Source: Pontederia crassipes (taxonomy: Eukaryota > Streptophyta > Magnoliopsida > Commelinales > Pontederiaceae). From it: DNA of 64,000 nt. Location of the stretch: assembly GCA_030549335.1 (NCBI GenBank), contig CM060198.1, positions 52,636,995 to 52,700,994 of the forward strand, read 5' to 3'. How positions within the stretch are numbered: the stretch's first letter is position 1; every line of letters starts with the position of its first letter. The notes under the pieces are model-generated. The model was not told the DNA's origin. It searched no databases and saw nothing but the letters and a program-made list of their open reading frames with translations. The position numbers and the translations under genes are program-made. This document shows, one piece after another, positions 1 through 64,000 of this stretch.

Positions 1-1440
1 TCTGCCCGACTCGAGTTTACTTTGGCCGAGGTATATCGGACGTTTCTCGAATACAGCTCGGGTTCTGGAGGCAGAAAACGTATTTTGACATATTGAGTTA
101 TAGTAAATAAGATTGTTATGGATATTAGTTATTTCAAATCGAATCATTATTATGCTTAATTTTATTGTCATTATATCTGACGTCATCATCATCATCATCA
201 TATCTGATCATATTATTTTCGTACTAGATGATGTTATTAGCTTATCTGATTATAGCATATCAAATTTGACTTCGTTGTCATCATATTGATCCTATTATTA
301 GCATATAATCATGTCATTGATGATAGTATCGATCTAGTAGTTTTCTTCCGATTGGGTCTTGTTAAATCACTAAGTTATTAAAAAATAAATGTGTTAAGTA
401 AACAAGATAAAAGTTGAAAGCTACTAGTTCTCCATGTATCCGCTAGTTTCTAAGTCATCTGAGTCATATTGTTATCGTTATTGATATTGCATGTAGCATA
501 TAGTGTATCTAAAGATTTGAAACGTCATCCTTTCGAGAAATTATAGCTATCCTGTGATTGGTTATGATCCCATGCCATCATGAAATTATTGTTAACGCTA
601 TTATTGGAGGGCGGTTTGTCATGGATTAATATCTCCTATTGGCCTACATGAAAGAGATATGTAGTTTTCCTTAATTGACTGAGGTTCCCTATTGTATTGG
701 ATAACTCCTATCATTAATAATTGAATTGATCAGTGAATTGATTTGAATTGTATCGTATGGATCATGATAATTTGCACACTAATGTTGATTGGGTTTGCCT
801 CCGTCCATTGCATTAAATTGTTATCGACTCATGACCATTGATTATTGAATTGGAAATAATTAATTGAACAGTGCCATATTGATTAGGTCTGTTGAAAATT
901 ATTAATGGATAATTATTATCGTTATTATTTCTTCATCAGATCTATAGTCACATTGATCCATAGTTATATCGATGCATTACTATGTGATCTGTTGCTTATT
1001 GATTTATTATTCTATAGATCCATTGTTACATCTTTACATTGATCCACTGATTTATTGGTTATGGTATTGTATTGGCCTATTGATCTATTGATATCATGAT
1101 CCATTGATTATCATGTAGTATTGTTCCATGTGCTCAATTGATTTATTATTCATATCTTGAGCATTATTGATTATTGTTTATTGATCACGGTTAGATCCTA
1201 CGTACTGAATATTTTTATTCTCATAAATTTCCCTATAATTGAATCCCTACAGGTGACTCAGCGCAGTAAGATGTTGCACATTATATAGAACTCTAGATTG
1301 AGTCATGTTAAATTGTTTGGTTTCTATTATTCCGCATTTTATAGTTTATATTTTTTATAAAATTATTTTATAGAAGATTGTGTACCGTCTCTGAGATGAC
1401 TCTGAGCACGTGAAAGTCACGTAAATTTAGGGGCATTATA
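1..1440 (+). mobile_element. Diverged LTR fragment, relative of the 52-60 kb element
   Basis: This AT-rich stretch follows, in the same order, the 3' half of the long LTR found at 52152-54758 and 57924-60542. Shared landmarks are the TGATCATAT-rich start, the phrase CTACATGAAAGAGA, the paired CATTGAT/TTGATT tracts, the TTTTTAT(A/T)CTCAT box near 1215, and the palindrome CACGTGAAAGTCACGT at 1407. It stops near GGGGCATTATA, matching the GGGGCGTTACA end of the intact LTRs. No primer-binding site follows, so it is a solo LTR or a 3' LTR whose start lies outside the window. It is clearly older than the pair at 52-60 kb. Family membership is seen by eye; percent identity was not computed. Confidence 0.75.
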
Positions 1441-2940
1441 ATTATAATAAAAAATAATATAATAATGTGTGGATACATTATAAAAAATAAAATATTGTTG
1501 AAAAGATGAGGATATAAATATTCTTATGTCTCAAAAAATATTTATGTTATAATTTTGGGGTGTTTTCAAGATAATTTTTAGAAAGTTGGGTTTCGGCATA
1601 ATGTTTTTTTATATTATCGGAATATTCCGCTATTCCATCCTATTATACTCTACCAAATGACCCCTTAGACCATTTGATTAGAAAATTTGAAATGAAATAA
1701 TCGATGCTTGAAGAGGATAAAAATATAAAACTATAGTATTTTATTATAAGTAAATATATTCTTATTATATATTCTATTTAGTTTGAAGAGGACAAAAATA
1801 TAAAAAATATAGTATTTTCTAATTTAATATTTTTAAATAAATGGTGTTCATTGTTATCGATATAATAATGTATGGTAAAATATAAAAAAATGTGATTAAA
1901 AGTTTTGAAAATAGTGCAGTGATTTTGGCTGTTAAGTGGTGATTTTATAGTATTTAAGATATTTTTTATAAAAATAAAGTTTGATCGATTAAATCTTATT
2001 CTTAATGATGTTTGAATACATCCTCTAAATTCAACATATTTCATCATTTATTCATCAATCAAATGATCCCTTTTAGGGTTTGCCATCAGTTTCTTTTTTT
2101 TTTTCACCTTTCCTTTTACTCTTTGTTAGGACTAACTAGTAACATTTGTAAAAATACTTCATTTTTTTCATTGCGATTAATTTCTCTATATCCTTGATTA
2201 ATTGTAATTTTTTCTATTTTGACTGAAAATTGTTTGACGTGATTCTATAAATTGCGATCCTTAGAAATTTTTTTGGTCATATAAGGTTTCAAATTTCAAT
2301 ATCTTAACAAAATGTTTGCGGCTCATTGTAAATATTTATTGGCTACGTGATGAAGACATATCAATAATTCATGATGAGGTTGAGGTTGAGTCAGGTTCGA
2401 CCGATATCCATCGATCCAAATGACTCGAATTAGGGTCGAATTATCGGGTTCACCGGATGCACCCAATCCGACGAACACTCCTCCAAACAAATGAGAAGGT
2501 TTCGATTTTGACGTTTGAATTAAACAAACCAGCTTAATTAGTTTATTTTCCGTAATCTCACGTATATACCTTGTGGATTAATAATTTAATTTATGCATTT
2601 AAATTTGTATGGCATGATTATATTTTGAAAAAGAACAAAGAAATTAAGTCATATGTCTAACTTCGATTTTGTCCAGACAAGTTTAAAGGAGTGTTTAGAG
2701 ATCAAAGTTTGCTATATGTTTTGGAGTTTAGAATATTTCTCTTTGGAATCTCATTTGTCACTATTAAGCATGTAATGTGAGACGATTTGAATTTGGATCG
2801 ATTTTTAATTTATTACAATTAAATTGTGTGAATTTTCGATCGAGGCAATTTTTCTTAATTTTAACATAAAGTTAAGAATAAACAAAATAATTTATTTTTT
2901 TAATCCATATTTTATACCCAATTATATATTCATGTGATCC
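1441..2940. other. AT-rich intergenic DNA, no gene seen
   Basis: Only short open frames without recognisable domains occur here. A 35 bp phrase starting TTGAAGAGGA(T/C)AAAAATA is present twice, near 1707 and 1781, as a small direct duplication. GC content rises sharply after about 2945, where the SDI1-like gene's upstream region begins. Confidence 0.6.
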
Positions 2941-2944
2941 AATA

Positions 2945-3346
2945 GAAGACCGCGCCAAAAGGGGTAACGCCGTGACGGCAAATGTCGTCACTGCCCACAG
3001 AACGTGATCAATTCCCGCGAGCGTGGCGCCGTTAGTTACTGATTACATCGCGACGCAGCCCGCCCACAATACAACCGAACCGGGTAAAGAGCCTACGGCT
3101 ACGAACCGCAGATTTCGACCCAAAGCGGTCACTTATAGTCGTCGGATGACCACCTCACCCACCTGATCTCGCGACACGTGGACCCGTCAGAATGCCTCTC
3201 TCCTACTACGTATCTGGATGCTTTCCCGTCCGGGTACGTGCAAGGTCTGCTTGCTTAATCAGCTGCTCCTTTCTCTCTCCTCTCCTGTCAATTGAGTAAA
3301 GGGAGCAGCGCAAAGAGCCCTCTCAGCAGAGAAGAGAGAGAGAGCA
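2945..3346 (+). promoter_or_regulatory. Probable promoter and 5' UTR of the SDI1-like gene
   Basis: The sequence changes from AT-rich repeat DNA to GC-rich DNA about 400 bases before the start codon. It contains an ACACGTGG G-box/ABRE-type core at about 3174-3181, a TACGTA core near 3207, and a CT-rich stretch (3265-3290) typical of a plant 5' UTR. No clear TATA box or published sulfur-response UPE box was recognised, so regulation by sulfate supply is only inferred from the gene family. Confidence 0.4.
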
Positions 3347-5789
3347 ATGGGAGAAGGAATTGGTGGTGCTGCCGGGAATTGGATGAGATCAGCAGCAGGA
3401 GGAGGAGGAGGAGGAGGGGAGAAGAAGAGCAACAAGGAGAATATGTTTCATGTAATCCACAAGGTTCCTCCTGGCGACAGTCCTTATGTCAAAGCCAAGC
3501 ACCTCCAGGTACATGCATCGACGCATGTTATGAATTGTCTTGAATCAGATGTCATGCCCCGTTTCTGCAAGTTGCTGATATTGGTGGGAACAAGTGCAGT
3601 TCTCACTATGCACACCAGAGTAGTTTTAGTGTACAGTATTTTTTCCTGTGATTTCTATGATCCATAAAGCTAACTTAATTTCTGTAGTTGTCATGTCGTT
3701 TTGTTCTCATTCAGTTTCTCTTCAATCTGTGCTGATTAATTAGCATTGTTCTTTGTTTAGATCCTTTTGAGCTCCATTGTGGATGTGTGTCTCTTGTGCA
3801 TGGACATAAGAACTACACACTGTGTTTGATTAGTTATTGTGTTGTTCAATTTGTGATGGTTCTTTGGGATCTCTTGCTTGCTTTCCAAGTTGAATTTTCC
3901 TTTAAATTTCTGTTGGCTGGAGATCTCTCATGTTTCCTGAGTTCCATATTCTTGCATGATTTATCAACATGTTCCTGAAAAAGCAACTAAAAGTACAATC
4001 TTGGTCGAATTGATTGAGGGGGCATATCACTGCATGATTCAGAGAAGGTTAATTTATGCAATGAATTGATAAAAAAAGAAAAATAAAGTTATGGAGTGTG
4101 AATAGGAAAAAACAGCCCTGACCGAGCATGGACCATGTCCAATTTGGAATTTGTTGGGGATGTTGATAGGGGCCACCATGTGGCAGAAGCCCCAAGGAAA
4201 AGGAAAACCAGGACTGTTCATACTAACAGAGGGAGATCGAGTCAACTGTTTTTTTGTCCATCTCGGTCGAAAATTAAGGGAAAAAGAAACAAATTTCCCC
4301 AAAGGCTGAAGCATCATTAGACTTTTCAAAACATGTTGTACACGGGAAAGATAAGCTGCAAGAGTCTACCAAGTCAAAATGAATTTTGCCAGATGTGTGC
4401 ACGTATCATCTTATGGCTTAAGCATAGACAAGATTCATATGGCAAATGTAGTAGTCATAGTGAAACAAGAAGAAACCACATCAGGAGATTATGTTTCTCT
4501 TATTCCAGGGCGAGCATAATCTGCACTTTGAAGATTCTTCAACTAATCAGTTGCCTTAACCAGACATAGAGGTTCATCCATGACAACACTCCTGTCTTCA
4601 TTTTTGATCATATAGTCTCGGAACTTATCTGAACATTGAACCACAAATATCTCTGTAGTGCCTTTTTGCTTCTATTTAGTACTGTGATTGCTTTTCCTTA
4701 CTGGATGCATTTGCTGAATGTGGTCTATTTACAAATGAATCAGCTAATGGAGAAGGACCATAATACGGCAATCTTATGGTTTTGGAAAGCCATCAACGTT
4801 GGGGATAGAGTGGACAGTGCACTGAAGGACATGGCGGTGGTGATGAAGCAGCAAAATCGGACGGAGGAAGCAATTGAAGCTATCAAGTCCTTCAGACACC
4901 TGTGCTCAAAACAAGCACAGGAATCCCTGGACAATCTATTAATCGATCTTTACAAGGTATCATCTTCTTTCTCATGTTAACAGAAAGCGCGAGAGCTTGT
5001 TAAGCATGAGATATATGAATCAAATTCGTTGTGCTAATGGCGGTGCAATGTTTTGGCTGATCCAGAAATGCGGAAGGATTGAAGAACAGATACAACTTTT
5101 GAGACAGAAGCTGCATATGATATATCTTGGGGAGGCCTTCAATGGAAAGGCAACAAAGACGGCACGGTCCCATGGCAAGAAGTTCCAAGTCTCCATCAAG
5201 CAAGAAACTGCACGGATACTGGTACTATAATTGATCAATTTAATTCCAAGTTATTACATTTGCATGAGTACGAAATTGCTTCATTATGAGGTCCATGGAC
5301 CGTTTCTTTTCTTTTCTCTGATTCAGATTCTGTGGCTGATGAATACTGCAGCATTTGTTGATTGTTTTCTCCTTTTGACAGGGAAATCTCGGTTGGGCCT
5401 ACATGCAGCAAGAAAACTACGATGCAGCTGAGGCAGTCTACCAAAAGGCTCAGCTAATTGAGCCTGATGCCAACAAGGCGTGCAACCTCGGCATCTGCCT
5501 GATCAAGCAAGGCCGCACCGACGAGGCATGCCGTGTGCTCAAAGACATTGTGCAACGCAGGTTCCCTGGTCCTGATGATGACAAGATTATAATCAGGGCT
5601 CAGGAGTTGTTGAGCGGGATCGGTAATCGGCTGCAGCAAGAGTTGCCGGCGCCGGAGGTTGACTTCAGTTTAGATGAAGGGTTCATGGAGAGAGTAGATC
5701 TTATCATGAACGAGTGGTCGCCCTTCAGGACAAAGAGGCTGCCCATATTTGAGGAGATCTCCACTTACAGAGACCAGATAGCCTGCTAG
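3347..5789 (+). CDS. SDI1: SDI1/MS5-like tetratricopeptide-repeat protein
   Basis: Four exons, all joined in phase 0: 3347-3508, 4744-4956, 5066-5221 and 5382-5789, giving 312 residues, close to the roughly 300 of Arabidopsis SDI1. The N-terminus ends in the family phrase PPGDSPYVKAKHLQ. TPR helices follow: AILWFWKAINVGDRVDSALK and EEAIEAIKSFRHLC (about residues 60-108), a QESLDNLLIDLYKKCGRIEE repeat, then GNLGWAYMQQENYDAAEAVY and ACNLGICLIKQGRTDEAC in exon 4. The C-terminus KRLPIFEEISTYRDQIAC is diagnostic of SDI proteins. In Arabidopsis, SDI1 is a nuclear-acting protein induced by sulfur starvation that binds MYB28 and represses glucosinolate synthesis; monocots lack glucosinolates, so its partner here is unknown. 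The longer paralogues MS5/TDM1 act in meiosis, but the length and tail favour SDI1. It converges on the bHLH gene, 576 bp away. Exon 1 contains a Gly run (GGGGGGG). Confidence 0.9.
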
Positions 5790-6365
5790 AAGTCAATTAT
5801 TGTTCTCAACTTGGCAGTGTATATAGATCTAGATAGGGACCAAATGGCGCTGTGGAGAGTAGACATCTTTGAGCAATTGAGTTAAGGCAGTCGTTTATAT
5901 TTTTCCTCATCTGCATGGCTCAAATATTTTGTACACCGAGACACTTTGTTTTGCTGTTTCATCAACAAGGATGCCATTTTGTTTACTGTCTGTGGATCAG
6001 CTGCCACGAGTTCTTGCATTGGCGGACTTTGATTTTGTTACCTCCTTATCTGCATTCGCTTTTTCTAATTTGATTTCAAACCATCTTCATGTTATCTCTG
6101 ACTACACGAGATAGAACAAAAAAACACAAAAAAACACTTGGCACTTCGATATACTTAAGGCAGGAACAATCAATAATGATCTATTAGAAAGATACAAAGT
6201 GTTTCAGCACCTTATCGACATCATAAACTACAGATGAAACTGATGATGTCTAGAGCAAAGTTAATACATAGCCTACCCAATGCAAATACCACTAGTCTAA
6301 ACCCATGGATTTATTTATCCAAGTACATGACACTTATTGGCGTATTTAAGATAAATCTGCTGTAA
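5790..6365. other. Convergent 3' regions of the SDI1-like and bHLH genes
   Basis: This short interval must hold both 3' UTRs and polyadenylation regions. It is T-rich on the plus side (5880-6100) and A-rich around 6113-6140. No separate gene was seen. Confidence 0.5.
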
Positions 6366-9300
6366 TTATGTTACTCTTTCGAAAGCGCCGCCGACGCCGA
6401 CCTGCATATGAAGCCATTCAGTAGCAGAACCCTGTCCATATTCCCTTGTTGTTGCCTGGGAATTGAACGCCAAGCTAGAAGCAGTATCATATGTCTCAGC
6501 ACCAAACTGAGGAAAGAAAAACTAAACGTTAGATTGATTTTTAGTGACTAATTAGGCATAATCCACAATTATCTCAGTTATAACAAAAAAGTAAAAAAAA
6601 AAAAAAACAGAACCCCCCAAAGAGGGACTTCATGGCGGAGGCACATTGCATGAAGCCAAAACAAAAGTCATCCATAGTAAGTGTTCCTCTGAAAAAAGTC
6701 AGTGTTAAGTTAGCATTTGTTAGTTGCACTGTGGTTATGAAGAGCACTAACAATCCTAAACGTATTGCTAAAGTTAGTTGCAAATTTTTAAAAATGGCAA
6801 GATGTTACAAGTGTTCATTTAAGTTACAAGTTTCAGTTACACACCCCCCAAAGAGAAAGATTTCATGAGTGTTCATTTAAGTTACAGGCTTTATCTTTTC
6901 TCATTTAGGTACAAATTTTCTAATATGATGTCATATACTTGTCCAGTAGCCACAGCTTACCGAAAAAAAAAACTCTCACAGCGCATGGTCCACCTATTGG
7001 TATCACATCCATATCACCATGTTTGTTAATAAAAGCTAGTTTATCATCATGACATCATTTGTGCAGTATGTTTAGTCATATCTTAGGCATCAAATTCTAG
7101 TTGAGAATTATAAGAAGATGAATAATCCAAATCATCAATAAAGTGTTACTTTAAACTAGCACCATGCTTACTTAAGCAGCAAGTTCAGTGAGTGAGTGCG
7201 AAAAAATTCTATGATGTGACCAAAAACATATCAGATGATGCATTGCTGCCATGAAAGTTAACAGAAATAACAAAGATGCAAGAAGCTCACATTTTTTTCT
7301 TTTCTTTTTTTGGAAGGAAAGGATCACATATGTGACATGTTATGTAGGATGGTACAAGAAAATTGATATGTTTAGGTTCTGTTTGCTTGGATGAAAATAT
7401 CTTCCCGGTTTTCTTGTGTCTGGCAATCAAGAACATCTTGATCAGCAATTGACCAAGAAGTTGGATACAGGGAAGATATTTTCCACTTCTGAAGAAGGAA
7501 AACATTTTCCCTCTTGGTCCTTCTTCAATGCTATAAGTATAAAAAGGAATTATATGTAGTTGTAATATAACGTTGTATTTGGTTAGACACAAGCTTGGTG
7601 GATGATTTTTGGATATCTATTAGACACCAGGGCATGATGCAGGATATCCGACGATGTTACCACTTGCATTTTGCATTTATATGGGCAATATGGAATTACT
7701 GGGTGTCTTTGGATGGAAACTACATTCAAAACAATCAACAACAAAGCCTTATCCCACTAGGTGGGGTCGGCTACATGGATCATACGACGTCATATTCGTT
7801 GATCCATGTTCATGAGATTCGACAGGGTTTTACGCTGGCTGTCGGGGCCTAACACAACCCTCCTCCTTTATCCGGGCTTGGGACCGGCTATAAAACATAG
7901 GCGGAGTTGGAAACTACATTATGCAAATAAATTTTTTTTTGAGAGCCATTATGCAAATAAAATTGTTTTGTATGCTTGTTCTCATTTGCAAGACTGGCTG
8001 TGGTATTGTAAGCAACAATGTACATATCCTCTTGTCTCTATCTCAAAAAATAAAAAAAGAACTGGATGTCAAAAAAATGCTTTCTCCGAAAAGTTTTTCT
8101 GTTTTCCTCTGCAACTTATTTTCGATGAAGTAAATTGCACCTTAACCACAAAACTTAAGGCTACCTGACAAGGAATCAATAATAGTTGCACCCCAACAAA
8201 TCAATGTGATCTGTTATTCAAGGGATGGTGGTCCAAAGTATATGTTTAAGCTTTGAGTAGAAAGAGAACAAGTAAATAAGTTTAATGCCATTTTGTGAAC
8301 TAACAAAATGCGGAGAGTAACATCACCAGCAGGACAGAAAGATAAAAAAACGTGGTTCCTCTAGTTCACGCAATATTTTTTTCTTGAGACGAAGTTCAAG
8401 CAATATATTCTTCATCAGTTTCTTGTGATTTTTTTTGAAGAGGCGTCGCTTGTGAAATTGACATACATACAAAGTTAATTAGCATCTTGCACCAGTCAAC
8501 TTACATCTTTGGGAGGGAAGACTTCGATTCCTGAGTTAACACGTGAATTAACAGCTTCAAGTTTCATAGATAGGAACTACAAATTCAGAGACACAATTAA
8601 ATTCAGTTGAAACAACTACAAGATAAACATAAGATAATACACACTGTATAGGAGAAAAATATACCTCAACCTGACGCTGCAAAGCCTGTATATAATTTAT
8701 GATCTCATCAAGAACCGATGCTTTGCCAATTACCTGATTAGAGGATAATTCGTATAAACAATAGTTGGAGAGTTTTGTCTACGATAAGACATAGTAAATG
8801 CATTGACACATGATTAAAATAGTCATGCACCTTGTTACATCCTGGAACCAGATCTTGAAGAATCTTCATTCGCTCACTTATCTTTTCTCTCCTTGCCTAT
8901 TAGAAAAGAAATAAGTAATATGACAACTCAAAGATGATTTCATTACCAAAATAAGACCTCAACATTTGATAATGTATCGGTTTATTCTAGAATTCTCAAG
9001 GTTTACACAGTAAGATATGCAAGTATTCTTTACAAAAAAGGACACGCAAGTATTGAGCCACTAATAATTGTTCTCTCTCATCTTATAAGGCAGTCAAAGG
9101 ATTCTTCAGCCAAAACTAAAGTTAAAAAAGAAGAGTTCAGAAACAATTTTTTGAGAGGGAAGAGTTCAGAAACAATGTCATGGCAACAACGCTAAATATG
9201 CTTACCCTTTCCGCCAGGCTATGGCTGTCTGTTGCTTGACCCCTTCTTGCTCTAACATGAATGTAGTCTTGCTTTGGTGGCTCAGTAAGTTGAGGATTTT

Positions 9301-11549
9301 GATCAGATAGTTTGTTACAAGTGCCAGAACTTGCCTCAATCTCAGTTTTAATGTTACCATTATCATCGGTACATTTAACAGCTTTGAGACATTTAACTTC
9401 GGTATCAGTCTGCAAAAAGGAAATCTTCACTCAAAGGACAAATATAGGAACTAGTTGTCCCAGTATATATTTTGTATGGACATGTAAATAGAAGTTCAAA
9501 CTTGAGAAATTCTAAGAGTATGAATAATGTACAAACGCTGCAAATAAAAAATCATGAAACACATGGTTATCAGTACTAGAGATATCAACAGGAAGTTATA
9601 TATCAAGTCCGGGAAAATGTGGAATAGTGCAAGATGAAAGAAAGAATCCATGCACAGTAATGGTGTGACCATATATTGTTCATATAACAGAAACAACGTG
9701 GACATAGATTTGTAAGAAAGAGAAAAATAGGAATATAGTTAAAAGTAAAACATTGCAAACATCAACCGTGAGATTGTTTTGGCAGTTACATATTTTTTTA
9801 CTATCGTCAAAGCCTTTCCGATATATTATTTGAAACTCCTGAGGACATTAGGATATGTGAGTTTGAAGTAACACGATGCAAATTCCAGACCACCACGAGA
9901 AATAAAAATCAGGCTTGTAAAAGATTTTTTCTATCGTCAGTCTCATATAGGCGATGCAAACTCCGCCTATGTTTTATAGCCGGTCCCAAGCCCGGATAAA
10001 GGAGGAGGGTTGTGTTAGGCCCCGACAGTCAGCGTAAAATCCTGTCGAATCTCATGAACATGGATCAACGAACTAATAGAGCGGAATGACATCGTATGAT
10101 CCATGTAGCCGACCCCACCTAGTGGGATAAGGCTTTGTTGTTGTTGTTGTCGTCGTCGTCGTCAGTCTCATATAGGTATATATTTGAAACATACGGATTT
10201 GTAGTATGCCTTCCTTAAATGAAGATAAGATGAACTATTATAGAAAACCATGCAATTATTGAACTATTTTTTTATTACTGCTCCTACTTTGTTCTATGTA
10301 GTATCTTCGATTATTGTGTTGGCCAAGGACATTAATTTATGTAAACAGAACAAAAGAAGAAGCCTATTAGAAATCACTAATTAAAGGAAAAGTATCCAAT
10401 GACTGGTTCCAATAAGAAGAGTAGATCAAATAATTTGGAGTCCGATTAAAAAAGGAAGAGGAAGGCCAAGGCGGACACTTGGCGAACTAATAGAGCAAGA
10501 TCTATTGGTGAATAATATACCGAAAGGTTTGGTTACTAATAGAGCGGAATGACGTCGTATGATTCATGTAGCCGACCCCACCTAGTGGGATAAGGCTTTG
10601 TTGTTGTTGTTGACTGGTTCCAAATAAAAGGTACTTTTCATGAAACAGAAAGAAAAATTTGAATGTACCATTAAACTTTTTATTGCAAACTAATATTGTT
10701 TATTTTTACGAAGGGAAGAAGGATGCCCAGAAGCTGCTAGTAATCCATAGACTAGTAGAAATGTTGAAGTGTCTCCATCAAGAAGAAATCAACATTTATA
10801 GCAGCTTCAGAATCAACAAATACATAGTCCAGCTAACAATGTCGAGCAGAAAACAAGTAATCACAACTCAGAAATATATAGAGGTCACCCACTCAAAATC
10901 CTCTAACGACTAGGCTATAACGAAGAACCTTCACTTTCTAATAATTAGATCACAACAAAGCTTCACGGAAAAAAAACCACTTTGCGGCATTCAGTGAAAG
11001 CATTAATTGATCACATTACGTTTTTTTCGAGGTAAATTAATCACATTATTATGTTCAATCCATATTTCATTTTTATCTGAGAAGCTCTTTAGGCAATATA
11101 TTTTTTGGGGAACTTTAAGCAAGATAACCATTAGGTACTCTAATTCCCAACTTGAAGCCTTCGCGGGGGCATCAACTAGGACCAAAATTGTCCAAACTAG
11201 AAACAGATCACAACTCGAGTTTCGCGCACTGTGCATCTTTATCCACGGAGAGAATACAGGAACCTAATGAAGCTCAAAAGGAGCGCGAAAGGAGTACCAG
11301 GTCATTGCCGCTACTGTTTGACGCGAGCTTCGAAGACTCGTCCTCCGACAACCCCGCGGCCGAAAAATCCCTCCTTTTCCTCCTCCCGGCCGCCGCCTTG
11401 CCCCCACCGCTTTGCTCCGTCACTGTCGACTCCTCCGCCGACGCATCCCCGCCCATCCGACCCATCCTGCTGAAAGCCGCCGGCAGCACTCCGCCCATGG
11501 GGAACTGCCACATCTCCGGCACCGGTGTCACCAACGACGGCGGATCCAT
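6366..11549 (-). CDS. BHLH79: bHLH transcription factor, bHLH79/BIGPETAL-like
   Basis: Six minus-strand exons, all phase 0: 11298-11549, 9206-9409, 8831-8896, 8665-8733, 8505-8576 and 6366-6506, giving 267 residues. The start MDPPSL and the early EMWQFPM and EESTVTE phrases match the bHLH79/BPE group. The basic region [20 protein letters not shown] (from residue 140) carries the H147-E151-R155 triad expected for G-box binding. Helix-loop-helix follows, with [11 protein letters not shown] and [17 protein letters not shown] split exactly at the two small exons as in the family, then [12 protein letters not shown]. The C-terminus keeps the group signature EWLHMQV. Members are nuclear dimeric regulators of cell expansion and growth; the specific target is not known here. 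Intron 1 (9410-11297) and intron 5 (6507-8504) contain RTE-related retroposons. Exon 1 is very GC-rich and the rest is not. Confidence 0.88.
7727..7907 (-). mobile_element. RTE-tail SINE-like retroposon, copy 1 (bHLH intron 5)
   Basis: On the minus strand it begins AACTCCGCCTATGTTTTATA and ends in the tail GTGGGATAAGGCTTTGTTG. It is bounded by a 13-base duplication TGGAAACTACATT at 7714-7726 and 7908-7920. It lacks about 12 bases (ATCATCGAGCGG) present just before the shared LINE-like tail in the other copies. It lies in the sense orientation relative to the host gene. Confidence 0.88.
9952..10158 (+). mobile_element. RTE-tail SINE-like retroposon, copy 2 (bHLH intron 1)
   Basis: It has the same 5' start (ACTCCGCCTATG) as the copies at 7727 and 21531. 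Its tail ends in TTG repeats that drift into GTC repeats. The 18-base duplication TCGTCAGTCTCATATAGG is perfect at 9934-9951 and 10159-10176, so both ends are exact. About seven extra bases (CGATGCA) precede the common 5' start. It is antisense to the gene. Confidence 0.92.
10413..10610 (+). mobile_element. 5'-truncated RTE LINE 3' end (bHLH intron 1)
   Basis: This copy matches the last about 200 bases of the LINE at 17542-20092 (from AAGAAGAGTAGATCAAATAA onward, nearly identical), including the end of its reading frame and the TTG tail. It is flanked by the 13-base duplication TGACTGGTTCCAA at 10400-10412 and 10611-10623. It represents an ordinary 5'-truncated LINE insertion and, unlike the SINE-like copies, carries LINE coding sequence. 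Confidence 0.93.
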
Positions 11550-11952
11550 CTCCGAGGAGTGGCTCCGACCGGTTCGATTCTTCCGAAATCGGGGACGCCT
11601 AGCTCAGAAGTGCATAGAGATCAGCAGATCTGTGCGGCACCAAGAAGAGGGAGGGAGCTCCGAGAGTGAGCAGTGGTATTCTACTGGCTTGAAGAGTGTA
11701 GAGAGGAGAGTAGATGTTGACTGCCTTGGATTTGCCCACATGGTGTTTGGTTCGGTTCCCCACTGTAGCATTTAATAGGCGCCCCAGCGCGAGCGCCGGG
11801 CGCGAGCAGTCCACGCCAGCCGCTGAGCGAGCGATCGACCGCTGCATTGTCACAGCCCCAAGTCGCTTTCATCACTTTTTTTAATCAGATGATTACACGC
11901 GCAGATCTCTCTTTACTTTTTATAATAATAATAATAATAATAATAATAAGGA
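11550..11952 (-). promoter_or_regulatory. 5' UTR and proximal upstream region of the bHLH gene
   Basis: GC-rich DNA continues to about 11860, consistent with a 5' UTR and core promoter for the minus-strand gene, then ends in a TAA microsatellite (about 11925-11950). No confident TATA element was identified. A transposon-like inverted-repeat element lies immediately beyond. Confidence 0.35.
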
Positions 11953-12928
11953 TTTAATGTTGGTCCTGCCCCTCCCTTCTCTTGCATCCATTCGATGCAT
12001 GATCGACGGATGCCAGAGGAAGGCGTGGTTCACTGTTTATGAGTGCGTAGTTTGATTAATTTTTTCAACCGAGTCGAGTATGTGCAAGCGGTTCAGTCTG
12101 TTTGCAAATGACGCATTTGTTTTCTCTCACAATCTGCCCTAGCGAACTCGGATCCCGTCATCATATGCCGGACATCCATTGCCCTATGCCCTACACGTTG
12201 TGAGAACAAAGGAGGGGCTTTCCTTCGCTCGACGCTGCGAAGCTCGACTTCTGGAACGAAGCATCCGTCCTTGCTCGACGTCGTTGGAACTCAGATTTCA
12301 CCACCATACGCCGGATGCCCTTGCACTACACTGTGAGAATGACGAAGGCATTTCCCTTCGTCCGGTGCCGCTACAGTTGGAACTTGAATCTCATCACCAT
12401 TACCACTACGCTCTACGTTGTGAGAATGAAGAAGGTCCTTCCCTTCGCCCGAAGCTGCCAGAATGAAGCATTCACCCTTCATTCGACGTCGCTGCAGCTG
12501 GAACTCGAATCCTGTCGCCATACGTCGGACTTCCCTTGCGCTATACCCTGAGAACGAAGGAGGCGCTTCACTTCGCCCTATGTCGCTGCAACTGGAACTC
12601 AAATCCCGTCGCCATACGTCGAACTTCCCTTGCCTACGCCATGAGAACAAAGGAGGCGCTTCACTTTGCTCGATGCCGCTGTAGTTGGAACTCAAATCCC
12701 ATCACCATATGCCGGACGCCCTTTGCCCTACGCCCGACATCATGAGAACGAAAGAGGAAAGTGGAAAAATTAGTCTAAACCAGTTGAAAAAATTAGTCGA
12801 ACCACACACTCATACACAGTGAACCGCAGTGACCTACACCTTCCTATGGCGTCCGTCGATCATGCATCCAACGAACGCAAAAGGAGGGAGGTTGTTCCTG
12901 CCCTTTGAGGAGGCTATACCAACATTAT
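11953..12928. mobile_element. Long-TIR element with minisatellite core, inserted in TAA repeats
   Basis: The two ends are imperfect inverted repeats of about 115-145 bases. The left arm (about 11954-12070) reads ATGTTGGT, then GATGCATGATCGACGGATGC, GGTTCACTGT, TATGAGTG, TAATTTTTTCAAC. The right arm (about 12783-12928), read in reverse complement, gives the same words in order. TAA/AAT microsatellites lie in the same orientation outside both ends, which suggests insertion into a TAA tract. The interior (about 12130-12750) is a degenerate tandem repeat of about 92-95 bases. No transposase frame is present. A PIF/Harbinger-like (TAA target) or foldback/Mutator-like non-autonomous element are both possible. 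Confidence 0.75.
12130..12750. repeat. Degenerate minisatellite, about six units of 92-95 bp
   Basis: Each unit contains the phrase GGAACTC(A/G)AATCCC(G/A)TC followed by CCATA(C/T)G(C/T)CGGA, then CCCTTGC, TGAGAA(C/T)(A/G)AAGG and TTC(A/C)CTTCG. Units begin near 12143, 12287, 12379, 12498, 12592 and 12686; the first interval is longer. The open frames here on both strands are translations of the repeat, not genes. Confidence 0.8.
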
Positions 12929-12959
12929 TAAAAAAAATAAATAATAATAATAATAATAA

Positions 12960-14461
12960 TAAAATAAGTTTAATGAGCGCGTGAAGTATTTTTCGTATGC
13001 AGCGCGTATCCAACGATTTTAGATATATTTTTATTTATTTTTTAATATATTTTTTCATTAATAATTTTGAGGATTGTGATAACAAAAATACAACTCAAAT
13101 CATTAATAACAATTATATTCATTATTTTTATTTTTTTACGAACTTTTGCATATAATTATATTTCATAATAGATATAACCATTTTATACGACTTCTTATCT
13201 TATAAGCTTATTTTTTTATTATCATGAATGATCTTCTAAACTATTAATAAATAAAAATATCGAAAAAAATAAAGGAAAGCACACGTAAAATCGCTTGACA
13301 TGCGCTCTCATTTTTACCTAATAATATTTAGAGTTTTTCCTTCCACTAATATAATTCACTTGCAAAATAATATGGGATTGAAAGAGTTCCCGTCATGTCG
13401 ATTTTTTATTTAAAAATTATCTTTAATTTTTCGAACCAATTTTTAAATTACAAAAAACATGTTAAAATTGTTTAGAAAAAATCATTATCTAACGAATTAG
13501 TTTTTTTAACCTTTATTTTAATAAATTAATAAATTAATGTTAATATTTTTATAACTAAGTATATGATATAGTATTAGAACTATTAAATTAGAGTTTATAG
13601 GAACATATTAACTATAAAAAGCTATTATACGAGTGATAAAAAATAATTATGAATTAATTATATAAATAAAAAAATGATGTCAATTAATTATACTTGCTAC
13701 ACGTTTTCTACGTATCATATATTCAAATTTATGTTTATATAATATAGTATGTGAAATATAAGAAATAAAGTTGATAATTCCACCTTTGGACTTTGAGATC
13801 AAAACACTACAAAACAAAATTTTTTTCCGTAAATATGATTCGACAATGAAAATTCTCGTCCGACCAATCAGAACTAATATGCTTTGTTGTCCTAATTATT
13901 GCTGACATCATATTGATGTTTTTACTAGGTTTTCTTTTTTTAAGTTTGAAAGAAACTCGTATAAAACAAATTGGAAAATGAAATTAAAAAAACCCCAAAA
14001 ATTTTTATATTTTTAATTATTAGTTTACGTTATGTTATATTAATTTTAAATTTCATATATCGCACCATGAATGCCCAAAATTCGAAGAAAAACTGATGCA
14101 AACAACACGAATTTTAGGCCATCAAAATCATTTAAGAAAAAAAAGAAACACATAGCAAAATTATTTGAGGAAAAGACGAAATATAAAAAAAATATGGAAC
14201 ACCTAAAAAATTAAAATCTAAAAATAAGAGACGAGACGGAACAAATAGAAAGGGTTTTAATTTCTCATTTCGAAATTCCCATAATGCCCTTCTCTGTAAC
14301 AATTCCTTCGTCTCTTTTTTTTTCTTTTTTGCTCCCTTTTACGGCCTCCGCCTCTTCGCCGTGCCGTCTCCTCCTCGCCTCCTGCTCCGCCGTCGATTTC
14401 TCCTGTTAAGGCCACCCTTCGCCGACAGATCTCCCCCTTAAAACCCTCGCTTCGAGGACCC
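12960..14461. other. AT-rich spacer and DDR4 upstream region
   Basis: From 12960 to about 14250 the DNA is AT-rich with no supported gene or repeat. GC content rises from about 14340, giving a CT-rich 5' UTR that leads into the DDR4-like start codon at 14462. This is one half of a divergent promoter region of 2.9 kb shared with the bHLH gene. Confidence 0.45.
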
Positions 14462-17400
14462 ATGTCCTCCGACGACTTCCCCTCCCCGGCCCCTCCCCAG
14501 GAGGAGCAGCGTAGATCCTCGCCGCCGGCCGAGGCCGCGCCGCCTTCCCCCCCGCCGTCTAGGGCCGCCGTCGATCCCTTTCCCAGAAAGTCCCCACGCT
14601 TCCCTCGCGCATGCAACACCCGCCCCTCGTTCAAGCCCGCTCGGCTGCCGCCGCCGCCGCAGCAGCAACAGCAACAGCAGCCGGAGCGCCGGAAGTCCGC
14701 GCGGCTGGAGAAGGAGGAGTCGCCGCAACGCGTCCGCGTCGTCACTCCGCTCGTCCAACCTCCGGAATCACCCGCGCTGCTCCCCCGCTGGGAGCTCCGC
14801 TCCATGTGGGAACTCGCCTCCGTCCTCAACTTCCTCCACGTGAGCGCGCAGCCCGACACCATGTGTCCTCCACTCTCCCAACTCGCCCTGGACCCGTAGA
14901 GGTTCCACAACCTTTACGGCGTTCCCCTTGCTTCTTGGGCTTCTATGTGATGTCGTAGTTATTTCTGCTTTTCTACAGGTCTTCAGACCGTTCCTGAACA
15001 TCGGGGTGGAGTTCTCGGCGGAGGAGCTCGAGACGGCGTTAATTACGCCTAATGGTACCCTGGAAGACGTGCACATGCCGCTACTAAAGGTTCATTCTTC
15101 GTTATCCGATCGCAAAGTTCGTAGCATTGTTGTCGTTTTTGCTTGTGTGGTTGTTCTTTTAAAGTTGCATGCTTATTGGTGTATTAAAGATTGTACCTTT
15201 TCCAAGACAGTACTCAAACTTGGAAGTTTGCACCTTTGGTCTTTGAAGTCTGCATTCTTTTCTTGTCTAGATTTTACTCTTGGATGTCCTCCAAGTATAG
15301 TAAAGCTTCTTCCTTTTGGTGATTAATTGCTTTTTAGAGGCATACAATTAAGCATTCTTCAAGATTAAGTTTACCTCCTCACTTAAAGTAAAATGATCAG
15401 TTTTTGTGATTTTTAATATTTAATTTTTTATCTTCAAATTTAAACTAATTAGAATAAGTGACATGCAAAAGAAGTTGATTGCCTTGACTGAGAAATATAA
15501 TACTACTACATACTTCAACCTGAGTGTTTTTTGTGTCTTTGAGTTCATCTACCTAATAGGTTGCTCATATGATGCTATTCTGTTTGCACATTGTCACTGA
15601 TCCCTGTGTTCATCATGCCAGTCAATACCTCCTGTCATTCGAATGGCACTAACACGTGCTACATGGATTACAGTTTTATGTAGGAAGTTAAGAGATTGGT
15701 GGTATTGGGTACGTGTCTTACATTACTGTCTTCCATAGCAATCATGGAATAATATTCATGGGGGAAAATAATCTAATCAGAATACGGATGCAGGTTGCTG
15801 ATGGTGAGATTCCTATTGTTGCATCCCAGGGGTAAGTGTTTTAGCATTTGAAATTCTAAGTTTCTGAACTTACACTGTAACATTATTCAGAATTTTAACT
15901 TGTCAGCATGGAGGTTGAGACATATAAAAACCTTGAGCCTGGAACACGTGTGCGGATTCTGAAAGCCCTATGTGACATTCGTGTTGAGGTATCAACATGG
16001 TGATTATAATTCTCTAACTTGTATTTAGTCTTCCTATTAATTATATTTTTTTATGGATATTTTTTTTCTATCACAAGCTATTTTTTTGCTCACAAAATTG
16101 GCATAGGGGAAATATTGGAGATTAATAACAATGCTGGATTCAATGGGTCTAACAATTCAGAAAGTATACTATGATATCGACATTTTTTTTTTGAGAAAAT
16201 AATGATATCTATACATTTTTTACTAGTGATCATGATCTAGTACTCATTCACCAGTTAATTATACCAGGCTTGATCGTTAATGGTTACGAGCCAAACCTAT
16301 GTATTTATTTGCTACTTAGAACTTCATCATGATTTAGTCAATGTTGAATCTTTATCTGATGACTACTTTTTTCTTGACGATATTTCAAAGAATTAACTTT
16401 TGGTTTTGGGATATGATACTTTGCAGCAAGAGGATATTCGAAATTTCATTGACAATTCCATAAAACGTCGCATCCAACTTCCAGCATTTCGCAAAGAGCG
16501 AGTTGGTGGTGATGCTCATGGGATATCTTACTGGTAGTGTGACTTCATAGTTGCCTTTGGAACTGGAAAATCTGCTAATGTTGTTGACTTTCCTTCCTAG
16601 TAAATCATGTTGGCATCTTCTTCTATCCTGATTTGACAATGTATCAACTTCTGCATCTATTTATTATTAGGTATGAAGATGATCCTATTATTGGCCATCG
16701 GTTGTATCGTGAAATTAGGCAGGTCGAGATAAAGAAGAGAACGAAGCGGTCTTCAGTTACTCCACTTGTATCTTACCAATGGGAAACAGTGGCGACCAAT
16801 TTGGATGAGTTTCAAGATGTTTCTGTGAGTTTCTAATAGTCTTTTTTAATCTACGTATCCCTTTATGTTTCACCTACCTTTCCATTTTTAAGAATACTTT
16901 TTTAAAACAAAGTTGTTTTATTTTAGGGGAAGCAGACAAGTTGTAATCTATATTGTTGAATAGGATCATTAATGAGAACATGATCCACACGGAACAAGAC
17001 TGAAAACCCTAAGAAAAGGAAATTTATTGAACTTTACGAAATTTTAAATTTGTTATTTTCAGGCCATACTCCGGCATATCAACAATCTGCATGTTCACTT
17101 TCATATCACTATTGAATGGATATTTGAGAATACCTAAGTTCTTTATTTTTCATTTTGGCAGCGAAAGTCTCTGTTCGTTTAGGTGTCATTGACCTATATT
17201 ATTAGGTGTATGAGATAACGAGGCTTATTATTTTGTAGATGTGTGTGAATGATGTCAAGCGTCAACAGCCTTTTACTGAAATCTTTTCTGATTCCCTCAA
17301 AAAAAAAAAAACTGACTGTTGAGGATTTCCTAGAGAATTGTCTCTTCTAAAAGTTCTACTGTTAGATGATATTTGTTGATCATTAACTTGTAAAATTAAT

Positions 17401-20400
17401 TCCGACTTGTTAAAAAAAAATCTTCTCAAAAAAAAAATTTGTAAAATTCACTTAGTCTTAGGGAAGGTAATGATGCGGAAGGAAGAATGGGGAAGGAAAT
17501 GAAAAAGAATGAAGGTGAAATAATTTGCGTTATTTGGATGACATGACTAGGGAGAAGGAAGATGGATGAAAGAAAATTGATATCTTATTTGAAAGTATAC
17601 CAACAACCGAGAAAGTTTATATTGGGGGAGACCTTAATGGACATGTTGGTAAAGAGGCAGGACCACATGCAAGGGTTCATGGTGGTTTTGGTTTTGGGGA
17701 GTTGAATGAGGAAGGACAAACTATTATTGATTTTTCTTTAGCATACGACCTTAAGATTATCAACACTTGTTTTAGGAAGAGAGAGGAACATTTAATCACA
17801 TACAAAAGTGGAACTCATAGGTCTCAAATCGATTTTTTCTTGATAAGAAATACTGATAAAAGACGTTGCACTAATTGCAAAGTAATTCCTGGGCATGGAG
17901 TGACTACACAACATAGATTGTTAGTTCTTGATATGCAAATAAAATGTATAAAACCAAAATCCCGAACAGTTTTTGATCGAAAGATCAAGTGGTGGCAGTT
18001 AAAGGGGGAGAAGCGAGAGACTTTTAGAAGTAAGTTATTAGAGGAAAGTGTGTGGGAGTTAGAAGGAGATGCTAGTATCATGTGGAAGAATGTGGCAAAA
18101 AAGGTTGAAATGGTTGCTAAAGTCATTTTAGGAGAATCAAAAGGTTTTGGACCACGAGATAAGGAGACTTGGTGGTGGAATGAGGAGGTCCAAGAAAAGG
18201 TGCGTAATAAGAAGAATTGTTTCAAGGCGATACACTTGGACAATAGTTCTGACAATTGGGAAAAGTATCGTTTGGCGAAAAGGGAGGCTAAGAAGGCAGT
18301 TAGTGATGCTCGTGCTAAAGCATACGAGGGGTTTTATAAGGAGTTAGGGACAAAGGCGGGTGAACAAAGGATTTACAAGATTGCAAGGAACAAAGAGGAG
18401 TCGAGAGATTTGGATCAAGTAAGATGCATAAAAAATGAAGTTGGCAAGGTTTTAGTTACTGAAGGAGATATTAAGAACAGATGGGAAGAGTATTTCTATA
18501 AGCTATTTAATGATGGATGTGAAGGTTCGCGTTGTGATTTGGAGGACTTGACAGTTAGCGAATGTGAGCTTAATAGGTCATTTTATCGTAGAATTAGAGT
18601 CTCGGAGGTTAGCGAAGCTCTTAAGAAAATGGAGAATGGTAAAGCCGTTGGACCGGATGGTATACCGATTGAAGTTTGGAAATGTTTAGGAGAAAAATGT
18701 GTGTTGTGGTTATGTAAACTATTTAATGAGATTTTACGGTCGAAAAAGATGCCTGATGATTGGAGATTAAGTACATTAGTTCCTATTTACAAAAATAAAG
18801 GGGATATTCAGAATTGTGCAAATTATAGAGGGATTAAACTTATGAGTCACACTATGAAATTATGGGAAAAAGTGATTGAGCATAGATTGAGAATGGAGAC
18901 TAGTATTTCTGAGAGACAATTTGGGTTCATGCCAGGAAGATCCACTACGGAGGCGATTTATTTACTAAGGGGGATGATGGAGAAGTATCGAAGTAGGAGA
19001 AGAGACTTACATATGACTTTCATTGACTTAGAGAAGGCGTATGATCGGGTACCAAGGGATGTACTTTGGAAAGCCTTGCAAAAGAAGAGGGTGAATGTTG
19101 CCTACATTAAGGTAATACAAGATATGTACGATGGGGCATTGACTAGGGTTAGGACACCCGGAGGTGAGACAAATGAATTTTCTATAGGAATTGGCCTACA
19201 TCAAGGATCAACTTTAAGCCCGTATCTATTTAACTTAGTTATCGATGCTATAACCGAGAGTATCACAGAGGAGGTACCTAAGTGCATGCTATTTGCGGAT
19301 GATATAGTACTTTTAGCGGATTCAAGAGAAGAGATTAATACAAAATTGGAAATATGGAGAAATACGTTGGAGTCAAAGGGTTTTCGTTTAAGTAGGAATA
19401 AAACAGAATATATGCATAGTAATTTCACAAATAAACAACTTAGAGACGATTTGAAAGTTAGGTTAGGGGAGGATATAATTCCTCAAGTGACAAAGTTTAA
19501 ATATTTAGGATCAATTGTAAGACAAGATGGTGAGATTGATGACGATGTTAATCATAGAATTCAAGCTGGTTGGTGTAAGTGGAGGAAAGCCACTGGAGTT
19601 TTTTGTGATAGAAAAGTACCCAATAAAGTTAAAGGAAAATTCTATCGTACTGCTATAAGGCCAGCAGTGTTATATGGTAGTGAATGTTGGGCTATGAAGG
19701 GACAACATGAATGTAAAGTGGAGGTAGCCGAAATGAGGATGTTGAGATGGATGTGTGGTCATACAAGATTAGATAAGATTAGGAATGACCATATACGTGA
19801 ACGAGTCGGAGTGGCTCCTATTAGTGAGAAAATGGTAGAGAATCGTTTGAGATGGTTTGGTCATGTTCAGAGAAGACCATTAGATGCGCCAGTAAGAAGA
19901 GTAGATCAAATAATCTGGAGTCCGATTAAAAGAGGGAGAGGGAGGCCAAGGCGGACACTTGGCGAACTAATAGAGCAAGATCTATTGGTGAATAATATAC
20001 CGAAAGGTTTGGTTACTAATAGAGCGGAATGACGTCGTATGATCCATGTAGCCGATCCCACCTAGTGGGATAAGGCTTTGTTGTTGTTGTTGTATTTGGA
20101 TGAATGTACCCTTTACATATGCCTTCATATGTTTAATTAAATAAGGTCAAATTATGAAATTTGTTTAATTCAACATTTCCTCTCTTTTATTCTCCATTTT
20201 GAGATTGAAAGGAAAATGGGAGGTTGAAATTTCCTTCCATTCCCCTTCATTAAAAACTCATCCAAACTAGGTTAAATAGTTACCCTCCCCTCCCAACCTT
20301 CACCCTCCTTTCACCCTCAACCAAATGGCCCCGAAAAAAAAAGATGACTGTCAAATGTAGAAGGAAGCATTTTTACAAACAGTTGTTTGCAATAGAGTTT

Positions 20401-23400
20401 CTCAAAAATAAAATTAAATAAAAAAAAGTGAAGTGCATATGTCAATCAACTGAAGATACTTGGACTACAATATGCATACGATTAACTAAGTCCCGTCAGT
20501 ATTTTAATTGGGGAGGTTGATCTGTGATCCCCTACCATTTAATGAATGCACTATTCCTTATCTGAACTGTGCCAGACTGAGTCAGTTCTTTTAGCTGCCA
20601 TGGTAGCCCTTCAACTTGTTAGGCCATGGGGTTCCTTTTTTATGTACTTTATTTTAAGCTGAAGTTCTATCAGACCAGCTCTTGTATTGCTTCATTTCAT
20701 TTCATGATTTTTTATTTCTCTTATGACATATGATGGCTCTCTTATGCTATAGTATCTGTTCATTATTGCCCATGTCAGAATTTTTCTTGATGTACCAATA
20801 TTTGAAGGAATTCTTGAATATTATAAATGTCAGTGTACCACTGCAGTGAGTGTAATATTTTCATCTTGTAATGGAACTACTGGTTGAAACTTGCTATTCA
20901 TGTGAGAGAAAGCTAGGCTTTAATGATGAGATTGCCTATTGGTTGTCTCTCCATCGCTTTTGCTTTTCCATCGTTTAATTCACTTCATACTCCAGGAGAA
21001 ACTTTTTTCAAGTAGCAATAGAGCAGAAGTCTCACTGGGGAAGAAATTAAAGATTGACTTTCTTCCAGAAATTGAGAAAATTCACAGGGTAAATGATCTT
21101 TTACAATTGAACTATTTCTTTGATTTTTACTGCTTCAAAACCATATTTTATTGTTAGATGTTGTAAGAAAATTGTACTTATGGATCTCATTCTCATCATT
21201 ATCTCCATCATCAAGCAGAGTAAAGAAAAACTGTTAAAAAAACAACATAGAGAAGCTCTGCTTCTAGATAGCTATTTAGTGGCAGATGGACTTTCATCAG
21301 GCCGCTCTCTTCGTGATAGGAAACCGGTCACATACACTTTTGGTAAGCATCTAAGCTACAAAATTATCACACTGATCTTCCAATACCACATTCGATTATT
21401 CTCTTTCATATGTGAAAAAAGATTGTTGTCTTTCTTTCTGTATTTTTTGGATTAGTCTTCCTTATTGATGGTGGTGAAGTTAAGAATGTTTAAGTTCATC
21501 CATTTATTTTTTCTTTTTGCTATTCATGCAACTCCGCCTATGTTTTATAGCCGGTCCCAAGCCTGGATAAAGGATGAGGGTTGTGTTAGACCCCGACAGC
21601 CAGCGTAAAACCCTGTCGAATCTCATGAACATGGATCAACGAATATCATCGAGCGGAATGACGTCGTATGATCCATGTAGCCGACCCCACCTAGTGGGAT
21701 AAGGCTTTGTTGTTGTTGTTGTTGTTTGCTATTCATGCACATGTTTCCAATATTCACTGGCTCTTATACTTTTTTCCCGTTTCTTGTTTTTTTTTTCTTT
21801 TTCCTAGCATAGCCAGCATAACAGTATATGCTGTGTATTTGGCTGGCACAATGCCAGCCAGCTGCTGATATCCTTTGTGCTGGTTGCAGAAACTTTGATC
21901 CTTTTGCTGCAAGTGATTCTGTTGAGTTATTTTTTTAGGAATGCATATTGTTTATGCCTGTTGTTTATGTTTTCCAACTTTTCTTTCTAGTTGTTCTAGT
22001 TTGTGTTGTATTTCTTGGTATTTTACTTAACTTTCTGTGACATAAACTAAGGATCGAGTGAAGAGATTTCAAATTCATCTTATGTGAATTTTTGGTGGCT
22101 ATTCAGATGTGATTTATTTTATTTGTTGTTTTTTTACTGTGATCTCAAATATCTCGATTAAACAACTGAATTGGTTAGCTGCTTTTCTGTATTGAAGTGT
22201 CTGCACTCTTAATTTTGTGCTTTATTTGATTTCTCTAGTAGCTGTATTCTGGCTTGAGACAATGCAATATTAATACATCTTTGTTCTGATGTTGGTTTAA
22301 TCATTAATTTGATTAACACATGTTTAATGTTGAGTTCTTTTCAGATGACTATGACCGGTCAATTAATGAGGCTATCAAGGTTACAAAGTAAGTACATGAA
22401 TTTCTTCCATGATGATGCTGTTTCGATGTATCTTGTTCTTCTGTTACTTTGTGTTAATAACTTGTGTTTTATGCCTTCTTTACAAGGAAAAGGCCGAGTT
22501 CTCCTGAAAATGTTGTTAGAAGAGCAAAATCTGATGTGCCTACTAATGGTAAATGGCATGGCTTCTTGCAAACTGATGTGGGATCAGATGGACGGGCTTC
22601 TAACTCAAATGACCATGAGGAAACCAAACTGGATAACCAGGCTGAGCTTCTCGAACGCAGGTATCATTTTTTTAATGTGTTTGTTTTCAAATGTTTATGC
22701 ATCATTAAATACCACTTTGGTTCATTTTCCTCTTTTGGAATTTAGCAATCGGCGGAGGAAACGACCTCAGAAATACTCAGAGAAGGATTATGTTGGAAAT
22801 CCATTGGATATTGACATGGGCTTTGATAGCGATGATGACATAGTAGGAGAAGCAATTTATGATGATGAGTATCTGAGAATCCGTAAACAGAGGAAAATGA
22901 TGTCAAGTGGCTCAGATGGGGATGAGGAATATCATTGGGAAGAGGAGAACACAGAAGAGGAAGAGGACGAATATTCATTAAGTACCAGTGACAGAGAAGA
23001 GAACCACCATGATGAGAAGTTTCCTTCTCGCCGTAAGCGTGAAACTAAATTAAGATATGTTGATGAACTCCAGAGAGGCCTCAGGCGCAGTAAAAGATCT
23101 ACACGTCCACGAATTAGTTATAAACAATGTGAGCTGTCAGACACAGATACGGAGTTGGGAAACGTTGGCAAATCAAGTGATATCCATGCACATTTGGATT
23201 CCTCCGAAGATTTGCATCTTTCAACTGCAAGTCAGGATTCTCAGGATGTGCAAGGTGATGAAGACATACCAGAGAACAAAGCAACCCACGAGCATGGGGA
23301 GGATATAGGTAAGGAAGAGAATAACACAGTAGAGAAGTCGGAAGACCAGACAAACACAGATGTAGGGAAAAGAAGATTCCTGGATCTGAATGAACTTGCT

Positions 23401-23463
23401 CCAGGAACTGGATTTGATGATGGCCTGAGCATGAGAGATAAAAATTTGACCTCCAACACATGA
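14462..23463 (+). CDS. DDR4: DDT-domain chromatin protein, DDR4-like
   Basis: Twelve exons: 14462-14839, 14979-15089, 15622-15708, 15794-15831, 15907-15988, 16427-16533, 16671-16824, 20996-21088, 21219-21342, 22345-22387, 22487-22660 and 22746-23463. They total 2109 bases (702 residues) with every phase matching. The N-terminus is Pro/Ser-rich with a seven-Gln run. The DDT domain spans about residues 109-165 (RWELRSMWELASVLNFLH, then VFRPFLNIGVEFSAEELE), followed by the DDR4-type phrases TWITVLCRKLRDWWYW and YEDDPIIGHRLYREIRQVEI. The C-terminal third is highly charged, with an acidic run near EENTEEEEDEYS, basic patches, and a late LDLNEL motif. Arabidopsis DDR proteins are nuclear and associate with ISWI-type remodelling complexes; a DNA-related role here is inferred from that. 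Intron 7 (16825-20995) is enlarged by a LINE and intron 9 holds a SINE-like copy. Confidence 0.9.
17542..20092 (+). mobile_element. RTE-type LINE, 5'-truncated, in DDR4 intron 7
   Basis: This non-LTR retrotransposon copy is about 2.55 kb, in the sense orientation of DDR4. The 11-base duplication TATTTGGATGA occurs at 17531-17541 and 20093-20103. The 5' end is cut within the endonuclease domain. The 3' end is CCTAGTGGGATAAGGCTTTG plus TTG repeats instead of poly(A), typical of RTE elements. The long reading frame has stayed open, so the insertion is probably young. Confidence 0.94.
17570..20032 (+). CDS. RTE LINE endonuclease (C-terminal part) and reverse transcriptase
   Basis: The frame is open for 820 codons after a stop at 17567-17569. 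It has no natural start because the element is truncated. It begins with the end of an apurinic endonuclease domain (VYIGGDLNGHVG). Reverse transcriptase motifs follow in order: GKAVGPDGIPIEVWK, YRGIKLMSHTMKLWEKVIE, RQFGFMPGRSTTEAIYLLRG, the motif A FIDLEKAYDRVPR, the motif B HQGSTLSPYLFNLVIDA and the catalytic MLFADDIVLLAD. The C-terminal region carries RWFGHVQRRP and [18 protein letters not shown]. The stop falls after NRAE. In other plant copies of this family the frame continues as WRRxIHVADPT, and that stretch is still readable here past the stop. The protein would prime reverse transcription at a nicked target, but the truncated copy lacks most of its endonuclease. Confidence 0.92.
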   Translation, partial: KKIDILFESIPTTEKVYIGGDLNGHVGKEAGPHARVHGGFGFGELNEEGQTIIDFSLAYDLKIINTCFRKREEHLITYKSGTHRSQIDFFLIRNTDKRRCTNCKVIPGHGVTTQHRLLVLDMQIKCIKPKSRTVFDRKIKWWQLKGEKRETFRSKLLEESVWELEGDASIMWKNVAKKVEMVAKVILGESKGFGPRDKETWWWNEEVQEKVRNKKNCFKAIHLDNSSDNWEKYRLAKREAKKAVSDARAKAYEGFYKELGTKAGEQRIYKIARNKEESRDLDQVRCIKNEVGKVLVTEGDIKNRWEEYFYKLFNDGCEGSRCDLEDLTVSECELNRSFYRRIRVSEVSEALKKMENGKAVGPDGIPIEVWKCLGEKCVLWLCKLFNEILRSKKMPDDWRLSTLVPIYKNKGDIQNCANYRGIKLMSHTMKLWEKVIEHRLRMETSISERQFGFMPGRSTTEAIYLLRGMMEKYRSRRRDLHMTFIDLEKAYDRVPRDVLWKALQKKRVNVAYIKVIQDMYDGALTRVRTPGGETNEFSIGIGLHQGSTLSPYLFNLVIDAITESITEEVPKCMLFADDIVLLADSREEINTKLEIWRNTLESKGFRLSRNKTEYMHSNFTNKQLRDDLKVRLGEDIIPQVTKFKYLGSIVRQDGEIDDDVNHRIQAGWCKWRKATGVFCDRKVPNKVKGKFYRTAIRPAVLYGSECWAMKGQHECKVEVAEMRMLRWMCGHTRLDKIRNDHIRERVGVAPISEKMVENRLRWFGHVQRRPLDAPVRRVDQIIWSPIKRGRGRPRRTLGELIEQDLLVNNIPKGLVTNRAE
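20104..20340. repeat. Possible MITE end flanking the LINE
   Basis: After the LINE, the sequence ends in a CCTTCACCCTCCTTTCACCC tract followed by CAACCAAATGGCCCCGAAA, a form common at ends of small plant inverted-repeat elements. A purine-rich segment before the LINE (17463-17520, GGAAGG and GAATGGGG words) resembles its reverse complement loosely. The LINE may have inserted into an older MITE; arms were not aligned. Confidence 0.3.
21531..21724 (+). mobile_element. RTE-tail SINE-like retroposon, copy 3 (DDR4 intron 9)
   Basis: It starts exactly at ACTCCGCCTATGTTTTATA and ends in CCTAGTGGGATAAGGCTTTG plus TTG repeats. It is flanked by the 15-base duplication TTTGCTATTCATGCA at 21516-21530 and 21725-21739. 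The 194-base insert is sense to DDR4. Its last about 75 bases match the LINE tail and its first about 115 do not match any part of the LINE copy in this window. Confidence 0.92.
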
Positions 23464-24592
23464 GCAGGTTCATACTTTGTCTTCCCTTGCAGAAGATCTT
23501 AATCTCATACACGTGGATTGAAGTCTATGCGATTCCATCAGTGTATACTAGTCTCAATTTTGGCGCTCGCGAGCATTGAGGTCATCAAAGTCCTGGGAGA
23601 TCACACAGGTGAAAAAGATGCTGGCAATCTGGACTGTGAAGTTTAGATTTGGAAACAGAAAGGAGACAGTGTTGGCTTCTCAGTTTGCCCCGATTATATA
23701 TTTTTTTTCTCGTGGGCAGCATGAAATAGTCCTTAGTTGCCTCTGTAGTCACCTGTTGTAAAATACCCCCGGCTCCTTGTGAGAACCTTAAAATCGTGGA
23801 TTTGAATTTTGTTGCCTTCCTGTGTGTTGCAGGGGCACATCCAAATTTTACTAGAGAACTTCTCAGTTAACATAGACTTTCTTCTAATCATTGTGTTCTT
23901 TCTGGTTCTATCCAGATCGATGTCTAGTAGATGGAGATTACTTTCCATATGTTCAATCAATGTATGATGCATCAAAAGTTCAATCACAGATCTTATTATT
24001 TATCTCGTTTTATATGAATGCCATGGATCTGAATGTTGCCATTGTTCTAGAGATGTTTCCTGGTGGGAACTACACATAACTTGCATGCCACTTGTGCAAG
24101 TCTCATGTTATATTTTACATTTGGCCTGAGAACAACAAAAGACTATACACAGCCATTAGAATGAAATGGATCACTATAGAGATATATTTCACGTATGACC
24201 CGGTAACGTGGCAATATGGACAAGACCACTCGATGTACGCAGCTCACATCGAGTGTATTCCATTATTGCTGGAATAATTGAAACCACGGACTTGACAGAG
24301 ATATGCTGGACGGAGGTACTTGTACTTCCATGAAGGAGAAAATTTTTGTAGAAAGCTAAATTTGCATCGCTTGCCCAAAATATTTTTTTGTATATAACAA
24401 GTTATATTTTGTTCTAATGACAATTTTGCAGCACTGCACTGCTATTTTGAGATGGGACAAAAGTATATACAGGAGCTTGGTCGATCCAGAAGCTTAAACT
24501 AAATAGAGATTGTGCTAAATGCTTACAGAATCAAGATATCTTTTTAATGGAATCAGCTAATACTAAATATGCCAATCTTTTTAGCAGTGTGA
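23464..24592. other. Convergent 3' regions of DDR4 and the GlcAT14 gene
   Basis: The interval must contain both 3' UTRs. Short open frames here have no recognisable domains. No separate gene or repeat is supported. Confidence 0.5.
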
Positions 24593-27500
24593 CTAGATGC
24601 ATTGTCTCGGACGGAAGTTTTCCTCTGATAAGAGAGAGACGGTGAGCCGCTCCAATCTTTTTGAACCAGGACCAGGACGAAGAATGGATGTTTTCCCCAC
24701 GACCATGCAGGGATCACTGCCATTTTCTCCACTCCCTATACACCATGCTCCAGGAGTGATCATGCCAGGCCGGCGGGATAAGAGCTGGGCGTCTACCTTG
24801 TCAAGCACAGGGTCATCCTTCCTAAACTTGCGAGCAAAAGGAGCATTGCTGTTAACCATTCTTGGCATATGATGGACTGTCAGGTAATGCGGATGCTGCT
24901 TTGGCGGATTGTCCCATGAGATGAAGTGAAGGTCATGATTCACAGTGGTGTTTCGGAATTCCTGGGTATTACAAATGACAGTATGGAAATAACCTTCTGG
25001 TGAGGAGATGAAGTTTGCATAATACATGAGGACAGCTCGGGGAAGATTGTCCCAGCCCCATATGCAGTACTCAATGAAGGTACGGGAGAGTGCCATCCAT
25101 GCAGAACCTGAGACACAATCGGAAGCCACTTCAAAAGTTTTCCATCAAAGAAAATGTCTGCTTGTTGATGTACATCTCAAGGCATAATAGTAACTGCATA
25201 CTAATATCTGTCACTAGTCTTATTTTACATATTCTTGGCTAGTTTCAGTTAAGTGTTCAATTTAACACTGGAACATCAAAACTGAAAGCTAATCTAACTG
25301 AGGATGACTAGGTAGAGAGAAACCTGCAGAGATAAGTTAACTATGGCAGTCGTATAAAGCAGGGCATAAATGAGCTATACCAATTCTAAAATTGAAGAAT
25401 TGATGCCAACTGTTGCGTACATAGACCAAGTAATACGTGTTCCCCCTCTTTAGTCTGTTATTCACTAGTGAAGTGATCGTCATCAAATAAATTCATTGCT
25501 CACAAAACAGCCACAACACTATTATGCAATGGCCAGAGATATGTACCAGGCCAAAGAGGTTACCCTGACAGTGTAACAACTTTCTGATACTTAATGATTA
25601 CTGATTTGAAGGAAATCCACAGAAAATCTAAGTTAATCCTTTATTAAACTCTAATATTTCACGAAGGAATTAACTAATTTATACATGAAGTAATAATATA
25701 TCTTTATTCATCAAAACATACATTTCAAGAGAACCATACAAGAGTTTTTATAGGGATTCTAAACACCCAGTGCCAAATAATTGCGAAGCCAAATAAAAGA
25801 CAAACTCAAATAAAAGAAAATCTAATGAAAGGAAATTAAATGAATGGACTATGCTAAAAAAGACAAACTCAAATAAATAGAGCGGAATGGCGTCGTATGA
25901 TCCATGTAGCCGACCCCACCTAGTGGGATAAAGCTTTGTTGTTGTTGTTGACTATGCTAAAAGTTCATAACTAAACATCGACTATTAGGGTAGAAGGCCT
26001 ATAATTTTACACTTGTCCTAAATCATGGGGGAAGCAGCAATAGGATCTTAAGACATAGATGCTCAATTTGGTCTCATCTGCATTATTGGCAGGAAAGTTT
26101 CTGAAAACGACCTTGTCATGTCTTTCGATATGAAATACTATTCATTCTTTTTTAATAGTAGGATACTACCACTACGAGGGGCATTAGTGATACTTTGGTC
26201 AGAAAATATTGTTTTTTTTATCATATAACAGATTCTTTGACTATGCATTGCCAGCAAGTCGTATGATTCACAATTTCACTCTTTCAGGCGTGCAAGTGTG
26301 TGCGACTGAAAGGACAAAGGATTACATTCAGAGACTCCACGATCACATTAGCCTTAATGCAAGCGAGTACTAGAACTCGTTGCTTCATATTTAGCTTTTA
26401 GATAAAGACCAAGATAACAATAAGCACGGTGGTTCTTCTCAACACAAAAAAATTGTAGTTATATATTCCTTTTAACGCATCTTGGTTTTATATTAAAAGA
26501 CAGGGCTTAATGTTTACATACAGCAGAGAACTTTTGCATATATGTGAAGCAGGTCTGCTGTCATTCATATACTCAATGGGCTCTTATTTATCACACCCCC
26601 CCCCCCCCCCCACACACACACACAAATCACAAAGGAGAAAATATTCCTTTCAATTCGGCGGAAGGAGATCCCCATCCATTTTTACTCACCGAAGAGATAG
26701 CACAAAAGAGAGAGATTCCAATTTTAACATTTAAAGCTCCCTCCCATTTTTCGCTGCACAGTGATCCCTTCCAATTTTACTCGCCAAAAGGAGGCAGAGA
26801 GATTCTAACCAGGCAACAAAGATGTGAGAGTTTCATTTTTTTTTGAAACGGAATTGAGAGTTTCAATTTGGCGTCAATGGCAGTCCCTTCCAAACTTGTT
26901 TGCCAATAGCAGCTCTGTTTTGAATTTTTTCAGTGTAGAGGGAATTTACTTTCATTTTAGCTTGCTGCAAGAATAGAGAAGGTTATTTCTTGCTGCCAGG
27001 AGTTCCACGTACAATTTAGTTTTTTTTAATAGAAAAATTACTTCCAATTTTGCTTGGCAGACAGACTTATTTCCATTTCTGCTAGGAGTGTGGCAAGATG
27101 GAGAGATGAATGAGTGCTTGTCACTGCCATTTTTTCCATAGTATATCGCAGGAGAAAGGAGCTAGGCAAGTGCTATAAAGCCCTTTCTTTTTTCTGAAAG
27201 CATTGATGCATATGCAATTGAAGAACACTCTGTATAAACTTTAAATCCTAAAGGATATTCTTAAAACATAGCCTACCAAAAGTCTCAGTTCCTATTAATG
27301 TTCACAAGAATAGTTCTTTGTTCACAATAGCAAGATTTGTGGCCACTCAGGAGGCTTTAAGAAGAAGGATGTCGAATAACCTACTGGTAAATGCACTAAC
27401 AAATAGGAAGTCCTCAAACATGCATCTAAGTTTCCAGTCAGCCACAAAAACCATAGTGATACTCCATAAAATAAAATTCAAGTTATTAAATGAAAATTTT

Positions 27501-28680
27501 ATAACTTCAATATCTAAGTATAACCATCACTTATATGACTTATTCTCAGAGATTTTTTAAATATTATATGGATAGTCCTTGCTTATGACATGCAAACAGC
27601 TTATATCTCAGGTAAAGTCAAAAAGGAAAATTATTCACCTGTGAAGAGCTTGAATGCAGTGGGTACACTCCTGCGTTGGGGGATCCAGAACACATCTTGT
27701 TTCTTCGTCAGATACAACCCTGGATCAATTATTACGGGTTTGGCCCTTTGGAACCTATGATCAGAAAGATGAACCAAAACGTGCAATTCAAGCTCCCAGA
27801 ATTGAAGTAGCATGTAAATCACACACCAATAGAACAGAAACAAAATCAGAAGCTAAGACTCATAACATACTCTTTCCATCCAATGTTACTGGTATGATCA
27901 ATAAAGTTGAGATCCCTCGGCAGATAGGAAAAAGTATGCAGCAGATCTACATGCACATCAAATAACAGTAAACAAAATCAAATCTTGAATAAAAATCTCA
28001 TCTTTAGATCAGTCTCGCTCACCGTCTTGCGTGACAAGCGGGTAATCTGAGGCGCTGAGGTTGATGAACCAGTCCCAGTTGCCCTCCCGCAGCAAGATCG
28101 CCGCTGCATGCAACGTGTTGGCGACCATGGTCGGCCCGCGATACGTGATGAGGTTCGCCTTGGTGATCATTCTGACATTGCCGACGGAGGCGAAGACCGG
28201 GTGTCCGGCGACGAAGACCCGGAGGGCGTCTCTCTCCTCCTGCGGTGCCTCGAGGTCGAGGTGGACAACGTAACGGTTCGCCGGGTGATAGAGCGCGAGA
28301 AGGGTGCGCTGCAGCATTTCTCCGTCTCCGCGCGAGCCGGAGATCAGGTACGCGAACCTCGGCGGCGCCGGAGGATTTGAGGAGGACGAGGAGGAGGTGA
28401 GGCGGGAGAGCTTTTGCTCGACGAAGGCGGGGGAGTAGAGGGCCGCGAAGGGGCTCGACGGGTGGGAAAGGAGTGCGGACGGGAGGATGGAGAGGAGGGC
28501 GAGGTGGGCGGCGGCGGCCGGGGATGGGTAGGAGGAGGAGAGGGAGGTGAAGAAGAGGAGGAGGAGCGAAACGGCCGAGCCGGCGGCCAGAGGGGCGATC
28601 CATTTCCGCTCCAGGGACGCCGCGGGCGACCGCGCGGCGTGGAGGGGGTTCGCCCCCGGCGCAGCGGCCGCTGCTTTCAT
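24593..28680 (-). CDS. GLCAT14: GT14 beta-glucuronosyltransferase, GlcAT14-like
   Basis: Four minus-strand exons: 28023-28680, 27871-27946, 27639-27754 and 24593-25107; all phases match and give 454 residues, near the family's 430-450. It is a type II Golgi membrane protein with a short cytosolic tail and an uncleaved anchor at residues 27-47 (WIAPLAAGSAVSLLLLFF). The GT14 domain starts with FAYLISGSRGDGEMLQRTLL, then VVHLDLEAP, the family-defining NWDWFINLSASDYPLVTQDD, FIDHTSNIGWKE, and in exon 4 GSAWMALSRTFIEYCIWGWD. GlcAT14A-C transfer glucuronic acid to the beta-1,3/1,6-galactan of arabinogalactan proteins, providing calcium-binding carboxyls. Which of A, B or C this corresponds to is not resolved. 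Intron 3 is 2.5 kb and carries a LINE-tail insertion. Exon 1 is strongly GC-rich. Confidence 0.93.
25860..25949 (+). mobile_element. Minimal RTE tail insertion with filler DNA (GlcAT14 intron 3)
   Basis: Only the last about 70 bases of the LINE tail are present (from ATAGAGCGGAATGG to the TTG repeats). The 13-base duplication GACTATGCTAAAA is at 25847-25859 and 25950-25962. Between the left duplication and the tail is a copy of AGACAAACTCAAATAAA, which also occurs about 65 bases upstream at 25799. The 5' junction therefore contains locally copied filler. This copy reads TGG where the other copies in the window that retain the codon have TGA at the end of the LINE frame. Confidence 0.9.
26595..26625. 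repeat. C-run and CA microsatellite in GlcAT14 intron 3
   Basis: A run of about 16 cytosines is followed by about seven CA units. It is followed, to about 27130, by loosely repeating TTCCAATTTT and GCCAA phrases that may be a very old tandem repeat. Confidence 0.85.
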
Positions 28681-30166
28681 GGCGTGGCGGTGGCGGCCTA
28701 TCTCTCCCCCTCTCTCCGTTCTCCCCTGGGTTCAATTTTTGCTGGCGATGAGATTTGGAAGGGCATTTGAGTTTGACGCCGCCCTCTGCTCGTTCCCCTG
28801 CCTGCGTTGCTCGCAAATGCTGTTTATGCCGTGTTTATTTTGGATAAATAATAGTAATATTTTTTCGTGTTTATAATTAAAGTTATTAATCGGTAAAAAG
28901 GTGTTCTTGATTGAATCTAAGAATTAATATTTACGTTATAAATGGTGTACTTAAAGTTTTTTTTTTCAAAATGAATACCAAAATTTCTCTGCATTTATTT
29001 CAACTAAGCAAATTATTTTAGCTAAACAAAATTTTTTTTGAGTGTAGATCCCGAGCGTTCCAACGAGAGCAAAAAATGTTTAGTCAACGATTTTAGAAAC
29101 TAAATTCTGGGTTATTAAACTTTTACAACATTAAAATTGCACAAACTTTTATTATATCAAAGGCAAATCTGTATGGGACCTTTTTTTTGTTTTTGTGTTA
29201 ACATCACCTAAAATTGGACAATCAAGATTTTTTTTTTTCACCCCAAAAGTGTCCGGGAAGTGACGCGGACATCCAACCTATGCGCACTGGTCACAAGTTG
29301 GAATCACGGGTTGAAGTCTCGACCCGTCATGAAGCTCAAGTATTCTAATGTCGTCTCGAATAACATACTTGACTACGATAGGTAAGACGCTCAATAAAAA
29401 TTTTTTGCATTCACAAAAATTCGAACTCGAGACCTTTGTTTAAACGATAAAGAGTTGCTATTCTCTCTACCCAACTCTTAGTAGTAGATAATTTTTATTT
29501 CTTAATATACTATTCCTTTAGGAGAGAGAAAAAAAAAAGGTTAATTGTCTTATATAATCAACTTCATTTCTTGAAGCCTTCAACAATATGAGCCAAAGAG
29601 AAGAAATGTGGGATACATAACTCGGCCTAACGAGTTACATTACAAGTAAATCCTGTACAATTTAGAATGTTAGTTCTAAAGGGAAGGGAAGAAACAAGAT
29701 TATAAGCATCTACAAAGATATTTCCATCTATGACCTTTTGCAAGTCTAGGCAGCAGATTTTTCTAGTCAAGCTTCCCCATTTCCTGCTGTGCGAATTTCT
29801 AAAGAATGCTTGTTTCCGCAATCCAGGCCTCTCATGAGTGTAAATGGATCATATTAAACATTGATACCAACCGAATCAGCTCGAGATATGGTCGGTCTTC
29901 TGTGTTTGAGGATAAAATACATAAGAAAGCCGAGTGGATACAGAAAGTTTTCACGACTCTAAAAAGCATAGAGTTCCACATGGAACAGAAATAGAAATTC
30001 TGACAGTCAGGTACTCGGGATGAATAAGTGTACAAGATCTCGAAATCTCAACTTGCGCTTGCAGGATAATAGCCCAAGACTGATATCATTATTATCAGCC
30101 TTATGGCTTCGCATGGAGATGAGAGCACAAGTATTTGCACAATGTGCTTCTGATTTTACTAGAGAG
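28681..30166. other. Intergenic: GlcAT14 promoter, SINE-like patch, HIPL1 3' region
   Basis: The first about 100 bases are GC-rich 5' UTR/promoter of the minus-strand GlcAT14 gene. From 28850 to 29600 the DNA is AT-rich with a SINE-like patch (29230-29480). From about 29600 to 30166 lies the 3' UTR side of the HIPL1-like gene. No further gene is seen. Confidence 0.5.
29230..29480 (-). mobile_element. Possible tRNA-derived SINE
   Basis: Read on the minus strand, the sequence has an A-box-like segment near 29466 (GAGTTGGGTAGAGAG) and a B-box-like GGTCTCGAGTTCGAAT near 29420, and ends after about 250 bases in an A-run (T-run on the plus strand at 29229-29239). This is the layout of a plant SINE. 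No target-site duplication was found, so boundaries are approximate. Confidence 0.4.
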
Positions 30167-33100
30167 CTAAAGACTGCTCAGAAGAAGGAAAGCAGCAACA
30201 ATAACAATCAGCAGTCTTCCTGGAAGGCTCTTCAGTTTCCAAGCAGATGATGTCCCCGGGGGTGAGGTCGGGGTTTCAACTTTAGTTTCCAATGGGCAGA
30301 CATAACCGCATCGGCTCGGCCGGACGATCCTGTAGACACCTTTGCTTGTCAGAATGTAGACATCCTTCTTGTTATCCTGGCCGAAAGAATATATATAGCC
30401 CAGAGAAGGAAGAGGACTTCCGGAAGGAGTATCACAAGGAATTGGTGAGTCTTTGGCACAGCTAAACTCAATCAAGGTGCTGTTGTAGTTTCCACTATTT
30501 TCTGGTTGCTCAGTTCCTTCCCACAAGGATATAGCATATAGATCCATATACAGGTACCTGAAAATATCATATAACTAGGAATCAGCAGGTTAAACAATCC
30601 ATCTGATATCAATTTTTTTATGTCTAAAGCCTGATCTTGAAGTGCTCACACAATGTTCCTCACATCAGCTGATACATTGTAAGTACCTCGTAGCGACAGC
30701 AATAGTTTCCATTTGTCTTAGTTTTACCTCTCAAAAGATAATGGATAATAAACTTTACTCACCTTCCATACAGGCAAGGGTCTGAGGCAGACCTATAGAC
30801 ATAACCGCCAGTGATCGATGCAGATCCTTCATTCTTGTTTACATCAGAATGACGGTAGCCCATGATAGGGAAGATGGCATTGATGGAGTTGATAGATGTA
30901 TTTCCTCCAGGAGTTGACGAGGGCTGATAAATTTCAGGGCCCTCATAAACACGCCACCCATAGTTTCCACCCTTGGAGATCAAATCTACTTCTTCGTACT
31001 CTTCCTGCAATTATTTTAGACATTACTTTCCATATCATCAAGAGCAACCAAATAAGAAAGGCCTAAAAGTTTCAGCACGAGAGGCCGCAACTAAGTTGCA
31101 AACATGCACTTATGGCTCTCCAAGGAAAGGAACACAGGCAACAAAGGAAGATATGCTATAGCTAGAACAATAGAAGAGGTGAATAATAGAAATAAGAGGC
31201 CATGTCTCAACATGCATGACAAGAGCATATTCAAGAAAAACATATAACACAAACCAGTAGATAATCCTTTTCTGGTAACTAAGACTCAATAGATGGTGAT
31301 TAATGGACTGACATGGCAGATATGACCTTCTCTAACATTATTGACAGACGAAGCAACTCTTGAGCACTAAGCAGATCCTATTTCCTTTTTATTCTTGATA
31401 GATACCATGATTCTTTCTTGCATCCTCAAAGGCCTGTCACCTTCATTATGTTTATATACTGTTTTCTTTCTTAGTTTCTTTTGTGTCAAAGGAACATTTT
31501 CATTTTTTTGTAGTTTTTTTCGAAAATAATAATATAGAATGTGATGCGAAAACTCTAATGCGATGAGGAAGCGGAAAAAGTACCTGGCCGACATCTGCAC
31601 AAAAGAAATAAGATGGACGTTCTATGTCAAAACTGCAACGCCATGGATTTCTCAGACCCAATGCCCAAATCTCGGGTTGCAACTCACTATCATCAGCATA
31701 TGGATTATCCTTTGGTACAGAATAGTTACCCCACAGACCAAGGTCATCTATTACACTCTCACCTGCATTCCAGACCTCAACACTTAGGCAGACTGTATTG
31801 ACTAGTGAAGAAAATAATTCATTACACTTCATTGATGATCTGTAAAAAACTTATGGGCTCCATTATTTCAGTGGAGAATGACGATTCATTGATTTAATTG
31901 ATCCATCTCTCACAGTACCAGTGACAAAGCAAAGGAGAATAGATGTATATAAGAGATCAAAGCTATGAAGAAATGGAAATAAATATGCAAGAGCGAGCAT
32001 ATGAACCAAATTAACTGAACATTCAAAATCAATTAGGTGTAGTATCTCGAGCATACATAAAAAAACTGATCAGTGCATGAATTTTATTAGACAAGAAATT
32101 TAGATAATGCTGATTAAAATGACAAAGAAAAAACAGGAAGACTTGGCAGATATCTTGTTGAGGACTTGAGTATCTTACTTGGTATATTGTTTATGTCAAG
32201 TCTCATAATTTTTCCAAGCAACGACTTCTTGTTTTGAGCAAAATTGTAAGGATCTCCTTTGCTACCACCATCCCCCATCATAAAGTACATATATCCATCT
32301 GCAGGTCCGAAAAGTATCTGTCCTCCATGATGAGATGTAAATGGAAGGCCCATCGTGAATATCCGTCTCACTTCTGATGGATCAGCACTTGTTGCCTAGA
32401 ATGAATATGATAGAAAATATAAGATTTAGTCTCTACAATATACATATTTTTGAAGATGGTGAAATACCTTGAATAAAAAAAAACTATGGCACTGAGTGCA
32501 AGTTAATCAAATCAAGTACCATTGAAGGTGACATTGAGGAACCATTGGCACTATATTCTGCAATGACAGTCTGGAACTGACACGGTTGTGCTCCATCTTC
32601 AGGGCCAAGCTTTGAAGGATCACAACCCACATCAGAATTACATGAGCATCTCCCCGAACAGCTCGGCGACTTCATTCGGTCACAATTGTATGACACAAAG
32701 AAACGACCATTGTTAGCAAAGTCCAGGTGAAATGCCAGACCCATCATCCCGAACTCAATATCAAAATGGACTTCATCAGATAAATCAAGAAATGGATGAG
32801 ACTCATCAAGTTCCAGCACTCCTCCTGATCCATCTGCTGGAAGAGTTGCCAACCACACTCTGCCAGGTTGATTAGAAAAAAAGGCACGGTCCGAGCCATC
32901 AGGGTGAGCAACCATGTTAAGGTATGAGTCATTTCCAATTTTCTCTAGACAAACACCTTTGGGAGCCGGTGAATTCGATGTAGTGTTAAACAAAACTGAC
33001 TTGCCATCAAAGCACAATGATTCGTCTCCGGACGACCCTCCAAACGTTGCGCAGAAGTCGGATTCTGATTGCCACAGATCGGTGAGTTTGGATGAAGAGG

Positions 33101-34220
33101 TTGGTAATGCAGCAAAAGGAGAATTCTTTATGGATACGTTTTTGCATGTATTCCAAACATCTGAACAGAAGCCTTTAGTAGCATCCTTGGTCTGTGCCGA
33201 GCTTGTGGAGTCAGTAGAGTTGCAGAGAAGAGGAACCTTCTGAATCCTTTGGGCGTTATTGAATAAATCAGCTGAATATGGATCACATTTCTACAAAAGC
33301 AATAGCTTGCAGTTAGACACATTTGCTAAGCAAAAGCAAAGATATTTTAAATGATAAAATGCGATGAAACCCATAAAGAAAAAAAAATCATAAGATGGAA
33401 TTTTAAACGATAAGGGAAACTAAGAATAGCAAGTTCTTTTTTCCTCCCTTGCTTCTTTTCTAGTGTTCTGATACATTTGCTAGGCAGCACAAAATGTAGA
33501 ATGATCTTTCTCAAAGCTGTGCTGAGGAGAAGTCATTGTATATATATGTGTTCCTGCTCCTAAAACAGTGCCTACCATGCTAGAACAATATCAGTTTGCC
33601 CACTTATTCTCTAAATTCAATTTACTTGGTTCTTCGCACACCCCGTTATCATTCACTCCTTACTTCCAGCATCAAAGATGCGTTTGAGCCCTTTTTACCG
33701 GCCACAAAGTTTAATTTGCGTCAAACATCCTTGTCACAGAACAATCATGCAACAATGTCTCTATTTGTTAAGGAAACAATCTGTCTAACAACTTGCAGAC
33801 GTGTTCCGAACAGATCTCAAGCGATAGCATCTCACGAGCATGCATTTTTTTTTGCAGTCCTGTTCAGAAGCAGAAAAATTACCGCGCAGAGAACAGATTT
33901 AAGAACTGCGGCGCAGGCAGAATCAGAAACATTCATGGACTTGAAATCCTTCTCGATGGCGCCGTCGTCGGTCGCGTTGCAGCAGCTGCTGCCATTGTAA
34001 CCGCAGAAGCTCAGTGGAGTCTTCAGAGAGATAGGCGCCCCTGCAGACGAAACCACACAAAGAAACAGAAATCAAAACACACAGGCAAAGCTGCAGCAAA
34101 CAGGGAACAGCATGTAGCAGGCTTAAACCCCAGCGACTAACTTGAATCAGTGCACAGCTGCAGAGCGAAACAGCAAGGGAGGAAGAGGAGGAGAAGGAAG
34201 CCGAGATGAGGAGACGCCAT
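30167..34220 (-). CDS. HIPL1: HIPL1-like GPI-anchored glucose/sorbosone dehydrogenase-domain protein
   Basis: Seven minus-strand exons: 34142-34220, 33883-34040, 32520-33290, 32179-32395, 31584-31762, 30763-31004 and 30167-30557; total 2037 bases, 678 residues, all phases consistent (family about 695). A signal peptide covers about residues 1-20 (FLLLLFLPCCFA). A Cys-rich folate-receptor-like region follows (FCGYNGSSCC, FCSDVWNTC). The beta-propeller domain of the glucose/sorbosone dehydrogenase type begins near residue 192 (VCLEKIGNDSYLNMV) and contains HHGGQILFGPADGYMYF, LWGNYSVPKDNPY, ALGLRNPWRCSFD and GGNYGWRVYEGPE. The last about 20 residues are hydrophobic (LLIVIVAAFLLLSS), fitting a GPI-anchor signal. 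It is expected at the outer plasma membrane or cell wall. Enzyme activity has not been established for plant HIPLs as far as I know. HIPL2 is an alternative assignment. Confidence 0.93.
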
Positions 34221-35859
34221 GGGTTTCGGGCGACGATTCAAGCACCAATTTTGAAAAGGCCTCTATGCTTCGCCGCTTCGGCCATTTGGATACGTCCAAA
34301 AACAGAGCAGCTGCGCTTGGCTCAAGTTAGAAGATAAGAAGAAGACATGCATGTAGATAACCAAATCTATGGTGGCACACTGGCACTGGCATGCATTAAT
34401 TCAGCTGCCCCAAGGGGTTAGACAGTAAAGGCTCCGTTGACAGAGATCTGAAAGATCAAAAGATCCGAAGCAGGAGGTGGTTGAGCTGGTGAGAAAAAGA
34501 GAGCTAATCAGACTTCAAACTGTAATGCAATATTCTTTTGGTTAGAAAAAAAAATATACTGATCCACATATGAATCTATGATAGATTCTTTTGAACTAAA
34601 ATTATCAGTAATTTAAATCTAAAGACTCATCATTTGGACCATTTAGGCAAAGAGTGGAAATTTCTTCTTCCTTGGACCTGGTAGATGACAAAACGAAAAA
34701 GGATGATGCAGTGGTGGATTGTGCACTCTGATCGCGATCTTTGATTAGTTTCCATTGCATCAGACAATGGTCAAATGCTGAGAAGATGTGTGGGGTCTCA
34801 GTGTCATGTCTTCACCACCATGCTTCATGCTTGCATGCTCATGAGTCATGACAAACAAGATATGCCGCAGCTTCACAGTTCCCAGTTCCGACTTGGCTTA
34901 CATTCACAGTTGGATATTGTTTTGACGAGTTCTCTTCTCTGGTCATAAAAGCGTGATCTTTATGATATTGTTAGAATGTAATGGTATGATAGAGTTGCGG
35001 AGCTGCGGTAAATAGACCACTTGTATTTGAAGTTTTTTTTTTCTCTAAAAAAATAAATACTAAAAAATGACAAATATAGATTAGTGAATCACTTTAAAGT
35101 TTAAACTGAGATTTTTCTCGGGATTCTAACTAATTTAGTACTGGAAATTTAATTCAATTTATGGCAGAGACTTAGTTGGAAGTTTGAGGCAGGATGCATG
35201 AGAGAATGCCCTCTACCACATTTATTGGTGCTGCACAGGGTTTTCTGTAATTGGTGTCTGAAACAACAGCTCGGATTGGTACTGTTACAGGGAGAAAAAT
35301 ATGATTTGATTCTGACACCATTTATCCAATCTTTTACTAATTTAGGGACAAGAAGGGACAGGGACTGAACCACGTCGATGAGATTGAGAAAGGAAAAAAA
35401 ATCATATTGGTCGATTTCAGATGAATCAGATCCTTGTTCAATTATTCGATCAGCTTTTACTGAAGAAAAAAAAATTGCAGATATGAATCATGTCAGTGAA
35501 TCATGGTGGCCCTCTCATTAAAGACAGCATTGTTCTTTGAAAACTTTTAGCATAGATTTGTGATCGATAAAACAGTTACTGGTCATGTACTTTTTTTTTG
35601 TAAAGGACAAGTTGGTTGCTAGATCGAAGAATTCAATAAAGCTAGATGATTTATATGATATAAAACAAAGGGCATGGAATCTCGATTCTAGATGGTCCGG
35701 ATAGAGTTAAGAAACCCCAGGTCACTAGGCCTATTTTGTCAAACTAACTGATGAAATTTTATCAATCAGTACTCTGTGTGTGTATGAGAGAGAGAGTGAG
35801 CAAAAGAGGAAATTCTATTAATTAGTACCTGGGGTGAAGGTGATGGCGTTAGGTGGAGT
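34221..35859. other. HIPL1 upstream region and intergenic DNA
   Basis: The first about 120 bases are likely 5' UTR and promoter of HIPL1. The rest is AT-rich intergenic sequence with no supported gene. A short GA run (35788-35800) and ATTAATTAGTACCTGGGG lie just before the hAT element. Confidence 0.45.
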
Positions 35860-37301
35860 TAGAGATGGACAAACGGGCCGTGTCGGGCCGTGTTCGGACT
35901 GGTCAACTCGTGTTTGACCGTGCCGCGGGCCGTGTCGTTCCAACACGGCCCGTTTTGAAAACGGGCAGTGTCGTGCCACACGGTCCGTTTTGGACCCCGA
36001 CACGGTCTGGGCCCGGCCTGACCGGACCGGACGGGCCGAGTCGGACGGCTCATTTTTTTTTCTTTCATGAACTTTTATAATTTTTAATTTACTTATAAAT
36101 TATTATATAATATAATTAGTATTATTAATTATTCTATAATATATGACTTAGTGACTAGTGAGTCTAGTGAGTAGTGACTACTTTAATTATTATGTAAACA
36201 ATTATATAGTTAAATTTTCAAATATATTAAGTTATTAATTTATAATTATCAAGTAAATAAATTTGTAAAATGAACAATTGAGTACTAAGTCATAACTAAT
36301 AGGTTATAACTTATAACCTTATACATAAAATTAATTGGTAAGTAATTAATAAATATATATTAGTAATACTAGTATACTTTATACTTGTAATCTAGTATAG
36401 ATAGTTAAGTACTAATTTACTAATTACTATATACTAAGTTATAACTAGGTTATATTAAGTAAATTAGTATTTAACTATCTTATAACCAAGATACTATATA
36501 GTATAATAGTATATACTATATTACTATGTTATAACTAAACCAAATTATACCAAGCAAACTAGTACTTAAATGAAATTATAATATGACTTTAGTTTAATGA
36601 CTACCGACTACTTTAATTATTATTATTATATAATAATTATATAGTTATAATTTTCAAACTCTCATTGAGTAATCATGGCATCATATTCATAACAGTCGCT
36701 ATTTAGATCAATTTCAAGAGAAAAGATAGTATCACTCGAAATGAATCTAAGAACGACTAGTGTGAAAATGATACCTTAATTATTTAATGAGAGAAAGGGA
36801 GAGATGTGGACTTGTAGTCATGTAGCCATTTGGAGAAGGAGAGGAGATTGAGAGTATGAGAGAGATGAGAGGAAAAATAATGAGAGTGATGAAGAAAAGG
36901 GAGGAGTTCAGCCGCATTTTATAAGTGGCGGAGTGGATGCAACACGGTTCGCGTTGATTTAAACACGGTTTGTGTTGTACTCATAACGCGCCCGTGAACA
37001 CGGTCCGTGATCATGTTGTCAAATCGAAACAAAATGGACCGTGTGATTTTAGCGCGGACCGTGTTATGCATCATGCGCGGTCCGTGTCCGTGTCAAAATG
37101 GGCCGTGTCGTGCCGGATCCATGTTCACCGTGTCCGGACCGTGTCGTGTTAACAGTGTGGTAGAACGACACGGCATGGAATGGCATGACACGGTCCGTAT
37201 TTCCGTGCGCGGGCCGTGTTCGTGCCGTGCCGGGCGGGCACGGCTTTTGGGCGGGCCGACGGCGTGCCGGGCCGTGCGGCCCGCCCGAAATTCCATCTCT
37301 A
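35860..37301. mobile_element. Non-autonomous hAT element with palindromic subterminal repeats
   Basis: The element starts TAGAGATGGAC and ends with the reverse complement TAGAGATGGAA. An 8-base target duplication GGTGGAGT lies at 35852-35859 and 37302-37309. Eight-base duplications and TAGAG-type ends are hallmarks of the hAT superfamily. About 190 bases at the left and 370 at the right are GC-rich and packed with variants of ACACGG(C/T)CCGTG and its halves, in both orientations. The roughly 870-base core is AT-rich without coding capacity, so it would need a transposase from elsewhere. Confidence 0.9.
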
Positions 37302-38287
37302 GGTGGAGTGTGTTTGAGTAAACGAGAGAGAGAGAGAGAGGGGGGGGGGGGGGGGGGGTACTAATTGATCCGTAATCCATATAATTCGAGTGATATGTGA
37401 GGCAAAGTAGAGAAATTAAGTAGCGAATAAAATGTTATTGTGAGTGTTATTATGAGTGTTATCCATATAATCCGTAATCCATATAATAACGTTTCAATTG
37501 AATTAAAATGTTATTGCGAGTGTTTGGCAAAATATATTATTTTAAAGTAATGTTTTGAAATCTTAAGACAAAATGCTATAAGCTACTCTTAATAATTTAT
37601 AAAATATAGAGTATAGCGGTTTTGTATTTATTCATATTATACCCTCATTTTTAAATATAAAACTTTGTTTAATTTTTTAAATATCATATATTATTTTTAT
37701 TTAATATATCACATCTTTAATTTTACTTAAAATCAAAAAGCATTTTTTAAAAATAATCAATATTTTTGTACTAAAATATTTCTATTCAAAATAAAATATT
37801 TTAAATTAATTATTATGGAAATGATGCTTAGAAGAAAAAATATAAATTATATTCTTATGTCTAATTTTGTCATTGTATAAGTATACACTAGTTCAACCAC
37901 TATATTTATCAAATAATTTGTATCATATTTATAAGCAAATTGTTGTCCGCTATTTGCTAATAGCTAATTGCTATCTTCTAATTAAATTATTTATTCTCTA
38001 ATTGAATTGCTAACTTTGCCAAATTAGAGCCTGACAATGGCGGAGGGAGGTGCCTACCTGTGAGTGCAAGTGCATGCACCGAAAAATGCTATAATATGTA
38101 TGTAGGTTGTAAATTCTTCACAAAGTCTATGTAGACATGAGAAGCCTTTACATCACGAGTCACACCATCTACTGGACCCTTAATTGAGTCTCCTTATGAA
38201 ATGCCAAATAATTCGAAAAATAGTATAGTTAATCAAAGTACTTTAGTTACTTAAAGTACAAATTTTGAAATTTACAATTTATCAACA

Positions 38288-38371
<84 letters not shown>

Positions 38372-41300
38372 CAACCACCTTTGAGGATGATATTAAGATT
38401 ATAAATATATCAATGACTATAAATATTCTTAGTTCTCCTAAAAAAATATTATTAGTTAAAAAAGATTATAAGTATGTCAATCTAATTTGATTCCCAGTAT
38501 CAAAATAAATAAATAAAACTTCTTATAAAGAAAAGCTGAATGCTAAAGTGAGTTACCATTCTATAATAAGTGTACCATTCTGACATTATATATAAATGTC
38601 AATGGCCATTGTCTCAAACATTGAATCTATGTTATTTCATGTCTCTATCTCATCTTTTTGGAGTTGCATGGTGACGCTGTTCAAAGTTAACGGCATTATT
38701 CGAGTGGAACGAGACGAGCCCACCGCTGGCCATTGTCCACTACATTTAATAATATAATGCACACGAGTGATGATGGTACGAGATTTCAAATGCATATACG
38801 AGTAATAATATAATTAAGTTGTGTTATGCGTCATGACACTTTTAATTATAATTATGACACGTTAAATATATGATTATGTTATCATATAAATCATAAATGT
38901 GACGATGCAATTATTTTAATAATGAATTAGAATCACATAATTAAAAATTGATGATTATAATTAAATCTTACACTAGGTCAGTAGAATAGCAGTCCTAGAA
39001 GCCCTAGAGAAATCACATGACAAATATTTAACACATGATTTTTACGAACAAAAAAGATAAGTAGGTGCGTGCACCAACTAAGTAAATGTTGAACATATCA
39101 TTTTACTACTCATAAATAAAAAAGTGGTGCCTGCATCTTCATGATTTGAGCGTCCAAGTTGGAGGTGTGGGCGAAATTTTGTTCACTTGAAGTTTGAAAT
39201 TTGCTAGAGATCATAGCCTCAATTCAATTTTGGTCTTATACAAATTTAAATTTTTTTTTATGAATTTCCTCAAATAATTTATTAGTCGAAAGACTTTAGT
39301 AATATAATCTGACTATCAACGTCTATAAGAATTCTTGATGATAAGAATCACTTTGAATAGTATCTTTCTAATTTTTTTACATGCTCAAATTGCCTAAAAT
39401 CGATTTGATGTTTGGACGGATGAATGAAGAAACTACAATGAATAAATTTTGATATAACAAGATAACATTTTTTTTATGCACTCAGAACCCGCAATATTCA
39501 ATTCTCTTATCCAAATTGATGATTATGAAAATCAAAGCTATCATCTCCACTCAATCCTATTAAATTTGATATGCTGATCAATTTTTTTTTTAAATATTAA
39601 AGGAAGGAACATATATTTTTAATAAAAACTTATCGATATTTGAACCATTGACATCTAGTTCTCATCATTTATTTTTATATTCTTAACAAATCCAAGCTGA
39701 GTAATAAGTCAGAATAAAAAGTTCACCCCAAACTTTATTCAACGAACAATCGGACCACAGTGCACTATGAAAGAGACAACTTTGAAAGCAGGGACAAGTG
39801 CCCTTCGCACAAAGGCAACTTTCGCATTAGAACTTTTTTTTTTTTTGGATTACAAAAGCAACACCAAGTTTTCTCACATTTTAATTGGCACTTTTATTGG
39901 AAGAATGATTGCTTTTACTTTCTGTTTTTTTTTTCAAATTTCAATATTTTTAAAGATTATTTAGCCTCGCACAAAATTTATTAGATAATAACCCTTCTAA
40001 GATACAATAAAGTCCAACTTATAATCTCTTGCTTTGGTAATTCGACATTCCTATATCAGCACAAGTATAATATAAGTACCTCCATGATGCATGCATCCTA
40101 TTGAGCTGCAGTGACTTCTGATTTGTGCTGTCAACGAAGTAGATATTACTTTTCCATTTATATCATCAAAGCATTTTCTTTCTTTATTTTTATCTTCTTT
40201 TTTTGTATTTGAGTAGGTAAATTTGACATTGTATTTAACTTTATAAAAAGTTAAGCTTTTGTACAAAGTGCTTTTGCCAAATCCACTTACTCTACGTCTC
40301 GCATTGAGTGTTTTTTGTTTTTTGTTTTTTTTTTTTTTGGAAGAACAACTTTTGAGGTGGGACTACAATATCATGCATATAAGATTCAAAACTTTTCTAG
40401 CCATACATCCCAATGCCAAACGGCTGAAACAAGACTCGTCAAATTTGGCTTGGCTTTTAATCAACAAATGGTACTGTAAAGAAAACTTCTATCAGTCTTC
40501 ATTATCATCTACTTACTTTCAAGTTTCAACACAAAACATTTTTTTTATAACCTTTGAGAAATCTAAATTTTCGACAAATACATCTCGTAAGATGCATATT
40601 TTTGTTACGCTTGCAAGAAAGAATCATAGGCTTAACACAAGAATATAATCGACATAAAAGGACTCGCGAAAATCGAACTTAAGACCTCTTGATATAGGTA
40701 GAGAGAGAGAGATCATGTCTAGCTCATGAACTTTTAAGGATTTCAACCTGACTTGTATAAACCAAACAATTTGAATATCATGTTAAGCTTTCCTTTTAAT
40801 GAACTAATCCTCTTTTAAAAAAACAAAAGAAGGCATCTTTGTACACTACATATGATGTAAAAATATAATATTGGAGCCAAAAAAAGGTTTAGGTGCCATA
40901 CTATTCAAGCGTTTGTTGCTTTGTGCATGTCCATATCTTGTGCATGTCTTCAGGATTGTGATAGCTGAAATCTCCATAGCTGACTTCTTGCACATAGCGT
41001 CGAAACTTTTTGGCAAAATCTTGATCACTTGTTCTGCCAAGTCAAAGAAGGAAAAATAAATTATAATCAGTTGCCATTACCAATTAAGCTTTGTCTCTGG
41101 TGAAGTGGGCAGTGACCATCAAGATGTGGACTTGCCACTGCTCAAATAAGTAAGGGTGACATGATTGGCACTTCAAAATATTATTGTCATTTCATTTTAT
41201 TAAATAAGGATAAAAATTGTTGACAACTCATGTGAAGAAGCACTAATAGTAATTTTTGAAATGACAATAGTGTTACCCATAAGTAACACTATTTTCACTT

Positions 41301-41900
41301 CCATTTTTTTATATTTCTACAGGTAAGATGCGACTGCATAACCTTTTAATCATCATGGAGCAACCCATAAAACTCTTGACGTACTAAAATGTCTCTATAA
41401 AATATGCAAACGAGCAGAAAATTACACTTGTCATACATGCTAATGGAATTGTCACAGAGAAACAAACACAAATTTTGACAAGAAGTTGACATAAAAATCA
41501 AAAGGGACCAAGGTTGTCAAAATCTTCGCGTAGATATTAAGATGTTACAATTTTGCCATCTTATTAATTCTTATTCATCTCGATCTTATCTTCAGAAGTG
41601 TAATATTTTAATATGATCTTAATTTTGCTCACATGATCTTTGATCACATTCGATCTCATATAATTTAGTATAATTATATAAATATTAATTAAAAATATAT
41701 TTATTATAATAAAAATTAATTTTGATGAAACTTAATATATTTTATTCATTTTTAATATGTTTTAATATAATGAGTTAAGATTCAATAAAAAATGTCTTAG
41801 TAAAGTGTAATTTAATATTTAAGTGCGATAGATTATCAAAAAAATATTTATTATTTTCAAAATATATATTTATATTAATAGGTAGGATCCTCTATTCGAT
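37302..41900. other. AT-rich intergenic DNA with microsatellites
   Basis: No gene is supported. A GA run followed by about 18 guanines lies at 37324-37358. Small T-runs and tRNA-like B-box phrases (39640, 40680) hint at old SINE debris. Near 41178 and 41256 the phrase ATTATTGTCATTTCA occurs in approximate inverted orientation, possibly a short MITE. Confidence 0.45.
38287..38371. repeat. AAT microsatellite
   Basis: About 28 uninterrupted AAT units, longer than the two TAA tracts flanking the 11953-12928 element. Long pure tracts of this kind are usually length-polymorphic. Confidence 0.97.
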
Positions 41901-42026
41901 TTTATAATATATAAGATTTCGATCTTGATGGGAGGGACACAAAATGCTGTTACCAGAAGACTTCGAAGGTTATTGCACAACATGCCTTGGTGAGTTGCAG
42001 AGCCCCAGCATCTGTTCCCTAATCAG

Positions 42027-44030
42027 TTGTCAAGGGCACACAATGCTTTCCAAGAAAGCAGTGCATGAATCATCAATGCCTTGCACCTTGGGCACTGATG
42101 ACAAATAAAGGTCTCTGATTTCCCAATGCCTGTATGAATCTCGCAGCTGAAGTTTCTGTTGAAGTCTGTGGTTCTGGATTTGCTTTTGGGGCAACAATTC
42201 CCTCTTCCCGCGAACAGATGCGAACCTGTTTCAGAAACAATCATTTTTTTTTTGAGGGGGGAAAGGATGAGCACTAATATCTAAGAAACAATCATTTAAC
42301 TGTTCAGTGCATACAATATCTAAGAACAGAAAAATCCACTGCTTTAGAAAGATGCAGGAAATTAATACTTAAAAAGAAAAGACGCCGGAAAAATGAATCA
42401 ACTGACAAATAACTTAAGAAATGCGAGGATGAATTTGCTAAGTACCAGCTTGAAGAATTTTGAGGAGATTATATTCTAAGTTCATAATTAATGTGGAAAG
42501 ACAATAAATGTAAATTCTGATTTGCAAAAGCTGACTAATTTAAAGAAACATATTGAGCAACCAGAGACATGAATATTATTATTAATATGGCAAAGTATAC
42601 GAATGTCAGATTCTCCTGTATTTTCACTTAATTAGAACAACATATCTTCATATTGTATAAAAGTACTAATTATCAGAAAGCCAGGCATGTTAGTAAACCG
42701 TATTAAAGAACAGAAAGACACCAGCACAAGGGATATCAGCAACATTGCCAGCATGACATGACACAGTGCTCAGCCAAATACATGGCATATGTTGTCATAC
42801 TGGCTACACTAGAAAACAAAATAAAAATGGAGAAGTGTAAGAGCCAGTGAATTTAGGAAATCTACGTAAAATAATAAAAATCGATGAAACACAAATTCTT
42901 AACTTCAACAGCATCAATAATGAAGATTAATCCGTAAATACAGAAACCAATCCTTGAAATGTCAGTCGATCAGTGAAGAAACTTTGACGCAACCATTGCC
43001 TCCACAGAAAACATAGAGACATTCACCATTATAATATGAATAACGAATAAAAAACCAAAGTCATGTAGTTATGCCTAGTGATTCTAAATTCTAATAGCTT
43101 CAATGTCATCATGGGTAGTGTCTCCAGGTGCATCTTTTTTAAGAATTTCTCAGGATACTTTACTTACTAGGTGGAGAAATACAATTGTCAAGTAGTTGAA
43201 TATCTAAAGTGAAAATGATGGACTCAACGTGATTGGTTCTGCAGAAAGAGGTAGATAGAGTCATTCTACAAAGAGTTCTTAAATCAAGACTAGAATACCC
43301 AAGAGAGAAACACAAACCTACATTTATCAGTCAATTTAACAAATTACAAAGACAGCTCTCTCAAAAGGATGGCAAAGAATTTGGCAATCAGATTTAGTTT
43401 GTAACAGATCTATGTCATAAAATTTGAATGGATGTCAATTAAGCATCAAATTACGCACTCATCAGTTCCAGTTTCTGTATCTGCTCCCTAGTGGTTTCAT
43501 ATACCAACTTCCAGACCTTCGTTCTTTCTTTTTCATTCTGCCACATTGAAAAAGAAACACGCAATGAGAAAGGTAACCATGATGAGACAAATATATGAAG
43601 CCAGATTAACTTATTACCATGTACCATTACGGCCATATACTCAATCTAACGATGAAGGATGCGTTTCTGGTTCGAATTTAATTCTAAAGGGTGTGCTAAT
43701 GGCTATGGAAATGTCCACAAAAGTACCAAATTGCAATGCCCAAAGCTGGCAAAAAAGGGTATGGACCAAGAGCAAATGAGATCCCTAGAGCGAACCTTTT
43801 TTAGCTTCTTGCAAAGCTCGTTTCAAACCAATCGAACAACGACGCATTGAAGCGTCGCCCTTTTTTTCCTCCCACTCGTCGACGATCCTGGGTTTCGAAG
43901 CTATGCTTTGGTTTCCAGAGGCGTCGCCCTTGCCCTCTTCCCCAGTTCTGCTCTTCCGCTTCACAGACGTGACCGGAAGATTCGCCGGAGTCGGAGCCTA
44001 CGGTGCTGGTGCGTTTTACCCTTCATTTCC
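42027..44030 (-). other. Possible unrecognised small gene or gene remnant
   Basis: Several segments look exonic on the minus strand but I cannot join them into a full model. 43460-43541 follows a good acceptor and reads NEKERTKVWKLVYETTREQI then QKLELM. It could continue at about 43094-43155 as ILKKDAPGDTTHDDIEAIRI with a stop, or at 42027-42232. A GC-rich segment at 43850-44020 resembles a first exon or 5' UTR and includes an ATG followed by RRCSIGLKRALQEAKK, but its phase does not fit 43460-43541. No domain was recognised. A broken gene copy is as likely as a real short gene. Confidence 0.25.
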
Positions 44031-46511
44031 GTAAGTGGGTTGGGCTTAAAGTATCAACCTCTCAAAGTCCATAGGCCGTAGAAATAGACCCATAAACTGA
44101 ATAATATTGGGCTTAAACATAAATTTACGATTTTTCATGTCAAACACAGAGATTTTACACACACACACACAAAATTTTTTAATATGTTTTTATTAATAAT
44201 TTAGAATATCATTAATGATAATAAAAATATGTTTCAAATAATCAGCAATAATTATATCCATCATTTTCAAAATTTTACATATTATTATCTTTACATTTTC
44301 TATGGAGTATGTGGAGCACCCTGCGCACGTATTTGAGTTTACGTGTGAAGAAATGCCCATATTTTGTATCATGGATATATTTTATGTGATGAATATATTG
44401 AAGTAAAAGTTTCGAAGCAGAGTTATTAATATTTGCGAACTCATTGTTTCATTCTTAAATAGCTAGTTTATTTTTTATATTTAATAACTGTTCCTATTTT
44501 TATCAGTTTCGTATTTTAAATTTTATTTTTCTCTTTAAATTCTCCTTTAAATTATTTTTTTCATATACATGGCGATATTATTTATTAGTGTATATATATA
44601 TATATTCAATTTTACCATGTAAGAAAATTTTAATACGTATTTTGTTTTTCTATTACGTGGATTTACGTTAAGTAAGGGCGAAAGTAATTCGGGTCGGATC
44701 GGATTTTTGGTCAAAAAAATAATCATTATTTTTTGAATTAGTTTTTAAAATTAAAAAATCTCTCTAGAACCGTTTGAAAATTAAAAACCACCTTTAGGAG
44801 TTAGTTTTTTCGGAGTCTTATTTTTATATAATTATATTCTAAAAATACATATAATAAATTGAAATCAATAGAAAAATATTTAATTTTATATTAAATATAA
44901 AATATACTACTAAAATTTTAAAGTTATTAAATTACAGTTTGATAATGTAATAAAAGTATGAATTGTTATACAAAAAATATTATATCTATAATAAAAGAAT
45001 TGATAAAATATATATTAATTACATAAATAAAAAATTATAAATAAAAAACGGACTCCACGAGCCAGTACGATTTTTTTCGGATGGACCTTAATTTTTGCGG
45101 ATGGATTTTAATTTATTAAAAATCATCCTAAATTATATTTGAGTCCTTAATTTTTAATTTTTTCGATTCATTTTTTTCATATTGGATAACCCCTAACATT
45201 AAGAACTTAATGGGAGTGTTTCAGTGTTTCTCCTTTTCTTATTCATGAGATCAAGAATTTATAAATCAAATTTAAAATGTTTAAATGGAAATGAATAAAA
45301 TAAGATTCATATATTTTTAATTCAATAAATAGAAACATAAGAGATGTTCCTCTTTAGATAGGGAAATAATTTTATTTTTTTATTTACTGTTAATGGCAAT
45401 GATATTCAAATCTCTCTCCACGTCCGTAATAGAAAATATTTCTTAGCAGGGTAAGTTAATGGAGTCTCACACGTACGCATCATGTTATGTGGTCATAGTC
45501 AATTTTTGTTTAGATGGTCAAGCCCATACAACGCACAATTATGTGGTTCACACGCAGTGGTCTTTGCATATGCATCCGACCACCAATTTCTTATATGCGT
45601 GTTTTTGTATGTGCGGTTTGTTTATGTATGTGTAGTGTGTGGGTGTGCCACATTGTGTTGATAAAAAAAAAAACACAAGGATTAACACAACTGCAATTGG
45701 TTAGTAGAATTATGTCGCCAGTGATAAAAAGTTTGGTATCAGTTTCTGAAGTCATCGTTCTAATTTTTTACTCTAATTTTGAATTAATAAAATGCTAATA
45801 GTTCTTTGTATCGAAAGTCTCGATTGGATTTTTTTCTTTCATTAATTTCTTATTTCCTTTTTTATATTAAAAATTTTTAAATTGAAGTTTAATTCTGCCC
45901 TTTTTTTCTTATTTACTTTTCTCTCAAAAAATAAAAAACAAATTGAACCAAAATTTTTTATTCAACATGATTTTTTCGAGTTTTACCAAAATTAATTTTC
46001 TATATTAATTCGAACCGAACTAATAATCGATTCACAGTTGAACCGATTTTAGGAATTGATCGATCTGATTCAATTCTTAAAATCATGATAAAAACTACTA
46101 TATTTATAAGAGAATTCACTTCAAAATATATTATTACAAAGTGTCCAACACTTTTTAACACTCGCATGATAAAATAAGAATAGTTTTTTTTTTTTGAAGT
46201 GGAAATAGTGATTCCGTATCTATAATTTTTGGGATCCACCTTATTGACAATTCCTACTACCTATTAATTAGTTCAAGCAATAATCTATATGTATAATATA
46301 ATAAAGACAAGTTTAAGTGGACTCGAACGACCTTGCTAATGCTGGTTGCTACCTTGCTTGATTATTCTATCATGTGTACGTGGATGATATGTATCATATA
46401 TATAATAAAAGACGTAAAAGATGACGCGATGCCCGTGAAGAAAGAAAGCCATTAGTCGGTCATGCGCACGTGTGTGTCATGGTGAAACGTCATTTCCTCG
46501 CTAGCATGCTG
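44031..46511. other. AT-rich intergenic DNA
   Basis: No gene or dated repeat is supported. Short CA and TA runs occur near 44158 and 44592. Open frames are short and of low complexity. Confidence 0.5.
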
Positions 46512-46527
46512 CGTCATCAACCTTTTT

Positions 46528-46733
46528 TTTTTTTTATGCCGGTCTGAGTTTACGAGAGGCCTTCGATATTTGAGACTACTAACACTCGATTAATTCGGAG
46601 TCAGAAATATGAAACAGTAATGATAATTCTCTTGCCAAGGTGATGACTCCGAGACTCGAATCTGAACTATTAGCACTCAACGAGTGCTCGGAACTCAACC
46701 CTACTTGCAATTGAGACAATCATCTTTGATTTA
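46528..46733 (-). mobile_element. tRNA-derived SINE with target-site duplication
   Basis: On the minus strand the 5' part carries an A-box-like TTGCAAGTAGG and, about 40 bases later, a B-box-like AGATTCGAGTC, so an internal RNA polymerase III promoter is likely. The 3' end is an A-run (T-run at 46523-46535 on the plus strand). The 16-base duplication CGTCATCAACCTTTTT is present at 46512-46527 and 46734-46749, which fixes the ends. Length is about 206 bases. The family is not identified and it is unrelated to the RTE-tail elements. Confidence 0.85.
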
Positions 46734-46833
46734 CGTCATCAACCTTTTTCACAAGTACAACTTGCCCACATTATTCAAAATTAAGATGCCGATGGAATGA
46801 TATATTTATGAAAATTTTCACGCAAAACACAAT

Positions 46834-46837
<4 letters not shown>

Positions 46838-46883
<46 letters not shown>
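46838..46883. repeat. TA microsatellite
   Basis: About 22 TA units in an otherwise AT-rich, gene-free stretch. Confidence 0.95.
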
Positions 46884-46888
<5 letters not shown>

Positions 46889-47357
46889 CCGTCAGGAGGG
46901 GCTACGTCGTTCACGAAATATGTATAAGCCGTTGCCTTCATAATTTTTTTTAAGAAGAGTCGTGGATAGTCCAACTCGCATAATATTATTGAGCGTATTA
47001 ATCATAAATTCAAAAGTCGTCTGTTATCAAATTCAGTTAATTCGATAAAATCATTTTACATCAAATAATAATATATAATTTTTTTTACATTTAAACTTAA
47101 AATATTATTTAAATTGAAAGAAACCATTTATCATTCTGTCCCAATCCCAACGCCAACAGCCATCGATACTTACCTATTTTTTTTGTCATGCGTCCCTACG
47201 ATTCTACGAAGTCTTCTTTAATCTTCATATTTGTTAATAAAAATGTGTCCACAATAAAATATATATAAAATGGGATATTTTGCCCCATAGAAAAAGAAGA
47301 GCCACGGATCCGCCGGTCGTGACTTTTTGTTTTTTGTTTTCCATTTGTGTGTTTGTG

Positions 47358-47727
47358 CAGGATTGCATCTCGGTTGATGGATATATGTTTTTTTTTAATT
47401 ATTTGTTTACGTCAAGTTCGGTAATTAAATTACATGAGCTTCCTCTCATGCATAATGCGAATGCCATCATCATTCTTTAAAAATTAGATTATCGACCATA
47501 TATATTCATCCAAATTGTTTACCTTTTATAAATAATATATGTACAGGATTGCACCTCGGTTGATAGAGATATGTTTTTTTTAAAAAAAATTATTTATTTG
47601 CATGTAGTTCGGTAATTAAAGTAGATGAGCTTCCTCTCATTCATAATGCGAACAACATGTATATTATTCATAGAAAATAAACAATTTGGAGAAGAAACAA
47701 TTTGGATGGATATATATGGTCGATAAT
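47358..47727. repeat. Direct duplication combined with 33-base inverted arms
   Basis: A segment of about 105 bases beginning CAGGATTGCA(T/C)CTCGGTTGAT and ending CATAATGCGAA occurs at 47358-47461 and again at 47544-47652. The second copy is enclosed by inverted arms at 47488-47520 (ATTATCGACCATATATAT...) and 47695-47727, which differ at one position. No coding capacity is seen. Confidence 0.85.
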
Positions 47728-48942
47728 GTAACACCTCATAATTCAAAATGAAAATGATGATGATGTGTAGCGTTATCAAAAGGGGCATCCACGGGAGGGA
47801 GCGGATGTCCGCATATTTTATTGAAAAAAATACGAACTTACTAATTTTTTTCACAAACTCAAATGACATGAAAAAAATACTCAAGAAATTACTTTCTGAG
47901 GTGGCTCTTGAATGAGGAGAAGCAAATTTTCATCCCTTAAACACTATTTAATTTCACTTTTCACTCATTCCACTAAATTTGTCAAATAGCCACGCGTATT
48001 GCCCCAAAAAGAGTGACACTAATTCAATGCCAATAGGATCAAAATAGTGACATCATTGGGTCGAAGAACTCGACACGTTAATTGCCTCTCAATAGTCACG
48101 AATTAGCGTTGCATTTATGTTACCATCACTCAACATCAATATTGGTGCCTTCTCGATGCCATGTCATCACTAATATCTCTTGCGAGAAAAGACAAATGCG
48201 CGATAAACGATATCATTGCATTGGTGTCCCTAATTCACTCCTCTTGTTTGGTATTCTACTCATTTTCACTGTCTCTTGCTCTTAGCGCACTTGTACTTCT
48301 TGTTGTAGACGAATAAAAAAAGTGAATGATAGGATTGGGATGTGATCAAGGTGTAGGAGAAGGAGAAACTAAGGAGAAGAAAGAAGAAACAATGCAAAAA
48401 ACATTTTCGACAAAAAGATGTACATGTTAAATGATATCTTTTCCATGATATTAGTTCTTTTTTATGTTCTAAATGATAAACTATGACAGAGAATAATGTA
48501 CTATGATTAGGAGGGCATAACATGCATGGTATAGAGAAGTTTTCTATATTGATAGGACTAGATCTTCATGCTTATTAGCTCTAAGTGAGATTTCATATCT
48601 ATAATGACATTTGTGATCCATATCATGATATGACTGAAAATGATAATTCTGTTTTATAACTTGTGATATAGTCAAAACTAGGATGCATGAATTAATGTAA
48701 TCCTTTGATTTATGCCACAAATGCTTAGATTATTAGATATGAGATTGACTATGATTTACTTTTGTTATGGCATAATTTCAGTATTGAACAAGTTGTGGAT
48801 GAACTCCCTTATTGATCTTTATAATAATTATGGACTCAAACTTATATATATATCATTTATGTTGTTTAATGAAATTTTGATTGGAGGAACTAAATGATAC
48901 TTGGATATGTCCTACCATTGGTACTTCTTATATACATATTAT
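47728..48942. other. AT-rich intergenic DNA
   Basis: No gene, RNA or defined repeat is supported in this stretch up to the CACTA terminus. Confidence 0.5.
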
Positions 48943-50600
48943 CACTACAAGAAAATCGCGATTTTCCGACGGATAATTTTCGACAGTTATAACCGTCAGA
49001 AATAATTTATATTATTATTTAATTTTTCGACGATTAGGAACGTCGATATTTCCGACGGATATCCATCCGTCGCAATTTTCGACGACTTTTCCCACGGTTA
49101 CGATCGTCAGAAATAAAAAAAATTAAATTATGTATTTTTTATATTATTATTAAATTTTTTCGACGGATTTTCCGAAGGTCACGACCATCAGAAATAAAAA
49201 ATTTAATTATATAATTTATTATATTATTATTTAATTTATCGACGATTAGGAACGTCGATATTTTCGATGGATATCCATCCGTCGCAAAATCTGCCATAAT
49301 TTTTGAAGGTCGTAACCGTCGGTAAATGTATAATAATATCATATAAAGAGTATTTTATTAATATAACTAGCGACGGTCCAAACTGTCACAATTACCGACG
49401 GTTTTGACCGTTGGTAACGATTACCGACGGTTCAAACCGTCGGTAAAATAAAAAATAAACATTATATATAACTAAATATATTTTTGACGGTCACAACCGT
49501 CGGTAATTATAAAATATTTAATATTTACGTTTTTGACGGTCGAAACCATCGGTAATTAAAATTTCGTTATCCCACTTTTTGTTCCCTTTTCCCACTTTCT
49601 TTCCGCTTTTTCCCTTTATATATATTCCTCCACCCTCTTCTCTCTCTCCCTCCTCCCTCCACTCCTCTCTCTCTCTCCCGGCCGCGAGCACTCTCTCCCG
49701 CGCCGGACGCCGGCAACCCTCTCCCGCACCGGCGTCTCTCTCTCTCTTTCTCTCTCCCGCTCTGTGCCGGCATCTCTCTCTCCGGCCAAAGGTCGCTGTC
49801 GGCCGGATCCGGCCCCCAGTGGCCAACTGGCGGCCGAATCCGGCCTCCAGGCGGCCGGATCGGCCGTCGGGCGTTCGGATCGGCCGCATGGCGGCGGATC
49901 GGCCGCATGGCGGCGGATCGGCTGCCTAGTGACGGATCGGCCGCCTGGCGGCGGATCGGCCGCCGGGCATTCGGATCTGGCCGCCTGGCGGCGGATCCGA
50001 CCTCCAGCGGCCGGATCGGCCGCCGGGCGTTCGGATCCGGCCGCCTGGCGGCGGATCCGACCCCAGCGGCCGGATCGACCGGCTTGCGGCCGGAGCTGGG
50101 CGCGGCCCGATCCGGCCGCTAATTTTTTTATATTTAAAAAATTATTTGCGACAGTTGCGACCGTCAAAAGATTTACGATTGCGACGCCCGTCCAAAGTTT
50201 CGACTGTTGCGACCATCGAAAAGTTACGACGGCTCGAACCGCTGGCCTTTTCCGGCGGTTGCAACCGTCAGAAATTTCGACGGTTCGGACCACCGGCTTT
50301 TTCCGGCGGTTGCAACCATCGGAAATTTCGACAGTTCGGACCGCCGGCCTTTTCCGACGGTTGCAACCGTCGAAAATTTCGACGGTTCGAACCGTCGGGG
50401 ACTTTTCCGGCGGTTTCAACTATCGGAAAATTTCGACGGGTCGAACCGTCGGGGACTATTCCGACGGCCAGAACCGTCGATATTTTCGACGAATTTTTTT
50501 CAACCGTCGCAAATTTGTTTGCGACGAGCATTTTTCCGACGGATCGATTCCGACTGAAAAACCATCGATAATTGCGTTACCGACGGTTTTCATGCACATG
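48943..50600. mobile_element. CACTA (En/Spm) element end with hairpin subterminal repeats
   Basis: The terminus CACTACAAGAAAA at 48943 is the standard plant CACTA inverted-repeat end. It is followed by dense copies of the palindromic unit CGACGGTT(n)AACCGTCGG and its variants at 48960-49560 and again at 50140-50590. Between them (49560-50120) lies a CT-rich stretch and then a GC-rich tandem array built from CGGATC(C/G)GGCCG and TGGCGGCGGATC words. No matching right-hand end CTTGTAGTG and no transposase were found, so the element is truncated or its right end is not recognisable; the right boundary given is where the repeats stop. Confidence 0.85.
49850..50120. repeat. GC-rich tandem array inside the CACTA element
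   Basis: Words such as GGCGGCGGATCGGCCG and GGGCGTTCGGATC recur about every 30-60 bases. Open frames here on both strands (Arg/Ala/Gly-rich) reflect the repeat and are not genes. Confidence 0.75.
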
Positions 50601-52151
50601 GGTTGATTTATCATGATCGATTAGAAAATTGGACGTCCAAAAAAGTTTCGATCGAGAGTCAATAGTCTTCATACCGAAGGATCGCTCCTCCAAATGGGCA
50701 TCCATTCTGAAGTGAACGGGTTGACCACTCGACGAAATTTCATGATCGTTGTATCAAACGTTTGGATGTTTTATTATACCAAACATCCACTATGAACATA
50801 GATTGACCTCTATGATATGATGATGAGAAAGATATTAATCTCATTTAGGTCAGGTGTTCGATCATCAAATCGGTCGTTTGAATTAGATAGAGACTCTCAC
50901 TTTGATCTAATGGACGTCCACTCACTAAATCGGGCGCCCAATGGTCTAGAACATCAGACATCGACTCCATAGACCGGGCGTCCAAAATATACAGATATTT
51001 GTATTTTTTTATTAACAGACGATCTTTCATCAGGATAGGCATTTGAAACTCTCAGATGACCGAGACACCTCTCAAACTTTTACTTTATCAAATGTCCACC
51101 CACTAGACTGGACGCCTAATGATGAAATTCGTTGAGAGAGTTCAAAAAAGAACCAAACATCCATTTTATGGATCAGACGTCAGAAACTCCGACAACAACT
51201 ATATGCATTTCTTTTACTTAATTTGATGGGCATCGAATCTTACTTATCTATTTCATGCATTTTTATATGACCCCTATAGTTGATGTTGATCCAGCTTTAT
51301 CACTTGATTTGCTCTTTATGGTCTAAAGATAGGTTAATGTTAAGGAAAGATAAAGATGTAATATTTGTATTTCCTTTGCCTATACCTATGAATTGGGTGG
51401 AACTACGTAAATATGTTAAATGGAGGGATAAGTAGCTATTTGTACTTGTGCTCCTATTCCTATTATGCGTGACTCCTCCATCTTAAAGAATGAAGATGAT
51501 TTCTATATCATTGTGTGATGCAATCCTCTCCTTTTAAGGGTATGACATTGATCTATCATGGCCTATGGCATGTATTGTACTATTTCGTAAGACACATCCT
51601 TAATAAATCGAGAGCTCTTCCAATAATAATAAGATGACTATATGACTATGATGCTCAATATGGAGGAACCTAGTTACCAAAGGTATAAATATGGAGAAAA
51701 CTAAATTTCCTAATTACTTACTTTCATGATGTTATTTCCCTTCCATTGGGAGAGATAAGGCTCTAAAAGACCTTAATAAGGGTCTATTGATAATTCCCTT
51801 AGAATCAATTTCACTTCTATATTGTTGTACAAAAATGGGCTATGATATTCTTCATAAAGCTCATACTCGGATTATGCTTTATTGTTTATATGATCCCTTT
51901 TATACATGATTACCTAAGTTATGATTTATTAGTGCATATACCTAAAGGGCATGTTTTTATGACTTACTTGTAAACACGTTAAACATTATTGCTTCAGTGA
52001 TTGTTGTTTTCCTCTGTGTTGATCCCTATAGATATTGATTAGCATGTATGGCTTTTTTTGATGTGTATGTGCAGTGTTATGACTCGGGCGTGTGCACATG
52101 GACGGACCCATATGTCGTTATATGATGTATTGTCTTGTATTATGTTGTATG
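50601..52151. other. Repeat-like DNA of unknown family
   Basis: This has moderately repetitive wording (GGACGTCC, GGGCGTCCA, ATCGGGCGCC phrases) and no open frame of note. It may be the interior of the CACTA element or another element, and it is the host into which the LTR retrotransposon inserted: the sequence resumes at 60543. Confidence 0.4.
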
Positions 52152-54758
52152 TGTAACGACCCGATTTTTAGGATATAATAAATGAATATTTTTTCATTTT
52201 ATTTTGAAAAAATAAGGCCATTAATATTATTATAATTAATAATTCCGAAAATAAAGAAAAATAGAAAAGGAGTTTAATTATGGATAAGATGTATTATGGA
52301 ATTATTTAATTAAATTTGGAATTATTTAATTATTAAAATAAATTAGAATTGTTAAAAGAGATTAATTAAAAGATAAAATTTGATTGGGATTGGAAGTTAT
52401 AGATAGGATTGGAAAATATGTCCCTATAAATAAACCTTGAGGGTCAGCCGTCAAAGGAATTTTATTCTCTTTGGTTCTCGATGTTCGGCGGCAGAGGCAT
52501 GACGTCGAGGTGACAGAATGCGTGATTCGATGCCAAACGACTAGATATGAAACGAGGTACGCAGGGGGGATCCGTAGGATTATTTAATAATTGATTATTC
52601 TTTTTGGTACTATTGTTATCGGGCAGACAAAAATGTAAAAGTATTTTATTAGTATTATGACGTAATGTTTCACAGTACGAAATTGATTAGAACAGATTTA
52701 CTACGACATTAATTTCTTGCCGGGTGATTTTCATATCACAAAAAAAAGGAGAAGAAATAATAAAGCTTCGGATGGAAGGCGTAAAGGTTAGAAGAAAGTA
52801 AAATTTGAACCTATTTTTCGTACGGACGTACAGAGAAGAAAAACTAAAGAGAAAAAAAAAGAATTGAAGGATTGTTGGGCAAGAGAAGAGAAAAACAATA
52901 AAGTTGATAAGATATTGCTCAAAACACAAAAAAAAAGGAGTACGTAAGGGAGTAAAGAATTGGAGAGAGAAGATGTGGGGGGTGTAAAGAATTGGAGAGA
53001 GAAGAGGTGAGGGCGTTGGTGAAGTGGAGAGAGAAATTGACAAAAAAAAAGAAGAAATAGGTTTATGGAAGAAAGAGATAAGTAGATACAGAAATATTTT
53101 TGTAAAAAGAAAATAATAAAGAAGTGATAGTTGGCGGCCAGAGGAGGTAAGAGAGAGAATTAAGAGAAAGACAAAAACCAAAAGAAAGAAAAGGGCAATG
53201 AAGGCGCTCAAGTGAATAGGAGAAAAAAAACAAAATAAGAATAATAGGATATCTCGGCCACCAAAAAGGAATAGAAAATAATATATATATATATATATAT
53301 ATATATTTACTGAGAGAGAAATCAGGGACTCACTTATTTTGATATGATTAGTAATAGTTAATTGATAATTTTATTATAATTATATTATATTATTATTATT
53401 TATTAATTGTTTTATTTATTCTTATTATATTATTATTGATTGTGCTAATCATATCGTTATGATTTCTGATTATATTCTTATCATATATAATCATTATATC
53501 AGATCATATCATCATCATATTTGATCATATTTTATTATCATATTCAACCTTACTGATCCAATAGTCTTTTTATTGGGTCTTGTTTCACCTAAATTAAATT
53601 GCTAAAAGATAGACGTCTTAGGTAAATAAGATAAAAGCTGAAAGCTGCTGGATCTCCATGTTCTCTGATTGTCTTCAAGCCCCCGGACCATATTGTTATT
53701 GAATTGAATGGGGCAGATAATGGACCTAAAGGTTTGAGACGCCATCATCCTTTAGAGAAGCTATGGTTGTCCTGTGTTTGGTCATGGTCCCCCGCCATTC
53801 ACGAATAATTGTTAGCGATATATTGTTGGGTGGCTTGACGTGGCACTGATTCCCCACTGGCCTACATGAAAGAGACATAAAGTTTCCTTAATTGACCAAG
53901 CGCTCCCATTGAATTGGATAACTCCGAACATTGTAAATTGAATTAAATTAAAATCAAATCGAATTGAGTTGGATTGAAATCGAATTGAATAGATCATGGT
54001 CATTTGGATACTGGCGTTGACTGGATTGCCTCCGCCCATTGAATCGAATGGAATTGTTATTGACCAATGACCATTGATATTGAATTGAAAATTATTAAAT
54101 TGAATGTCATAGTGATCAGACATTTAATTGCTAAATCAATATTGATCGATCATCTGATCTTTTTCTGATCTTTCCTATTGATTTATGACTTTATTGTCCT
54201 ATTATTATATTGAATCATCGATCCAATTGATTAGGCAACTATTAATTGCTATCTCTATTGATTGATCTTTTGACCATAACTTGATATAGTTGCTCATATT
54301 GATAAATCATTATATTGTAAATTGATTATTGTATTGATTGCTCAATTGACTCGTCATTGATTATATCTTATTTTCGATTGAGCATATTGATTATTTAGTA
54401 GACCTTACGTACTGAGTATTTTTATACTCATGGATATTTCCCTGTACCTGGATCCGTGCAGGTGAGAGTACTTTGGTAGAGGATGATCCTGCAGGTGGCT
54501 AAGCTCAGTGATAGACAGATGTTGCACATGTTCTAGATTGAGTTATCTAGTTTTTATTATTTCCACATTTATTAGAATTGTGAACTTATTAATATTTTAA
54601 TTATTTTGAATATAATGAATTATTAGTTGTTATTATTGAAAAAAAGTCTTCCGCATTTATTGTTTATATTCCGCAAAAAAAATGTATTATGAAAATTGAG
54701 TAGCGCCTTTGGGACGACTCTGAGCACGTGAAAGTCACGTGGGTCTCGGGGCGTTACT
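52152..54758 (+). repeat. 5' LTR
   Basis: This LTR of about 2607 bases is unusually long and AT-rich. It contains a purine-rich stretch (52740-53270), a TA microsatellite (53280-53306) and ATTGAATTGA-rich DNA. Near its end is the palindrome CACGTGAAAGTCACGTG (54725-54741). Confidence 0.95.
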
Positions 54759-55135
54759 GAAGGTATCAGAGCCTAAGGAGAGACACTTTTTAGCTGTCTC
54801 TAATAGATAGAATTGAGCACATGTGCAACTGTCACGAGCAACCACTACAGCCATCCAGTAGGGTCAAGTAAGTTTTCATTATGATATTGTTACTGAATTC
54901 TTACTTATTAAATTGTATTATATTATTTATTGTTGGGTGAGCACAGATGTCTCCCAAGTTGATGACCTTTCATCAATTTTATCGTGGACCGAGAAGTAGA
55001 TATCGATGATCCAATTCTCAAGGTACACAGGAGGATGGCCAAGCGGCCCAAGGCCCACGAGTAAATAATGAATGGATCAATGAACATCAAGAGGAACGTT
55101 CGAACCATGGATCATCATCATATGAATCTCGTTCA

Positions 55136-55868
55136 ATGTACAGAGACTATAGTAATACTAAGAGTCATGATGTTCCCCTTCACGATAAACGAAAAGAGAC
55201 TGTTAAGCGTTTTCTCAACGTACAGCCTCCCCAATTTGATGGGAAGGGCAACTTCGAGAAAGCCTATAGGTGGCAGAAAGAAATTGGCCAAACTCTAGTG
55301 AAGATGGACTGCGGTGAGAACTGCAAGACTATATGTGCTACGAGGCGTTTAACAGGTGACGCTAAGCATTGGTGGAACGCAACAAAGGTTGGCACATTCT
55401 CCGAAAAGGACCTGATTCCTTGAAGATAGTTTAAAAAGATATTCAAGGATCGTTATTTACCTGTTTCCCGAAGAGCGAGAAAATGAAAGGAATATCGAGA
55501 TCTACAACAGGATACCATGACAGTCGAGGACTACAAGATCGAATTCTTAAAATTGGAGAAGTATGGTACTCGACGTCAATCAGAGAGAAATCGCGTTAAG
55601 CAATGGGTGGAAGGTCTCAAGCCAAGCCTCCGAGGACGGGTAAAATGTTGTAACTATCAGACCCTTCAAGTTGCGAAAGAGTTTGCTACCATGCTTGAAA
55701 ATGACGATATAACAAATGCAACTCAACCGAATCAAGAGGATATAGATAATGATCAGAATCATATTTGGAGTAAAGATAGAAGACATCAAATAAGAGAGAA
55801 GCGACGTCAAGAAAACTACAACCGAGGAAGGCTTAATCACCCAAATAAATTGATATATTATGACATAT
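55136..55868 (+). pseudogene. Gag relic of the LTR retrotransposon
   Basis: The first open part (55136-55423) contains the gag-type phrases PPQFDGKGNFEKAYRW and TGDAKHWWNATKVG, which match the plant retrotransposon gag domain. The frame is then interrupted by several stops between about 55420 and 55490. It resumes at 55517 with MTVEDYKIEFLKLEKY and WVEGLKPSLRGRVK, the second half of the same domain. No zinc knuckle, protease or intact polymerase follows. The protein cannot be made as one piece. Confidence 0.8.
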
Positions 55869-55869
55869 G

Positions 55870-57923
55870 ACTTGAAGCTTAATCAAGTCGAAATTGTAAT
55901 CTCCACTCCAACTAGTCTTTAGATATTTTGTATATCCAAATAGCATGTGTTATATGGAATGAATATAGTTTATAATTTACTTTTCATTAAAAAAAATAAT
56001 TGACCATTGAAAAGTAGAGTGTTTAATGGAAGCACTCATATGACAATATTTCTAAGGAGATTATCGATTAGTTGGTGCTCATAATTTACCGTAAAAAGTC
56101 GAGCACTCAAACTCAATAGAAAAAGTGATGACGCACAAACATAATGGTATGGAGGAAGGACAACATCCAAATATGTTAAGAAATTATAGTATAGTTGTTA
56201 CTACATTGGCTAACCCAAGATTGAGGACATTCTAATATATTCGTCGAGCTTAGAGGGACATGCAAAATATTTGCATATCGCACTGCAAACATTAAGAGAA
56301 ATAAGTATGCGCCAAAGTATCGAAATACAAATTTTGGCAGAATGAGATAATGTTCTCCAGAAATATCGCATAGATAGAATATCAAAAGATGAATGCTATA
56401 ATCAAATGGATTCAACCAAATGACGTGTTAAAGAGGAAAAAAAAGCCTCCTTAGACTTGCAGAATATTAGCGGAGAGTCGCACCAGATTACTACACGATA
56501 GTATTGCCATGGACGAACATCACCAAGAAGGACAAAAAGATATAAAAAATTGGAATGGCTCAGGAAAGGCTAAAAATATGTTTTAAGAATTGGAGAAGAA
56601 ATTGACAACGATGTTCTTCTTTTGAAAAGACCTTCAGGCCGAGGTTATGTCGCCCACAACTATGCATACAACTCCCGCATGGCATGAGTCTTGATGCTAT
56701 ATAGGAAGAAGATAGTTGCCAACACATTAAGACGATTAGATATCGGATTAGCAATTGTGGTCTTCACCCCAAGAATCGGTGACACAATGTGTAGGGTGAA
56801 GAGTTTGAATTCTCCACGAACCACCAAAGTTGAGGTACACTTCCGAACATTTGTCGAAAAAAGGGAGCAAATTATTGAAAGATTACGAGTTTGTCAAAGC
56901 AAACTCAATTGAGCATATCTTAAGCAGAAAGGTCACTTGCTCATTTGGCGGTGAGTCGATAGAATATGAGCATTGAGCAATTGTATCATCCAAGTCAGTC
57001 TAGTGACCAACAGTGATGGTGCAAGGATAGCAACACATCTTACATGCGATCGAAATTACTATGGAAGGTCGGCAAATGAAAGTGAAGCATCAGAGGTCAC
57101 ATGGTGTACTACAAGAGCTTGAAAATCCTCAATAGTATTGAAAAGAAAAATAACGATGGATGTTATTAGAGGGCTCAGCATAGACACAATATGATATAGA
57201 TAATAGAGGATTGATGTGTTAAGATAGTCGATGTCATGCCCATTAGAGAAATGTTAGTCCATCAAAAGCCTCATGGACATTCATTTTTTTAAGGAGATTA
57301 TCCGACTACATGGAGTACTGATCCATTGCGTCGGATAAGAATTTACAGTGCATAACCCAATTCTGATGGAGCATATATAGAGCAATTGGGATGTGGTTGA
57401 ATTTCTACGTCACCATCCATCCACATATGGATGAGTAGTTTGAATGGACAATTCAGGCCTTAGAAAAATATGTTTTGGGATTGTGCATTGGACTGGAGTG
57501 AAAGTTGGAACAACCAACTCCAGCCGGTAGAGTTAGTATGTGGCAATAGTCACCACTCCGACATTAGGCATAGCACCGTCGCAGACATTTATATATAGTA
57601 GATCATGTCACCCACGTTGGAGCAAAGTTGATGCATAGTAGTTATTGTCACAAAAAGAAATAATTGAAGGAATATTGATAAAATTTATCTCATCAAAAAA
57701 TGTTGAAGGCAATCTATGTGAGACAGAAATAGTAGGCTAACATAGTGGGATCATAAGAATCGAATCGGAATGGAGATCTGACATAGGTATGACATATAAA
57801 GATGACGATGACTTTTGAGGAGTAACAGTTGAGATGAGAAAGGATTTCTCATATTCGTTAAATAGATGATATAGTTTTCTTTACGCAAATTCGAGGACGA
57901 ATTTATTTTTAAGGATGTTATGA
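55870..57923 (+). pseudogene. Degraded pol region of the LTR retrotransposon
   Basis: No long frame remains. An integrase-core-like phrase is visible near 57285 (GGAGATTATCCGACTACATG, the usual xEIxRLHGxP segment) with mutations. Reverse transcriptase and RNase H were not recognised. The region is too short for a full pol gene, so deletions have occurred. Confidence 0.6.
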
Positions 57924-60542
57924 TGTAACGACCTGATTTTTAGGATATAATAAATGAATATTTTTTCATTTTATTTTGAAAAAATAAGGCCATTAATATT
58001 ATTATAATTAATAATTCCGAAAATAAAGAAAAATAGAAAAGGAGTTTAATTATGGATAAGATGTATTATGGAATTATTTAATTAATTTTGGAATTATTTA
58101 ATTATTAAAATAAATTAGAATTATTAAAAGAGATTAATTAAAAGATAAAATTTGATTGAGATTGGAAGTTATAGATAAGATTGGAAAATATGTCCCTATA
58201 AATAAACCTTGAGGGTCAGCCGTCAAAGGAATTTTATTCTCTTTGGTTCTCGATGTTCGGCGGCAGAGGCATGACGTCGAGGTGACAGAATGCGTGATTC
58301 GATGCCAAACGACTAGATATGAAACGAGGTACGCAGGGGGGATCCGTAGGATTATTTAATAATTGATTATTCTTTTTGGTACTATTGTTATCGGGCAGAC
58401 AAAAATGTAAAAGTATTTTATTAGTATTATGATGTAATGTTTCACAGTACGAAATTGATTAGAACAGATTTACTACGACATTAATTTCTTGCCGGGTGAT
58501 TTTCATATCACAAAAAAAAGGAGAAGAAATAATAAAGCTTCGGATGGAAGGCGTAAAGGTTAGAAGAAAGTAAAATTTGAACCTATTTTTCGTACGGACG
58601 TACAGAGAAGAAAAACTAAAGAGAAAAAAAAAGAATTGAAGGATTGTTGGGCAAGAGAAGAGAAAAACAATAAAGTTGATAAGATATTGCTCAAAACACA
58701 AAAAAAAGGAGTACGTAAGGGAGTAAAGAATTGGAGAGAGAAGATGTGGGGGGTGTAAAGAATTGGAGAGAAGAGGTGAGGGCGTTGGTGAAGTGGAGAG
58801 AGAAATTGACAAAAAAAAAGAAGAAATAGGTTTATGGAAGAAAGAGATAAGTAGATACAGAAATATTTTTGTAAAAAGAAAATAATAAAGAAGTGATAGT
58901 TGGCGGCCAGAGGAGGTAAGAGAGAGAATTAAGAGAAAGACAAAAACCAAAAGAAAGAAAAGGGCAATGAAGGCGCTCAAGTGAATAGGAGAAAAAAAAA
59001 ACAAAATAAGAATAATAGGATATCTCGGCCACCAAAAAGGAATAGAAAATAATATATATATATATATATATATTTACTGAGAGAGAAATCAGGGACTCAC
59101 TTATTTTGATATGATTAGTAATAGTTAATTGATAATTTTATTATAATTATATTATATTATTATTATTTATTAATTGTAAAGTTATTATTTATTCTGATTA
59201 TATTATTATTGATTGTGCTAATCATATCATTATGATTTCTGATTATATTCTTATCATATATAATCATTATATCAGATCATATCATCATCATATTTGATCA
59301 TATTTTGTTATCATATTCAATCTTACTGATCCTGTAGTCTTTTTATTGGGTCTTATTTCACCTAAATTAAATTGCTAAAAGATAGACGTCTTAGGTAAAT
59401 AAGATAAAAGCTGAAAGCTGCTGGATCTCCATGTTCTCTGATGTCTCCAAGCTCCCGGGCCATATTGTTATTGAATTGAATTGAATTGAATGGGGCAGAT
59501 AGTGGACCTAAAGGTTTGAGGCGCCATCATCCTTTAGAGAAGCTATGGTTGTCTTGTGTTTGGTCATGGTCCCCCGCCATTCACGAATAATTGTTAGCGC
59601 TATATTGTTGGGTGACTTACCGTGGCACTGATCCCCCACTGGCCTACATGAAAGAGACATGGAGTTTCCTTAATTGACCGAGCGTTCCCATTGAATTGGA
59701 TAACTCCGAACATTGTAAATTGAATTAAATTAAAATCGAATCGAATTGAGTTGGTTTGAAATCGAATTGAATAGATCATGGTCATTTGGATACTAGCGTT
59801 GACTGGCATTGCCTCCGCCCATTGAATCGAATGGAATTGTTATTGACCAATGACCATTGATATTGAATTGAAAATTGTTAAATTGAATAGTGTCATAGTG
59901 ATCAGACATTTAATTGCTAAATCAATATTGATCGATCATCTGATCTTTTTCTGATCCTTCCTATTGATTTATGACTTTATTGTCCTATTATTATATTGAA
60001 TCATCGATCCAATTGATTAGGCAATTATTAATTGCTATCTCTATTGATTGATCTTTTGACCATAACTTGATATAGTTGCTCATATTGATAAATCGTTATA
60101 TTGTAAATTGATTATTGTATTGATTGCTCAATTGACTCATCATTGATTATATCTTATTTTCGATTAAGCATATTGATTGTTTAGTAGACCCTACGTACTG
60201 AGTATTTTTATACTCATGGATATTTCCATGTACCTGGATTCGTGCAAGTGAGAGTACTTTGGTAGAGGATGATCCTGCAGGTGGCTATGCTCAGTGATAG
60301 ACAGATGTTGCACATGTTCTAGATTGAGTTGTCTAGTTTTTATTATTTCCGCATTTATTAGAATTGTGAACTTATTAATATTTTAATTATTTTGAATATA
60401 ATGAATTATTAGCTGTTATTATTGAAAAAAGTCTTTCGCATTTATTGTTTATATTCCGCAAAAAAATATATTAAGAAAATTGAGTAGCGCCTTTGGGACG
60501 ACTCTGAGCACGTGAAAGTCACGTGGGTCTCGGGGCGTTACA
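57924..60542 (+). repeat. 3' LTR
   Basis: About 2619 bases, collinear with the 5' LTR over its whole length. Differences are scattered substitutions, a shorter TA tract (59053-59070) and a few short indels (for example near 58770 and 59175). It ends CGTTACA at 60542. Confidence 0.95.
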
Positions 60543-61319
60543 GTATGCAAGCCTCATTTATATAGTTCATGTGACTAATGATGTATTTGCGGTGGAAATT
60601 GCATTGTATTTGTTATTTAGATATCTATGAGCTTCCACATTTATGTATTATTGTTTAGGATTCTGTAGTTATATACTATTTTTTGTCTTTCACAAAAATG
60701 TTGGTAATTAATTATGGTCGATAGAGATGTAAAGTCCACGTAACCACCTTGAAAGGAGATATTGACCATATGACGAGAGTTAAATTTCGGAGCATTATAA
60801 ATAATTTGAACAAAAAATTATTTTAATTGTTGAAAGAAATAATCATGCAAAATAATTAATGGTGAGGATTAATAATGAAAAAAAGTTCAATGATAAGAAA
60901 AATATTAGATCCAAAGTTAGACGCGCACAAACTACCTTTAATTTACGTGTGTAAAGTAATTGAATATAATCATGAATATCTTCTATCAAGATTCGAGGTC
61001 CAAATTTTTTTGACAAGTATAGATATTTGTTCCAGAAAAAGCTTTATGACCTATTATTTGACAAGTCAATAGATTTTTTTTTTTTCAATAGGAATGGGCA
61101 AAAAATATGCAATTACATAATCTACTAGTGATTGTACAGGGAACTAAAGGATACCCACATTATAGAAGAACCCATTTAATCCTAAAAAGATACGAGTCAA
61201 GACAAGCAAGTGGAATTGTAAACACATGGATGCTTGAAGTGGATGAAATTGTCGTTCGAGCCAAAGCTTGTGCCACATTGTTGGCTTCTCTGAAGACGTG
61301 TTTAATGATCACTATCTAG
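60543..61319. other. AT-rich DNA downstream of the LTR element
   Basis: This continues the sequence interrupted at 52151. No gene is supported. Confidence 0.45.
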
Positions 61320-63212
61320 ACTCATCGCAAAAAAAGTAAGCCAAGGTTAATGAGATGGAGGAGATAGTTCCCGAGAACACCTTGCTTGTTCAAAAAATTA
61401 GCTAAATGTTTATTACCTATTTCTTGAATCACCCTGCAAAAGCCAAAATTCCATGCTAATTCAAGTCCTGCTAAGACACTACAACACTCAATTGTGATGG
61501 GGTTAGAACAATCCAAATTATGACTGAATCCCCCCAACCGTTGTCCTTTTGTCCTTCCTTATCAACCCTCCAACGCCCATTGCATGAGTGTGATTTTCTA
61601 GAGCTCCATCAACATTAATATTTACCCAATCTTTTGATGATGTCTCCCATTTGACCATTAGAATGTTGCAGTCCCTGGCCCCTCCATGCACTGACCACTT
61701 CAATGTTGGAAGCTAGAACAAAACTAGATGCTAGGTTGCAAATTGTTCTAATCATATCACGTAGGATTCCACGGCCTTGATAAAAAACTTTATAGTTCCT
61801 CTAGGTCCATATCTTCCAACAAGCTATGCCAAAACAGTTTACCATGAGACATCATCATTGGTATGCTTTCATGATGCCAGATTCTCCCTTAACCAAACCT
61901 GTAGAGGAGATCCAAAGAAAACGTCATGATAAGCACGAGATAGAAGACATGTCTAGATAGGTTTTACCTTTTCACAATCTTTGAGGGTATGAAAGACTAA
62001 CTATGTCACTAGTTTGCATATGAGGTTGAACTTGCAGTATGCCGCCCGACCCTCACCTCATTTGTCATGAGGCATTGCTGGTTGAGCATCCACAAGAAGG
62101 TTCTAACATGTTGTGGGCACTCCTATTTCCATAGACTCTGACATATAGAGTCTCCATGCTATCACGACTTTTTGTCATAAGGGAATAAGTAGAATCGATA
62201 GAGAAAATTCTAAAAACTTTTTCAGTCCAAGTAAATTTATCTTTTTGGTTTTCCTTTGGAACATTACTCGAAAGTGCTAGGAAACACCTATTGTCTATAA
62301 AGGGTGCAATGTTTGGACAATGCCAACAATTAGGTCCATCTCGCATGGCTTTCATTGAGCAGTCCATGAGATTGTTTGGAATAGGACTTATCAGATGAGC
62401 AATGAGATTCCCTTGTCTCTTCAGCCATGTATGCATAGCTTATAATACCAATTGTGCTAAGGTAACACGTCTAGCCAAAGAGAGAGTGGACGTGACCCAT
62501 CGCCCTGTCTATGAGGTTACTTTGTTAATCCGCCTCTAGAAGTGTGCCTTACGGACTCATCCATGAACCAACAAAATCCCTAGGTAGTTTCCCATTATAG
62601 CTGCTTGTTGGAAGGACATACCTACAAATTTTCATTTTGAGTAGTTGATGCATGTGAAATATAATATATTTTAGTTTAGTATTATATTTTTTTAATTTGA
62701 TCATGACATGCATCATTTTAAATTATTTTTAGTCATAATTTTGAGTTTATTGATTCTAATTATTAATTCTATGAATATTTTAATTGTTGATTGATTAACT
62801 AAATTTTGATAATTACTTCCAAGGGAAAGTCAAATTTAAATTGAATGCAACTTTGATTAAAGAAGAGTCAAGCACCAAAATCATTTGAATTGATTTGATC
62901 ACAAGCGCTCCTTGAAGACAAGAGTGAATTGAAAAACCCAATTTGATGAAATGAATTAACCAAGGTGCAAACGAATTTTGTTTTGCAACAACAAATTATA
63001 TCACTGGGCACAAGGCACAATTCACTAATTAGGACTAGGAATGTGTTGTTCAAATGTCTAACAGATTCTCCTCTATCAAATATCCCTTTGACAAATTGCA
63101 CAAGTGCCTCTTTGACAAACTCCCAATTATGCTGGTAGAAAAATGCTTGAAATTCATATAGGCTTGGAGCTCCATAGGGATGCATGTCAAACAAAGCTTT
63201 CTTAATTTTCAT
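61320..63212 (-). pseudogene. L1-type plant LINE relic (RT, zinc-binding and RNase H parts)
   Basis: On the minus strand the pieces are in the expected order. At 63212-62868 is a reverse-transcriptase start (KKALFDMHPYGAPSLYEFQA, then WEFVKEALVQF). At about 62440-61960 is a zinc-binding reverse-transcriptase-associated segment (FTWTEKVF, and in a shifted frame HVRTFLWMLNQQCLMTNEV). At 61700-61330 is an RNase H domain (WVNINVDGALENHTHAMGVG, then SVLAGLELAWNFGF). Frameshifts and stops separate them, and the 500 bases between RT start and zinc segment are too few, showing an internal deletion. It is non-functional and unrelated to the RTE LINE at 17.5 kb. Confidence 0.8.
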
Positions 63213-64000
63213 CTTCTCGAAAGCTTGCAGTTTTATGTTATCTATTGATTAGAAGCACTAAAGGCCTCTATTGCTTAAAACCTCTTCTCTGTTATATAAC
63301 TTCTCAAAGAAGTTGTGAGCCATATTTTTCAATACCTCCTCACCCTCATGCCATTGTCCATTGCCTTACTTGAGGGTTCTTATTTGAATATATTTTATCT
63401 TGACGATTGTTGTTGTTGAAAGTATGAGTATTGTGGTCCCCAAACTTAAACTACATGCACCGAGAATGTTGGTACCATGTCATTTCCTCTTGAGGTAGGA
63501 CTTGCTCCAATTCGAGGGTGAGTTTTACTTCTAGCTTCCAAGTATGTCTGGATTGAAAATTTTGAAGGGGTGGAGTGGAATATGGAGGAATGAGATTAGT
63601 CAAATTTTGTTTAGGTAAATGTTTCATTAAAGTTAAGAGGGGTGAGATAAAATTTTTAAACCCTTCGAACATCACATTTTTTATTCGATCAAATTGGTGG
63701 AATAAGAATGAATAAATAATTTTGGACCAAATTAACTCTTACCAAATTAAACAATCTTTCTCTTATTATCAAATTTCACCACCTGTCTCTTTTTCCTCAC
63801 TCTTTTCTCCCTCTCTCTATTACATTAAATAATTATTCCATCATATGGATAGTATATCGATAGAATTAATTTTTTATTTCTAATTATTCTTTCATGCATA
63901 TTTATCTCTTATTTTTTACTTTTTAAAATAGATGAAAAATAAAATGAAACAAAAAAGGAAAGTGAATTAAATGATAAGAAATTAAATTACTAGGTAGATA
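63213..64000. other. AT-rich DNA at the window end
   Basis: No gene is supported. Part of this may be the upstream continuation of the L1 relic, but no domain was recognised. Confidence 0.4.

Follow-up and report, generated by a model that had tools for sequence, protein, structure and literature searches.

Three short, closely similar elements lie in the window, the 64-kb stretch of DNA analysed here. Named c1, c2 and c3, they measure 181, 207 and 194 bp and share a mutual identity of 91–95%; gaps aside, c1 and c2 differ by 8 substitutions in 178 positions, c1 and c3 by 7 in 178, and c2 and c3 by 9 in 191. BLAST of each copy against the 64-kb window returns these three full-length matches and no fourth. 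The window also contains three insertions of an RTE LINE. The principal features are as follows.

7727..7907, minus strand: copy c1, 181 bp; target duplication AATGTAGTTTCCA (13 bp, exact), on the element's 5' side at 7908..7920, partner at 7714-7726
9952..10158, plus strand: copy c2, 207 bp; target duplication TCGTCAGTCTCATATAGG (18 bp, exact), left at 9934..9951, right at 10159-10176
21531..21724, plus strand: copy c3, 194 bp; target duplication TTTGCTATTCATGCA (15 bp, exact), left at 21516..21530, right at 21725-21739
21648..21724, plus strand: RTE-derived tail of c3, with the final ORF bases and stop codon, a 3' UTR containing a CCCAC-CTA-GTGGG hairpin, and (TTG)n
17542..20092, plus strand: 5'-truncated RTE LINE with reverse transcriptase and, by alignment to the related LINE L001, part of the endonuclease; target duplication TATTTGGATGA
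10413..10610, plus strand: short RTE LINE 3' fragment; target duplication TGACTGGTTCCAA
25876..25949, plus strand: short RTE LINE 3' fragment; target duplication GACTATGCTAAAA

A preliminary description of this DNA had proposed three copies, each with its own target duplication, and its coordinates are reproduced exactly from the duplications; the minus-strand orientation of c1 and the ribozyme described below were absent from it. With a different exact duplication and a TTG tail in each case, the copies are separate insertions. At the 3' end of c2, the TTG repeats pass into TCG repeats. A 29-base pattern taken from the start of c2 occurs three times in the window with up to three mismatches, against a mean of 0.00 over 100 shuffles. 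The same 5' start had been claimed for all copies. It is exact in two of the three, the sample being three copies in one 64-kb window; in c2, seven extra bases, CGATGCA (9952-9958), separate the target duplication from the common start. The three LINE insertions, by contrast, begin at three different LINE positions.

The tail of the element is 95.3–97.5% identical to the three LINE 3' ends of the window over the last 64 (c1) to 79 bases, as the description had proposed. The stop codon of the ORF of the longest LINE copy (17542..20092), at 20030-20032, falls within the stretch common to the short elements, and the tail core also occurs at an RTE 3' end in another, presumed plant, clone. Like SIDEs, the elements end in sequence from an autonomous LINE family resident in the same genome, seen in the tail identity to three RTE 3' ends, and are present as several independent insertions with target duplications. 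Together with the sharp 5' end, exact in two of three copies and preceded by seven extra bases in the third, this agrees with the earlier reading of a defined non-autonomous element carrying an RTE tail.

The head, as already noted in the description, is unlike the LINE copy present, with best scores of 99 and 104 where shuffled heads compared with L001 average 114. L001, from a different contig that is apparently eukaryotic, is an RTE LINE with endonuclease and reverse transcriptase domains. The comparison is unable to reveal a LINE 5' end, because the window copy is truncated into the endonuclease: the L001 position aligned with its first residue, 739, lies within the endonuclease domain of L001.

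The Rfam model Twister-P1 (RF03160) matches all three heads over its full length, positions 1-68. The E values below come from a scan of both strands of the whole 64-kb window at E up to 1, in which no other twister match was found.

7854..7913, minus strand: twister-P1 match of c1, 59.1 bits (E 9.4e-11); predicted cleavage between 7909 and 7908; the part beyond 7907 is flank
9954..10013, plus strand: twister-P1 match of c2, 61.4 bits (E 2e-11); predicted cleavage between 9958 and 9959
21525..21584, plus strand: twister-P1 match of c3, 46.2 bits (E 4.6e-7); predicted cleavage between 21529 and 21530

None of the three copies reaches the Rfam gathering score of 67.2 bits, nor does the corresponding match in L001 (63.9), and a gathering-mode Rfam scan of the window finds nothing; the ribozyme was detected by the E-value scans. 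Part of this shortfall is stem P1, whose upstream strand is supplied by flanking DNA in the window copies and which forms only one of four pairs in c1, three of four in c2 and one of four in c3. P1 has been reported as dispensable for twister cleavage (PMC6154101). The remaining stems are better preserved: c1, c2 and L001 form every pair of P2 and P4, and the P3 pairs present in c1 and c2 also form, whereas in c3 one pair of P2 is broken (C-U) and one of P4 is reduced to G-U. Upper-case consensus positions are kept at 31/35 in c1 and c2, 30/35 in c3 and 32/35 in L001, the misses in the window copies being three gaps in the optional P3, the nucleotide just 5' of the cut and, in c3, C48U. The base preceding the predicted cut is C, A and C in c1, c2 and c3, respectively, instead of the U of the twister cleavage site, which lies between U and A (PMC6154101).

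The head is thus predicted to be a self-cleaving type-P1 twister ribozyme. Its predicted RNA 5' end, at AACTCC, lies at most one base from the target duplication in c1 and c3, where the predicted product overlaps the duplication by one base; in c2, the predicted cut falls 7 bases inside the insertion. Cleavage by the twister would explain the common 5' start of the copies. With a folding method that cannot form pseudoknots, energy folds of the 5' parts are no better than those of shuffles (z 0.24 for c3, 0.01 for c2 and 1.10 for L001). Whole-element folds are somewhat better (z -1.60 for c3, -1.23 for c2 and -2.41 for c1), the improved energies arising through pairings other than those of the twister. 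HDV-like and hammerhead ribozymes were also considered and rejected; Rfam gives neither at the elements.

A classical SINE, its head carrying a degenerate polymerase III promoter, would share the length of about 190 bp, the sharp 5' end and the LINE tail. A plant precedent exists in the tobacco TS SINE, which has about 100 3' bases in common with the RTE LINE RTE-1_Stu and ends in TTG repeats; its head, by contrast, is tRNA-related with A and B boxes (PMC3747384). The description had seen no obvious tRNA boxes here, and none stand out: the best A box (8/10) is reached by 1000 of 1000 shuffles and the best B box (9/11) by 132–154 of 1000. No tRNA is found in the elements, and the window scan at E up to 1 places no Rfam family but twister on them; two chance-level hits with higher E values (4.7 and 8.5) lie on the other strand of c3. 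The proposal of a SINE headed by a small-RNA gene is not supported, whether for tRNA, 5S or 7SL, and the classical SINE, largely refuted, is very improbable.

Evidence on the origin of the head comes from L001. A protein scan of genome contigs gave 13 stretches that fitted the pattern, of which one was confirmed as a relative. The best segment between the L001 protein and the window LINE has 53% identity, with query residues 1-705 matched. The L001 twister-P1 match occupies 76-155, and the endonuclease-bearing frame starts within it, at 142. In L001, as in c1 and c2, all P2–P4 pairs that are present form and P1 is poor; compared with c1 and c2, three pairs (one in P2, two in P3) have changed on both sides yet are still paired. 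Aligned to the place of the L001 ribozyme, the c3 head scores 219, whereas the best of 200 shuffles reaches 141. Outside the ribozyme, head–L001 similarity is weak, its score being reached in 4 (c3), 39 (c2) and 54 (c1) of 2000 shuffles, and the c1 and c2 heads outside the ribozyme score higher elsewhere in L001. The motif GCGTAAAA stands at nearly equal distance after the ribozyme in the short element and in L001. Conservation of the head as coding sequence was considered and rejected: c3 and L001 differ in net length by one base before GCGTAAAAC, so that the frame is not kept there.

These observations bear on whether a twister unit of separate origin was instead fused to an RTE tail, giving a SINE-like chimera mobilised by the LINE. 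The head occurs in no LINE of the window, where the copies are 5' truncated, and its match to L001 beyond the ribozyme is only suggestive, both of which would suit such a fusion. An RTE LINE of another organism, however, has the same ribozyme at its 5' end, with the nearly equal GCGTAAAA spacing. A 2020 review also reports conservation of twisters, truncated yet catalytically competent, at RTE retrotransposon 5' ends (PMC7761336), and a 2024 paper names the twister as one of the ribozymes that retrotransposons are known to carry (PMC11620745). A separate origin of the twister unit is accordingly unlikely.

The short element is most probably, at a probability of about 0.84, an internally deleted RTE LINE in which a twister-bearing 5' UTR is followed directly by the final few codons and the 3' UTR. 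The preliminary description had offered, as its alternative, a deletion product that retains the 5' end missing from the LINE copy; this fits better than a SINE in view of the predicted twister head and the L001 5' ribozyme. As far as the DNA letters can indicate, this reading draws on the ribozyme match, the coincidence of the predicted cut site with the element start, the target duplications, the tail identity and the ribozyme at the L001 5' end. It implies that a full-length RTE of the same genome would have the same head, the LINE copies of the window all being 5' truncated; if the head is the LINE 5' UTR, full-length RTEs of this genome are expected to begin AACTCCGCC.

An internally deleted LINE of this kind would need no promoter of its own, as it could be transcribed by read-through within host RNA or from the LINE promoter. 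In the cell, the twister would then cut the RNA directly before AACTCC, giving transcripts the same 5' end. RTE proteins would act in trans: the reverse transcriptase would recognise the 3' tail (GCC..CCCAC hairpin..GGC plus TTG repeats), prime on the nicked target and copy up to the ribozyme-made 5' end, leaving a target duplication. For R2 SIDEs, the minimal needs are likewise given as a 5' ribozyme and the 3' end (PMC3414825). Spread via circular RNA produced by self-cleavage, as in a retrozyme-like element, would also account for a small self-cleaving ribozyme inside a short non-autonomous retroelement of a presumed plant, and plant retrozymes are described in PMC7761336. Such a route is hardly credible here: each copy holds one ribozyme, neither tandem copies nor LTRs were seen, the element ends like a LINE, with a TTG tail, and the ribozyme is a twister and not a hammerhead.

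At the head–tail junction, c2 is unlike c3 and closer to the LINE, which might reflect two separate deletion events. A 10-base inverted repeat, ACATGGATCA / TGATCCATGT, straddles the junction and is paired in the whole-element folds; relative to c3, c1 has a 13-base gap in the loop enclosed by the inverted repeats of head and tail. The ORF may have been looped out by this repeat when the deletion formed.

Among known systems, the R2 SIDEs of Drosophila are similar in being internally deleted, with a 5' self-cleaving ribozyme and a LINE 3' end, in showing 5' junction variation, and in spreading via LINE target-primed reverse transcription (PMC3414825). They differ in that the R2 ribozyme is HDV-like (PMC4035085), versus the predicted twister here, and in that R2 is specific to the 28S rRNA gene and has an animal host. 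Trypanosomatid NARTc is built alike, but again with an HDV-like ribozyme instead of a twister; NARTc, NARTco, RIME and SIDER belong with another LINE clade, and their Pr77 doubles as an internal promoter (PMC4035085). The twisters of RTE 5' ends agree in ribozyme class, LINE superfamily, position and proposed role in 5' processing; however, the review passage announces them for the LINE itself ("in preparation") and mentions no short derivative (PMC7761336). Bov-A2, MAR4, RTESINE1 and RTE1-N1_LA likewise join the 5' end of an RTE-type LINE to a 3' tail, their heads being listed as RTE or BovB 5' end in Table 1 of PMC3747384; these elements are mammalian, and the account given of them there mentions no ribozyme.

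The agreement of a predicted twister cut site with real retroposon 5' ends, a form of sequence evidence, bears on the roles of twisters in eukaryotic genomes. It suggests that a ribozyme and a LINE tail may suffice for a plant mobile element, and that the principle of R2 SIDEs extends to a further LINE clade and a different class of ribozyme. Other SINE-like families with unexplained heads may hide ribozymes, overlooked because copies that take their P1 strand from the flank can fall below a gathering cut-off, as here; a cheap screen is suggested.

Pattern scans of viral and genome contigs, and a protein scan of viral contigs, give no match; these collections may omit the genome of the window. 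In tblastn, the LINE protein matches 23 plasmid records and no phage. Among the 20 plasmid records listed, NZ_CP104070.1 is LINE-like at 61% identity, and the other 19 have 23–32% identity, being group II intron enzymes where annotated, apart from one cas1 and one featureless record. BLAST of the element gives nothing in E. coli, four chance-level 27-base matches in phages, and, in plasmids, a partial tail match in NZ_CP104070.1 plus one chance-level match of 25 bases. The same record is the sole plasmid match to the L001 LINE DNA, and Rfam matches nothing in it at E up to 0.1.

Two copies lie on the sense strand of host genes. Copy c1, with intact P2–P4 pairing, is downstream of the HLH exons of a bHLH gene, possibly in an intron, and c3, with the damaged ribozyme, is on the sense strand of a DDT-domain gene. 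This gene context is weakened, as the frames on which an intronic position of c1 and c3 depends (6369-6521, 21111-21452 and 22258-23460) have no meaningful Pfam match. It is conceivable, if doubtful, that RTE LINEs seed host introns with working twisters through their short derivatives, promoterless copies spreading by read-through and cutting host pre-mRNA. Selection against cutting would then be one reason to expect a damaged ribozyme in c3.

The short element, a head of about 110 bases joined to a tail from an RTE LINE, has three full-length copies in the window (BLAST):

7727-7907, minus strand, short element copy c1 (BLAST and target duplication)
9952-10158, plus strand, short element copy c2 (BLAST and target duplication)
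21531-21724, plus strand, short element copy c3 (BLAST and target duplication)

BLAST finds no fourth full-length copy in the 64-kb window. The copies lie exactly where the preliminary description placed them, and each has, as it also held, its own exact target duplication (13 bp for c1, 18 bp for c2 and 15 bp for c3). Pairwise, they differ by 7-9 substitutions per 178-191 aligned bases. RTE LINE insertions occupy 17542-20092, 10413-10610 and 25876-25949; their exact target duplications measure 11, 13 and 13 bp, respectively. Each of these three insertions starts at a different point of the LINE, the pattern that ordinary 5' truncation would leave, whereas the short elements share one start.

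The last 64 (c1) to 79 bases of the copies match the 3' ends of the three RTE LINE insertions in the window at 95.3-97.5% identity, confirming the proposed origin of the tail. The shared stretch begins 15 (c2) or 11 (c3) bases upstream of the LINE stop codon (20030-20032) and, in c1, which has a deletion there, 1 base before it. Because it begins just before the stop codon, nearly the entire ORF is absent and the 3' UTR is retained. The tail contains a hairpin, CCCAC-CTA-GTGGG, flanked by GCC and GGC. The tail core recurs at the 3' end of an RTE in L002, a plasmid record that appears to be a plant clone present as contamination. NZ_CP104070.1 (L003, 1-39760), filed as an Alicyclobacillus plasmid, carries a degraded plant-type RTE LINE that has this tail core and 61% identity to the window LINE over residues 275-818; the record has an IncFIA typing, its only two listed features are catA1 gene predictions, and it appears to be a plant library clone in a vector, again a contaminant. 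The window LINE ends in (TTG)n, and in Table 3 of PMC3747384 all 7 flowering-plant RTE families have a (TTG)n or (TTGATG)n terminus, which suggests that the host is a flowering plant. In the region 10139-10176, the c2 tail changes from TTG to TCG repeats that match the first bases of its target duplication, TCGTCAG, suggesting slippage at the priming site.

The head was described as having no obvious tRNA boxes, consistent with a tRNA search that finds no tRNA gene in the window. An Rfam scan of the window at gathering thresholds likewise gives no match. E-value scans of small stretches revealed the type-P1 twister self-cleaving ribozyme (twister-P1, RF03160), matched over its full length, first in c3 and then in c2 and c1. 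When all 64,000 bases are scanned on both strands, c2 scores 61.4 bits (E = 2e-11), c1 59.1 bits (9.4e-11) and c3 46.2 bits (4.6e-7), with no twister match outside the three copies; the four other Rfam matches at E up to 1 all lie elsewhere, far under their own gathering scores. None of the three copies reaches the RF03160 gathering score of 67.2, a shortfall owed partly to a poor stem P1. A poor P1 is expected of an element that begins at the cleavage site, since the upstream P1 strand is then flanking DNA that differs with each copy, and P1 is described as dispensable for twister cleavage in a review (PMC6154101). The P2-P4 pairs are kept in c1 and c2; in c3, one pair is broken and one weakened, and its predicted ribozyme is probably impaired.

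Energy folds alone show no twister; the folds used are unable to form its two pseudoknots. The 5' parts fold no better than shuffled sequences, and the whole-element scores (z = -1.60 for c3, -1.23 for c2 and -2.41 for c1) are helped by the tail hairpin and by a 10-bp inverted repeat on either side of the point where head meets tail. This repeat, ACATGGATCA at the head end and TGATCCATGT in the tail, spans the deletion junction in all three copies, with a 13-base gap in its loop in c1.

In the covariance-model alignment, the predicted post-cleavage RNA starts AACTCC. In c1 and c3, this start lies within one base of the target-duplication end, an overlap that cannot be assigned to either side because the duplication's last base is also A. 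The predicted cut site thus fits the element start in two of the three copies; c2 is an exception, with seven additional bases (CGATGCA) between target duplication and AACTCC. PMC3414825 reports variable 5' junctions and template jumping in both R2 elements and R2 SIDEs. The same twister review (PMC6154101) places the cut between U and A; the preceding base is C in c1, A in c2 and C in c3, not U.

The long window LINE starts within the endonuclease and is therefore uninformative on the origin of the head. Scanning bacterial and archaeal assemblies at the protein level yields one confirmed relative, L001 (1-6113). This contig, part of a Breoghania MAG, appears to be eukaryotic contamination and bears an RTE LINE in which both endonuclease and reverse transcriptase domains are present. 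(A second long frame of 1000 aa on its opposite strand also resembles, by eye, an endonuclease-reverse transcriptase.) In the 5' region of this LINE, twister-P1 matches at 76-155 with 63.9 bits, overlapping the start (142) of the endonuclease-bearing frame. The c3 head aligns to this site with a score of 219, against a shuffle maximum of 141 (n = 200). L001 differs from c1 and c2 by three compensatory changes, one in P2 and two in P3, in which both bases of the pair are replaced and pairing is kept; every P2, P3 and P4 pair present in L001, c1 and c2 forms. Past the ribozyme, the heads resemble L001 only weakly: the score is reached by 4 (c3), 39 (c2) and 54 (c1) of 2000 shuffles, and for c1 and c2 other L001 regions score higher. 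Attribution of the entire 110-base head to an RTE 5' UTR therefore leans mainly on the ribozyme, its position and a statement in PMC7761336 that RTE retrotransposons have, conserved at their 5' ends, twisters that are truncated but catalytically competent.

Between the two origins first considered, a SINE-like element or a LINE deletion derivative, the twister head shared with the L001 RTE 5' end favors the latter, and a short internally deleted RTE is the best explanation. We infer twister cleavage and trans-mobilisation: a host or LINE transcript would be cut by the twister, which would set the 5' end, and RTE protein would copy the cut RNA from the tail via target-primed reverse transcription.

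Short elements combining a LINE 5' ribozyme with the 3' end are described for R2 SIDEs (PMC3414825) and for trypanosomatid NARTc/RIME and related elements (PMC4035085); these carry HDV-like ribozymes, whereas the window element matches a twister. Entries in PMC3747384 list the heads of Bov-A2, MAR4, RTESINE1 and RTE1-N1_LA as the 5' end of RTE or BovB. A twister-headed short RTE derivative was not found in the titles, abstract openings or passages of the matches listed from a full-text literature on twister with retrotransposon, RTE or SINE that takes in few subscription journals, nor in passages of PMC7761336, PMC6154101, PMC10085705, PMC11620745, PMC4918200, PMC8216279 and PMC7936874; head and tail strings recovered one unrelated paper from the full-text literature.

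Two genes lie near the copies. Hand-joined pieces of a minus-strand bHLH gene (HLH exons near 8675-9330) match HLH in Pfam at 8.2e-11, and those of a plus-strand gene (DDT-domain exons near 14.7-15.1 kb) match DDT at 1.2e-5. Relative to the HLH exons, c1 lies downstream (~0.8 kb; same strand as the bHLH gene) and c2 upstream (~0.6 kb; opposite strand). Relative to the DDT exons, c3 lies downstream (~6 kb; same strand as that gene). An intronic placement of c1 and c3 is a guess, because the frames it depends on (6369-6521, 21111-21452 and 22258-23460) have no meaningful Pfam match.

At the 5' junction of the LINE fragment 25876-25949, 17 bp (AAGACAAACTCAAATAA, 25860-25876) separate the target duplication from the fragment and repeat a stretch 63 bp upstream (from 25797), either a local duplication or a template jump. 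The window also holds a 2.6-kb direct repeat, 97% identical, at 52148-54757 and 57919-60541.
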